Below are positions 1 to 64,000 of a stretch of DNA of 64,000 nt, one piece after another. The notes beneath the pieces are model-generated. The model saw only the letters and a program-made list of their open reading frames with translations. It made no database searches and was not told the DNA's origin. Every line of letters starts with the position of its first letter. Position 1 is the stretch's first letter. A program made the position numbers and the translations under genes. Origin of the DNA: Chalara sp. BL73 (taxonomy: Eukaryota; Ascomycota; Leotiomycetes; Helotiales); the NCBI GenBank assembly GCA_918026815.1, contig CAKJVC010000049.1:558001-622000 (forward strand). The letters are read 5' to 3'.

Positions 1-545
1 AGTATATACTTCCGCCACATCTCTGTTGAACCAAAGAATCGATTACTTAATGAATGTCTATGTCTTTTTTAACCACTATCATGAATTTTATCGATAACGT
101 TGGAGTCTATTTTGGACATGCCAGCTTCTCTTGCTACGTATATTATTGATAATACGCGAAACTTCGTTAGATCTAGAGACTCCCCGTTATACTTGTCGCT
201 CTATGCGGAAGAATGCAATGTTGATCTCGCCCTGTGACCAATGATACGCTGGCAGGGTATTGCTAATATGGCAGAAGGATTTCACAAGCATGTTACCTGA
301 GGTATGATAGACATGATAGAAGTAGCTTCATTCATATGGCCTGAGCTATCCACCCATTGGACATTGATATTTGAGGCTGTATTTCAATGTGCTTATTTTA
401 CGCAGCCTCCTACTAGAAAGGGGTTCGGAAGCACAACCAATCGGACATTGGCCCAAACAACCCAACTCCATCAACCTCCTCCTTCGCACCCCTAGCTTTA
501 TCACGACCGCTCGTCTCTAAAATATTATATCCTGCTATTTAAAAT

Positions 546-1659
546 ATGACGACCCCTATTCCTCAAGTAATATCAGTAAATTTACAAGATATCGCGCAAA
601 CAATCACACACGACCTTTCGCACCCCACCCTCTCGGATGAGGAGGTTCTGGCCGGGTTGCAAATATGCAGAAAATATAGCATCGCTGCCGGTATCTCCTC
701 ACCATCTATTCCCTCATCCCCGAAATTATGCTCGATGCATTTCTCCCTTCCTCTTATAGTCATAATATTAAGCCTGTCTAACGACGAGTGGAAAAGTTAC
801 CGTCAAGCCCTACCATATCCTTTATGCGCTCAAACATCTCGAGGGCACAATCACGAAGGTCTCGGCAATAGTGGGTCCCGGAGGAGGGGGGATGTCAGAA
901 GTTAAGGTATTTGAGGCTCAGCGCGCTGTTGAAGAGGGTGCGCATGAGGTAGGTGTATCCTTTCGTTTGCTTTGAATCCGTTTAGATATTCGTCGTGGCA
1001 ACGAACCACTCCGTCTCGGCGGCTAAGCTTATGGTATTAGAACGCTGATTCTTGGATCAGGTCGAGATGGGCGTTAATTTAGGGAGGGCCAAGAGTGGGA
1101 AGTGGGTATTCGTGGCTTATGAAGTCAATAAGCTTGAGAGGAGGGTCAGGGAGAGAACTTCCGGGAAAGCAGTGGTAGGCATTGGGGTTGGGGATTGCGA
1201 AAGTGAGCCCTTTTTGTTCACTTGCGGGAACTCTGGTCAGGTGACAAATATTGAATCGCATAGTTGGTGGGGTCTTTGAAGAGAGCGGTACTGATGAAGT
1301 CTTTAGATTTAAGTACCGACGAGTTTATCAAGCTCTGCGATATCTGTAGCGAAGCAGGTATAAAATTTCTCAGCGTTCTCCGAGAGAGAACTTCAAATGT
1401 TATTGCGGATGGCATAAGGATGGAGAAACTCAATTCCATTAAGTATCATCTCAAGGGTCTTGTGGCGGTCAAGGTTGATGGTGTGAAGACGTTGGATGAG
1501 CTGTTGAAACTCAAGGCGACAGGTTTTAGTAGGGTGGGTACAAGGGAAACGGAGAATATCATGAAGAAGGCGATTGAGAAGGGAATCGACACGGAGAGAG
1601 TTGAAGTTAAGCTGGATGGCGTGGGTTATGATCGTGAGAATATTAGAGAGAAGATGTAA
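546..1659 (+). pseudogene. Decayed deoxyribose-phosphate aldolase (DeoC) gene
   Basis: The first exon begins like fungal DeoC proteins, with a helix reading LSDEEVLAGLQICRKYSIAA. The next recognisable block, from about 892, is VKVFEAQRAVEEGAHE, followed by a GT..AG intron ending near 1059. Then come VEMGVNLGRAKSG and, from about 1264, SLDLSTDEFIKLCDICSEAG and LVAVKVDGVKTLDEL. DeoC cleaves deoxyribose-5-phosphate through a Schiff-base lysine. The motif that should hold that lysine (FVKTSTGF) is replaced by FLSVLRERTSN, and the catalytic Asp of EVDxV reads Glu here (EVEMG). The residues between the first two blocks match nothing in the family, so a frameshift or replacement is likely. The later lysine block (AVKVDGVKT) remains. 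I see a real deoC relative that has probably lost activity. A highly diverged paralogue with missed introns is the alternative. Confidence 0.62.
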
Positions 1660-1979
1660 ACACATGGCGAAATGTGGTTCGACATGGAGTCTGGTGCTAA
1701 TGATACATGGAATGAAATCTAGCCAATGCAAAGCATGCCAACATGCGGTTTGGGTCGCGCCAGTTCTCTGATACTGAAGCATTCTCTCAAACCCACAAGC
1801 CGAAACCGAACTCCACAAAACTCAAGCACCAATATTGATAGCCCACCCTTCGGACTTCCAGCAATTAAACCCAATGAATTTTGCGTGTGAGTCCCAATAA
1901 TCACTCAGCTAGAACATCCATGCACCCAGTTGTGTCTGCTCGACCTCTCAAGGCACCCTAGTTCATGATTGCCGACAGT
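1660..1979. other. Intergenic, nothing recognised
   Basis: About 320 bases between the deoC remnant and the following minus-strand ORF. No coding signal, repeat or RNA gene was recognised. Confidence 0.5.
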
Positions 1980-2342
1980 CTAGTAGTTCCTATTCACAAC
2001 ATGACACAGATCCTGCTGATGCTGCGCCTGTGCCTCTGCCTGGTAGGCATCATATTCCACTACGGACAAGGACCTGAAATCGCGTGGGTCTTGCATGAAG
2101 CGTGAGACTTGTTCGTCATATGCTGTGTGCTGGGTGGAAGAGGAGTTTTCATAATGTGAGGTATGATGAGAAGCATCTGCCTGGGTAGAACCTTGGTGAG
2201 CTTTCTGAGATGATGATTCATGGGGCGTGGTCCTTTTTGTAGAGCCGCGATGTCCTTTCTTGGAGGATGAAGACTGCTTGTCTTTGTAAGACTTGTGATC
2301 TGGACTAGATAGCGATTTGCAACGAGCGGAAGAGTACGCCAT
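1980..2342 (-). CDS. Hypothetical Ser/His/Gln-rich small protein
   Basis: An uninterrupted frame of 120 codons reads from an ATG at 2342. An in-frame ATG six codons upstream gives the longer version. The middle is low-complexity (runs of Ser, Lys, His and Gln, with motifs such as SSSSKKGHRGS), so it is probably disordered. The C-terminal third is more balanced, with VSRFMQDPRDFRSLSVVEYDAYQAEAQ. No signal peptide, membrane segment or known domain is visible. It may be a lineage-specific fungal protein, or a chance ORF favoured by composition. Nothing in the neighbourhood suggests a role. Confidence 0.4.
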   Translation of the reverse strand: MAYSSARCKSLSSPDHKSYKDKQSSSSKKGHRGSTKRTTPHESSSQKAHQGSTQADASHHTSHYENSSSTQHTAYDEQVSRFMQDPRDFRSLSVVEYDAYQAEAQAQHQQDLCHVVNRNY

Positions 2343-5140
2343 TTCTAGCTTGCGATACAAACAAGAACGAAAGGAGATGTTGGAAGGTAGAGTGCAATGT
2401 AGAAGTTGGGAAGAACTGAGTGACGAGTGGTGGTTGGAGATAATAATTTTAATAAGTAAGTTGAGCTCAGGTACGGTATTGAGGGATAAGATCTGTAGTT
2501 ACAAGAAAGATAGAGTGAGGACGGCGCTAGTCCTATATTTTCATCATGATGTGTCCCGTAAGCCTAGCAGGGCGACCACCTTCCCTGATGCCCTTCCGCC
2601 CTCAACTCACGATATTTGGAAGGGCGATGAAGTTTTGCTTCACATTATGCTGCGGAGAAGAAACAGAAACTTTCTGATATGTTGAGGAACCTAGCCAATA
2701 GGCTAATGTCATGCCGCAGTACTACGACATAATCTGTCATCCACATCTCATTTCAAGATTAGACACTGACAAGTCTGTGCGGTAAGTAGAAATCATGTAG
2801 CTAATGGCATATTCGGGCCTCTAGAAACTTTCCATCCCGAAGACATTTGAGAGGGCGACCGCGTGTGAGAGGGCGGCCGAGAACCAAGCCACATCCCGCA
2901 CCAATCAGTGGCGGTCATTTATTCCAACTTGAATGTTAAAGGGTCTGGCGAAACAACATGGGAAATAAATGAGAAAGATTACGAAGATAACAGGTACACA
3001 ATGCCGAGCCAGGTCGTCGGAAAGAGACACATTGGTGAACTTCCGCAGTCTTACAGATTCTGTGGTAACTCAATCATTACCCAAGATACTCGTAGGAACC
3101 TATCCCGATTGATCACAAAGACTATTGGGTTGGGGGGGGGGGGGGGGGGGCGGTTCATTCAAGACTTCGAGGACCTATGGTGGTACCGCGGAAGCTTCCC
3201 GGCTCAGCCAAGTACGCTGGATGTTGCACAGCATGACATGCTGCGGGCTCTGGGTGAACTCCTTTACGGGATAGTACCTGCCCTGCGAGTATTTTATTAT
3301 TAGTGTCTGAAGTGGGTGCTGTTTGACATCGCCTTTGATCATTTGATCACCGCTACTCCAAGATCCAACGAGTGATGAGTAGAAGGGCGGGCTGCGGAGA
3401 ATGTTGTGCGCCTGCGGGACAAGGGTCGCCGTCTGTCCTGCGCGGTCAGATACCCTCGGGCGTACTAGAGACGAAATGCTGGCCAAAATGCACTGCCTGT
3501 CCCCTGTACAAGACAAAATATTCTGAAGGGCGTCGGGGCGAACATTCAGGTTGAAAAAGATTGGAGGGCGGACTTGGCAACCGCTATTTAGGTCATATGA
3601 CCATATCCAGCCACAATTCACATTCTCTACCCTCTTTGTCGTTCGTGACAATCCAACTACGAGAATTGAGTTTACAGCAAAGCGACCCAGGGAAGAGTTG
3701 CAAGATAAGAAGGCCAACAGAGACAAATCCCTACTGGACTGCAAAGGTCTTCTTATATTCTGCGGCTCCAGTCGAGAAGCTGGCTTGGCGAGTAACCCCA
3801 TGCCCAAGCAACTATCTAAGGATAATAGCGAACTTTATGCCTGCTGTAATGCCGCCATGGCTATAAATCAGAATCTCGGGGTTGGATTGCTTATCTAGAT
3901 ATATCATATGCTATACTAAATATAATGTAGAAGGTTCTCCGAGAAATTGGCACTTGCGTGACTAAAGGATCAATCTCAGATGCGTATGTTGGTGAGACAG
4001 TGATGGAAATACTAAGAGGGATACCGGTGAGAAGCTTGGTCCCAAAGAAATCTGCTGGCGTTTTGGCGGAGTGCTAGAGGAATACTTTACCGGACAGTAA
4101 GGAAATAGGCAAGGAAAATGCAAATTTATCGATCTCATTATTTGCGACCAAGCCTGCAAGACCATCAATTTTATTCAATTTCAAGTACCTTATCCGATCC
4201 TCGCATTTGGTTTATCGACCTACCTCCTAAAGTTGCTCCTTGTATCCTAGTTGCCAGTCTGCCGAAATGACATAAACGCCGCCATATAGATAGCCAAAGC
4301 TTTCCAAATTCCTGGATCGAGTAAGTCATAATCAAACGGAATACAAATGAAGAACATATATAGACCTGAAATTTTTAGCAGATAATGGAGAGACTGAATA
4401 TCTGTACTTACACCATCAGGTCCCCTTCCACCTCTCCTTGACAGCCTGGAGACTGATTTGAGCATGTTACTGCCGCTCATAATTAGCAAAAATTTCGGAA
4501 ATAACCATGACCGATTCTAACTCTTTTATGTGGCCCACGGCGCCCACCTCCCTTCTCTTTTGCTGCATCCATTTTGAGGGTTGGCATGGTGGAAGAATCT
4601 GGACTAAGATGTTTTAGGATTAAAAGGGCTCAAGAGAAGATGACACTTGCTTGACATGAGAACCTTGACAAACTCTATACAATCATAGAGAAAAGATAAT
4701 ATTAGTACAGTATTATCTTAGCATAGCACTACACCCACATCCTAATCATCTGTTGTTGATATCTCATATTCATGTAGGCTGTGGAGGGGCTCCAATCCCA
4801 GATCTGCTAGAGAATATGCGGGTAAAATCAAATATTTGATCCTGAATTTACGACCCGAAAGCCGCGGGAACACAAACCGAGATGGCTTGATATAACTGCT
4901 AGAGAATAGATGGGAAGTAGATGGAGAATAGGAAGGGAGGACGGGGGTCTTGTGATGATGAGGATGAGTTGATATCTGGACTGGGATTTCATTAATAGCA
5001 GCGCATTTATAGAACAAAATTGCTAGGCTTTGCTCTAAACAATTATTCTATTTTAACTGTTGTAGCTTCTCAGGAGAACTTTTAATCATAATAATAATTG
5101 CAGAAAGGAAATTTGAATACATTCGTCTGATAGCTTCACT
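2343..5140. other. Gene-poor stretch, no convincing gene
   Basis: Several open frames of 60-210 codons occur on both strands, but none shows a recognisable domain, plausible splice structure or signal peptide. The longest (minus strand, 3175-3807) runs antiparallel to other open frames and crosses no known motif. A G19 homopolymer lies inside. Confidence 0.45.
3132..3150 (+). repeat. Poly-G tract of 19 G
   Basis: A run of 19 consecutive G residues in non-coding sequence. Such runs are G-quadruplex-prone and often have uncertain length in assemblies. Confidence 0.9.
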
Positions 5141-7035
5141 ATGGAACCCATTCTCGATATATCAGCCGCTGGTCACATTGAGAGGGTCACCAAGGGACTT
5201 AGATTGGATGAAAAGATCTCTTTGATGGCTAGTAAGAACATCTAGGAGACGTGATATATTGATGGACTGGGTATACCATCACCAAAGGCCAGTGTTTATA
5301 GCATCGCGAGGCTTTCTCGAGGCTGCCAGGTCACAGATGGACCCAATGGTGCTCTAAGGGCAAAATTTTATGACGGAACAACAGCACCATGCTTCCTTAA
5401 TTATATCTCAATGGCTACAATATTTAATTCTTGCCTTACACGACGGATCGGGAGCACTGAGTCAAGAGGTAAAGACAAAAGCGGCTGATGTTCTTGGTCT
5501 GACAGTTTGTAGCCATAGATCTCCTTTGGGCATGAGTAATTTTGAGGCCTCCTCCAAGGATCCTACTCATTCTGGGCTTCTTATCACAGAATATGTCCTT
5601 GATTTACAGGCATAGCGGGTTGGTGATACACTAACACTCTATTTTGGTCATTTCGAAGATGCGGTGGCTCTATCATACTAATACATGGCCAGGAAATAAG
5701 CAGGACACAAGAAGATTTGCAGACAATAAAATAAGCTCAGAGGGCGCTCTACGGTGCCTTGTATCTCAGATGCTTCCTATATCACATGACTAGCAACCAC
5801 AAAGAGAAATTTATATGAGGCCCTTTGAGAGTACCGTTAAGAAATTCCATCCCTAGTCTATAATGTCGAGTTACCCAAAATCAATGAGGTTCATATAGAG
5901 TGGGAATATTTTGTCTATTCTGAAGCAGCTTGTAAATTTCCGAACCGATGACTGGTCTATCATTGCCGTACCAGCAACCATATTCTTCAAAAAGTTTTTC
6001 GGGATCAATGGAAGTTTGATGGCTTAGTTATGAGCGATTGGGGGAGCTACCGCCTCAACTGCGGAAGGTATAAATACTGGATATTTCAAGTTTCATTTTA
6101 GGTTTTGTAACCTGCTATCCTTGGGCATTTATACGCGTATCGCATGTATTGAAATTGCACATAGCCTCGATTTGGAAATTTCTGGCAAGCACGGCACAGG
6201 TCTCTAGAGAAAGTCAAGAAAGCTCTATCTGCCGGGTTAGCCGAAGTTGAGACGATCGGTAACCGAGTCCGGTTCGCGTTGCGACTTCTCTGAACAAACT
6301 GGCAAGTTCTTTAACCGTGGTGTTCCACATTATAAGAAGGTGATAGATCTTACCGAACATAGATAACTCATTCGGGATAATGAGCAGAAGGGGTTGTTTT
6401 ACTCAAAAAAAGAGAACAGCACTCTCTCTATTGAGAAAATCAAACTTTAGGAAATCTGCACTTAGTGGATTGATAGCAAAATGTGCTGCCGGTCACGGAT
6501 GAGGCTCTGCTTCATTGAACTCTCATTACAAGATATCTCCCTTCGATGCTTTCAGAGAGTGACCGGGATCAGACGTTGAAATTGTGTACTCAAAAGGTGA
6601 TTTTCTCTTCAGTTTTGTTTCGATTGTTTTATGCGAAAATGCATTAGGCACCCACATTTACCATGTTTGTCCTGATTTTGAGATCGGTGTTACAGACAAA
6701 CTGGGCAAAGTTGGATTCACAGTATTTCAAGAACCTCGTGCTTAGCGGAGATCTATTCTTCTCGCAGTCATTCCTCGTGGATCTTTCTCGGCAATTATTG
6801 GCTTTGACTGTTTCTGGTTTTAAAATCTATACGCTTCAGCACCGAATACTTGGATACTAAGCCTCGAAAGCATCATCTCAGCTTTTCAGGTATGAAGCTA
6901 TCAAAACTGGTTATTAATGAGGTTGTAGTAGCGGAACAGAAACAAGCAGCAAAAGAGCCTATGGCTCCATTGAGTTCAAGGAAGGTACAGCAGTTTATTG
7001 GGATGTTTCGCAACAGAAGTGGATGGTGGAGGTAA
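5141..7035 (+). pseudogene. GH3 beta-glucosidase pseudogene
   Basis: Family GH3 enzymes release glucose from beta-glucosides. The start at 5141 (MEPILDISAAGHIERVTK, then LRLDEKISLMA) matches the N-terminus of intracellular fungal GH3 proteins. It runs into in-frame stops within 90 bases. Further blocks follow in changing frames: VTDGPNGA and FYDGTTAPCF near 5330-5390, RSPLG..NFE.SSKDPTHSGLL at about 5518-5585, and KFDGLVMSDW near 6015-6045. The last block holds the nucleophile Asp. Near 6880-6930 SKLVINEVVV resembles the PA14 insert of this family. Many stops and frameshifts separate the blocks and long segments are missing, so no functional enzyme can be made. The sequence is AT-rich, compatible with repeat-induced point mutation after duplication, although that is inferred. 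Confidence 0.85.
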
Positions 7036-7727
7036 GGGCTTACAGGATTCTTGTAGGAACGAGTCCCAACCCAGTAGACATGATTCTTAAGTTGTCATTC
7101 GGGCTCAGGACAGCCTTGAATTTTACCTATGATATACCATGTGAGTGCATATATGCGAAGATTTTTCTGGATATTTGAGATTATGCGTTGAATATAAAGA
7201 CTTGTGATCGTTTCCCAATTTCTCGATATCTTTCAGATATGTGTGAAGGCAGTGGTTTCTGAGTTTGTTCGCCGTCTTGACTTCAGAAAGTGTGATTTCT
7301 CGGTCAATGAAGTTATTTGGATTCAATGTGTCAAATGAGCAAATTCGATGTATCATTCTTCAGATCTGAATTGGTCACATTAAAGACCGAGGAGTAAAAG
7401 TAAACAACTATTTCTTGGCGCATGTTCCACTTCAACCCGGCTCCTGGAACGATGGTCAGGGCTGTCGCTCTGCCTTAGCTCCCGCAGATATCTCCACTAT
7501 TTAAGGTTAAATGTTACCTGTGCAGAGAGGAGTTAGTGTTTACTTCTCCACCTCAACTTCTTCTCCTCAACTAAAAGCCATATTTTAAGGCTCCATGAAG
7601 ATCACCACAAACCTGCTGTGTCTACTGGTGAGGCTTATTAAAGAGTATCTCCATATTGCACACGTTTGAGATTATCACGTATTCGATTTGGAGAACCTTT
7701 CGGAGAAGGAACTCGCCAATTCGAAAG
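7036..7727. other. Intergenic / upstream region of the Zn2Cys6 gene
   Basis: Nothing coding was recognised between the GH3 remnant and the next gene. The last few hundred bases contain the pyrimidine-rich stretches typical of fungal promoters (near 7535-7575). Confidence 0.4.
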
Positions 7728-9640
7728 ATGACCACGTCGAGCAGGACGGGGCAAAGTATATCCCGGAAAGCTTGTGATTTTTGTCGAGGACGGAAAGTCA
7801 AGGTACAAGTTCTCTTAGATATATATACAAATATATGACTGACTTTTGACGGAACCGGCAGTGTCGATTTGAGAACGTTGATGACACGAATTGTCAGTCT
7901 TGTGCAGAAGTTAGCTTACGCTGCACATTCAGCACTGAGCGGAAGCGGCGAGGTCGCCCCAACAAGTCCGTCTAAGCAGCTGTGATAGTATATATAAGAC
8001 TCTGATAATAGGCACTTAGGACACTTCAGAGATTCCAGGCCACATTAAACTCATCTACCTCTGGACTGCCGCTCCCAGGCTCTGATGGAATTCTCCGTCC
8101 CCCACATGAGCAGCCAATACATGTGGTCACAGCGCGTGTGCTAGTTCAGCATCTCTGTCCACTCGATGTATTTGGACTCATTATAGAGGACTATCTTGAG
8201 CTTATTTATCCCATCACTCCGCTCGTTCATCAGCCATCTTTCCTCGCCCTCGTGACTGCACGTCAATATGAATTTGACCCAACATTCCTGCGACTATGCT
8301 TGTCTTTATGTGCAATGACCATAGCATCAATGTACCGCAAAATTGCCATATATGGATTTGGGTACTATTCAGACCCCAAAGACATGGTTAGCAGAGCTTA
8401 CCAATTGGTTATGGCAAGTCGTCTGGTCACAGTACCTCAATGGGCCGACGAGCCGTCGATGGATACACTTCTCTGCTCCTTACTGCTTGGTTTGTCATCA
8501 CATTATACCGAGAGCCCTTCACGTGGCTGGGTGCTCATGAACGAGAGTCTTTACTCTTGTCGCAAGTTGAACTTGTTCCAGAAGCTTGGCTATCAGAGTA
8601 GAAGCAGTATCGAAACAGAGATCTGTAAACGGGCATTTTGGATGCTATACATAGTTCAAATGTACGAACAAGCAATAATACTCTCTCTTGAAAGCTACTG
8701 ATTTATTAGACACGATCGGCTTGCCCATGCAACCCCTCATACGCCTCTTGGGCAAGACCCGATTCTTACAGACTGGAGGTTTCTGTTGCCTCTAGAAATC
8801 AGTGACGAGAATCTCGTTCAGGGAAAATATCCTAAAAGCTACACACCTGAAAATACACCAGTAGTATCCGGATTTGTAGGTTTGGTCAAGGTCTTTCTTT
8901 GTGTGCTTGGTATCATTACAGAAAACCCATCAATTCGCTTTCAATCATCTTCAACCCTTGACCAAAGGGAATACGTTGATCAAAGATTCACATCTTCCCC
9001 TCCAGCCTTAAGAAGTGAAGGATTTGAGGATCGCAATGTCGCAACCGAGCACTTCCAACGCATGATAGACAACCTCAATTTCGTGATAAACGATATTCCC
9101 GAAGTCCTCCGAAACATGGTCCCAGGAACCGAACCAGGGCCGCGTCCGTTCGAGATTATGAAGGCAAATATTCACATTACCAAACTATTCTTACAAAGTG
9201 TGATCTTGGAACGCTACTCAAACATTTTAATAGCCAGGGATCCAAGCAGCCCAAGCATGAACTGTGGGCATGGTGGTATTAATGCAATTGATGGTTTGTG
9301 GAGATCTCGAGAGACGATTTGTAGGCAGTTGCTTGATATCCTAAAATATTGTCCTGTTGAGACACTGGAGTCACATGGCACTTCTATGGTAACTTCACAA
9401 GATCCTTTGTATCCTTTTTATCCTGTATCCTGCTGACTGTATCACTATTAGGTGGTCAAAATTAGAGAAATAGCCTCAGCGCTTGTAGGCCGCGACAATC
9501 CTGCTGAGCCCAACTTGGGGTTCTCTCAAAAGGCCAAAGAGTATATCGAAGTCTTTATACAGGTTCTCTCCAAAATAGACTATCCCTCTCAGCAAGTGGT
9601 AGCCCACAAAAATGGCACTCCACTGAACATAGTTTCCTGA
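7728..9640 (+). CDS. Zn2Cys6 transcription factor, 562 aa, five exons
   Basis: I join exons 7728-7802, 7862-7965, 8020-8661, 8710-9388 and 9452-9640. All junctions keep frame and have GT..AG ends; the second donor, GTCCGT, is weak. The start ATG at 7728 puts the binuclear cluster at residues 15-45: CDFC, then C at the start of exon 2, and CQSC and C further on. A basic linker ending KRRGRPNK follows. The middle of the protein (DYLELIYPITPLVHQPSF, CKRAFWMLYI, HDRLAHATP) is the fungal_trans middle-homology region. The product should be a nuclear DNA-binding regulator. The long loop between the third and fourth cysteines and the GRP tail recall regulators of carbohydrate use. The nearest gene upstream is a dead beta-glucosidase, so a former sugar-use locus is possible but unproven. 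Confidence 0.88.
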
Positions 9641-10529
9641 ATCAGACTCGAGAATGCATATTGGCTCTCAAAACGTTCTTTGCGTAGAACTATCTACGCA
9701 TCGAATTCATCAGCACTGTTACTTGGCCATGGTTCTGTTAAAGGGTGATGTGGAGGTGAACATTAGTGTACTAAGCGTGAAGGGACACAGGGCTGTCACA
9801 CCCGAAAGAAAAAACCTTCGAGCTGCTGTGTCAAAACTTCTGCCCCCTCGGCCGGCACCTGATTTGACTTCTCAATGATAGAATATATCTGCTACTCCTC
9901 ATACCTCGGGGAAAAGCCCCAGAACCCAGAACCCTCGCAAAACAAAATCTCTCTCACCAGCAAAACTCCAGGCTCTCCCGAAGGAGAGCCCTTAGAAACT
10001 GCCACGAGCACCTTAGGTGCCCATCCTTGTTTTAAAGACACAAATCCAATCTACATCTCAAACAGGGTCGGGTACTCGCTCACCCGTAGGCTGGCTCATA
10101 AGTCGACCCCTCCTGAACAACTGATATCCTGCAGACCGCTCGACCAGAAGACGTTGTGTTGATTGGATTGTAACATATTTTTGTTTACTTCGATAGATAT
10201 GGGTAAGGTGAGGCGATTTATGATTGGCTATTAGATATCTGGACGTGTGGGAAAGGGCGTAGCGAGACCCTTTTAGGGGCGGCGCAAAAAGTGAAGACTG
10301 TAGGCGGTGTGGTGTGAACTAATACGCCTTCAAGGTTCTGGGGAGGGTGTGTTGTGTTGTTACGTAGGTCAACACGTAGATTTCACCATACTCAGCTCAC
10401 TGTACCTGTATAGTGTCAAAGTTGCTAGCTAGAACATAGAAATATCGAGCTCGAAGACGAGCCCTTAGTAAGACAGACAGTCCAAAATCCTGAAATCGAT
10501 GTTCTCATTGCAATGCTCTTATTGCCGCT
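9641..10529. other. Convergent intergenic region
   Basis: Lies between the 3' ends of two convergent regulator genes. Short open frames are present but show no domain or codon pattern that convinces me. Confidence 0.45.
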
Positions 10530-13068
10530 TCAAGATAAGCTGGGAGCGATCCACTTCTCAGCCTCCCAATGTGAAGGTATGCCAGCTCTAAACCTCTTTA
10601 GCACGTCTTCCTTCGTGCACCGGCACAATTGCATCCCGAGCAACATGATCATCCCACCACCCTTCTCAATCCACGTCTCCATCTCCTTCTCTATTCCCTT
10701 CCGCTCCTCTTCATCTGCTCCACCATCTCTTGCTCCACCACCCAAACCACACCATCTTCCCAACTCCACGCGCGGCCCGTCACCAACACCACCAGCAGCA
10801 CCGTAAATCGTTATCTTTTCTGCCTCAAACAGCCCCACGGATCTTGGTCCTGTACACACCTCACAACCCACAGAAAACTCACAATACGCCCAAACTACCA
10901 ACTCAGCCACACTCAACGCAATATACAGCACGGGATCCACACTATTTCTGTCTTCCGGCACGGAGGAGCCGGATAGGATCGAAGCTGCGTGATAAAGCGA
11001 GCGCCGCATATTCTGTCCCCGCGTTGCTTCGCGCACGGCAGTTGCGCGTTGTTGAGAGGCTGCTTTATATGGCTCGCCATACATTGTCGTCTCTCGAGTT
11101 CGAGTGAGGGAAATATCGCGGGCGACCTGCCGCATGTTGCGGATATCGGCGTACAGATTCAAAGAGGTGAGATGGTACAGCATCAGGGTATCGTAGTAAA
11201 GATCACGAGGACGGGAATAGACGACTGCTTGCTGGTTTGGCGTAGAGGTATCTTCGAAGCCTTGATAGTATCGCATTATTTCTTGTTGTTCCGCTGTAAT
11301 TTGCAAAGGGGAGTGAGGGAAAGGCACTCGTTGTAAATGCTGCTTCCACACCTCGAGCTGTCTCCTTAACTTGTCGCGCTGGATAGCGTTATTGATATCG
11401 AAGGAATGTCTCAACCGTTCGGAAAGCTGCAAAATTGGCGCATGCAGAGCGCAGATGCCCAGGTGAATATCTTCGACTAACATCATGCCATCGGAGATTT
11501 CATAGACGGTGTCCCAGCTGGGAGATTGCGTCATGCGGTGGATAGTACGTTTTTGACGACCTGGCGGCTCGGTGTCGTTTCGCATCATCCAGATATCGAG
11601 GCCATTGGAATTATGATTGCTATATGTGGAGTGTTGGGGATAGTGTAGTTCTTCAGTCATGAGGAGAGGGGAATGCCAACGGAGGATGGAGAGGTATGTA
11701 TCAATTTTGAAGAGGTAGGCTGATAATCTGTATGATATTAGACGCACAAAGAGCCTATTATGCTCAGATGAAAGAGAAATACCTGGATCGCTCTCCATTG
11801 GCTATTTGGCGGTAGGGAAAGAAGGTTCCCTGTTTGTCATAAGGCGTGCCTGGAGTGAAAAAGTCGACTTCGCGGAGAACAGTGATGAGGGTATTCTTCA
11901 TTATGATGGCTCTGGATAAGAATTTATCTCGCTATAATGGTCAGCGTTCTGAGATTAAATGGAAGCTCGCATTGATATACTCCGCAATAAACACCAAAAA
12001 CTATGTTTAAAAGAGAGGCTTCACAAATAGTATATGGTAAAGATTTTTGAAATGAGTCCTTGGACGAAAAATTATCCTAACGTTACAATTAGTCTGTACT
12101 GGGCTGATGAAACCGTGAAATCTAAGAAAGCCATACTAGTGTGTGAAATAGCTGGTCCATAAATTTGGTATGCATTTCAAGCGCAGACTCTCTTGATCCA
12201 TGCGTTGCATATAGCCATTTTCCAACCATGATTACCGTAGCTGTCAACAAGTTCTGGCCATCCGAATCATACTCTGGACGGAAAACAAGAGGCCAACGAT
12301 GATGGAACTTAGAGAAGTAGAGCTCAAGGTAGATGGCATTGAGGGGGTCAGCTCCTTGTAATACGTTTCCCTCTTCATTCAAGGGAGAGTTATGAGACTC
12401 AAGCCTAGCAGACTGCATCCATCCTACGGGATCTCCAAACCGAGCTTGGTTCAGCGAAGAATGATTCTGTGGTTCAATGCTCAACGAGACGAGCTGTGAA
12501 TCTAACGACAGATTTCCTGTCCTTGAGTTCCCTAGTTCATGAGCGCCTCCCTGAATTGGTGAAAGAACAGTCGTGGACGACGCTTTAGTTTGTTGAAAGG
12601 GCGATTGGTCTACTGATTCTGGCTCATGCGTGTGTGGATCGGAAACTGTTTCCTGATTCCGAGTGTCCAAATCTTGTTGTTCATATACACACTCAACTCC
12701 TTTGTTTACACATCTTGCGCAACTATCATTGCCATCACACTTGGTTTTTCTCGTATGGCAAGCTATACAAGCTCGCTTGGAACGTCCAGAAGGACTTGGC
12801 TTGAAAGATTCTCCATGGAGTGCTACATGGCGTCGCAGTGTATCACTATCACCGACGGTATCAGTCTCATCCAACTTCTTCTTACATTAATAACCAACCT
12901 TCGATCAAATCCTCTTGAGCAGACTCGGCACACGTGACGTTTGCCAGAGTGGGAGAGAGCATGTCTTTTCAAATGTTCTTTTCTGCTGAAAGTTTTCCCG
13001 CATCCTGGATGCGAGCACACATTTCGAGTACTATGAAGACTATCCTGCTCTTGTGCTGGGTTAGTCAT
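10530..13068 (-). CDS. Hybrid C2H2 plus Zn2Cys6 transcription factor, 741 aa
   Basis: I join four exons on the minus strand: 12899-13068, 12137-12845, 11783-11931 and 10530-11727. Phases agree at every junction. The N-terminus carries two C2H2 fingers: CSHPGCGKTFSRKEHLKRHALSH, then CRVCSRGFDR joined across the first intron to SDTLRRHVALH. A Zn2Cys6 cluster follows at once (RACIACHTRKTKCDGNDSCARC...C). After a Ser/Thr-rich linker comes the fungal regulatory region, with a block in exon 3 reading REVDFFTPGTPYDKQG. The C-terminus is Gly/Arg-rich. Such two-module regulators are known in Pezizomycotina. The targets cannot be read from the sequence. An in-frame ATG at 13164 would add 32 residues. 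The gene is divergent from the TPR gene and shares a very short promoter with it. Confidence 0.86.
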
Positions 13069-13232
13069 GTTGATTAAGTATGAAATTGACTGCCAGTCTG
13101 AGGACGACATCACCAAATGTGGGAGCCGATGACCGCCCTGCTTAGTCATGGGCCCATTTCTCAACCTCAGGCTTTCTACAATTGAGTTACCCTGTCCAAA
13201 GTAACACTCCAGTTATTAGTCCGCGAGGTAGA

Positions 13233-14897
13233 ATGACGAGCACCGACGATGACTACTATAATCTCGGCTCTTACACTCGAAAGATAAGTACAGTCAATCG
13301 CAAAGCTCAAACTTGGTTCAATCGCGGGCTCATTTGGACCTATGGCTTCAATCATGACGAGGCAACCAAATGCTTCGAACGAGCTCTTGAACATGATCCG
13401 AGCTGCGCAATCCTATATTGGGGTGTTGCGTACTCGCAAGGACCAAACTACAACAAACCGTGGGAAGTCTTTGACGAAGATGACATGGCTACAAGCTTGA
13501 CTCGCACTCATTTGGCTGTCGCACAAGCAAAGCTTTATTCATCAACAGCTTCACCAGTTGAGTTTGCGTTGGTTGAGGCTCTACACTTTAGATATCAGAA
13601 AGAGTCCCCGGTTGAGGACTTCTCGATATGGAGTGAGGAGTATGCCTCTGCAATGCAAACCGTTTATGCAAAGTTTCCAGATGACCTCGACATCGCTGCA
13701 CTTTACGCAGATGCCTTGATGAACCTTACACCTTGGAAACTGTGGGATCTTTCCACTGGACAGCCCGCTAAAGGAGCACGAACCCTAGAAGCAAAGCGAG
13801 TTTTAGACCTTGCTCTATCCAAACCAAATGGCTCAAGTCATCCTGGTTTGTTGCATCTCTACATTCATCTCATGGAAATGTCCGGCAAACCCGAAGCAGC
13901 TTTAACAATTGCCGATCATCTCCGGGATCTTGTCCCTGATTCCGGCCATCTGAACCATATGCCCACCCACCTCGACATTCTGTGCGGTGACTACCGCCGT
14001 GCCGTTGCCTCAAACACATCCGCCATTCTCGCGGATCAAAAATTCCTCGCAAAAGAAGGGCCAATAAATTTCTATACCCTATATCGCAGCCATAACTACC
14101 ATTTTCGTATCTATGCAGCTATGTTCTCCGGACAGTCGGAGATCGCTCTGCAGACAGTAGAACAGCTGGAGAAGTCAATACCAGAGGATTTACTAAGGGT
14201 AAAGAGCCCGCCAATGGCTGACTGGCTGGAAGGTTTCCTTAGTACACGTATTCATGTCCTTGTCCGCTTTGGAAAGTGGCAAGACCTTATATCCCTCTCA
14301 GTCCCCGCCGACTCTTCACTCTACTGCGTAACCACGGCCATGATACATTACGGAAGAGGAATCGCATACGCAGCCACGGGGAACGTCGAAAATGCCGAGA
14401 AAGAACGCCTGCTTTTTCAGGACGCAGTGAAGCAAGTGCCGCAGAATCGCACACTCTTCAACAACCGATGCATTGACATACTCACCGTTGCCTCCTCGAT
14501 GCTAGATGGCGAGATAGCCTATCGTCATGCAAACTTCGACCTTGCATTCAGGACTTTGCGAACGGCTATTGCCCTTGAAGATATCCTGCCCTACGACGAG
14601 CCATGGGGTTGGATGCAGCCGACCCGACATGCATATGGCGCCCTCCTTCTCGAACAAGGAGAGGTCGAAAGGGCGGCCGCTGTGTACAGTGCTGACCTCG
14701 GCATGGATGATACTCTACCGCGTGCCCAACAGCATCCAAACAATGTCTGGGCATTACATGGCTTCCACGAGTGCCTGGTAAGGTTAGGTCGTCCAGCTGA
14801 AGCCAAAATCATTGAATTACAATTGAGGTTGGCACTTGCGGTGGCAGACGTCCCTGTTGCGTCCTCTTGCTTCTGTAGACTTAAAGGTCCGAAATAA
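13233..14897 (+). CDS. TPR-repeat protein, 554 aa
   Basis: A single open exon of 555 codons. I start at the ATG at 13233 because the frame upstream to 13182 has no other ATG. Tetratricopeptide signatures are visible: RKAQTWFNRGLIWTYGFNHDEATKCFERALEHDPSCAILYWG near the N-terminus, and ALLLEQGEVERAAAVYSADL near the C-terminus. The Trp/Asn-rich first repeat and the central HLNHMPTHLDILCGDYRRAV block are typical of a family of fungal and bacterial TPR proteins without a fixed function. No signal peptide or membrane segment is seen, so it is probably cytosolic and mediates protein contacts. The 5' end lies 164 bases from the divergent hybrid zinc-finger gene, which suggests a shared promoter. Confidence 0.88.
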   Translation: MTSTDDDYYNLGSYTRKISTVNRKAQTWFNRGLIWTYGFNHDEATKCFERALEHDPSCAILYWGVAYSQGPNYNKPWEVFDEDDMATSLTRTHLAVAQAKLYSSTASPVEFALVEALHFRYQKESPVEDFSIWSEEYASAMQTVYAKFPDDLDIAALYADALMNLTPWKLWDLSTGQPAKGARTLEAKRVLDLALSKPNGSSHPGLLHLYIHLMEMSGKPEAALTIADHLRDLVPDSGHLNHMPTHLDILCGDYRRAVASNTSAILADQKFLAKEGPINFYTLYRSHNYHFRIYAAMFSGQSEIALQTVEQLEKSIPEDLLRVKSPPMADWLEGFLSTRIHVLVRFGKWQDLISLSVPADSSLYCVTTAMIHYGRGIAYAATGNVENAEKERLLFQDAVKQVPQNRTLFNNRCIDILTVASSMLDGEIAYRHANFDLAFRTLRTAIALEDILPYDEPWGWMQPTRHAYGALLLEQGEVERAAAVYSADLGMDDTLPRAQQHPNNVWALHGFHECLVRLGRPAEAKIIELQLRLALAVADVPVASSCFCRLKGPK

Positions 14898-16205
14898 AAT
14901 ATGCAACGGATTTTGTACTTGAGTCATTCTTTCAGGCCAAATGGTTATTGTCAGCAGATATTTACGTGTTTAAACTCGCTTGCTGTCGATGTTAAAAGAC
15001 AGGAATAGAACCCCATTCTCACCTGGGAAGTTTTTCGATTGCTGCTGTTCAAAACTTCCGTCGCCTCCTAAAAGGAGAATGCCCTGCCCATATTCAATCA
15101 ACCCATCGGTCGTTACCGAGGGGAAGAATGACATATTTGCGTTGCTACAATTTTTTTTTAAAAAAATTTCAGCCGCACAGGTGACGTCTAAGAAGCGGAT
15201 ACCTATCAAGACCAGCCAAATAATTGAATAATAGCACCCGATTTTGTCTTATCTCGGAAGTGGAATGAACCGAGGATGGCAATGTTGAACGAGAATCGTG
15301 AGCGGAATCCTTTGGTTCAATAAACAGTGTCTCTAGTTCTGCGGCACCGACCTTTCGCATTGATTGATCACGTTTGAGTTCACTTGGTTTAACAGCCGAC
15401 GCCTCCTTATTCTGTAGATCATGGGGACGCCTACGTAGGTAATTGATCAAGCCTGCTAAATTTGCTCTCGGAAAAGACCATATTCATAAGATTCTTCATT
15501 TGCTATAGACTTTATGAAGCAAGCGATAACTCGTGGTTTCGCGATTTTATTCCTTGTGTGCATCTCTACAATTTCGTTTTCTGGGACAACTCCCCCCCCC
15601 GCTGCTGTTCCGACCCCAAGATCTATCAGCACCAAAACAAAGCGGCGGCACCTCAGATCGAAAACTCCAGAAGCCGGCTGCTCTACTCTGCATCTATAGA
15701 GTACATAAATATTGAATTTCGAAGACGCATACGCGTTAGAATCTCGATCACCGATATGAACGCATCTGGCATGGTCAACACAGGTTCTTGAACAGGATCC
15801 AGATCGGCCTTTAAATATGTACTGTAATGCATAATGAGGATATATTGCTGGATGCTCTGATGCTGAGTGAAGCCTATTATAGCAACAAATTCCTCAGACA
15901 CCTCGACAGATATACCCGAAATAGGCGAGGAAAATTTGTAGCCAGGTAGGTGTAGCCGAAGGAAGAGGGGCCTTGGATTACCCTTGATCACTAGATGTTC
16001 AGTAGGACAACGATCCATCAGTCGAAATGACTCTTGATAATCGAGAAGCGTTCAACAACTTTGAAATGCTATGAGACAAGCTGAATTAGGGTATTTACAT
16101 AAGCGCCACTAGGCCGGCGTACTCAAGTAGTAGAATATACATATAATCTCTCTGAAAGTTCTGCATAACAAGCCTGAAGAATTTGACATTTCCATAAACT
16201 ACGCT
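14898..16205. other. Intergenic, no convincing gene
   Basis: One minus-strand frame (15683-16018, 111 codons) has a protein-like composition but no recognisable domain or splice context. I leave it uncalled. Short A/T and C runs occur (15149-15168, 15591-15600). Confidence 0.4.
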
Positions 16206-17842
16206 TCACAACCCATCTGATGCAGGTGGTCCTCGATAAACTAGATTCAGTGAGCATAACGTATCAAAGAGCAATGTATAGTGGGGGGGAATGGACATAC
16301 CTTTCTTGGCATAAGCGAAGTACCATGTTGCGCTGATGACGCCGAAGCCAACCAACACTACTGAAGCGTAGTTCATGGTGACTTTAGTGACAGGCAGAGC
16401 GGTGGGCATACTGAATAGAACGACCTCGAATCCAATCCAGCACAAGGCAACCACATTTGCTACAGTTCCAGGTAAGTTTCCGATGTTCCACCTCGCATGG
16501 CTAACTGATTCACGACGGTCGCGGACAAGGGAAAGAAAAATTGGAATGGCATAAGAAACTTGCAAGGCAATGACCCCAACAGAGACGAATGCTAGAAAAG
16601 CTGAAGACGAGCCAAGGTTAATCAGACCAAGCAGCATTTGCACGATGGTAACAAGAACAAGTGCCCACACAGGAACACCAAGACCAGGACTGACTTTGGC
16701 GAAAAGCTTCGCACCGGGAATAGCGTCGTCACGAGCGAAAGCCCATGTACAGCGTGACGCAGCTACAGTGATTGAGATACTGCAGAACAATGTTATCGCA
16801 AGGACTAGGAAGGTGAGACCGAGTCCGCCGCCGGGAGAACCCATGACTACACCAAAGATATATGGTAGCGCTTGGCCGAGAGGAGCGGCAATGACGTCTT
16901 CTAGAGGAGGCATGGTTACGCAAATGGGGATGATAAAGAAGAGTCCTGCAATGCCCCCAACTGGAACGCACAATGCTATAGCTTTGGGGACCTTGGTTGC
17001 TGGGTCATGAACCTCCTCTGCCATTGAACTAATCATACCAATTGCGGAGAAAGTGTAGGCAGCCGGGAGCAACCCAATGAAGAATGTGAAACCACCCCAC
17101 CCAGAGAAGCTTTTATCGTAGTGTCCCAGAGCGTAGGATGCGCTGTGACGGCCAACATCTGCTTTGACGGCAAGGGCAACCATAATGATGAAAATACTGA
17201 TGGCTGTCCATGCTGCGCAGACGGTATCAACCATTGGTAGGAGCCTATTACCAAAAGCACAAATAACGAAGGTTATCAAGCAGATGGCGAAGAAGATGAG
17301 AAGTAGTTGATATGGTTCTGGGGCAAAATCAGGATGATATAACGCAACTGAGGCGGCGATGAGAGAAGCGAAACCGAAGTTGACACTGAGGGTAATGGTC
17401 CAATTGCCAATCAGCCAGATCCACCCCGTGATGAAGGACAGAACAGTCTTGTTCGTCTTTGCGATTTGGAAAGACCAGTAATATGGGCCTGCCGAGGTTG
17501 GGTACCGTGATGCCAGCTCGGCCAGAGACAGAGCCACGCATTCATCGAGGATCAGGACAATGATCCAGCCAACGAAGATTGAACGTTGACCACCCCCATA
17601 AATGCTGTCTTCATTTTAGTTTCCAAGACTGACTGAGATAGAAAGAAGGCTTACGCGCTAATCAAAGGTCCTCCTTCGCCAAAAGGAATTGCAGCTATAG
17701 CCAGCGTTTGGAATAGAAGTGTGAACAGTGATCGATTACGTCGGAGTTCAGGTGTGTAACCTAGAACTGTCAAGCTGTCGACTTCGCCAACACCATTCTC
17801 GGTAGCCGTCCCTTTCTCGTCAGCGATTTTGGACTCCGACAT
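16206..17842 (-). CDS. Amino acid/GABA/choline-type permease (APC family), 508 aa
   Basis: Exons 17655-17842, 16301-17604 and 16206-16240 join in frame. The start at 17842 gives a hydrophilic N-terminus (MSESKIADEKGTATENG) followed by the family signature LGYTPELRRNRS. The intron after PLISA is needed to connect to IYGGGQRS. About twelve hydrophobic segments follow, with SLAELASRYPTSAGPYYW (the APC motif near TM2-TM3) and MAEEVHDPATKVPKA. These are characteristic of fungal GABA permeases and choline/biotin transporters of the amino acid/choline transporter group. The protein should sit in the plasma membrane and import an amino-containing solute by proton symport. The exact substrate cannot be read off. 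The last intron is 60 bases and in frame, so retaining it adds 20 residues without a stop. Confidence 0.88.
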
Positions 17843-18926
17843 GCCGGGCGGGTATCTGTTGATATGGCCGAAACCCAGTCGGCGTCGAAAGACGAGGTCG
17901 GCTGGGTAGAGAGTTTGAAAGTAATGATGTTCCTGAAGAAGAAGAGGAAGAACAAGAGATTAAAGGTAAGACGAGGTTGTTTAGAGTAACCTGACCTGCT
18001 CTCTCTCGAAATGGCAAGCACGATCCTGGTGTAACAAAACTGCCAGCACGTGACGATTCCAATGTCTCACTCGAAGTCGTTTCTTTCAAATGCAGCGACG
18101 TCGCAAATTTGTAGATCGAAGCAGCATATCGTACCACAGAGACGCAGGCACAAAATACAATCGTCAAACAAAAGATCCCGAACAACCAGAAATGTCAAAA
18201 GGGGAAAATTAAGGGTTACAGCTTCTTATCAGACGTGTCCCCTCGAACCCCTCCCCCTCCCCGAACTCAAAAATCGAGACGCAGCACCACAATCATCAAT
18301 CATAAGGTAGGCCCCGTACCCTTGGAACACCTCCTCACACAACGCCGTCCAAGTCACGCCCTGGGATATTTCACTCGATCCAGCATAGAGACGGCGGAAA
18401 GCCATCGTAGCCGATCTCATTTCCCCTTATCGCAGCCAATAGACTTTCAGGCGTCCATTGGATGATCCGGGAGCCAGCAGGTGGGCGAAATAAAGCGTTG
18501 TTTTGAGCAATCGCTACCGGACAAGGGGATTGTTTACCTCCGTTTGGTTGGTCCGTGTCGCTTGCGGCAATGCTAAGCTGAGAAGGGCGAATATTCGGGA
18601 CAGGTTTTGTGGGGGTGGGGACGGGACGGTGAAGAATGGGAAGGGCAGGGCTGCTTGATTGGTTAAGAGGTATATGCTGTGGTTTGCGTAACGATGGTCC
18701 GACATGCCAAAGATATAATATGGTATGGACAAGATGGCATGGAAGGGATAATTAAATTTGCTAGCTGTGACCGTGCCACAAAGCACATTTTCCATCATTG
18801 ATAAGCTAATTGGCTGAAACATCATTGGTTCAGTGGATGCTACCTTTGCAAGTGCTGGCAATGTAATCTATATCCGTTGCTCGGGAGATTCTATATGCCT
18901 TTATCATTCAGAAGGACCTACTCACC
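17843..18926. other. Intergenic between two transporter genes
   Basis: Contains the promoter of the permease (17843 upward) and the 3' flank of the ammonium transporter. The open frames on both strands are short and unconvincing. Confidence 0.4.
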
Positions 18927-20411
18927 TCAATCTAGTCCGATGGGTCCACCATTCTTGAATGGGTGATAGTCGTCGTCACATTGTTGTCCATCGAACGATT
19001 CTTCCATCTCCGCAGCGTCCAGTCCCTTCACAATATCCTCATCCTTCGCCAACACTTCGAGGCCAGGGATGCAATCAATCACAGCGATAATGACATAAGA
19101 GCCCACAAATGACCAGGTCATGCCGATCAGTGCTTCCAATATCTGAATGCCTAGTTGCTTAACGTTTCCATCGAAAAACACACCGCCATCAATAAAGGTT
19201 GCCCCATCATATGCCGCGACCTCCTTTTGCGCGAACAGGCCAGTGGAAATGGTTCCCAAGGTACCTAGAATAAAATGTGTTGCAAAAGAGTCTCCATTGT
19301 CAACCCATCGGAAGTGTGCTGCTAACTTGGTGAACTTGATACGAAGTGCCTGCCTACCGATGATAGCTCCAAAGACACCGAAGAAGAAAGAAGTAGCCAT
19401 ATCAATGAATCCAGCGGATGGGGTGATCATCACTAGGCCAGCTATGGCACCCATGAAGGTAGAATCAAGGGACCATCTTCCAGATTCAAAATAGGTGATT
19501 AAAGCCCAGGTCATGGCTCCTCCAGATGCGCATAAATTTGTTACACAAAGTGCCATAATTGATTTGAAATTGAGGCTGAGAGTAGTTCCGGCATCGAACG
19601 CGAGCCACGAATTCCAGATGATAACGAGAGCAATCAGCTGCGACATGGAGTTCCCGGGGCTGTGGATCTTGAGGTGGGAAGGAGTGCGAATAGCTGATTT
19701 CTTTGAACGAAACAGTGGATATGAGAGGTATACGCTCAGCGCTGTAGCTGTAGCACTTGAACAGACTGAATCTATGTTAGTATATAGAGTCCTGGATCTG
19801 CAGTATAGATCCACTTACTGTGCACTGGTGTTCCGCCGGCGAAATCCAAGACCCCCATATTGCCTAGAAAGCCAGTTTCTGACCATACCATATGAGCCAG
19901 AGGGCAGTAAATGAACGTTGCCCAGAGCTATGAAATTGTATTTTAGTTCCTTTCTATGTCTAGGCAGAGTATAAAAAAAGCCGAGATATCTTACGAAAAT
20001 GAAAGGAATAAGCGGCAGCGTTCTGCCTCGTTCACAAGCGCCTCCAATCGCAATCGCACAAACCGTGGCACAGAAAATCAACTGAAATTCACTGAACACA
20101 ATCGCTGGTATTGTTCCCACCGGATCAGCCAGTACACCTCTATGGAAAGCGTACTTGAAATCCCCAATAACACCAGAACCTTCACCATAAGCAAGCGAGT
20201 AGCCGATCAGGAACCATTGGATGGAGCAAACACCGATGGAGAGGATGGCAGGCATGAAGGAGGCCATTCCGTTGCGTCTGTGAGAATATCCGGAGTATGC
20301 GAGCCCCACAGCTGGGATGATGGGCCAACAGAACACGGTGCAGACGAGCACGAAAAGCGTATCTGTTAAATTGCATGCCTCCCATGCTTTGAGAACGGTT
20401 GAGGAAGACAT
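18927..20411 (-). CDS. Ammonium transporter (Amt/MEP family), 456 aa
   Basis: Exons 19995-20411, 19819-19927 and 18927-19771 join with matching phases; the total of 1371 bases is divisible by three. The start gives [20 protein letters not shown] followed by the first membrane helix. Family blocks include [18 protein letters not shown] (first twin-histidine), ITPSAGFID, and [13 protein letters not shown] (second twin-histidine region). Eleven or so membrane helices and an acidic cytosolic tail fit a plasma-membrane ammonium permease or sensor of the Mep2 type. The sequence after the first His ([18 protein letters not shown]) differs from the common VHxxxGxxAL form, so it is a diverged paralogue. 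GATA-type sites lie upstream, which suggests nitrogen-catabolite control. Confidence 0.88.
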
Positions 20412-20535
20412 GCCAGGACGTAGAAGCTACCTTTAGACGAGAAAGTTAAGTCAACAATAGGAGGTAATAAAGTGAAGAGCTCTCAAAACTATAAAAGTCT
20501 AATGGTGTATCTGCCCAAGTAATGGAGGTGGCTTT

Positions 20536-20768
20536 TTATCAGGATAAGGCTCAGGTAGGGGGAGCTCCGCGCAGCCTCTTTGGTCGATCAAGCCGCAGGG
20601 GTAAAGCTCCCCACAATCCCGAATCGGGAAGCACTTGTGGCCATGGGGATGGTCTAGCGAACTATCAGTAGTCTGAGTAGCATTGCTGCATAATGCCTGC
20701 ATGTATACGATATGACAGTAAAAGTATTAAATTGTGTGACTCCAACCCAAGATAAGCTTCTAGATAAA
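20536..20768. promoter_or_regulatory. Cluster of GATA sites upstream of the ammonium transporter
   Basis: A near-palindrome TTATCAGGATAA lies at 20536-20547, giving two divergent GATA cores. Two further GATAA cores lie at 20751 and 20763, 12 bases apart. In Aspergillus and Neurospora, paired GATA elements recruit AreA/NIT2 to nitrogen-regulated promoters, including those of ammonium transporters. The cluster lies about 125 to 360 bases upstream of the ATG. Function is inferred from motif spacing and the downstream gene only. Confidence 0.5.
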
Positions 20769-21341
20769 CCTACTGAGTATGAAAAATAGGAATAGCCTGC
20801 TTTGTCGAATATTCTATTGCATGCCTTGTTAACATGAACTACAACAAGAGCCAACCACGCTATAAGCAGTGTGTCTTTCGAGCACCTTGCAGATCCGCCT
20901 GTAAATGGTGAATAGTATGACCAGAGAAGTATATATCAACCAACACATACATTGAATTTTCTGTCCAGTATTTCGCATCCTACCTCACAACTTAGAGAAC
21001 ACTTGGCTTCATCGTTTCTCTTATTGAGAGACATTTATTTCCCTTGAATAGCGCTGGGCCTCTCTTTTTTTACTATGGTCATTGCCACGAGATAGCCGTC
21101 TAATTTCCCACATTCCAGAACCCACTTCACTGGCTGATTTAAACATTCACGGAAGATATAGCACGCCTCAATCGGGCAAGTGATGCTATCCGTGATCCAT
21201 AACGGACTTGCCTTCTCGGAAAAATACGGCAATAGCCATAGGATGAGTTCAGCTACGAAAGGCATATTCATGATCAGAAAATAGCCTTGATTTGACCTCT
21301 CAAGCCTCTCATGATCGCACCTCTACTCGCTGGGGTCATAT

Positions 21342-22742
21342 TTAGAACAGGCAAGAAGAAGGGGCAATCTCCTCGAAGAAGGTCCACCATGTGGATTGAA
21401 CCGAAACGGACCTCTCGCCAGACTCGGATTTCATATCCAGGGCAACCCATTGTCGCTCGAGGAAGGATTCGAGAGAGCGCAAACTTTCAAATGAAAGATA
21501 AGTTGCCGTTTGTGCAATACTTTTCCTGATATGGTTTCTCTGTTCTTTGAGCAAACAGTGAGCGCCAACGACAAGGACAGGGAATAAAATGCAATGGTGT
21601 AGCTTAATAGTAAGATCAGAACCACCAATTATCTCCATACAAGCAGATACTGCTTGCTGCACCAAGTGATGGTCCACATCTAGGCTACCGAGCGCTCTAT
21701 ACAGATATACAGAAGCCATAAGTCGATAGACAGAACAGAAAGCAGTCCAGGCCTTTTTATCGGGAGGCTTCTCATCAAAGGACTTCTGCGACTTTGCTTG
21801 TTGTTCCAATGCCATCTGATATGAAAGGAGCAATCCTATTGGAACGGTCTCGTTGCAATGGTGAACACCATGACCGAGCGTGGCAAGTTTAGTTAGAATG
21901 GACAAGGTCTCTATAAAATCGTCATCCGACTGAACATTGCCCCACCATGGCTCACATCCTCCAAACTTTGCCCAGGATGATACATCAGCATAAGGCTGAT
22001 CTCCTATCAGAAGCGCATGGGTGAGATCCATGGTCTGAAATATTGAGAGCATCAATATTGGCAAATCTCCTTTCTGCTGAAAAATGGCGTTGGTACCGCC
22101 CCAGTGATTTAGTATTGCTTTGCCTCCTAGTAGGTGGTGATGTGTAGTAGCAGATTCCGTATTTGGCTCGACGATTCCGTCCAGGATGCATAGGAGGACA
22201 TTACTCATGAATAGTGAGCCTTTAGTTGCGCCATTATTCGCAGCCATCAAATGCTTTCGAAATATTCTCAGCGCATTTTTTCGATCCTCTATTCTTGATA
22301 GAGCGGATACATCATCTGAGATCTGATAGGCATAGGTATAGTGGGCATTTGCGACTGCGACGGCTGATTGGAACAGAATTGGATCATCTATCAGAAGTTT
22401 CAGGTCAATGTTAAGGACCGTGTTCGACAAGTTGAAGCGTGGCAGGAGTTCGGTTTCGAAGTAAAGGATATGATGATCGTTGTTTCTGTGTATGGTCGGG
22501 GCATTATATATCGGAACTATATGCTCGAATAAGTTTGGTAGAGGGAAGATGTCTCCGCAAGCACCCACCCTTTCTGTTGGCATTTCGCCCACGGCTTGCT
22601 ATGCAGTCTGTCCATCGCAGGCGGACCTTGCCATAATCGCAGTCTCGGCCACTCTTTATGCATTTCTCACAACATGGTTGCTTCAGATCGCATATTACCC
22701 GGCGCTCTTTGCAAGCCCAGCAAGAACCCTCGACTGTTCGAA
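21342..22742 (-). CDS. Zn2Cys6 transcription factor (Fungal_trans_2 type), 5' exon not found
   Basis: Exon 22569-22742 encodes a binuclear cluster: GSCWACKERRVICD, then CCEKC and C, followed by the linker RLRWTDC. It is spliced by a 52-base intron to exon 21342-22516, which continues VPIYNAPTIHRNNDHH and ends at a stop after PSSCLF. The long exon resembles the C-terminal regulatory domain of acriflavine-sensitivity-type regulators (FETELLPRF, then LRIFRKHLMAANN, and a helix-rich remainder). No ATG is available in the cluster exon. An acceptor (TATAG) precedes it, so a short first exon must lie upstream and I could not place it. The product is a nuclear regulator with unknown targets. Confidence 0.8.
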
Positions 22743-24107
22743 CTATATACCAGTAGACGTATTAGCATACCTATAGGATAAAGCGGAAACTGGGCTTAGC
22801 AAGAAGAGGCTATTGATATTTATCCACTTCAGCCATGCACCAATTGCAGAAATATTTCCTGGACGACCAGCGGGTGGGTTGCGCGGCCACACTTACCCCT
22901 TGGTGGCATGGCTCACATAAAGACATGAGGTTGTCAATTCGATGCTACCGATCATAATACTAATGGCGATGGAGCGATGGCAACGACATGAACAAAAAGA
23001 AAGCCCTGAAGGCGTACTCGTCTATCGCCATCCGTGGGCCTAGCTTATCGCATTGGGTGCTCGAAATATATCGATAAGATGCAGGTTCCCCACGTCTGTG
23101 AGGTGGTATCGTGAGATCGCTTACCTGCACGTGATAGGCTAGCCCTCCCCGGATACTCTAAAATCGGCATGGCAAAAGAAAGTGAAGCCGACCAATGCTG
23201 GTCACCTCGAACCGAGTGGCTGAAACTCGACACTGTGGCTGACAGGATTCTGCTTATTTCTTTCTCCGTCGTTCAATCATCTTACTCTTTAGTCTCTAAA
23301 AGCAAGATCTCGCGTTGTACAACACTTATTGCATAGCATGATGCATGAGTCGGATAGCAAAAGAAATTAAGGCAAACATATCGAGCGACAGTATGCGTTT
23401 CCGTGCTCTAAGGCCCTGGAACTTCATTTCTTATGTGAGGTGAACAAAGAGAAGTCTAGAATATGAAAAGAGAATGTTGTTCTCTGAGTGAGGACTTCAA
23501 CCCATATAAGGGATACAAGTCGAATAAACTGCCCATACCAAGATGCATTTGCTGCAGGATTTGGTTACCGTTTTCATTGTTGCATGGTTGTTGGTTGTGT
23601 AGCTGATAGAAACATGATTTAAGCACCGCACTGAGAACTTATCTGAAGAAGCAATGCCTTCATACTAAAGGTACTGTATCAGCTCGAGATTCCTCCAGAA
23701 ATCTATTTCATCGTACCCAAATTTTCCCGTTGACAGGCTGTGAGGAGAGGATGGGAACAGCCAAGATAGCGATTACAGGAGCTCCCCAGGGCGTTTTTGG
23801 CAGGAGAATGCGGCGGGAGGTTAAGGAGGTCCAAGAGGGCAAGGCTCTTCTGAAAAGGCGTTCCAAGGGGACGGTCTTTCTCAGTGACAACATTAGAAGA
23901 GTTGCTGGAGCTATCTAACGTAGTGAGAATAAAAGAATTTGCGAAGTCTCATTGCCTAGAATGCCCTCCGATGACCAGATTGGAATTGTGAGGTTTTCTT
24001 GGCGTTCAATACGTCCCCTGGCTAATTACTGGAGGCCAGAGAGTCCATCTCAGTACTCGAAGGGATAGTCACTCGATCTCGAGTCCCGCATAAACGAGGA
24101 CCACTAG
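22743..24107. other. Intergenic, holds the unplaced first exon of the upstream regulator
   Basis: No complete gene was recognised. The first 150 bases probably contain the start exon of the minus-strand Zn2Cys6 gene. Confidence 0.4.
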
Positions 24108-25640
24108 CTATTTCTCATCATTCTGGCTTGTTCCTAAATGCGCATAAATATTATGAACCTGGGGACTCGGCTCGTGGAAGTCCCCATCGACAAAAACGTC
24201 CACTTGTTCCTTTGTCATGAATTGCTCATTGCCAAATTGCCACACAGATAAATCCTCGGGATCATTGCCCTTCATCTGAGCTTCAATGTTAAAGCTTTCG
24301 TGGTCTTCCATCACTCGCATCCATGGCTTTACTCCAGGGTCACAGAATCCGGACTTCCCTCTCACTCCACTGCATTGGATTTTTGGAGTTCTCTTGCCTT
24401 CATGTTGATAATCTTACAGCCACCTTCCACTTTCTCTTCGTCGTTCGTGTACAAGTCAATGCACTTCTTCCAGTAGGTTAGTGTTTCTATATCTTTAAAC
24501 CCCTCGATCGGCCGCGACGCTGGGATGTTTCTCGTCCCAGCCTCTTCACCTTGATGGACGAAAATTGATCCTCCAAGTGTTGTCTGCATTAGGGCGATGA
24601 GCTTGGCACCCTTTGCTCTGTAGGACTTACTGTCATCAGAGTAGCGCCAAGCAGATCTCGGATTATCGTGATTCTAAATGACTACTGAGTTTGATCCGTC
24701 ATTTTCAATCATGACATGTTGCCAGCCTGTGACAATTGACTTCATTTCTTTCACATCCCAGGACTTCAACTTCATTCTGACCTTAGACACATCTATATCA
24801 ATTACATCAAAGATAAAATTCATCCCCAGCATACCAGAATTAGCAAAGACGGTCTCGCAAACATCCTGCTCATCACTGACATCCAGAATTTCTCCCATCG
24901 TGCATCGTATTTGCTCAGAACCTCACGATGAATTTCTCGCAGATACCGGTACAATCTTGGTATATTGACGAAATATTGCAGCCCAGGCTGGTACCTCGGC
25001 CCGAGACAGAGGGATACTTCAGCGTCTGGATACTCGGGGACCATGGAGAGTAGGTTGATAACACCTATACGGAATCCGGCAGTGCCTCACCTCATCCAAA
25101 AGTGCATTGCATCCCAGATACCCTTCATTAAGGTTCTCCCAGTTCAAATCAGGTGACTCTAGTGTGAAGAGTGCCGGTAGTACTCGCCAGTCTTCTAATC
25201 ATAATTCCACGCCGAGTTAGCTTCACCAAGGATTTGAGCCCGGTTGTTGGGAGGCTCCGGCGTGCCATCAGCACTGACGTTCCTTGGTTTCTCTGGATAT
25301 ACCAATCGCGCTTCAACTAGAAAACCTCCAATGCCTCGGTTCTCTAGAAACCACATGTGCTTATTGCTGGTATGGTTAACCCCAAGATCTACCATCAACT
25401 TCATATCTCGCTTCCTCAATTCTGAAATTAGCTCATCCACGCCCCAAGGTACCATATACATGGACTATTTCCTTGTAATTCACAATGTCATTCATCACAT
25501 CTGCTTCATGTAGCCTACAGATCGACAATGACTGCACCTAATGTCTTCATTTAGTCACGCCCCATCCTGTGCCTGGGCGAGACTGGAACGACAATGGATA
25601 AACCTGGTATACCACAGCCTCTCTTTACGCCTTTTCAGTA
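24108..25640 (-). pseudogene. GH13 alpha-glucosidase / oligo-1,6-glucosidase pseudogene
   Basis: Reading the minus strand, family blocks occur in the right order but in changing frames. AVVYQVYPLSF lies near 25620 and NYKEI..VYGTL near 25480. GVDELISELRKRDMKLMVDLGVNHTS is at 25461-25370 and NNRAQILGEANSAWNYD is near 25200. YLREIHREVLSKYD is near 24920, GMNFIFDVIDID near 24810 and MQTTLGGSIFVHQGEE near 24589. GFCDPGVKPWMRVM and AQMKGNDPEDLSVWQF lie near 24350-24230. Fungal maltases have these blocks in one frame. Here stops follow SAWNYD, FRIGVINLLS is reached in a shifted frame, and the block between the N-terminal strand and the first conserved region is largely missing. It is a relatively young wreck, since many blocks are near perfect. 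Confidence 0.88.
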
Positions 25641-26314
25641 TTGAATATGAAGAATTTGTTACGGGCATATTACAGAATCGTAGATAAAATAGCAGTTATT
25701 AGCGTTTTTAATGGGAGTGTTGTATATATGCTTAGCGCTCGCGGCTGCCATACGGAGCAATGATTATATTCATCTTGCCTTAGATTTCAAAAAATTGCTC
25801 CGCCACGCTGTCTTGCTTATTCAATCGGTTCAAAGACAAGGCTGTGAGGAACCTAGAGTCATGTAGGTCGGCTAAGTCATGGACTTTATCCATTCTTCTG
25901 AATGCACTGCATTTTATTCATATCCCCCGTCCTCCGTCCCAAAATTCATTGTGACAGTGTGCTTTTGGACAGTAATTAGAGTATAATTTGTCTGAGATAA
26001 TACCGCTGCCGCCAAACTAGGCTAATATCCTGGCATCGGCAAGAAAACGGTGGCACCAATGTATTCTTTGTAAACGTATGATGTGAGTATTGAGAAATTT
26101 TATACAGTGGGAGAATTAAACGTCTCACCAACACCAACACATCTGCAGCCTGCCTACTGCTTATATTTCATAATAACGCTGATCCAAATTCCAAAACGGA
26201 AGGTGCCTTTCCAATTCCCCCAGCATCGAGATTGAGAAATCCTCGCATCAACAATCACAAGTGAACCATGAAAACACTTGCTTCATAAATCTTATCACAT
26301 GCCTCCTTAGCTCA
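25641..26314. other. AT-rich intergenic stretch
   Basis: No open frame of note. The region is AT-rich and shows no recognised repeat. Confidence 0.4.
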
Positions 26315-27420
26315 CTAATGATCCCTGAAGATACGAAAATACCATATCCCAACACTCACAAGAGTTGCTGGCACAACAAACGCCCAGTATATCCACATCT
26401 TTTCTGATACCCCCCACGACCTTGAGTCAGCCCCGTAGTCAAAAAAAGTTGTACTAAAAACAGCAGAAATGTATGTTGGAGGCAAAAAGACCAGGGCGAT
26501 AAATGAGGTAGCTTTCATAGCTTGACTGTCTGCTTTTGTTGCCTTGGCAATTTCCACTGAGGCACGCGCATCATCTTGCGAAACGACATTGAAGGCTCGT
26601 TGGATCTCGTTTTTCATTCGGTCTCGGTATGATATACAGCGGCAGTGCATACTGTAGGCCATATGTGCGTACAGTAGGAGTCTTTGATGTGTTCTTCGCA
26701 AGGCAATGTCAAGACGCGATTCGCGAGGTGAATGCTCAATGAAATCAGTGTGGTATTTTAGTATGTGGTCAAGTGTCTTGACGTTCACTCCCAAGATCTC
26801 TGAGACGGTAATAGTATGCCTGGCTACTTCGTGTAGTCGCGCGTAGTCGGTGTTTGTTTTCAGTCGTCTCACATGCTCTACCCTTTGCCCTGCTGTATTT
26901 TCTTCCGACTCCGTCAGCTCCCGTATGGCGTAAGTAGCTTTATGCTGTAAATTGAGGTAGTAGTTCATAATCAAGACATATGGCCATAGCGGATCGTTAG
27001 GTGGGCTTCTCTTTAGGTTTTGCAAGATCAAAGGAACAAGTCGGTTGACAGCCGGCACATCAGCTCTAATAAATAGAATGTTGGTCTTCTGTGATGCCCT
27101 CAGCCAATTGGTAAAAACGATGATATCTCGCCAGTGGCGGATGATCCTTTCACCCATGTTTTGAAAGATAAAATGCTGGACCAAAAAACGAGACCAAGTG
27201 TCTGATATGAAATCAGCAATATCTGGCAGAGATGCAAGACTAGTCGATACCTACTAACACTTGAAATTATTCCATCTCTATCGAAATCATCCTGGTATCC
27301 AAAATACCCATTTGACTCAAGGTATGTAGTTTCCCACCAAGTGGGCAGGAACTCAAACGACGCATTCAGATATTTAGTGCACCAATGACAGCGTTTTAAT
27401 ATATCCTCGTGCCCAGACAC
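26315..27420 (-). CDS. CorA-like magnesium-transporter family protein, N-terminus incomplete
   Basis: The long exon (27178 down to 26315) contains LWPYVLIMNYY, a charged coiled-coil region, DYARLHEVARHTITVSEILGV and, near the end, two membrane helices. The first helix starts around SFIALVFLPPTYISAVFSTTFF and the second is WIYWAFVVPATLVSVGIWYF. This is the architecture of fungal CorA-like proteins; the canonical GMN loop is replaced, as usual in this group. An upstream exon carries FLPTWWETTYLESNGYFGYQ. It can be joined at CGACTA|GTCTTG to give VSRYRLHFIFQNMGERIIRHW, although that donor is unusual. The first codon at 27420 is GTG preceded by an acceptor-like GCAG, so an earlier exon is missing. 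It may transport divalent cations. Decay of the 5' end is possible. Confidence 0.7.
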
Positions 27421-29381
27421 GCTGCGATCTTAATTAGCACAGGTCATGATTCCGAAACAGCGGTAGCTTATACGAAATAGTAACATCATAAATGCCTGCT
27501 TCCTCGCCAGACGGCTGGTTGGAAGTTGCAGAGACACTATGGTGAATCCAGGAGGTTTCCCACTCACTGGTCCCTGTGTTGAAGTTAAAATTAAGCGTTC
27601 TCTCGAGAGTCTACGACATACCTTTCCTCCATTTGAATACCTCTATCCCGGCACAATGAGCAAGCGGTGCAGGGGCCATCACCGCAACGAGTCAATCATA
27701 CAGGAGAGAGCTTTGGATAATGTCTAAGCCGCTTATAAGGAGACAAATTAGTTCGATAAATAGCATGATAAATATCATATTCCATCCACGGTATTTCTTC
27801 ACAGAGCCCAAGACTCAGCCTACTTCCAGCCACCACTACTTTTACAGTCTAAAGCCAGGAGGCTGCAGCCCTGCTGAGGCTTACTCGCGATGTCAGGAGT
27901 CTCTTGGAACGTACCATTTTCATCTTCTATTGCAAGGAAACCCGGTGGTGGGTGCCTAAATTGCGATATCATATTCTTGACTATCTTTTGAGCACAGTCT
28001 ACTCGTATAAGAATGTTATAACGCCCCCTCGACTACGAAGGATTGCGCCTTGGACAGATGGTGTGGGTAGCTGAGGCAGGATCCTGGAGAGGGGTGAACG
28101 CCCCTCTGTAATTGGACCAATCTGTTCAACACCACAACCGCCGCAATCTATGCTCGCTAGAGATCTGACAGCCTGGGAATGCAGAAGCTTCGGTCAATGC
28201 AATTTACCTCCTTGCGCGGTAATAAGTCCAGGGCTGCAACGAGATCTTTCATTGTGCAAGTTGAAAGTACGAACTTTGGCCCTGCGAAGCCAATTCTATA
28301 CAAAAAAAACTTCCTTTTCTTGCTATCACCTTGGATCAGACTTGCTCGAATGCGCCAAGTCGAGTACCGTGTGACCAGTGTCCCAATATCATTGCGGTGT
28401 TTTGGCATATGGCGCCTTAATACGTATAGTATCGACCTTTTAATACTACGCTTGTATTAGTATTAAATTATTGTAAAATACCTAATGTTAATATAAAAAT
28501 CTAATACAAGACTATACGGTAATAATATTATATATTGCTAAAACTAGCTGTGCAAAGGATTTATACAATATTTTTTTCATTAAAGTATTATTTTACATAA
28601 AATGTACAAGGTTGTAAATACGTTTGTAAAACGCGCTAAACTGAAGTTTTATAACTATACGCAGTATATAGTAATACTATGGTATAGCGTAATATAATAA
28701 TATAAGATTGCTAAATTTAATTGTCGCACGTATACAAGCTAGCAATATCAAATTGCGCGGTGTTAGTACAAGGATTTGAGGGTCGATAAACCGTGATGAT
28801 ACTATTGAGAACAATGCATGCAACAGAATGCCTCCCAACAGAAGAGGCATGCTAATTATGAGGTTCAAATCTTGGAAACTATCATACATACAAATTAAGA
28901 ATATGATGGCATGTTTTTGTAATACTTTATTATTTAGCCTGTACTAATATGATCTTCTGAGTCGTTAATCATGTGATATTCTGGTCTGAATTGAGAAAAT
29001 ACGACGATCTAGAACATTGTGAACAAGGGAGGCGCTCTTTTGTAACATGGAACGCGCCATATTCTTGGGGTTATCGCCATAAGATTTACAACGCTAGATC
29101 TTCAATGTGGTTACTCCTCACAAATAGCTTTAGCGACGACTATACACCAATGAGACTAGTTGTGAAAGGATGTCTTTAATTTTTTGTTTTTCCGTAGCTA
29201 CAAAAAGGTCTCGTGAGAGATAAGAAATATAAATACCAATTCCAATGTCTATGTTGGATAGACTTCACCTTTGACTTTTTCCCTTCTTCCGTCCGCTCTC
29301 CTCTCATTTCTATTTCCAACAGGCCAATCCTCTTCAATAGTCATACAACCATTTTGAGTTTGGTGATGATAAAAAGAGTTA
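27421..29381. other. AT-rich gene-poor region
   Basis: Nothing coding was recognised. From about 28440 to 28960 the sequence is extremely AT-rich with many TA dinucleotides. This is typical of old, mutation-degraded repeats in filamentous ascomycetes. No element ends could be defined. Confidence 0.5.
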
Positions 29382-29921
29382 TTAAACGCAAGTAGCGGAA
29401 TAAGAACGAATACCCGTAGTGAGCTGCTTGCACCCATTAGGCGTGGGATCTGCGACAGTAACAGTGATAACTCCGCCTGCGCCGCAGTTTGCGGCTTCAT
29501 AGAGTCGAACTATCGCCTATTAGCCTAACGAAGTTCATGGTCCAGATATGTAATGGGAAAATACGGAAGACGTACTGGTGCAACCAGGAAATATATCCGT
29601 GACAGTCCCGGAGATGGTCCCCGGGAGGATTGCATTGCAGGTTGTGGGGTTTAAGATGAAGCCTTCTGCGATATCTGGAGAACCGGTTACCACGCAACCT
29701 CCGCGAGACCTGGTGATCGAATGCCGGTTAGCTGAGTTGTTTTATATTAGGTCTCAAGAGTTAAACAGGACAGAGACGTTGAACAGAGTATCTCAATAAG
29801 GAAGATTGACTTACCAGAGATCCATGGTGGCGGCGAAGGGCTGGCGCACCTCGAGACTTGGGGCAGCTAGAGCGCTCGTTGTGGCCAGGACAGCGGTGAA
29901 AAAGAGGTTGGAGAATTGCAT
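29382..29921 (-). CDS. Small secreted six-cysteine protein, 128 aa
   Basis: I assembled three exons by hand: 29815-29921, 29565-29709 and 29382-29516, with phases 2 and 0 consistent. The N-terminus MQFSNLFFTAVLATTSALA is a clear signal peptide. A short propeptide-like stretch ending EVRQ follows. The mature part has six cysteines (GGCVVTG, TTCNAI, PGCTS, ANCGAGG, NGCKQL, SATCV), enough for three disulphide bridges, with the last Cys just before the stop. Size, secretion signal and cysteine pattern are those of small secreted fungal proteins, which include effectors. I recognise no named family. The second intron uses the donor GTATTT, so its exact border is less sure. The gene sits at the edge of an AT-rich region, a common place for such genes. 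Confidence 0.72.
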
Positions 29922-32240
29922 TTTGAATGGGTTGGTGTTGTGTTTGTGCTTTGTAAGATTCCTAGGAGGGATGAGACGATGATTGCTATGTTGGCCGTTA
30001 AGACTACGATATGGAATGGAAAAACGAGGTCTTTATAGGTGATAATTTTTCCTCCCAAACGGAGGGTAGAGGATCCATAATAGGTAAACGACGCTCCATA
30101 GTGGTCAGGCTCGAATCAGAACTTTCTCCATTCTTGAATATTATGCTAATGCTGCCCAGGTACACACTCAAGGGTCCTGGTAGGCATACCTGATTTGGAA
30201 GATGCACTGAGCCCATGCAAATATTTGACTGTGCCCTGATCTCGTGCCTTCTCAACCCTATCTCAGCTACGGGCCCTAACGTAAGTCATCAAAAACCTGA
30301 CGGCGCTGAGTACAGAATGACTACCTTCATTCCAGTCTTCATGGCGCCCAGACATAACTATCCATACAAATCCATGCTTAGGGATTCATTCTACGTTATT
30401 ACCAGACTTCAAATTATAAGGTAAGAGTTCTTAGTCTTGAGAATCCAAACGAGAAGAAGTTTGACTGGTTGCAGACTAGTTCTTACCTCGTGTTCCAGCC
30501 TCCCGAGAAAGCTCAAGATATAAATGCATGAGCCACAAAACGTACGAAAATTGTCATATATCTTAGTCACTAGCTTGTTAAAGCATTTAGCGGTGCAATA
30601 GACAGCGTTCATTCGAACTGAATTGTACAAGAAAATAGATGCAGCTACGCATCACCAGACTCAATCTCGGATGCACAATTTAGGCTCGCTGAAACGCGGA
30701 AATTGAGAGGGGGGAGCAATCCGAGTGATAAACATTAGTTGCAAATCCCTGTGTTCATATATTCCTCTTTCCAGACGGTGAAGGCAGTACGTCATCACAG
30801 CGCACAAGTCTAAAGATTCGAAAATGGGCAGGTGTATCTGATATAGGAAAAGGTTGTCGATATCCGCTCCAGTGGCATTCGTGCAACTTTGCATATGATG
30901 TATGTAAGTAACGTAGCGGATATTTTATTGCCCATTTATCATCGCGTAGCCTTCTAAGCCCTGTATCAAAGTTCTGAATTAATTTGGTGGCTCATGAGTA
31001 GTATACACGTTTCCCTTGTCAAATAATAATCCACTAGATCAAGAGAGAAGTTCCTAAGATCAAACGGAACTAACCTAGGGAACAATCTATCCTCGGGGCT
31101 GGAACTAAGAACTCAAACAGTCAAAAGACGTCTCAATCATCACAATACAAGAAGGATAGTCCGGCACGGCATGAATATGAGAACCGATAGGTGGTCACAA
31201 GACAGTAGCACAATAAGCTGACGGCTTTTATCACATTTAGGAAGCATATAGAAGAAGCTCGTGAGTCTCTTGTAGGAAAGCGCCAATACAGGCGATTTTA
31301 ATTTTAGTAAACACATTTGCAAAGATGCCAAACACGATGTGATCTAAGGGGGCTCCGGAATATCCATTTGTGCAATCATTCGAAGAAGCGGCCATTTTGG
31401 AGCTCGATTCGTAAAGGTTCCCCAATTGTCAGAAAGCTTACTTGCTTACAGAATGCAAAAAGTAATCATGGTTACACATGACGTACCAAAATGCTAAAGG
31501 GAATTTCCCAGCCATGGAGTTCTCTAGTATTACGTCAGACTCGGCATAACGAATGCGGAGCCGAGCAGATATATTCAAGGTATGCTTTTGAGCATAAGTG
31601 CCTAATACTTTCTATCAATGATTACGCACATGCGCCGCAGACTATTCTCAACAAAAGCTGTAAGCTGACGCGAAAAGCATGACAAAGCGCCTCACGACAC
31701 AAGACTGGCTGCTAACAATCTGAGATTGTAGATACAGGGCTCTAAAGAAGCCCTAGTTTCCAAGAATGGGCATTCAAATCGTGTAAGGGTTGGTGCACTT
31801 GGATTTTGTAGTTAGTTTGAGACATTGGCCACGGGACTTCCGATTAACCCATTAATTCTACCATAAAACACAGTCAAAAAAGGTAACGTCGCTTGAGGAT
31901 ACACGTCATAAAAATTTCATTTGAGGAGAGAATTGCCTCAGGAAGATCAACACCATTGCTCAACGATGCCCCAAACTCTTTATACCCTATGTACATCAGT
32001 TGGCAGCTCTCAAAATATGCCAGACTCCTTCTAGAAGATGCAATTTGCATATGAAGAATTCGGGAATCTCCCAGTGGAAGTGTAAGGCCCTGACAAGGTG
32101 GCTGACAAATCGATCTTTGGTGATGACCTCTTGGCGTAATCTTCATCCAACTAGACTGATACTCTCGCGAGTTTGAAATAGTAATAACTATTTCCAATCT
32201 AGTTTTTCTCTGACTGGATGTGAGTAGCTTGAGCACTCAC
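29922..32240. other. Gene-poor region with unresolved open frames
   Basis: Several minus-strand frames of 60-120 codons are present: 30661-30894, 31237-31425 and 31874-32236. Some have protein-like composition, for example a frame starting MAASSNDCTNGYSGAPLDHIV at 31395. I could not join them into a gene with consistent phases. They may be exons of a decayed or unusual membrane protein. Confidence 0.35.
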
Positions 32241-32514
32241 CGCTGGCCACTGACAGTACTATGGCAATCCATTTTGCAACCTTTGGATTGTATTTCGTCT
32301 GCACAACAACTTCACACAAAGCCATCCTAGAGGTCAGGACCATCAGTAAAACTTTATGAATCCCCCAGACAATCGCCGCCACGGCCTGCCTAGAAGTTGA
32401 AATTCTAGTATTCGGTCGCTTAGCCTATTGCAGAAATGCCAGTGCTTGTCTTATAAAAGGTGATAGAGCACATACCTGGATGAAAGACACGACCTTTGTC
32501 TCGTTTGAGTTCAT
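32241..32514 (-). CDS. Possible membrane protein, 5' part only
   Basis: An ATG at 32514 opens a 13-codon exon (MNSNETKVVSFIQ) with a textbook donor GTATGT. A 90-base intron ends at 32386. The second exon (32241-32385) reads AVAAIVWGIHKVLLMVLTSR, then KYNPKVAKWIAIVLSVAS, and ends at a GTGAGT donor in phase 1. That gives at least two hydrophobic stretches. I could not find an acceptor that continues the frame, because the obvious ones downstream lead to stops. It may be the start of a real gene, or of one broken near 32160. No family was recognised. It lies 1.3 kb beyond the 3' end of the UstYa gene, on the same strand. Confidence 0.3.
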
Positions 32515-33796
32515 GTCGGAGCCATTGCGACAGTTGATGCATGTCAGCCAGTCTCGCCTATGGGCCTATCAATAAGATTTTGTTTGAGATTCCTGGCGCG
32601 CGTATTATATTGGCTTTTACCTTATGCTGAGAGTGCTTGAGCCTTTCGCTATTTATAATAATGGTACATTAGAGTAGGGATAGAGGATTCCTATCGTGTA
32701 TTCTACCAAGTTTCCTAGAAGGTTAAACTAGCCCTCTTTTCATTTAAATCGCTCCAGACATCGCTATTGGGGTTGGCTATAGCTGCCTTTACAGCGATGT
32801 TAATTAATAGCTACCTATTAAGGTGACGAATAAGGTTTGCCCGAATGCCATACACGTGCGCAGGTATTATTTGTAGTTGACAGAATTTATTTTCACAGCG
32901 TCCGCACATATCACGACTCGCTATTAAGGGTTTATCTGAAATAGCTAGTTGCTTCGTATGGTTCCATCATCCTCCCTAACTATCCTCCTCAGACTGTTTC
33001 ACCCAATCTGTCGTTTCCGAGTTTGCGTCGCGATGGTACGGCACCATATCTTTCCTTATTTTGAGCAAGAAATTATGCAGTAAATTGTGTACGGATTCAC
33101 CGTTTATGCAGGCCTGCAATAAATATGCTCGTGGTCGAGTTGCGGAGAATGTGCTGATAGGGTTCTTCAACATCCTTAATGGCTCTCCACAGTATCGCCA
33201 GTTACGAGAGTATCTAATACTGTCTGCGCACCGGTTGCTGGGTTGCGTTGATTGTAACGCGATTTACTTGCCTTGGTGGTTCTAGGAATAAGGCTTCTAG
33301 TGATTCGACTACAGGAGACTCAGATGAAGTTCTTTGTAACGTCATGGAAACAAGCTAAACCACGAGATTACGTGTTGAATACCACTCTACTCTACGCCGT
33401 AGAACGCCTATTTACTGTAGGTATTACATTCTAACTCGGGCTCGTGAATTAGACCTGTGATTTCGGTAGAACTTATGCCTATCAAACGGTCCATCCCATG
33501 TGGTGGATGCGGCGTCAACGGATTTCCTTCCGCCCTGGTAGCAGCGGCATGCATCGCTTTTATTTTATGAGCCAGATTCATGGGGACGCAATACTCCAAA
33601 GCTGGGTTGAGACAGTGTGAAGGCAGGAAGCAATGTATGTGGGTCTTGGATATTAGCTTTTAATACTGTCTATCTCCAGATGTCATTACACTAAGGCAAT
33701 ACTCAAGGTTTGTTAACGTGTTTGTGTATATGTTAGCCTCCAAGGCCATTCCTAGCTAACGCTGTGGTGCCCTGCTCTGATTGGCAATTGTTTGTA
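32515..33796. other. Intergenic, nothing recognised
   Basis: Short open frames occur on both strands (32976-33173 minus, 33061-33285 plus) without recognised domain or intron structure. Confidence 0.4.
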
Positions 33797-34961
33797 TCAT
33801 GCATGATCATGCATATCATTGAACGGTTTTATGCTATGGCCGTGAACGAAACTTGGTCCTAGGGAAAGGTCAGAGTCACTTCTGAACTACTCTTCGAGAA
33901 AGGGAATATGTGGAAGTGTGGCTGGCAGGAGGAGAAATATCTTACCAAACTTTGGATGAACGATATAATTCTCCTGAAAGACATCAACGGTGTTGTCGCG
34001 AGAGTAATCTATCACCTTGCTGAAATCAACACATTGATGTGGCGCGGTTTGATTGACAATTGGCTGGGAATCTATATCCGTCCACATGTGTGTTATAATT
34101 GACACATCTGCTCGACATGTCGCACCCATACGCAGAACTTCAAGACAGTGCTCTGTGGTTAGTAATGTTAGAGCGATGCGGTCAATTATAAGAAGGCTAT
34201 TTCAGAGATAGGGGAGTGTCTCACTATTGTGTTCTCGATTTACGCTGATCTCTTCTTCGGTGGCATTCGGAAAGTAATACTCCGGGTGCAGTGTCTGATA
34301 AAGTCGTTTCTGCAGTTCTATCAATCAAGACTAGAATTACAATTAATGGGTTTGCGCGTTGCTTACGATGCAGTGCAGCTCGTGCATCACGCTCAACATC
34401 CCAAGGTAACCGCCATCTGGTAGCTTCACAGCTTCGTTTTCGCGTTCCCATCGGTGGATCCACTCGTCCGATACCCTTATGTTGTTGTCTGTAAATTGTC
34501 AACACTACAAGTTTGATTATGCATTACAAAATGACGAACATTGAAGCAGGTCTCTCCACGCCTTATCCAGCTCAGGCCTTGGTTCACCAGTATAGATGCC
34601 GTGTGGCGGTCCCATAATATCAAAAACCTCAAGATGTGTCTCTGTTCCTGCTAACTTTGCGGGGGCTAGGTATCCGTTAGTGATTCCAGAGCCTAATTCT
34701 TAGGATACCAAGCTTCTTACAGTCTAACAAACCAAAGACAGAGTTTGTCTTCCGTGCCCTCGTCATTGATAGCACGAATATTGTGGTGTAAGCTGCTATC
34801 AGAACACAATGCAACACCCAGGCGCGAGCATTTTGCCATTTCGACGTCCGCCTAAGTCGCTGTAGGTCGATATCCTCGAAGGAAGACTCAGAACTTCTGG
34901 ATGGTGAATCATCGGTGTAGATTGGAATATACTCTTGAATGGTCTTCTCTCGAAACGACAT
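33797..34961 (-). CDS. UstYa-family (DUF3328) oxidase, 280 aa, six exons
   Basis: Exons 34721-34961, 34540-34665, 34367-34488, 34225-34309, 33946-34152 and 33797-33858 add up to 843 bases with consistent phases. The protein starts MSFREKTIQEYIPIYTDDSP and has one membrane segment at about residues 46-66. It then shows family blocks SPAKL, GEPRPELDKAWRDLL, YNNIRVSDEW and GYLGMLSVMHELHC. These are followed by LHPEYYFPNATEEE, REHNKHC, CRADVSIITHMW and TAPHQCVDF. The two HxxHC motifs (HELHC at about 158-162, HNKHC at about 190-194) are the metal-binding signature of UstYa proteins, which oxidatively cyclise peptides in ustiloxin-type pathways. The first intron has a perfect CTAAC branch site. All key residues are present, so the enzyme should be active. 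The neighbouring secreted repeat precursor is its obvious candidate substrate. Confidence 0.9.
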
Positions 34962-36194
34962 TTTCAAATGTGAGACTTCACGTTTTACAAAGCTATGAGA
35001 GATCAAATAGAGCAAGGCCGAAAGGGCGGCAGGATAATTCACAGGTCATAGGACTAGTTTCTTGCTCGATCGCGGGGATGTCTGATTGATTGCTCATCCT
35101 TGGAAGACGAATCGTCCAACGAATGAGCCCCTTGTTCTTGATCTAGGAAGAAATTTTATGCATAGCTCTGCATTTTATGATGGCAATCTCTCCATTGGAA
35201 ACAACCCGGTTTGAATGTTCTATATGCTAGGGAGGGAGGAATGCGGATGAGGAGAAGCAACCTTCCTTTCAGAGGCAAGTTAATGGGGAAATTCCAAGAA
35301 GAGGGGCAAAGCTTGCGTCTAGCCCCTGAACCCAAGCGATTAAGCGAATCCATTCTTAACGCCAAAATAAAGTTTCCAACAACTAGCGACAAGCTTTGCC
35401 ACATGGAAGCAGCTGGCTTGTGTGCACTTCAGGCATCACAATGGGCTTCCTAATGGAGGTTTATTCGCGACGAGTACAGTCAGATAGTGCCTGATATATG
35501 CACTTCCGGGATTTCCATTTCTATACGTTGTTGTCTTATGTGAAGCGATCCCCTCTGCTACATCGCACTTTCTCACAGCCGGGCATGTAGCAGGAACATG
35601 ATTAACGCGATCTCAGTCTGTTGGGCTCCGTTTGGAACACAGCAAGTCGCTGAAGAGCCCTGCTACTGACTTAATTTCCAAAAGCTAATATGTTCATCAA
35701 ATGATTAGAATAAAAGACAACGCTATTAGAGAAGTTTGTTTCTACATTTACAAGCACTATGCTATATTTATTGGACACAGGCAGAGCTTGGCCACATGTA
35801 AGCATGTGCAATAGATTGCTTGGATCTGCTACTCATGCTCCTCTGGCCTATGGGTTTATGTCTTGGTATTTTCTTGGACCTCAAAGTTGTGGCACAAAAG
35901 TTCGAGCAAAGCCCAACGGTCACAGTTTTGTACCACCCGGGCGTTTGACTCCACTGTCACCTTCCATATCAGATCGAGATCATCATTGCTGACCCATGGT
36001 AACAATGGTTAGATCAATGAGGCACAGGCCGTTAGGACAAGATCGTCAGTGGGATTCTACGGCATGGTCTGCTTGGTCAGAGGGGCAGTGATTGATGGCC
36101 GCTCATAAGTGGAGGGTGTTTCATTAAAGGCTTCTTTCGCATCGCGAGCTTTGCCCTCCAAAACCAAATCCCACATATAGCCACTTCAGTAACT
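34962..36194. other. Divergent promoter region between UstYa gene and peptide precursor
   Basis: About 1.2 kb between two outward-facing start codons. No gene was recognised inside. It would be expected to carry shared control sites, but I could not identify a specific operator by eye. Confidence 0.5.
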
Positions 36195-36610
36195 ATGAGA
36201 GTAACCGCTGTGCTCACCACACTTGTGGCCCTCGCTCTTGCTTTGCCAACCCAGCCTCACTGTATGTGCAAAGCCCAATCCTTTGGTGTCTGCTAAGCGT
36301 ACTGATATTTGTATCAGCCAGTCTAGACCAATATGAGTCCTTCTTGCCAGTAACAACCAGGGCTGAGACCAGCGCCGACGAGTCTTACTTGCCAAACAAG
36401 CGTGCTGAAACCAGTGCCGACGAGTCCTATCTTCCCACCAAGCGTGCGGAAGCGAGCGCTGATGAATCATACCTACCCAACAAACGGGAAGAGACCAGTG
36501 CAGACGAATCTTACCTCCCAACCAAGCGTGCTGATACGAGCGCCGACGAGTCCTACCTCCCCAACAAGCGAGCGGAGACTAGTGCTGATGAATCTTACCT
36601 TCCAAATTAA
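36195..36610 (+). CDS. KEX2-processed repeat peptide precursor (dikaritin/RiPP type), 119 aa
   Basis: Two exons, 36195-36261 and 36318-36610, flank a 56-base intron with donor GTATGT, branch GCTAAGC and acceptor TATCAG. The protein starts MRVTAVLTTLVALALALPTQ, a signal peptide, so the precursor enters the secretory route. After a degenerate unit (LDQYESFLPVTTR) come six 14-residue repeats of the form AETSADESYLPNKR. Five end in the dibasic KEX2 site KR; the last ends at the stop after YLPN. The last core residue is N, T, N, T, N, N in order. This layout matches UstA, PhomA and epichloecyclin precursors, where KEX2 releases fragments and UstYa proteins cross-link a tyrosine. The constant Tyr and following three residues (YLPN or YLPT) suggest a Tyr-first tetrapeptide core as in ustiloxin. 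The product structure is inferred. A mating pheromone is the alternative, but the sequence is unlike known alpha-factors. Confidence 0.88.
36362..36607 (+). repeat. Six in-frame 42-base coding repeats
   Basis: Five full 42-base units and one of 36 bases encode the 14-residue modules of the precursor. The units differ mostly at third codon positions, while SADESYLP is kept in all six. That indicates selection on the peptide and not a recent slippage array. Confidence 0.93.
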
Positions 36611-39600
36611 GGATCCATTTGGCTTGATATTAGCTAAGTGCTGAATTTGCCTCATTCATGTAGAAGATATTGCCTCATCGCATACTTCTAAAATATTTAT
36701 GTTGGCGCCTTCTGTTGGGGGGATGACTTGGGGTGGGCTCCGAGTAGGGATTTCGGGAAGTCCTCGGTAATGTTAGAGCAGCCTTTAATATTGGGACGGC
36801 AACAATGCAGATGAATTATGATATTTAGCTCATATCTGCTTCAATCACATCGCTACTTAAAATTATTATCACCGTGTTGCGTGTTCTCTTTCCATATTGT
36901 TGGGAATTTTGTAAATGAAAGAACAAGCTGGGCGTTTCAATCTAAGCATCTATCGTGAGTATCAAGTTTGGATATTGGACTCGTTATAACATGCATTATA
37001 TTTGGCGTCGGTGACAGTAGTGATTCAGATAGTGTCACATTGAAGAGGTCAACTCGGAAGCAGGAGGCTGTAATTGGTGAATTATTGCTCTTAAAATTTT
37101 CCTTGCCTATCTGTGTTACCAACGCCTACTTTAACAGGTCACCAACCAGAGACTTGCTACGAAAAGCACCACCACAGCAACCAAGTAATAATTGAGAAGA
37201 TACCGAAGAATGAGTAACTTAGTGTAACTCACAAACTATATCATAATTGAAACCCCTGTGAGGGACATTATAAAGCAATCAGTGCAAGATCGACGCCAAA
37301 GGGGAACTCAGCAAACCGGGATAGCGACAAGAAGCAGGACAGTCTTCGATGTTATGGGAATCACGACTGCAGCGGTATATTTCTAATACAACTCACTAAC
37401 ATTCATACGATTAACGAATCAGCATTAAAAAAAGGAAGCATCTGCGAACAGTGAAACCCGCATATCCACGATATATTTCTTGAACGAGATTATATAGTAA
37501 AACTGAACGTACACGAGAAGGTGCTTAATGATGTTTAGGATATCCAATTTGAAAAGGGTCTCTAGAAGAAGGAACTTTACACTTGCTGCAAATGTCAGGT
37601 GGACCTATGCTAGTCTTAGGGTAGAGCTGTGAGACATAACGGTTGAAGAGACGGTATAGTGCCAGAAAAATTCGGCCCACAACAAGAATTTGTGAATAGG
37701 ATGAGAATTTAGAAATATAATCAGGGTAGTGACGATGAAAAGAGAAATATTCGGTAGAAATTTGTGTCTGAGGATATCTATACCTCGAGAAGGCTAGTGG
37801 ATCCTTAAATTCGGACCCAATCGGGTTGGGTTCAAAAATCAAACACTTAACCCACTAGGTTGCCAAAGCTAATCAAAACCTCAATATTTAAAGAACCTAG
37901 CTTTGTAAGCTCATTTTAACTACGAATTAAACTTAAAATGGCTTCTTGGCAACCCATTGATCTGTAGATTGGGTTCACAAGTCTAAAACCCATCCAACTC
38001 GGCCCCATTCTCCATTCTAAATATATCATTATGTTTCCAAAGCATCCATTGGCACATGTTGAACCACAAAAGCAAATTCTCTCACGGAAGGACTACTGGG
38101 CCTTATAATTTGACAACACACATCCAAATTGAGTATTAGATGGGTGATTAACTAACCATATCAATTAGACGTAGTTAGATGACGAAAGACTGCTACGCCT
38201 TACACCATGAGCAACTGGCATCAAGCAGGCAAGCTGTTGTGAGCCTGCGACAAAACCGAGAGAATTTATAGAGAAGAGCGGAACAAATCAAATTTTCACC
38301 GACACTTTTAAACAAACTAACTACGTTTAAATTTTATATCATATTATGCCCCTATTACGGTATTGTAAGGTTTGAAACTTTAAAGCAGCAAAAATTGCTG
38401 TTTTAATAGCATTATCTTCAAATCACTAGTCGTATAAGCAAAAGAAAATCAGCTTCTGATATGCCTGATCATGCATATACATAGCATGTGCCATATCCTC
38501 TGTTGGGCAATTGACTAACCACAAGGCAAGGTTTCACTCAAAACTGCATCGATGTCGAGTTCCAATTTCAAAGAATAATTTTTTTCAACTACGGCGAGCC
38601 TATCGCAGGAGTATCGCGCCATCATAAAAAACCGTTTTCCGCTGCAGATATGGACGCAAAGGCCGAAAGTTTTTTACAGTTGGGTACCCAGCAATCTTGA
38701 GGTCATATCTCTGATTCACCACGGCTACTACGAGCTGAATTTTGAGCAATCTCACGTAAAAAAGTTTCTTTTATCGAGCATGGCTGTTGTAAGAGGATAG
38801 AGAAGTGTGACACGAATCAGACCTTCATTAATACAAGTCTAATCTCTCCCCTTTCTTGCTACGCCTCCAAGCCATCTACTTATGCCCCCCTTGCCCCTGG
38901 TGGCTCTTCTACGAGGCTAAAACCTGTAGCATGTGCTGGGCCCCCATTATTTACCTGGCACGTGATGCACTGACACTTGGCAGCTAATTAAAAACTTTGG
39001 TTTCTGTTTTTCTACAGCTTTATAGCTTATGTTCGGCAGCTACAGACACGTTAATCAACCAATCTGGAGATTCTATGTAGAACCGAGACCTTTAACCTGT
39101 AGCGAGCTTGCGAACGGTTGGGGAAAGAGCGAATGCTCATATATACACATATGAGATAAAAAAAGAACGCCCCCATAATTTAACTCTCCGCATTAAATGC
39201 TTGCTGTCCAGGCAAACTTCAAGGTACGAGTATAGGCTCCTTTTGCTCATATTGGAACGACTAGACCTTCAAACGGTTCTGATTCTGTTTTCCACGCAAT
39301 TCTTCAGGTACATGGCTCCTATTTTGTCCCCATGAAATTCACATATTTTAATTATCCTACCATCCACCATACTAACTAAAGCCTCCCGGGCCACCAACAG
39401 CTTAGGAACCAAAAATTTGTCCCAAAGCCACGGATGACCACGCGAGCCGCGCACGCGCGTCTCTCCCAATTCTCGTATCAAAGCATTTGATCTACTGCTA
39501 TGTTCTTCATCGACATCGCTTTCTGGGGCTGAGTATTTGATCAGAGAGGCCTGGAACTAAAGAAGATAGGGGGCGTTGGGTTTATCTTATTTGGTGCTTT

Positions 39601-39681
39601 GGATCGAGTTCTGCCAGAAAGAGCAATAAACGAACTTTCTTTGATGCATCTCATTACAAGTAGAGCTCTAACCAACGGAGC
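36611..39681. other. AT-rich gene-poor region
   Basis: Nothing coding is convincing in about 3 kb. Around 37854-37968 there is an imperfect fold-back whose ends read GGTTGCCAA and TTGGCAACC. It may be a decayed small transposon. Runs of A and T are frequent between 38300 and 38770. Confidence 0.4.
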
Positions 39682-40498
39682 CTAGACTAGCTGGTCAGAA
39701 GATAACAATCGACCGTCTTCGAGGAAGCGGACATCCCATGTGCCCTGCTCTTTCTGGTTAACCAGATCCCAATAGACCAAGCCATGAGCTTCCCCACTCA
39801 AGTCAGGGTATGCGATAGTATCCCCGCTATCGGTTACCTGGGACGCAAAATAAAACCTTCCACGAGGAACTTTTCAGCATGAAGTAAACCCCTCTACATA
39901 TGAGATACTTACCTGAAATTCCTCTTGCTGTAGGCTTTAGCGCCAACATCAAGCAAGTGAACCAAGGCAGCTTTGCCAGCCCCAAGTGTGACTCCAGCAG
40001 GATGAGGCTTGAAAGGCAAAACATTCCCAGTCGCAATGAATACCTTGGGAGTCTCAACGCTAAGCTTCATGAAGCCCTTCACGGCTTCTCTCAACGCGAC
40101 ATAGGCTCCAAAGGTATTGAGTTCCGTGTCGTTCACTAAAGCTTGAGGACTGACGCTGAAAGGATCGTCAAAATCTTTGGGAAAGGTGACAGTAGCGGCT
40201 ACGTATTTAGGACGACGTTAGTGTTATATCCGATAGAGAATCAAGTGTGAGTGATACCATTGTACACAACGACATTTGGAATACCCAGCGATTTCGTCAC
40301 CTCAGCAAAAGCACCCTCGACGCTTTCTACTATTTTTAGGTCTACGGTGATGGCCAAAATATCTTCCTCCTTTGCTTTGTTAATGTCAGGGTTCCTGCTT
40401 CCCACAGCCACTTGATATCCTTCCGTTTTGAACTTCCTACCCACTGACCAGCCTGCTCTCGGGCCAGCGCCGAGGATCAATATAGTGTTGGGACTCAT
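39682..40498 (-). CDS. Atypical short-chain dehydrogenase/reductase, 233 aa
   Basis: Exons 40258-40498, 39913-40198 and 39682-39856 join in phase and sum to 702 bases. The N-terminus TILILGAGPRAGWSVGRKF is a Rossmann-fold dinucleotide site of the SDR family. GIPNVVVYNG matches the NNAG-like strand and FIATGN the strand before the active site. In the active-site helix the usual YxxxK reads LGAGK: the lysine is kept but tyrosine is replaced by leucine. The fold and cofactor site look intact but classical SDR chemistry is doubtful. The same substitution occurs in a subgroup of fungal SDR-like proteins, as far as I recall. It lies about 3 kb from the peptide precursor; membership in that pathway is possible but unsupported. 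The start at 40498 is the only ATG before the glycine motif. Confidence 0.85.
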
Positions 40499-43391
40499 GA
40501 CTGTAGTGTACGTTTCTGCGAGACGACTCTTAAAGTAGGTGGCTGTGCCGTGTATTTGTTAATGGAAGTGCTTAGAAATACAAACTACCCCGAGCTCCAT
40601 TTGGAATTTAGGCCCTCCTCTGATTGGTTAGAACAAAGTAATTTACTAAGCTCGGCCTAACATCGAGGGATTTCTTACAGAACCTGGATTACAAAGCACA
40701 GTCGTCTAACTTTCTCTGCAGCCCTCTCTATCCCTCTCCACCGACCAAGTTCGGAACGTTGCTACACAGCCAAGATTAGCGTATATCCTTCCTCGCACAA
40801 TCCCACATCTAAATAGTTCAATAGCTCGTTACAGCTGTTTGTATATTTCTCGACATTTTTGCCAAGCTCGATCAAGCAGATGCAGAAACCGTCGCAGCGA
40901 AAACCCGGCTCCACGAACTTTCAATCATAAGTAACGGTGTGATATCTCAGCGTGGTTGTCTTCTATCTTTGGCCCTGTGCTAGTGTCTTCTAACATTTAT
41001 TTAAACATAAATCAGGATGAAGTAATGAAGCTACTCAACATCCCTATAGCAATCAAGGGAGCTCTCTATCCCGTCATCTATCGAGCTTAGTAGTCCTCAT
41101 TTTAAGGAAATATGATCCGGATTATTTTTTACCCTCTAAAGTCGACATTCAGGCCACAATTACGCCAGCTTTATTTCGGTCATTAGATCTCGTCTCAAAG
41201 AAAACAAAAAACATGACTTAGGAGAATTTGAACCACGCATTTGAACTGCAGCAGTATTGAGGCACAAGATGTTGGGATATATACATATATGGAGTCTTTG
41301 CCGTTCACCGAGTGCTCAAATGGGGCAAGCATGGAATGCACTCTAGCCACCTGGTTGCTTGGGATGCATGTATAAACTTTCACTAAGATCACAGTATTCA
41401 GAATGACGTAAATGAAAGTATTCGATAGGAATCGCAAGTGCCATACTCGCAGTTAGACTAATGCTTGATAGTCTTCAAATAGAAGAAAATCTGGATGGGG
41501 CTTGTGGCCGTGTCTTTGGTTGCCCTGCTACGCAAGCTAATCAAAGCTGGCAACATTTCACCTATCCAGCTTATACTTAATCACCAAGGCTCGGGAGCGC
41601 CGTCGCAAGCATCCCATCTCTAGGTCCTGAAGCACCTCCTCGCGAAATGACATTACTTTATTAATATTTGCGTGGCCTATCTTATATCCGAGTTTGTAAA
41701 TAACAGTACTTAGACTGATTTGAGTCGTATACTTTCGATACTGCTTTTTATTTTTTGCTGCTACGAAAGGCTTTTTTTACGAAATTAAAGTAGGTTTTGT
41801 ACTTCAGCCACAAGCAAAAATGACTATGGATGTAGGTAGGTTTTGGGAAACGAACGTCTGGGGTTAAAAGCTTTTTTAAAATCTACAATCAAAGCGACTC
41901 GGCTTGATAGAAAAGCTATTTTCGGCGGGCTGGGTTTCAGCTGCGGCTTATAGAGCAATTTAATGTGGAGTGTTATCAATCGGCAATAGTCGCAAACCCG
42001 CTGCTATACAGACACTATTTCGTGTCTAAGTCAGTGTTTATCTGTTTTAAAACATCGTTCACGATAGGTTGTCGAAAGCGTAATCGAACTGCAATTACGT
42101 ATACAGGACTAAAAACAAACTAAGAGATGTTAATATAAAGAAGTCGTGTACTGGCGAGTCTAGACGCCACTGAAGCTCTTGCTGGCTTTCAAAGCTTTTG
42201 CCATATTCGTTACTGTTAAAGTGTGTACTGGTGGAATTGGGTGTTGTTAAAGCACCCGCTGCTAGAGTTACTGTTGCAAAAGATGCACTTGTACCCCATC
42301 CTTAGGTTATTAGCGCTAGCTGGGCTGAGTATTAAAGAAGGAGAGGATATTTTCCCGAGGAAGCTACTTAAAGAGATGTACAAGAAAGCAGATTGCCTAA
42401 AGGGGTCTCAAGGAATACTCTATCATTACCAAAGATTTTGTTAGATGGTAGACAAATTAATAAAAAGATGATGCTGGACTTAGGAGATTACGTCGTTATA
42501 TCGTCCCTGGCAAGATCTACCATGGGAGAGAGTTGAGAGCTTGTATTGAAGCAGATAGCTAGGAGGACTTGGGCGAATAGCAAAGCTTTTGTACTTTATT
42601 GCCTTTTGCTAAGGCGGAGAAGTCTGTAGGTGTGCTATAATTTCTTGAAAAGTAACTTAAGTTGATTGAAAGCAACGACCGCGTCTTGGGGTCCACTTAA
42701 CAGTAATGAAAACGCAGAGACGCGACCCATGCTCTATTATAGCAGAGCAAGGTCGATACTGTGGGACCTCGGCTGCACTGTAATGTAACCGCAATATCCT
42801 GATCATATCATCACTCTTTAAAAAAACATCGCCATGTAAGCTTTAGCTGTCGTCTCTTGGAAAGCATGAAATACCACTCATCATAATAGTGTGGGTGTAT
42901 AGTTATGTGGGCAAGATGCACCACATCAGACGGTATTAGCATCGGGTGCATATACCACATTTGATGCACTTGCCCTGCTCATGCAAGCTAAGCTTCAGGC
43001 ACGGGGAACTCTGTCACTGCTTGCTCTTCAGGCACCCTGCCGAAACTGAAGAGTTAGCTAGATTTCTCAACTCAAGCTGTATTTCGGTGCAAGGCGGCCT
43101 TAGGTAAGTATAGTTATCGATAGCCCAGAAGATACGCCAATCCTGCGAATTGCGGGAAGTGCGTCTTTGGCTTTAACAGTGTACCGGAAATGCCGACCAT
43201 GAAGAAAATACGTTCGTCACGGATTCAATATGATTTTCTTCCCAACGCTCAGCAACTCATTGTTTGAGTATTGTAGGAAGATGTCGCCAATCGATTCTCC
43301 GGTGCACATTCTGCTGCGGTAGTGGAGGCCCTAAGGAACCTGGAAATCTTCTTGAGTGTGCTTCAAATTTGGTAGCCTCGGCATCGTCACC
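40499..43391. other. Gene-poor region, likely degraded repeats
   Basis: From about 41600 to 42650 the sequence is AT-rich with fragments of long open frames on the plus strand (for example 42223-42444). This suggests a mutation-degraded transposon, but no transposase motif could be named. The last 300 bases are the promoter of the SPX-EXS gene. Confidence 0.35.
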
Positions 43392-46300
43392 ATGAAGTTC
43401 GCTAAGGAGTTGGAACAAGACCTCGTGCCAGGTAAGGCAGTTTCTCTCTGTGATACGAGATAGAAGACTGAATATTCTACAGAATGGCGTATCAAATATT
43501 TAGACTACAAGCAGGGCAAAAAGAAGGTGAAGGCTGTAGCAAGAGCAGTAAATCGGGCAACAGCTACCCCCAGAACGCCAGCACAACCACAATTGCGTCC
43601 TCGAGCATATAGCACATACGGAGCAACGTCCTCAATAACTCCTAGGCCTAAAGTACCGTCCACATTGAGAGCTCACAATGGAAGTCATGACCTGGGGGCA
43701 GTTGAGTCTTTGCGCCACTCTCCAGCTCCTCTCGGCATAGATTCTCGACCAGCATCCCACGAATCTGCGGACGAAGCCATCAGAAAAATGAAGAAGACAC
43801 CACCAATTCCTGTGCCAACGAAGAAGAATTCTGAAACTTCGAATCTAGGTGGCTACTATGGTAGTTTTGTTCCAACCCCACCAACTGCGACAAACACTCG
43901 GTTTGAACTACCTGATCCCGCAGTTTCTCCACAAACACCATTGCATGCGACTATCTCGAACTATGCATCTGACAGCGATTCAAGGCCACGGCCTAAAACA
44001 CGGCGCAGTGCTTCCATTCCAGTCGAGCCTAGCGCGTATGAAGTGGGGGAAACAACATCACCGAGCAGATTTACATTTGCATCGTTAAGAAGCCACCTAG
44101 CCCATAAACAGAATGTACGACCGTTTATGAAGCGAATATTTTCTGTCGGAGGTCCAATGACACCGAATGAGACAACTCGACTTGAGGTGGATATGGTGGC
44201 TATGGATCATGTTCGGGCGCGACAAAAGGAATTTTTCATGTGGATGGATAAGGAACTTGATAAGGTGGAAGGTTTCTATAAATTAAAAGAAGATGAAGCA
44301 GGAGAACGATTGATAATCCTCCGTGAACAATTACACGAGATGCGAAATAGAAGGATTGAAGAGTTGGCGGAATTACAGCGTTTAAAGGCCGCGCGCAAGG
44401 ACGATGATCGATCTGTCTTTGATTTTTATGGCCCTCGCAATAATGGAGAGTCGACAAAGGATGAGGACAGGAGTCGACCAAATTCTCGAGATCATCTGCA
44501 AGGATGGTTGAGTCCATTGGAAAGAGTCATTGGAGAGACGAAAGCCAAGATTATCAAACCTGGCTCGAATTCAAAAGCGTTGGCAAAAATGTCACCCTCT
44601 CCGGTATTGCAAAGTAGAAACGATCCTGGCCAAGACTATGTCCGCCGCCATCACCACGACAATAATGTTCCGTATCGAAGCGCCAAAAGGAAGCTAAAGC
44701 TCGCCCTTCAGGAATATTATCGTGGCATGGAACTGCTGAAATCGTATGCGCTTCTTAACCGAACGGGTTTCCGCAAAATTAACAAGAAGTATGACAAAGC
44801 GGCCCATGCCCATCCTCCCTTGCGATACATGTCTGAGAAAGTAAATCAAGCGCGTTTTGTAAAGAGTGACATCTTAGACGGATACATGCATGCTGTAGAA
44901 GATCTGTATGCTCGATACTTTGAGCGAGGCAATCACAAAATCGCTACAGGCAAGTTACGAGGCAGCCGCAACAAAGTTACTGATCAATCAGCCAGCGCAT
45001 TTCGAAATGGTGTTCTTATTGGAGTGGGAGCGGTCTTCTCCACCCAAGGTCTCATATATGCATCAACCCTGCTAAACCATGATGATCCGGTAATTCGAGT
45101 ACGGACTAGTTATCTACTACAGATCTACGGGGGTTATTTCCTAGCTCTCTACCTGTTCTCGTGGTTCTGCTTGGCATGTAGTATCTGGACTAAGAACAAG
45201 ATCAATTACCAATTCGTCTTCGAATTCGATACGAGACACAACCTCGATTGGAGAGAACTCTCAGAATTTCCCTCATTCTTCATACTTCTGCTTGGACTAT
45301 TTGTTTGGCTCAACTTCTCGAGGTATGGGGCGCCTGAGATGTATATATACTACCCAGTGATCTTGATCTTCATTACGGCCCTTATCATTTTCTTGCCGGC
45401 GCGTACTATTTTTCATAGGAGCCGAAGCTGGTTTGTCTACTCACATGTAAGCCTCTCTTGGAATTCTCATGTCGTTGAATTAATTGATATAGTGGCGCTT
45501 ACTTCTTGCCGGTTTATATCCCGTCGAGTTTCGTGACTTCTTTTTAGGAGACATGTTTTGTTCTCTAACTTATCTCATGAGTGTAGGCACTTCTGAGCCC
45601 TTTATCTCATTTGTACTAACCAACAAATGTAGAATATTGAACTTTTTTTCTGCTTGTATGCGCATTTCTGGAGTAATCCTCCGCGGTGCAATAGTTCGCA
45701 CTCTCGGCTCCTCGGCTTTTTCTCAACGTTACCGGGCATCTGGCGAGCGCTGCAGTGCATTCGTCGGTACTATGATACACGAAATATATTTCCTCACCTA
45801 GTAAACTGCGGGAAATATGGCATGACTATAATGTTTGGCGTCACACTCAGCCTATACCGGATTCAAAGGAGCAATAGTATGCTTGCACTTTTCACAACTT
45901 TTGCCACTATCAACTCTATCTATTGCAGTAAGTAGAAACAACACCACTCATTGATTCATGCTCATCAACTTAGTAATATGGGACCTTTTCATGGATTGGT
46001 CTCTCTTACAACCCGACGCCAAGAAACGATTTTTACGTGATGTTCGGGGTTATAAAAACCCTAAATGGTACTACTTAGCAATGATACTTGACCCAATTCT
46101 TCGATTCAACTGGATATTTTACTCCATCTATACGCACGATCTACAGCACAGCACTATCGCATCATTCATGGTCGCTTTCTCTGAAGTTACACGGAGAGGA
46201 ATGTGGACCATCTTCCGTGTTGAAAACGAGCATTGCTCAAATGTGGCTCGATTCAAGGCGTCCCGTGACGTGCCACTGCCTTATGATATCGAAGCATCTT

Positions 46301-46710
46301 TGGATGATCCCTTAGAATCAGCTCAGCCACAGCAGATTCCCTCCTCTGATGTGATAGAATCTATACCATCGATTAGAAGATCCCCTACAATTACTCGCCA
46401 TCGTAGTCGCACCACTGGCGCAAGTGATCATTCCCAAACCCCGGACGGCGAGTTTCGTCGGCGGCCGCCAACAAGAACCTTCACGAAGATCTTGGCTGAT
46501 GCGCATACTCAAGATTTTGAGAAAAAGCGAAAGCCGGGGGCAAGTGTTGCCGACAAGGCCAATGCCTTGGACGGGAAGGATGGTTCCAAAACGGCTGAGC
46601 CTGGAAATAGTAGTGACGATGACGATGACGATGATGAGCAAGATGCGGAAGAAGTTTTTCATGCCTCACGTTGGGCTCGTCAAGGCCGAGATGACGGCCA
46701 CGAAGACTGA
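43392..46710 (+). CDS. SPX-EXS phosphate exporter/sensor (SYG1/XPR1 family), 1041 aa
   Basis: Exons 43392-43431, 43483-45446, 45493-45582, 45633-45927 and 45974-46710 join in phase. The start MKFAKELEQDLVPEW..KYLDYKQGKK is the canonical SPX N-terminus. A long disordered Ser/Pro-rich insert follows, then the rest of SPX (ELDKVEGFYKLKEDEA and LLNRTGFRKINKKYDK). The basic SPX surface binds inositol pyrophosphates in this family. Membrane helices precede the EXS domain, which shows PVEFRDFFLGDMFCSLTYLM, NIELFFCLYAHFW and a tail VTRRGMWTIFRVENEHCSN. The C-terminus is cytosolic with an acidic run of seven Asp. The family exports phosphate or links phosphate to G-protein signalling in yeast. It should sit in the plasma or Golgi membrane. 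The gene appears intact and conserved. Confidence 0.95.
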
Positions 46711-47774
46711 TGGAACACTTTTAGTTGATCTACTGGACTCCGCCTGTATGTTGTGTCAATAATATAACTAAGACATAGTTCTTGATTCATCTATGTCATG
46801 ATTCTGTAGATAAAGGCGAGATAAGCCTCCAACTGGAAGGCAAGTGGCCGAAGCACTGCTAATGAAGGATGGTCAGTGGACTCTATCTCAGTACCTCAAA
46901 TAGGTGCTGGTGATAATATATAGATATCACCGTGCCGACCCACTCAGTACCTCGAAGATCGGTGCAAGTCAGGGGATAAAATGCCTTACTATCAAAGAGG
47001 AGCTCAATGAAGACCGCATGTACCTTCCTGTCCAATAATTAGCAGAAATATTTGTTACGGCCGTAACTTCTGAAGCTGGTCTCCAGAATTGGCAGTCAAG
47101 GAATGCGTCTCCATTCCGTCAAATGTCGCTTCGAGGCAGCATAGAGTATTACAAAAGAGCCTCAACTCCACATTGTAACCGGCACGCTAAGACTTTGCCG
47201 TCGTAATTCTGAGTACCACTTCTTACTAGAGTGTATTGTTTTATTAGCGCAAAATATTCAAGGATTAAAATCTGTATTCCTTTCAAGCTGCTGCTCCTGT
47301 TTATTTTCCTTAACGGGCAGAGTACTCTCGAAAACTTCTCGTTTTCAGCCTTGGCTATATTCGCTTGTTATAGCAAGCCAAGTCATCGAAGTGCCAGTTC
47401 GTGATCGGTGGGACTCGAGTCTTAGAAAGCCTCCCAATAAATAACGTTTGTGGAAACGGAGGAAAGTCGTCCCATGCGGTATTAGTAAGATCGTAGTTAT
47501 ACGGCGTATGCGTAAGATCATAGAAGAAGGAACGGCCTTGGCCTCTTGCATTTGTAAGCTTTTGCTCTTGGCTTTGAGGTCGTTACATATATTTAAGAAG
47601 TCGAAGCATTGAACTTTGAGGATTGAGAGTATGCCGGGTTCGTTTTCTCTTGATACAAGCTCAGGAATCATTTTCTCCCCCCTAGCTGTCGGTTTTTTGT
47701 CCCCTCGATCAAAGCCCCAAAAAAGCTCTCAGACTTCCCTATCTCGAATTCCACACGTACCAGAGAAAGATACC
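46711..47774. other. Intergenic, nothing recognised
   Basis: About 1 kb between the SPX-EXS gene and the RidA gene. No coding or repeat feature is convincing. Confidence 0.45.
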
Positions 47775-48250
47775 ATGTCTCGGCTCCAATATTTCTCATA
47801 CCCGGGATTCGGTGAAGAGAAGTATGAGGAGCTTTGGTATAGCCAAGCCGTACGCGTCGGCGACACCATCCAGATCTCTGGCCAAGGTCATCCTCCCATC
47901 TCTCCCACGTGCCTAATACCACCTCTCACACCAGACGCTAACTGACCGCAGGTGGATGGGACCCAACGACAAGCAAGGTCCACTCGGACCTCAACGCCGA
48001 AATCGACCAAGCCTTCTCGAACGTCGAGTTAGCTTTGAAGACTGCGGGCGGGAAGGGCTGGGAAGAGGTGTACAAGATCAACATTTACGCTACCGAGATG
48101 GGCGAAGAGGCCATGGCCGCGCTGGTGAGGAACTTGAGGAGGTGGTGTCCAGGGCATCGACCGATTTTGACGGCTGTGGTTGTGAAGGAGTTGGGGTTGG
48201 AGGGCATGAGGGTCGAGATTGAGGTTGCTGCGTATGTTAAAGATAACTAG
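47775..48250 (+). CDS. RidA/YjgF/YER057c/UK114 family protein, 136 aa
   Basis: Exons 47775-47886 and 47952-48250 join at CAAG|GTGG, in phase 1. The protein reads MSRLQYFSYPGFGEE, DTIQISGQGGWDP, AFSNVELALKTAGGKGWEEVYKI and RPILTAVVVKELGLEGMRVEIEV. These are the family strands, including the Arg that contacts substrate carboxylates in RidA. RidA proteins hydrolyse reactive enamine/imine intermediates from pyridoxal enzymes, and paralogues act in other deaminations. The size fits the family. It is probably cytosolic because no targeting sequence is seen. Confidence 0.92.
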
Positions 48251-48713
48251 TGAATACTGAGGGAAAATAAGGAATTAGGAAAGATGGCAGCAAAAACTGC
48301 CTCCTTAATGGATTATGAGCTCTGGCATTGTTCTAAGTGTTTCGGTTTTATAGAATGCACGTGACCTTAACAAAACTGTTGCTTGATTCTCTGTCGGGTA
48401 CAATGACAAATAGAGCTTCCATGATGTTAGCTGGAGGTTATACAACAATAATACACAAGGAGTGGGCATTGTCAACTGGCTAATTCTTGCTGACAGGTCA
48501 GAGATAGCTTCACGTGATCTAAAAAGATATGATGAAACACCCCTTTTACTCTCGCTTATTTGGCTAGCAAACGACTTCTCTCCTCTTTTCTGGATCAAGA
48601 TATGGATCTTGTCGTTGTCATATAGAGTGGAACTCACAATTAGCCCAGGAATGTTAAAGAGTGGGGTTCCGAGGAACCACCATCTTATACAATCGCCGGA
48701 TTGCGACATTGGA

Positions 48714-49265
48714 GGAAGCGCAGATGACCAGGTAGGTTCAAGTTCCCCACCAGGTATGTTTTCGCTTATGTAATCCAAATTGACCACCGGGTGTGTTTTT
48801 GCTTACATAAGAAACATACCTGATGGGGCATTTCGCAAAATTTACAGGCTATGTTACAGGGCTTAACCCTATAAATAGCACTGTATCGCGCAAAATTTAC
48901 AGGCTATATTACAGGGCTTAACCCTATAAGCAGCACTGTATCGCACAAAATTTACAGGCTATATTACAGGGCTTAACCCTATAAGCAGCACTGTATCGCG
49001 CAAAATTTACAGGCTATGTTACAAGGCTTAACTCTATAAATACTGTATCGCGCAAAATTTTTAAGCTATAATACAGGGCTTAACTTTATAAACAGCGCTA
49101 TATTGCGCAGGATTTACAGGCTTTGTTACAGGGCTTAACTTTTATAAGTAGCGCTAAACTTAAGACTAGTTATAAACCAGTTAATAGCACTTACCAGGTA
49201 TGTTTTCGCTTAAGAAAAAACATACCTGGTGGGGAACTTGAACCTACCTGGTCATCTACCGCTCT
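48714..49265. mobile_element. 552-bp MITE with 41-bp TIRs and 9-bp target duplication
   Basis: Bases 48722-48762 (AGATGACCAGGTAGGTTCAA and onward) are the exact reverse complement of 49217-49257. A further eight imperfectly matched bases lie outside each arm. The direct duplication GACATTGGA flanks the unit at 48705-48713 and 49266-49274. There is no coding capacity. A 9-bp target duplication with long inverted repeats is characteristic of Mutator-like elements, so this looks like a non-autonomous MULE derivative. The perfect arms and intact duplication point to recent insertion. Most of the interior is a 55-bp tandem array. The right end lies about 150 bases upstream of the LLM monooxygenase start. 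Confidence 0.87.
48834..49158. repeat. Minisatellite of six 55-base units inside the MITE
   Basis: Units start at 48834, 48889, 48944, 48999, 49051 and 49106, giving periods of 55, 55, 55, 52 and 55. Each contains CGCAAAATTTACAGG, then TTACAGGGCTTAAC and ATAA.CAG. The left units are nearly identical and the right ones more diverged. Confidence 0.93.
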
Positions 49266-49422
49266 GACATTGGACTCAGCTGATAAATCAAATATTAGAT
49301 CTAATAGGTAATCAAACCGCCAAGGATAGTTTAAAAAGGGTCGCCGGCCTTGGAAGGTGTCCCGAAGACCAAAATCCTTTCGTCCATTGATTTTTCAAAC
49401 AAACTTTCAAGTCTCAGTCAAC

Positions 49423-50781
49423 ATGTCGTCCCCCAAACGCCGCAAGCTCGATGTCCCACCAAAGAAACAACTCCATCTCACAGCCTTCATGCGGCCAGTC
49501 TCTCTCCATACAGGAGCCTGGCGGTACCCCGGATCTTACCCAGATGCCAACTTCAATCTGAAGCATCTGGTATCCTTCATCCAAAAGCTGGAAGCCGCCA
49601 AATTTGACGCTTTCTTCATGGCTGATCATCTTGCGGTCCTAAATATGCCCGTCGAAGCATTGAAACGCAGCCATACGGTCACGTCTTTCGAGCCCTTTAC
49701 TTTACTCTCAGCGCTATCTATGGTCACGGAGAAGATCGGACTGGCGGCGACCGCAAGCACGACGTATGATGAGCCCTACCATATCGCGCGCCGCTTCGCG
49801 TCGCTCGACCACATATCCAACGGCCGGGCCGCATGGAACATCGTGACGACCGGCAACCCCGAATCCGCCAAGAACTTTGGGCTAGACGAGCACGTCGAGC
49901 ACGGGGACCGCTACAAGCGCGCCCGCGAGTTCTACGATGTGGTGACCGGGCTCTGGGACAGTTTCGCCGACGACGCATTCGTGAGAGATCGTGAGAGCGG
50001 CGTGTATGTTGACCCCGAGAAGATCCACGTGCTGGATCATAAGGGCGATCAGCTGAAAGTGAGGGGACCGCTGAATATTGCGCGGCCGGTTCAAGGATAT
50101 CCGGTTATAGTGCAGGCGGGCCAGAGCGAGCCGGGCAGACAGCTGGCGGCCGAGACGGCGGAAGTGGTGTTTTGCAGTCCGAGGGATTTGGAGGCTGGGA
50201 AGTCTTTGTATGCGGACATTAAGGCAAGGATGGAGAAGGCCGGACGCAAACCGGACACGCTTAAAATTCTGCCCGCTGCTTTCGTTGTGATTGGTGATAC
50301 GATTGAGGAGGCGCAAGCGAAACGGCTGAAGCTGGACAGCTTCGTGCATTATGATAGTGGCATTGCTTCGTTGTCTATTTCCTTGGGCACGGATGCCTCG
50401 AAGTTTGACCCAGATGAATTGCTACCAGCAGATATCCCGGAGACCAATGCAAGCAAGACTGGCCGCGAAAGTGTAATCAAACTCGCAGAGAAAGAGAAAT
50501 TGACCGTGCGCCAGCTGGCCGGGCGATTAGGCGGTTATGCTGGGCTTGCATTTGTGGGAACACCGGAAACGATTGCTGATGAGATGGAGACCTGGCTGTC
50601 CGAGAACGCTGCGGATGGCTTCACTGTGGCGATGCCTTATCTACCTCAAGGCCTGGATGATGTGACTGCATTATTGGTGCCTGAGCTGCAGCGCCGCGGT
50701 CTGTTTAGAAAGGACTATGAAGGAACGACTTTACGAGAACACCTAGGTCTAGAGCGTCCGAAAAACCGCTTCTATTCTTAA
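49423..50781 (+). CDS. LLM-class flavin-dependent monooxygenase (NtaA/SnaA/DszA-like), 452 aa
   Basis: A single open exon. I start at the ATG at 49423 because the frame upstream has no ATG. Family blocks are HLTAFMRPVSLHTGAWRYPG, DAFFMADHLAV, SFEPFTLLSALSMVTEKIGL and ASTTYDEPYHIARRFASLDH. They continue with SNGRAAWNIVTTGNPESAKNFG, HGDRYKRAREFYDVV, GYPVIVQAGQS and a C-terminal GTPETIADEM. These define bacterial luciferase-like two-component monooxygenases that act on aminopolycarboxylates, sulfur heterocycles or similar compounds using reduced FMN. The gene has no intron, is clearly GC-richer than its surroundings (especially 49720-50200) and belongs to a mainly bacterial family. Old horizontal acquisition is therefore plausible, though such genes are widespread in fungi. 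A MITE sits in its promoter. The substrate is unknown. Confidence 0.92.
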   Translation: MSSPKRRKLDVPPKKQLHLTAFMRPVSLHTGAWRYPGSYPDANFNLKHLVSFIQKLEAAKFDAFFMADHLAVLNMPVEALKRSHTVTSFEPFTLLSALSMVTEKIGLAATASTTYDEPYHIARRFASLDHISNGRAAWNIVTTGNPESAKNFGLDEHVEHGDRYKRAREFYDVVTGLWDSFADDAFVRDRESGVYVDPEKIHVLDHKGDQLKVRGPLNIARPVQGYPVIVQAGQSEPGRQLAAETAEVVFCSPRDLEAGKSLYADIKARMEKAGRKPDTLKILPAAFVVIGDTIEEAQAKRLKLDSFVHYDSGIASLSISLGTDASKFDPDELLPADIPETNASKTGRESVIKLAEKEKLTVRQLAGRLGGYAGLAFVGTPETIADEMETWLSENAADGFTVAMPYLPQGLDDVTALLVPELQRRGLFRKDYEGTTLREHLGLERPKNRFYS

Positions 50782-51586
50782 AAACTTTACAGAGGAGTCA
50801 TATCAAACTTCAAAAGTGAGCCCGTCCAGCCTTGTTTAGATGCATCAATATGCTTGGTACTCTACTGAATAATAATTCTGTTAGATATGCCCGAGCGGTA
50901 CAAAATTAAAGTGGCAAGGATAAGGCGTCGGAATATGCTGTCACAGGAGTTGTGTAAGGAGATATTCATTCCTCGACTTTTAAGGGATAATGAGTAATCC
51001 AAATTATCTGTCTAAACGTATCACAATATCTTATAGCTTGAAAATTTCCAGCCATCTGTCACCCCAATCTAATTCCGTGAGTCAAAGCCACCGTCATTCC
51101 ACCAGTCTCTGATGGTATTGCAGCGGGAGGCGCAGTGGGAGAACACGTCATATCCATGGTGTATAATGAGCACTCACTATGAAATCACGAAATAGCTGAT
51201 CGAGGCAACTGCTGAACCATTGAATATTTTGTTATCTATCAGATACGAATCTTGGGTCAAACTACTTACTATGGAAGTTTGACGAATTTGATTCAGAGCT
51301 AGAGTTCTTTAATAAGCTCATTTCTATCACAGCTATAATTACACCTATATCAACGTTTATCACATCGTTATTGAGTGCCAAATGAACCACAGTCTGGCAA
51401 ATTGGTCCCAAAAACTCCCCAATGGTAACTCCTCATCCGCATATGCATGAAGCCTCCATTGAGTCTCAATCCTCTCAGCAACACATCCTTCACTGGTAAT
51501 TTTCCTCTTGCAAGTTTAATTCACCTAGGCACAACTAAACCTTTTGTTACTATTCCATATAGTTCATCCCATCCACCCCGGCATCA
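50782..51586. other. Convergent intergenic region
   Basis: About 800 bases between convergent 3' ends. No coding signal is convincing. Confidence 0.45.
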
Positions 51587-52825
51587 TCATGGATGTGCGG
51601 CTATGTCAGTGCAGAATTTCCAACCATCTCTCTGAAGCTTGTCACGCAAGGCCTTTGTTAACACGTCGAATGGCAAACACAACTGAGCTCGTATCTCGCC
51701 TTCAGAGTTACCCTTGTTAACAATCTCAGCGGTCTTGAGATTCTGAAACACAAGAAGGAACTCCAGTAGGTCGGATGCGATCTGATCTTCCCTATCTCTG
51801 CTCAAAGCTGGGCGTGGTATATGGATGTGATCACGATTCAAAGGTAGAGGATATCGCATCGGTACATCCACACGCCATGACGCCAGGTTCGAATTCTGAC
51901 TCCGCGTGACCCTGCGTCGAGGAGGCAAGCCATAAAAAGTTCGGTCTCCATCTATGATATCGTTACGAGTGAATGGGAAGATGATGGTGAGGTTTTTGGT
52001 AAACCGTAATAGTGTCAAGCTTCTCAGTATCAAGGTGTAGGCTGCTTTGAGTGATGAGACTGGATCATCATACTGATTTCGGAGGATATAGCCACCAATC
52101 TTGAGTGTCCTGACTTTGCAGTAGATGAGACTGGTAACCTCGTTGTGGAATAGTTTATTGGCAAAGATAAGTGGTAGCGGTCCTGCACCCTCAAGCCTAA
52201 GTACCGGCGGTCTATCCCAGCGACGAACGACGGTAATATCGAAATGATTCATGCTCGGCTTTGATTTTCCTTGGCGGCGCTTTGCTACCGAAGACTGAAA
52301 CGCATTGATAATGCAGAATTCATAAATCTTATTCCGTAATTCACCAGGAAGGCGCTCGAGGGTAAGGTGATTGCATCCCTTCCAGATGCGTTTCAACGGC
52401 AAGACTGGTCGAGAATGTGATCGCTCTTGCGAGTCAATTTCTTCCGCAAGTCTCAGGACAAACGGGCTTGCTTCGAGCATATTGAGTAGGCGGCTTGCTC
52501 TAGAGGTAGGTCCATAATGCCAGGGAACTACGGTCGTCGGGTGCAGGATTCCTTCGTGATTTGTTCCTAGGCCATCCGTGTATTGTCCGATTAGAGACCC
52601 CCCAAATTTCGGTCTTCCCTCGATTTCTGTCTCTTGGTCAGACCATCCGGTGATGGTGATTATTTGACCAGGTGAGAATGCAAGGTGCCCTTTTCTTCCT
52701 ATGCGATTACTTTCTTCCTCCAGATCATTGTGGGTGGTTCGTGCTTTGACATGCCAAGGCCCATTCTTACACTTCTCCTTGAAGAGACTGATTGCATCTT
52801 TGTGGGAGCGAGCTTGTCCTTCCAT
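51587..52825 (-). CDS. SH3-like / LPxELRNxIY (2EXR-type) domain protein, 412 aa
   Basis: The frame extends upstream to 52996, but the first ATG is at 52825, giving MEGQARSHKDAISLFKEKC. An upstream exon cannot be excluded. An SH3-like module follows: GHLAFSPGQIITITGWSDQ, GSLIGQYTDG and HEGILHPTTVVPW. After a Ser/Arg linker comes LERLPGELRNKIYEFCI, the motif of the fungal 2EXR/F-box-like domain, and then a long helix-rich tail with ADLLEFLLVFQNLKTAEI-type segments. Many fungal proteins with the LPxELRNxIY motif are uncharacterised; a scaffold role is a guess. A CTA microsatellite lies in the probable 5' flank. Confidence 0.75.
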   Translation of the reverse strand: MEGQARSHKDAISLFKEKCKNGPWHVKARTTHNDLEEESNRIGRKGHLAFSPGQIITITGWSDQETEIEGRPKFGGSLIGQYTDGLGTNHEGILHPTTVVPWHYGPTSRASRLLNMLEASPFVLRLAEEIDSQERSHSRPVLPLKRIWKGCNHLTLERLPGELRNKIYEFCIINAFQSSVAKRRQGKSKPSMNHFDITVVRRWDRPPVLRLEGAGPLPLIFANKLFHNEVTSLIYCKVRTLKIGGYILRNQYDDPVSSLKAAYTLILRSLTLLRFTKNLTIIFPFTRNDIIDGDRTFYGLPPRRRVTRSQNSNLASWRVDVPMRYPLPLNRDHIHIPRPALSRDREDQIASDLLEFLLVFQNLKTAEIVNKGNSEGEIRAQLCLPFDVLTKALRDKLQRDGWKFCTDIAAHP

Positions 52826-53178
52826 TTCGACAGAGCGACTTCTTCCTTGGAAAGTATGAGGAAAGCTTGGGAAAGGGAGGTCTTTTCTCCCAATCCTATG
52901 TCTAGATGAAATATATACTTGCTCAGCTTGTCTCGGAGTAGGCGAGATTGAGAAGCGGGAAAACAGGCAACCATAGACTTGGGACGAACTCACCAAGACA
53001 CGGGCAGAAGTGTAATAATACGGTCCTGATAAGGCTGGCTAGCCACTTGGATCAAGAAAATGATCTTATGAATAGATAGCAAGATATGTGCACTGAAGAT
53101 TTCCTTTTTTCTCGGAGTTGTAAAGGATGAAGGGAGGGGTGAGGGGTTGAAGGGGTGAAGATGAGCGTGAAGCGCAAA

Positions 53179-53179
<1 letters not shown>

Positions 53180-53208
<29 letters not shown>
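53180..53208 (+). repeat. (CTA)n microsatellite
   Basis: Almost ten perfect CTA units. Minus-strand translations across it give only homopolymer-like Val or Ser runs and are not taken as coding. Confidence 0.92.
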
Positions 53209-53215
<7 letters not shown>

Positions 53216-53390
53216 AAACCAGAAGGCACACCTCACCCTTCATGCCATCAATTGGTGGTTCGACGGATTAGGCAAGAAAGAAATATCACATCACTAAGTA
53301 AGGAAAGGATCATTCATATGCTCAATTAATTGGTTGCCTTGTCCATCTTCTATCTATCTGTTTGCACAGTATGCAGCCTCATTTCACATA

Positions 53391-53413
53391 CCGCCACCGC
53401 CACCGCCGCCACC
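53391..53413 (+). repeat. CCGCCA short tandem repeat
   Basis: Four imperfect six-base units of CCGCCA/CCGCCG in non-coding sequence. Confidence 0.8.
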
Positions 53414-53875
53414 GTTCAGCCTCACCTCGTCTAGCTTACTACTATAAGTTAGTTCACCAGGTCACCAAGCAACCAAGCTCACTGACAAGACATGATCGTC
53501 CCTCGGCGGGTTGACAACACGTGATTGATAGCCTAGGCTTTTGAGTCTGGGCTGTTGACAGCCCCAGGCTTGTTCTTGTTAAGTAACCCCTCCCCTGTAT
53601 GGGCTGCCGGCCCTTGTAATGTCCTGTCCTGTCCTGTGCTGTGCTCTCCTGTATTGTAACCCCCCCACTCCCCTTGACAGCCCTGCCTGCCCTGTTAGTC
53701 ACCCACACCACCCCCCAGCCTTTACCCTAATTGACTCTCATATCGTGCCTCGGCCAAACTTCCAACTGTATCGCCGCCCCCCATATTTCCTAATAGTAGA
53801 ATAAATACAACACCACCACGCACTGTCAGCAAAACTTTTCCCCTTCACAGCCATGCTGGCCTCCCATACATCTTC

Positions 53876-55126
53876 ATGGCTCAAGCCTTGTCTCTCCCCA
53901 ACCACTATACCGTGCTGAGGGTATCTCCTCTTGCACCGGTGGAGACAATACGGGAGGCATACAAGTGTCTAGCCCTCAGGTTCCACCCGGACAAGTCTCG
54001 CGATGTCCGAGCCACAGAGCGCTTCCAGAGGCTGGCAGAGGCCTGGGAGTGTTTGCGGGATAGCGAGACACGGTCGGCATATGATGAAGAGCTCAGGCGG
54101 ACGCATATAAACGCATTCAGAGCCGCCAATGCTGGCGAGAACACCGGATGGGACGAGGTCCGTCGGCGGAAAGAAGAGGTCGATCAAAAGGTACGGGCTA
54201 ATTGGCAAGCCGGAGAATTCCCAGCGTTTCACAACGACCTAGAACGACAACAGAGAGCTAGAGACTGGAAAGATGCTGCACGGCAGGAATATATAGGCCG
54301 ACTAGAAGCATGGACGACGTATCGACGGGGGATGATTGAGAAGGTGAAAGAGTGTGCTACTGTTGTCAAAAGGCACGATCATGATCTAAAGGCACAGACG
54401 AGATTCAGCCATGCGGATATGGCGGCGCAGTTTGAGCAAGCAATCGTGCGGTCAAAGGAGTTAGGTCATCGGATGGAAGATGATGCTACGATAAAAGCCA
54501 AGCTCATGAAAGCGTGGAAGGACCATATTGAGAGCCTCGGTCTCAAATTGCACGAAGCTCGGACCAAATTCCAATCCCTAGTCACGGAACTAGAGCTTGC
54601 GAGGACTCGCTATGAGCAAGAGGAAGCCGATGAACGATTTGGTCGAATACAACAAGCGTTGGACATCCTTGGACCACGAGAGTTGAATGTTCCATTGTTT
54701 AGCATGATCGACCGCCGAGGCCAAGCCATCAACTACTGGAACGCATTATCGAAAATAAGAACTAGCGCGAAATGTTTCTCGTCCTTGGAAGGAACATCCG
54801 AAGGCCCGTGGCATCATCCAGGAGAGTGGCAACGTACCACCGGAGAACATACTTGCTTCAAGTGCGCTCAGAATGCATATCACATCGTTCCTGAATGTGC
54901 GCCGGTAAAGTGCCCTGGCTGTGATATGATCATATGCCACAACTGCTACCGAGATTTGAGACTGCTCCGAGAGTATCATGAATGGATCATGGCACCTGTG
55001 AGGGATGGTGAAGATTTCTTATTCTCTCTAGACTTTATGTCCACCGCCGACCATATACCTGCTGTGGAGAGTCCTGCAGGATATTACCGTGTATTTGATG
55101 CGGGTTATAGACACTTGAACGATTGA
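53876..55126 (+). CDS. J-domain (DnaJ-like) protein with C-terminal Cys-rich module, 416 aa
   Basis: A single exon. Residues 8-70 form a J domain (NHYTVLRVSPLAPVETIREAYK, FHPDKSRD, AWECLRDSETRSAYDEEL) with the HPD motif needed to stimulate Hsp70. A long charged coiled-coil region fills the middle (about 80-270). Near residues 315-360 a cysteine cluster (HTCFKCAQNAYHIVPEC, CPGC, CHNC) could bind zinc. The arrangement of J domain, coiled coil and zinc-ribbon-like end is not that of the classical type I DnaJ, which has four CxxCxGxG repeats after a Gly/Phe region. It is a class C J-protein with unknown client, most likely cytosolic or nuclear. The ATG at 53852 is in another frame, which supports 53876 as the start. 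Confidence 0.9.
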   Translation: MAQALSLPNHYTVLRVSPLAPVETIREAYKCLALRFHPDKSRDVRATERFQRLAEAWECLRDSETRSAYDEELRRTHINAFRAANAGENTGWDEVRRRKEEVDQKVRANWQAGEFPAFHNDLERQQRARDWKDAARQEYIGRLEAWTTYRRGMIEKVKECATVVKRHDHDLKAQTRFSHADMAAQFEQAIVRSKELGHRMEDDATIKAKLMKAWKDHIESLGLKLHEARTKFQSLVTELELARTRYEQEEADERFGRIQQALDILGPRELNVPLFSMIDRRGQAINYWNALSKIRTSAKCFSSLEGTSEGPWHHPGEWQRTTGEHTCFKCAQNAYHIVPECAPVKCPGCDMIICHNCYRDLRLLREYHEWIMAPVRDGEDFLFSLDFMSTADHIPAVESPAGYYRVFDAGYRHLND

Positions 55127-56757
55127 ACCTGGACACCCATCGCATTCACCTTGAGACAACTATTTTCGTACCCGAAAACGAATTTGCCAAAGAGATCTTG
55201 GACCCTCGAAACATGGTTAAGGCTGGTAAATGAGTCGAACAAATGCGGTTGAACTTGGCTGCGGTAGTAATTACCAATAATGTAGTTCAGGATCATCGGG
55301 GGAATCAGGGTGGCCTTTTCTATTAATCTCGTTACTTGGGAAACAGCATGTAAAGGAAAGCAGGAGTTTTATACCCGTAAATAGAGATAAACTAGGAATG
55401 GCGTTAATGGCAGCACACATATCGGGAAACATCTCTCATACTTTCAATGTGCCAAACACTTTCATATAAATCCCGAAGCGAAACAAGTTGTACCGTACCA
55501 TGTTTCCCAGCTACTGCACGTGTTATATTCTCTGAGGCATTTGCTGGAGATGATCGTTCAACATAAGCCAGCATATCCATACCGCCTCATTAGAACTCGT
55601 TTCATGGAATCTCAATGCAATTGCTTAAAATTCATATGCACCATTTCCCGAAACAACGTGCCATCTCTGTTCATCTACTCAGATCGAGTCCTAGCCGCCC
55701 ACATCAAGATGACACTCCCCACTGAACCAATTCCTACGCTACCCAGTGGACTTAATACTTTGACGTATTCTGGTACGGAGGGTGGTAACGGGCCTGCATG
55801 CCCAGCCCTTTCGGTCGAAGAAGAGGGCCGGTAGGAGCACGCAGCCTCGAGCCAGAGGTGCCTTCTTCCCCTCTCCCCCTTCCCCCCCCTGCCCCGTGAT
55901 CTGAACCCGTCCCGCTGAGCCAGCCCGGGGTGGGGAGGTCAGCAAGCGAAGCGAAACCAGAAGCGCACCGGCATCTGCCGCGAGGCTCGAAAAGTCCTGG
56001 TAGGTGGGCCTGACGTTAACAGCGGCATCCGCTTTCCTCCTTCCCTGCCTACTAAAGCAACAAACAGCCGCCACCCGTGACTTTGAGCCCCTTTATCGTC
56101 GAACCTTTGTAGCGCGTTAGGGTAGAACTCCCAAGTTCGATGGCTAAACTTGTCATTTAGTTTTATGTAAGTGAGCGTGCGTTGAGGATCTTAGGCTAGC
56201 TACTACTTTTGGAGCTCTTTTCTTTCTTTGTTTTTTGGGGGGAAGGTTGTGGCAAAGCAAAATGATTCTCCCTTACTTGGAAAGCTGTGCTGTTGGTCTT
56301 CTGCTTTGGGCTATGCTTTTGATTATTCTCAGATAGTTCTATTTGATCTTTGCTCCGAATTAACTTGACGTTTTGCCTGTTGGAGGAAAACAACATATTG
56401 CTGAAGCCACACTGGGGCTCTCTTATATATCTGGCCTTGCTTTTGACTATCTTCAGATTATAAACGTGTCGCCTTTACAGATGCGACACATTTTTCTTTC
56501 AGAGGGAACTACTGCAAGATTCAAGCGGCGCTTCATTATGGCATCGGAAGACTTACTTCGACAGTCGCTAAACAGTAAGGGCCGGATTTGTGTCTCTCCT
56601 TTGTTCATTGTCTACTGTGTAGACAGGATTTGCTACCTGATATTTATTCAAAGCATTGTGTCTGCAAATTTCAATTTCACACCTAAACTGTAGAAACTAA
56701 ATCGGTATTGCACGCAAGACCGAGTTTATTAACTCACCCTCCTGGACTCAAGAAAAC
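55127..56757. other. Intergenic, nothing recognised
   Basis: A GC-rich patch with C and G runs (about 55840-55990) stands out but contains no gene that I can support. Flanking sequence is AT-rich. Confidence 0.4.
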
Positions 56758-58094
56758 ATGCCTACTGAAGAGCCAGCGAAGGATCCTTAGTTGTGTCAGA
56801 TAGTCTGCTTACCAACTCGTAGCTACTATGTTAAGCATCTCAAGTTGCCACCAGATCCTTTGCTTGACATTCCAGAGTTGGAACGGGAGGCTAAACTTGC
56901 ACCGTTACACCCTTCAATTGACGAGACGGTTGCCCTTTTGGGCGTTGACCACTGGAGAATTGGGCCTTCAGCGATCTGCATAGCACTTCGAGATGGAGAA
57001 GACATGCCTCCAAACGTCTTTTGTAGCTGGGTCGACAATAGCAAACTTATATTTTAAGGAAACGCGTCACACCTAGACCTGGCAGGGATCCGGAAGGAGA
57101 TGTCGTAGCAACGCGGCTTCCAGGTTATTGGGGGCTCTCTCGTGCGGTGTGGGATCTTGGTCCGGATGTATTTTGCAAGGTAAAATCCTGGACTGAGGGT
57201 TTAACAACCAAAGCCGATACGATCCGATGGGTGAATAAGAATGTTCCTTCGATACCTACCGAAGAAATAATATATGACTGGGTAGAACCTGAATGGAATC
57301 GAACAATCATGGTTTCTCACCGAGTCCCTGGCCAGACGTACCAAGAAGCATGGCATAGCTTAACAATCAGGCAAAGGACTGCGGTTGCAGATCAAAAGCA
57401 CTCGCCGAGCATACATTAGATTATACTGAGACGGTCTAGGGAACTGAGCTTGCAGGAGAATGGCCATGGCGCGTTCGTGAAGCGTTGCTATTGTGGAAGC
57501 CTCGGGTGGAGCCGCGGGTATCGCGCGAAGACTATGAGGAATACATCAGGAGAAGGGATAACGCTGCCTCCCCCAAATCGTGGGGAGCCGTTTGTCTTAC
57601 AACATGGCGATTGCGGCCCAACGAACTTCCTCGCGACCGCCCCATCTGAGCCTGAAATGCCAAAGGTGACAGGGTAAATTTTGTCATTCTTAAGAGTGCA
57701 CCCGTGTTTAGGAACGTTGAAAAAGCTGTTTGGTTTCCAGACATGCGCCAATAGCGCATGTATGCCTTGAGGGCAGATAACCCCTTAACTACTGTTTTGA
57801 CCCCGGAGCTTTGCTTGATAGGCAGCCGATTTTGAAATTCGTAATCTAGGATTATCGATTGGGAAAGAATCGGTTACAAGCCTGAGCACATCTTAGCTGC
57901 GAATCCTCGACAAAGCTGGGGCTTTAAGGTAGAACCGTGGCCATTTGCAGCGTTAGAGGGCGATTGGCAGTGGATGCTCCCAAGCACATGCGTCAGAGCC
58001 GGCTTTCCGTTGCATTTTGGATATGTTGTAGAAGTGTTACAGAAGATATTCTACATGAAGCATCCAGGAGCCTCTTCAATGAATTTTCAATTGC
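56758..58094 (+). pseudogene. Aminoglycoside-phosphotransferase-like (APH) kinase pseudogene
   Basis: Blocks of the fungal phosphotransferase family occur in order: LPPDPLLDIPELEREAKLA, VWDLGPDVFCKVKSWTEG, ADTIRWVNKNVPSIPTEEII, RTIMVSHRVPGQTYQEAW, then FVLQHGDCGPTNF and VTGIIDWERIGYKPEHI. The catalytic HGDxxxxN and the metal-binding IDW are intact. They are in different frames, with a stop ten codons after the apparent ATG, another after KLIF at 57055, and a one-base shift in the C-run near 57572 just before the catalytic block. A real intron (about 57674-57850) still splices cleanly. This indicates recent decay. A highly intron-rich functional gene is less likely because some breaks lack splice sites. 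Confidence 0.72.
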
Positions 58095-59975
58095 ACTAAC
58101 CTACCCAGCCAGACCTTTGCCAGACGTTGAGAAGAAGTAAGTCAAAATTTTGCAGCCTTATGGCTGAAGATCGTTTCATAGGTGCTCTCTTTTAGGTTAT
58201 TAGATTTATGTATCTCACCCTGGGATCAGGTTTGGAAATTTTAGTCTGGCTTAAGGGAAGAATTTGCTACAAACGCGCGGTAGCCTTAGACTCGATAGCA
58301 GCTCGGAGTGGTAGAACCATCAAAGGCCACACCTAGTAGTAGTTAGAAAAAGACCTTCTATAGAGGGATAGGGATGGCGTGGTATAAATCACGTGATGAA
58401 AATTAGGTATTACAGGCTCCTGGGAGAGAGGTGGACGAAGAGTTTACACATGTATGTAGTCATTCTTTGATCCTAGTGTCAAGCTCAACTCACTCACTGC
58501 TGTTATACTAGTAACTGTGTCTACGGCACTTTGCTAGCTTTATACATGTACATCTCTCAACTCAACCAAGCCTATTGTAAGGATTGCCTTGGCCGTCATA
58601 GATAGGTAAAATTTCTCTATATAGCTGCTCCTATGCTCCTATCCGAACCCCGACCCATCACCTTCCACCTGCTTCCGAACTGTATCATTCCCTTTCCCTA
58701 AGTCCTACCAGGATCGTGGCGTTTCATCCAGCGCACCCTCACGACCTGCTCGTGGGGCAAAACAGTTGAAATAGCTGCTGGCTGCCATTATCGACCGCAA
58801 TAGAAAGCTCCGCGATCTGCGAGCCGTTTAATACGACGGGGTACTTTATGAGGAGCGAGCTGCTCACGGTAACAGACAGGTTCGCGGGTTGATCGGAGTT
58901 CTATGGATATTATGTTAATTTGGTGCGAGAAGGAAGGAGAGGTGAGAGGATGTCTAACTTTACTTGCTGGGATAAGGGCACTGCGCCGTGGACGGTAACT
59001 TCCTGCTCCCTCTGGTGGGGTTATACAGTTGTAACCGCAGCTACAATTTGCCATTGTCGTAATTGATGAGGCTTGCGCGCCAAGTCAAGTATGGAGGGTG
59101 GTCGGTTTAAGTTCTGATCTTCGAGGAATTGAACTGGTGATATGCTGGACTGATGTTGCAAGAAAGCCGCCGAAGCAAAAGCCCTGGGATCCTGTTGTAT
59201 TTAGAAACATTTCCCACGTTTCCCTCAAAGAGCGTGAGGTCGTTCGGGGCTTGCGACAGGTTCAGCCGCACATTGAAGTCAGAGCCTTCTATGTACCACT
59301 CTAGAAACCACTTCAGACCCCAAACCCTTTATGACCTGAAGCACTGGGTCTAGACATTTCATTGACAAAAATGGTCTGTGGGGCCAGAAAGAGAATCATG
59401 GCTCCAAGTGATACATTTGAGCACGGGCTCAGATTTACAACTTCTTTAAACCTGGTCAAACTCATGAGACTTCTCCATCGACATCAATCATCTAGCAATT
59501 GCAAGATTTATGCGCACACAAGAATATCCGTCTGGACTTTGACGATCTTGTTTCCTGTTCGCGAGGGAACGAACGTTATTCGCTCGACGCCTCTGACACT
59601 AAACTGTTTCTGGTAGTCGTTGCGCTCCCCACATCTCCAGATCCATCTGCGCCCCACAATTCTACTAAACATCTCTTCGATAACTCTTCTGCCTGTCCGT
59701 CTCTCTCGATCTCTATAGGGTGACACAAGATTCTGATCTCAGCGGACTTCCTGAAAATGTCCGAGTACACTCAACCGAGTGCGACGACGCGCTAGGGCAG
59801 AGCATATAGAGTCACGGTTGAGCCAAGTTTCCAGAATCAGTTTCGTTATATAAGCCAGCGTTGTTTCATGAATTTATTCCAAAAGACTCAAAAAATAGCC
59901 TCATTGAACGCGCATTCCAAGCTTTCACGCCGCGTTTGTCTTAGCGCTAGTATCTCCTGTCTCTGTTCCTCGGTC
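58095..59975. other. Intergenic, no convincing gene
   Basis: A minus-strand frame starting MANCSCGYNCITPPEGAG at 59054 is Cys-rich and precedes a GTAAAG donor, but I could not extend it. Other frames look random. Confidence 0.35.
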
Positions 59976-60922
59976 ATGTCTTCCTCAAGGCCAACGAACA
60001 AAGGACTCTGCCTCGCCTCCTCAAACACCTTTGAGGTCAGACCCGCTCCGTATATACAGCACCTCGAGCAAATGAAGTAGTCGTCAAGAATGCAGCAATC
60101 GCACTCAATCCCGTCGACTACCTAAAGCGTGATATCGGCTCCATCTTCTTCAGCTGGGTCAAGCCCCCTTCCATCCTCGGCGAGGACGTAGCAGGAGAAG
60201 TCATCGAAGTCGGCCGCGGTAAGTCCGAAACACCAGAGCATGATATCCTTTGAATTACAAATTTGCACCGCCTCATATACAATTCGCACACGTCCTACGT
60301 GCCTAAAACCATCTCAAACAATGCATTCAGCTCTGTAGCAATCTCGTTAAATTTCCCAGGGGTGACGGAAAAGCTGACCGCAAGGCGTTTTCGACGGCAG
60401 GCGTAACGGTTTTCAAACCCGGTGACTGCGTGGTAGGCTGCGTGGCCGGCCTCGAGAAAGCCGCCAACAGCACCGCATTCTCCGGTTTCCAGGAGCACGC
60501 CGCGTTCGGCGGGAAAACACTCGCGGCGTGGGGAATGGAGCCGCGGAAGCTTGTTTGGATATCCTTCCTCGTTCACCCAGGAGGAAGTTTATCAACATGG
60601 CTACGTATCCGAACCCATATCCCTTGCCAACGAAATACACCAAGCCCCAGGTAGCGTTCCACCACATCAGATGGAGTATCCGCACCTCTTTCGTCTCCAG
60701 ACGTCGCGGGATCCAGCGGAAACTCATCTGGGGCGGAAACGTTACTCACAGCGGGGTCGGACGGCGGATATGGGGCGATCAGTTACCGGAAGCACTGAAG
60801 GATGGCAGACCTGTGCCTGCGCCGAAGGTTGAGGCAGTTGGTCCTGGGTTGGACAGTGTGGAGAAGCGATTGAACCTACCGAGGCAGGGAGTCAGTGCGA
60901 AGAAACTGGTTGCAAAGTTGTG
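59976..60922 (+). pseudogene. Zinc-binding dehydrogenase (MDR family, CipB/enoyl-reductase-like) pseudogene
   Basis: The start MSSSRPTNKGLCLASSNTFE leads into VRPAPY, as in fungal zinc-type oxidoreductases. The frame is then lost and resumes as PRANEVVVKNAAIALNPVD and KRDIGSIFFSWVKPPSILG, EDVAGEVIEVGRG. An intron donor follows at 60220. Later VFKPGDCVVGCVAGLE and STAFSGFQEHAAF appear. At the 3' end the typical tail LPEALKDGRPVPAP and KRLNLPRQGVSAKKLV is in another frame. The cofactor-binding Rossmann core (GxGxxG) between these blocks is missing. The gene is therefore both frameshifted and internally deleted. It neighbours an intact MFS transporter transcribed towards it. Confidence 0.85.
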
Positions 60923-61159
60923 AGCTCAATATCATCATGAACTGCATCAGAGGGCGGATTCTCTTTTTGTATTTGATGGGGATAAGGAGTGGGATTGCTA
61001 TGGTGGATGTATTAGCGTACTCTAGCCATTTCTTGTATGAACCAACCATTCCAACACCAGGTTTTTGTGTTAGTAACTAATTAACAATATAGGTTGCGCG
61101 TTTTGGATACTCAGTCATGATGCGCAGGGTATCCCAATTTCGCTTGGATCAAATCTATC

Positions 61160-63342
61160 CTATAATCTTCGCTCTCGAAAACAAAGCGCCGCAACCAATG
61201 CAACAATCGCCATAACCACTGAAACAACTATAAGATAGTTAGTAAATTCCTTCAGAGAAGAAAGATTAGCATAACGTACCATGAGTATATGTCAAGCACC
61301 TAATATATGCCCTTGTAACCACCTCTCCAAGCCTTCCCTCCAAACCTTTCACATACTCCAAATCCTTCAAACTTCTTTCAATCACACCCTCCCTGTCGTC
61401 AATCCCCTCTAACCCAATCCTCAACTCTCTCCTCAAGCTAGTTTGCAGAACGGCGCTCGCAATGCTCAAACCACCTACGAGACCTACGTTCGACGCTAAG
61501 TATAATCCCGAAGAGGCGATGGCGGTTTGGCATGCTTGAAGACCTGCTGTGAGCGCGATAAAAGATGCCGCGAGGGCGATGCCGTTGCCAAAACCGCCCG
61601 GAATGATATAGAGAGATTCGAGAAAGGATGTGTGACCATGCCACCGTAGGAGCATGAGGGTATATGAGGTCGTGGACGCGATGGCGCCAAGGATGGCAAT
61701 GCGTTTGTAACGCCCGGTGCGCTTGATTATTATGCCGGTAAGGATGCCGCCGATAGCATTGCCTATGACGGAAGGCATGAGATGTGCACCGGCTGTTGTG
61801 ACGGTGGCGTGCTGGGAGACTTGAAAGTACATGGGTACTAGCATCATCATCTTTTATAATTTAGCCTCGAAATGTCTATTACACACTTTCCATAGCATAG
61901 GAAAGGTCTAAGCTTTTAATCGGAGGTGATGAAATAGACTTACAGCCATCTGCGCACCGCTCTGAAATCCCAAATTCACATAACTCGTCACCACATCTCT
62001 ACGTATCATCAGGCCAAGCGGGAAGATCGGCTCCTTTGCCCAAAGACCTTCCACAACCAAGAATAATGTGCCACTGACTAACGAAGCTCCCAGCAGTCCA
62101 AGAATCATTGGGTTTGCCCAGGACATGCGTTGGCCTGCAAAGTCAAGAACGAGAAGACCACATATTATGGACAGAGACATGGAGAGTGCGCCTAAGAAAT
62201 CGACCCGCCGCAATTTGGAGAGGTGTGATTCTTTAGGCGAATCGCATGCGAAGGGAACCGAAAGCCGATAGATGACGAGTGCTATTGCCAGAAGTGTTGG
62301 CGGGCATTGGCCTAAAAATGACCTGGAACGGTGGTCAACACATCGCACTGCCTTTATTCTACTGTTTGAATCAAAATTCAGAGTGCAACTGAAGGCACAT
62401 ACCATCGCCATCCAATAGTGTCCGTAAGATACCCGCCAATCGGTCCACCGAGACTTCGACCACTAGTCGCAGCTATATTGACATAGCTTCTCCATGTTGC
62501 AACCTCGCGGATTGGAACCATGTCTAAACGTCCATCAGTACAGAGGTATATCACGGCACACGGCTCGAACACACCTGCAATCACAATTGACACCAAGCAA
62601 TTGATCCCAGCACCACCAACTCCAGCGATCAACCTTCCCGCTATCACCTGGCCTAAAGATTGACCCAATCCACTATTCCCAGTCAGCATCTGGTATGTTG
62701 ACTTTACATACAGTTTTGAATCTTATATCGGGAAACCTACCAGAGCGCACACCCTACTGTGAAGAAGATATACGATGCGATAATTGTGCTCTTTCTCCCG
62801 TATATATCACTCAATTTACCATACTTCCCCAAGTCAGCTCCATCGCCTCCCAAACACCAACTTAACTCACCAAACTTTGAGTGGCACACATGGCCAACGT
62901 GTAGCTACTAATCAGCCATCCTGCATTCTCGAGGTCGTCGAACTCGCTGCTGATGGTCCCACCCGTCGCAATGACCAAAGACCCGTCTGCATTTGCGATG
63001 AATACTCCTATTTACCAAATCAATCCTCGTTTCCCACCCGCGCTCCCCAAATATAACCGCATTGATATATATCTACCTATACATATGGCGTAGAACTGGA
63101 GGCAGATCGGAATATCACGTACCAAGCAGCAAAATGGAAATCACCCCCCCAACATTGCCCGTGATCTCTCCGTCGCCATGTCGTGGGGTGGCCAACTTAT
63201 CACTGTCCTGGGTTTGAGCCTCCTCGTCTCCTGCCCCGTTGTAAGTGACGACTGATCCATTTTGAGGCCACAGCAGGGGTGTTCGCTCGTCTGGTTGTGT
63301 GCTATTGGCACTCTTTGTGGGTGACGTGACGGGTGCGCCCAT
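61160..63342 (-). CDS. MFS drug/amino-acid transporter (DHA2, 14-TM type)
   Basis: A multi-exon gene starting at 63342 (MGAPVTSPTKSANSTQPDER, then a typical TPLLWP motif). Clean splices give GVFIANADGSLVIATGGTIS and NAGWLISSYTLAMCATQSL, then YGKLSDIYGRKSTII (MFS motif A). They continue with AGRLIAGVGGAGINCLVS, DMVPIREVATWRSYVNI, GRSLGGPIGGYLTDTIGWRWSFLGQCP, LVPMYFQVSQHAT and the last exon VVSVVMAIVALVAALCF. These are signatures of the fungal DHA2 family, which includes vacuolar basic amino acid transporters and toxin efflux pumps. One junction (about 62690-62745, after GCAL) does not close in frame with the obvious sites, so a small error or mutation there is possible. It should be a vacuolar or plasma-membrane proton antiporter. 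Confidence 0.87.
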
Positions 63343-64000
63343 GACGTGCTATGCAACCCCTCTAAAAATGACGCTGAAACATAAAAAACAGCCCCCAAAA
63401 GAATAGGGTTTATCGGTCGGAGAAAACAATGGCGTATGGTTGTGGTAGAATGGTGCAATGAAGCAAATGTGCCATCCGTGCACTTTTGGGAATGGGGGCG
63501 TTACGTGGGGATATATATATATATATATATATGAGTTCAGCCTCCCTCCCATCAGTCTACTTCTGCAGGTCTAAAGAGCGACATTCTAGATTGCATGGCC
63601 GGTCACGAACAAGCCGGACCTTAGACTTAGAAGGAGCGACTCAAGGTTTGTTCCATTGTGAGGGGCCAATGCTCCGTGCTGTAGCGCAAAAGTGGATCGT
63701 GCACCACAACGCTGCGGGGGCATGTAAAAAATGTGCTCTCCCTCTATCTCTCTCTCTCTCTCTATCACACACTATCTCCCCTCTCTCTCGCTCATAAAAT
63801 AAAACCCCACGAAAAAGGACGCGTTCTCGGTATCGATTAGCAAATTACAGCAGATGAATTCTGGGCGGGGTCGCACGGTCTACCTCGACCTGGCACTGCA
63901 GGTATTCCTTGAAGGTTTAGATCGCCGCCACTACCTTTGGGATGGTGCCGCAGATGCCTCTCTGCATGTGTACTGTACATGCGAACTTGATCATTTTCCG
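63343..64000. other. Promoter-side region with simple repeats
   Basis: Upstream of the MFS gene. It contains an (AT)11 run at 63511-63532 and a CT-rich tract at about 63736-63763. No gene was recognised up to the window edge. Confidence 0.5.

Follow-up and report, generated by a model that had tools for sequence, protein, structure and literature searches.

The DNA analysed here (64 kb, positions 558001–622000 of contig C44 in an assembly of 58.7 Mb and 199 contigs; hereafter the window) was found to contain a pair of complete genes which can with good confidence be regarded as a minimal, two-gene RiPP locus of the dikaritin type. Sequence reading and splicing by script placed a repeat-bearing precursor gene on the plus strand head to head with a UstYa-family gene on the minus strand, with 1,233 nt between them (Table 1). 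Dikaritins arise when UstYa homologues cyclise peptides from Kex2-repeat precursors, and only five had been reported as of December 2022 (PMC10512285). The assignment to this class had been suggested by an earlier note on the same DNA and is probably right, as both the gene pair and the class fit the published description (PMC10512285). At the level of sequence, the locus has a signal-like start, Kex2-separated units, an adjoining UstYa gene and a Tyr in the repeated core, which are features of dikaritin loci, and it probably makes a new cyclic peptide of this known fungal class.

Table 1. Features of the precursor/UstYa gene pair (window coordinates)
Feature	Position	Strand	Basis and remarks
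UstYa exon 6, including stop	33797..33858	-	splice model; His-rich tail past the Pfam domain
UstYa exon 5	33946..34152	-	splice model; second part of HNKHC
UstYa exon 4	34225..34309	-	splice model; first part of HNKHC
UstYa exon 3	34367..34488	-	splice model; ends just past HELHC
UstYa exon 2	34540..34665	-	splice model
UstYa exon 1	34721..34961	-	splice model; most hydrophobic stretch at residues 47-67
Divergent intergenic region of the pair	34962..36194	.	1,233 nt, from the gene models
Precursor exon 1	36195..36261	+	splice model; hydrophobic signal-like N-terminus, most hydrophobic 13-mer at residues 5-17
Precursor intron	36262..36317	+	56 nt, GTATGT...CAG; predicted from sequence
Precursor exon 2, including stop	36318..36610	+	splice model
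Worn unit 0, SLDQYESFLPVTTR	36320..36361	+	ahead of the six units; likeness judged by eye
Six units of 14 residues (the last of 12, then stop)	36362..36607	+	tandem repeat, period 42

Precursor gene and repeat units

The precursor gene (36195–36610) consists of two exons with one 56-nt intron and encodes 119 aa when spliced by script, which bears out the earlier description of a secreted-type precursor with six 14-residue units, five of them closed by KR. The signal-like character of its start was judged from sequence and hydropathy. It had also been claimed that neither gene is visible as a single long ORF; this holds for the UstYa gene, but the precursor repeats occupy one 160-codon stop-to-stop frame, from which the start and the signal-like part are split off. 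No Pfam family was found for the precursor protein, and a search of its own genome gave two other, weak hits only (E 0.49 and 3.5). A sequence search of solved structures at E up to 1 returned no relative. The repeat array exceeds chance expectation: with a repeat scanner, the 64-kb window yielded a single array, whereas 60 first-order Markov resamples of this sequence yielded none.

After a short lead, the units read in order AETSADESYLPN, AETSADESYLPT, AEASADESYLPN, EETSADESYLPT, ADTSADESYLPN and again AETSADESYLPN. Their ends are N, T, N, T, N and N, with KR closing units 1–5 and a stop codon right after YLPN in unit 6. The worn unit 0, which is absent from the earlier note's description, has ESFLP, with Phe in the place of Tyr, and lacks a dibasic site, so that cleavage by Kex2 alone would leave unit 1 attached to the lead.

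The stretch SADESYLP is identical in all six units, giving Tyr in 6/6, yet all eight of its codon columns vary. Over the 15 unit pairs, pS was 0.884 and pN 0.068 (pN/pS 0.077), and 31 silent and 6 amino-acid-changing differences from the consensus were counted across the units. When these substitutions were placed at random 20,000 times, a mean of 25.3 were amino-acid-changing (minimum 15), and 0/20,000 placements had as few as observed. On the basis of this ratio and of the random-placement test, the repeat units are old and have been kept by purifying selection. As SADESYLP is invariant although its synonymous sites are nearly saturated, the part upstream of YLPN/YLPT is constrained too, and the narrow YLPN/YLPT core that had been proposed was not established, all eight residues being conserved.

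Alpha-type mating pheromone precursors have the same general layout, with a signal-like start and KR-separated repeats, and such a precursor could lie beside a UstYa gene by accident. The repeat of filamentous-fungal alpha pheromones bears Cys and Trp, whereas neither is found in the units described here. A search of the genome with an alpha-pheromone repeat, run without a positive control, gave no match and speaks for neither side. Almost all pheromone KEPs are without a UstYa-type neighbour (PMC7329392), and a pheromone origin is considered highly improbable.

UstYa gene

The UstYa gene (34961–33797, minus strand) was spliced by script into six exons encoding 280 aa, with five GT-AG introns of 55, 51, 57, 72 and 87 nt. 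Its completeness, its HELHC and HNKHC motifs and its divergent position ~1.2 kb from the precursor, all described previously, were reproduced. UstYa (PF11807) is the single Pfam family found for the protein, with a score of 158.5 bits (cut-off 25; E 2.9e-46) and a match spanning profile positions 5–220 of 220. The paralogues giving the four strongest matches elsewhere in the genome are 29–35% identical to it. HELHC aligns with the first HxxHC motif in 7/7 paralogue pieces; the second motif, HNKHC in the window protein, is unbroken in 5/7, with one piece ending before it and one broken by an unspliced stretch.

In the window protein, HELHC is followed directly by IKRLYQ, whereas all seven aligned paralogue pieces have Leu first and most have Arg fifth. 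The protein thus departs from the usual paralogue pattern, Leu-Asp/Asn-x-x-Arg, and does so at the site of the third intron. The model of this intron was kept because the distance to the next conserved block, PEYY, matches that in one paralogue, with no gap required.

Genomic setting of the pair

The flanks were scanned by six-frame Pfam searches with X at stops, covering 23900–33801 and 36600–46501 on the plus strand and 23900–33801 and 34900–44801 on the minus strand; short exons can escape detection in such scans. The scans gave only a split alpha-amylase domain (~24.5–25.4 kb) and an SPX-EXS gene from ~43.4 kb. No tyrosinase, transporter, reductase (isoflavone-reductase-like genes included), peptidase (S41 included) or Zn2Cys6-type regulator was found in the flanks scanned, which extend ~8–10 kb to each side of the pair. 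Zn2Cys6-type pieces were matched by Pfam on the left, at 11 kb and beyond. Measured from the UstYa gene, an amino-acid permease is found on the left at 16 kb and a partial MFS match on the right at 27 kb. Among the 39 tyrosinase (PF00264) matches in the genome (E 0.001), none lies on contig C44. Between ~27.3 and 43.4 kb, the pair and a small secreted frame near 29.9 kb were recognised and no other gene.

The small secreted frame (~29400–29921, minus strand) bears Cys, starts with MQFSNLFFTAVLATTSALAAP, comprises several exons and lies ~4 kb from the UstYa gene. It had no Pfam match in the flank scan and may encode an effector or an antimicrobial. The alpha-amylase domain (PF00128, ~24518–25437, minus strand) is split across two frames, which indicates either an intron or a broken gene. 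Within the divergent intergenic region, a 20-nt direct repeat (35392–35411 and 35785–35804, 90% alike) was noted as a candidate regulatory site.

Sibling loci in the same genome

The genome gave 89 exon-level UstYa matches, of which two are the window's own. Their large number suggests a filamentous ascomycete as the source; an exact 5.8S rRNA pattern gave no match. The survey of sibling loci took 22 stretches holding 44 of the 89 (merged to 32), with the other 43 falling outside it. A repeat scan of these stretches identified six further distinct KR-repeat precursors beside UstYa genes, on contigs C86, C41, C97, C14, C184 and C150, whose units are unrelated. A signal-like start is visible in 5/6 and was not seen for C86. 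In the four tested (C184, C41, C97 and C86), pN/pS was 0.056–0.176. Each of the six is divergent from its nearest UstYa match at 1.4–1.7 kb from the scanned units, a distance which runs to the matched UstYa exon and not to the gene start.

The divergent order of precursor and UstYa gene was thus observed in 7/7 loci, the window included, with one doubtful hit dropped. This was a two-unit hit on C121 (L036), convergent with and 2.4 kb from a UstYa match, which was excluded for lack of a signal-like stretch at the start of its frame; were it kept, the count would be 7/8. Opposite-strand and shifted shadow frames of the C41 and C107 arrays had also been dropped beforehand, and C107 and C60 were left out of the count as near-identical copies of C41 and C86. 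Orientation played no part in finding the loci. The probability of 7/7 by chance is 6e-5 if one in four pairs were divergent and 5e-4 if one in three were, although the loci may share descent. Two of the siblings have a further UstYa match 2.2 kb away, convergent and on the other side of the precursor on C97 and tandem on C184.

A candidate promoter element shared by the seven divergent regions was unsupported, with exact k-mers being no more frequent than in random background pieces: the numbers of exact 7-, 8-, 9- and 10-mers common to all seven were 2, 0, 0 and 0 against control means of 3.15, 0.45, 0.27 and 0. The copies left out of the count are near-identical over at least 6.7 kb (C41/C107, L024/L025) and 7.6 kb (C86/C60, L023/L031) and represent either duplications or uncollapsed haplotypes.

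This arrangement bears on whether the precursor merely yields unmodified linear secreted peptides of the signal, hormone or cell-wall type, with the adjacent UstYa protein acting on something else. Linear KEP products exist, 78% of KEPs are without a UstYa-type neighbour (PMC7329392), and no further tailoring gene lies in the flanks scanned. The head-to-head pairing in all seven precursor loci found argues against such a reading, as does the low chance of a UstYa neighbour within 1.5 kb, roughly 0.4% on the assumption of some 55 UstYa genes, and linear products are regarded as unlikely.

Two of the sibling loci are larger, with several UstYa matches each. On C184 (~102.9–117.0 kb; L039, L040), a candidate larger cluster holds a KR-repeat precursor with PSWYYD units (seven found) and also two tyrosinase regions. 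On C97 (~10–33 kb; L032–L034), a run of UstYa matches surrounds a precursor whose TNIYPSV units number eight, with units 1–7 alike. The genome therefore holds both a fuller cluster, that on C184, and the two-gene form.

The existence of this fuller cluster, with its several UstYa genes and two tyrosinase regions, could be taken to suggest that the window pair is a relic of a larger RiPP cluster in which both genes are intact and the product is no longer made; in addition, a small secreted frame is all that was recognised beside the pair between ~27.3 and 43.4 kb. Against this, neither frame is interrupted, the splice sites are usable, the repeat unit is strongly constrained, and the six-frame Pfam scan of the flanks revealed no remnant of another tailoring gene. 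A relic is quite unlikely on this evidence, and a two-gene dikaritin-type locus is the preferred interpretation.

Proposed biosynthesis

In the pathway proposed for this two-gene locus, whose genes would be co-regulated, the precursor would enter the secretory pathway, Kex2 would cut after the KR sites and a carboxypeptidase would trim KR, leaving 12-residue peptides ending in YLPN or YLPT. One precursor gene would in this way give two product series, N and T. The genome has a single gene with a proprotein-convertase P domain. The last unit would end at YLPN by itself, which would be consistent with mature peptides ending in Asn or Thr once KR has been trimmed, and unit 1 would remain attached to the lead if no cut is made at TTR as well. 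A membrane-anchored UstYa protein, with its two HxxHC motifs as the presumed metal site, would oxidise the Tyr-containing end, most likely cross-linking the Tyr ring within SYLPN/T through an ether or similar bond, and the conserved SADE stretch may serve recognition.

In ustiloxin, the cross-linked position is the residue two after Tyr. Here this residue is Pro, and a bond of the ustiloxin type cannot simply be carried over; Leu, Asn and Thr are candidates for providing the partner atom. UstYa proteins can also hydroxylate, chlorinate and desaturate (PMC12048977, PMC10512285), so that a non-cyclic modification of the peptide is possible.

A more speculative proposal, which we put forward only tentatively, is that fungal cyclic peptides diversify by way of the head-to-head pair as their elementary cassette. 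Precursor and oxidase would be kept together by the divergent region that they share, slightly longer than 1 kb, while the repeats are replaced beyond recognition; here the cassette would be reduced to two genes, and a single UstYa protein would modify a new SYLPN/SYLPT scaffold in full. If this is true, the locus would provide a minimal pair of substrate and enzyme in which the action of one UstYa protein on one peptide could be studied more simply than in the ustiloxin and phomopsin clusters with their many genes. The recurring divergent cassette may be the more interesting point than the locus itself. The divergent order, constant among the seven loci counted here, would be a simple rule for matching a precursor with its oxidase, testable in other fungal genomes. 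Six words for gene orientation were searched for in the main text of PMC7329392 and none occurs there.

Comparison with known systems

The pairing of a KEP with a UstYa gene is not rare, given the six other loci in the surveyed part of this genome and the 1,758 of 7,878 KEPs with a UstYa-type (DUF3328) neighbour in a published survey (PMC7329392). In that survey, the gene most often adjoining a KEP is of the UstYa type, and Tyr is present in 65.6% of KEPs with such a neighbour compared with 38.2% of those without (PMC7329392). The SADESYLP unit is absent from the main text of PMC7329392, whose supplementary tables may contain it, and from the literature text searched; it is also not in the accessible text of PMC7099791 nor among the conserved motifs listed in that of PMC6339444. 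One text match for the unit strings was an unrelated paper, a survey of data leakage; others were to farnesyl-, mesyl- and the like, and among the matches listed none contained the two longer strings.

The statement in the earlier note that known loci pair exactly these two gene types was too strict, since other genes are also present in the clusters for ustiloxin, phomopsin and asperipin (PMC6514808). The closest arrangement is the asperipin-2a locus of Aspergillus flavus (aprA, aprY, aprT, aprR), which like the window locus has one repeat precursor and one UstYa homologue, AprY, essential for asperipin-2a, and no tyrosinase (PMC6514808). However, the asperipin locus has a transporter and a reductase (PMC6514808), neither of which was found here in the flanks scanned, and its core sequence is unrelated to that of the window precursor. 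The ustiloxin and phomopsin loci share with the window locus the signal-like start, the KR-separated units and the UstYa family, and an acidic pair precedes the Tyr core in UstA (ED) as in the window precursor (DE plus Ser) (PMC6514808). In contrast, both depend on a tyrosinase and on several genes of the UstYa type, alongside other tailoring genes (PMC7329392, PMC6514808), whereas the window locus has one UstYa gene and contig C44 no tyrosinase match. The locus is not of the ustiloxin/phomopsin type, as it lacks a tyrosinase, and the Zn2Cys6-type regulator and S41 peptidase of such clusters are likewise absent from the flanks scanned. Nor is it of the full asperipin type, as no transporter or reductase lies close by. 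Characterised clusters all have other tailoring genes, whereas the window pair has none by Pfam within ~8–10 kb. The pair belongs to the class of KEPs with a DUF3328/UstYa neighbour (PMC7329392), and its nearest counterparts in layout include the six sibling KR-repeat/UstYa pairs, which are divergent like it and differ from it in having unrelated units.
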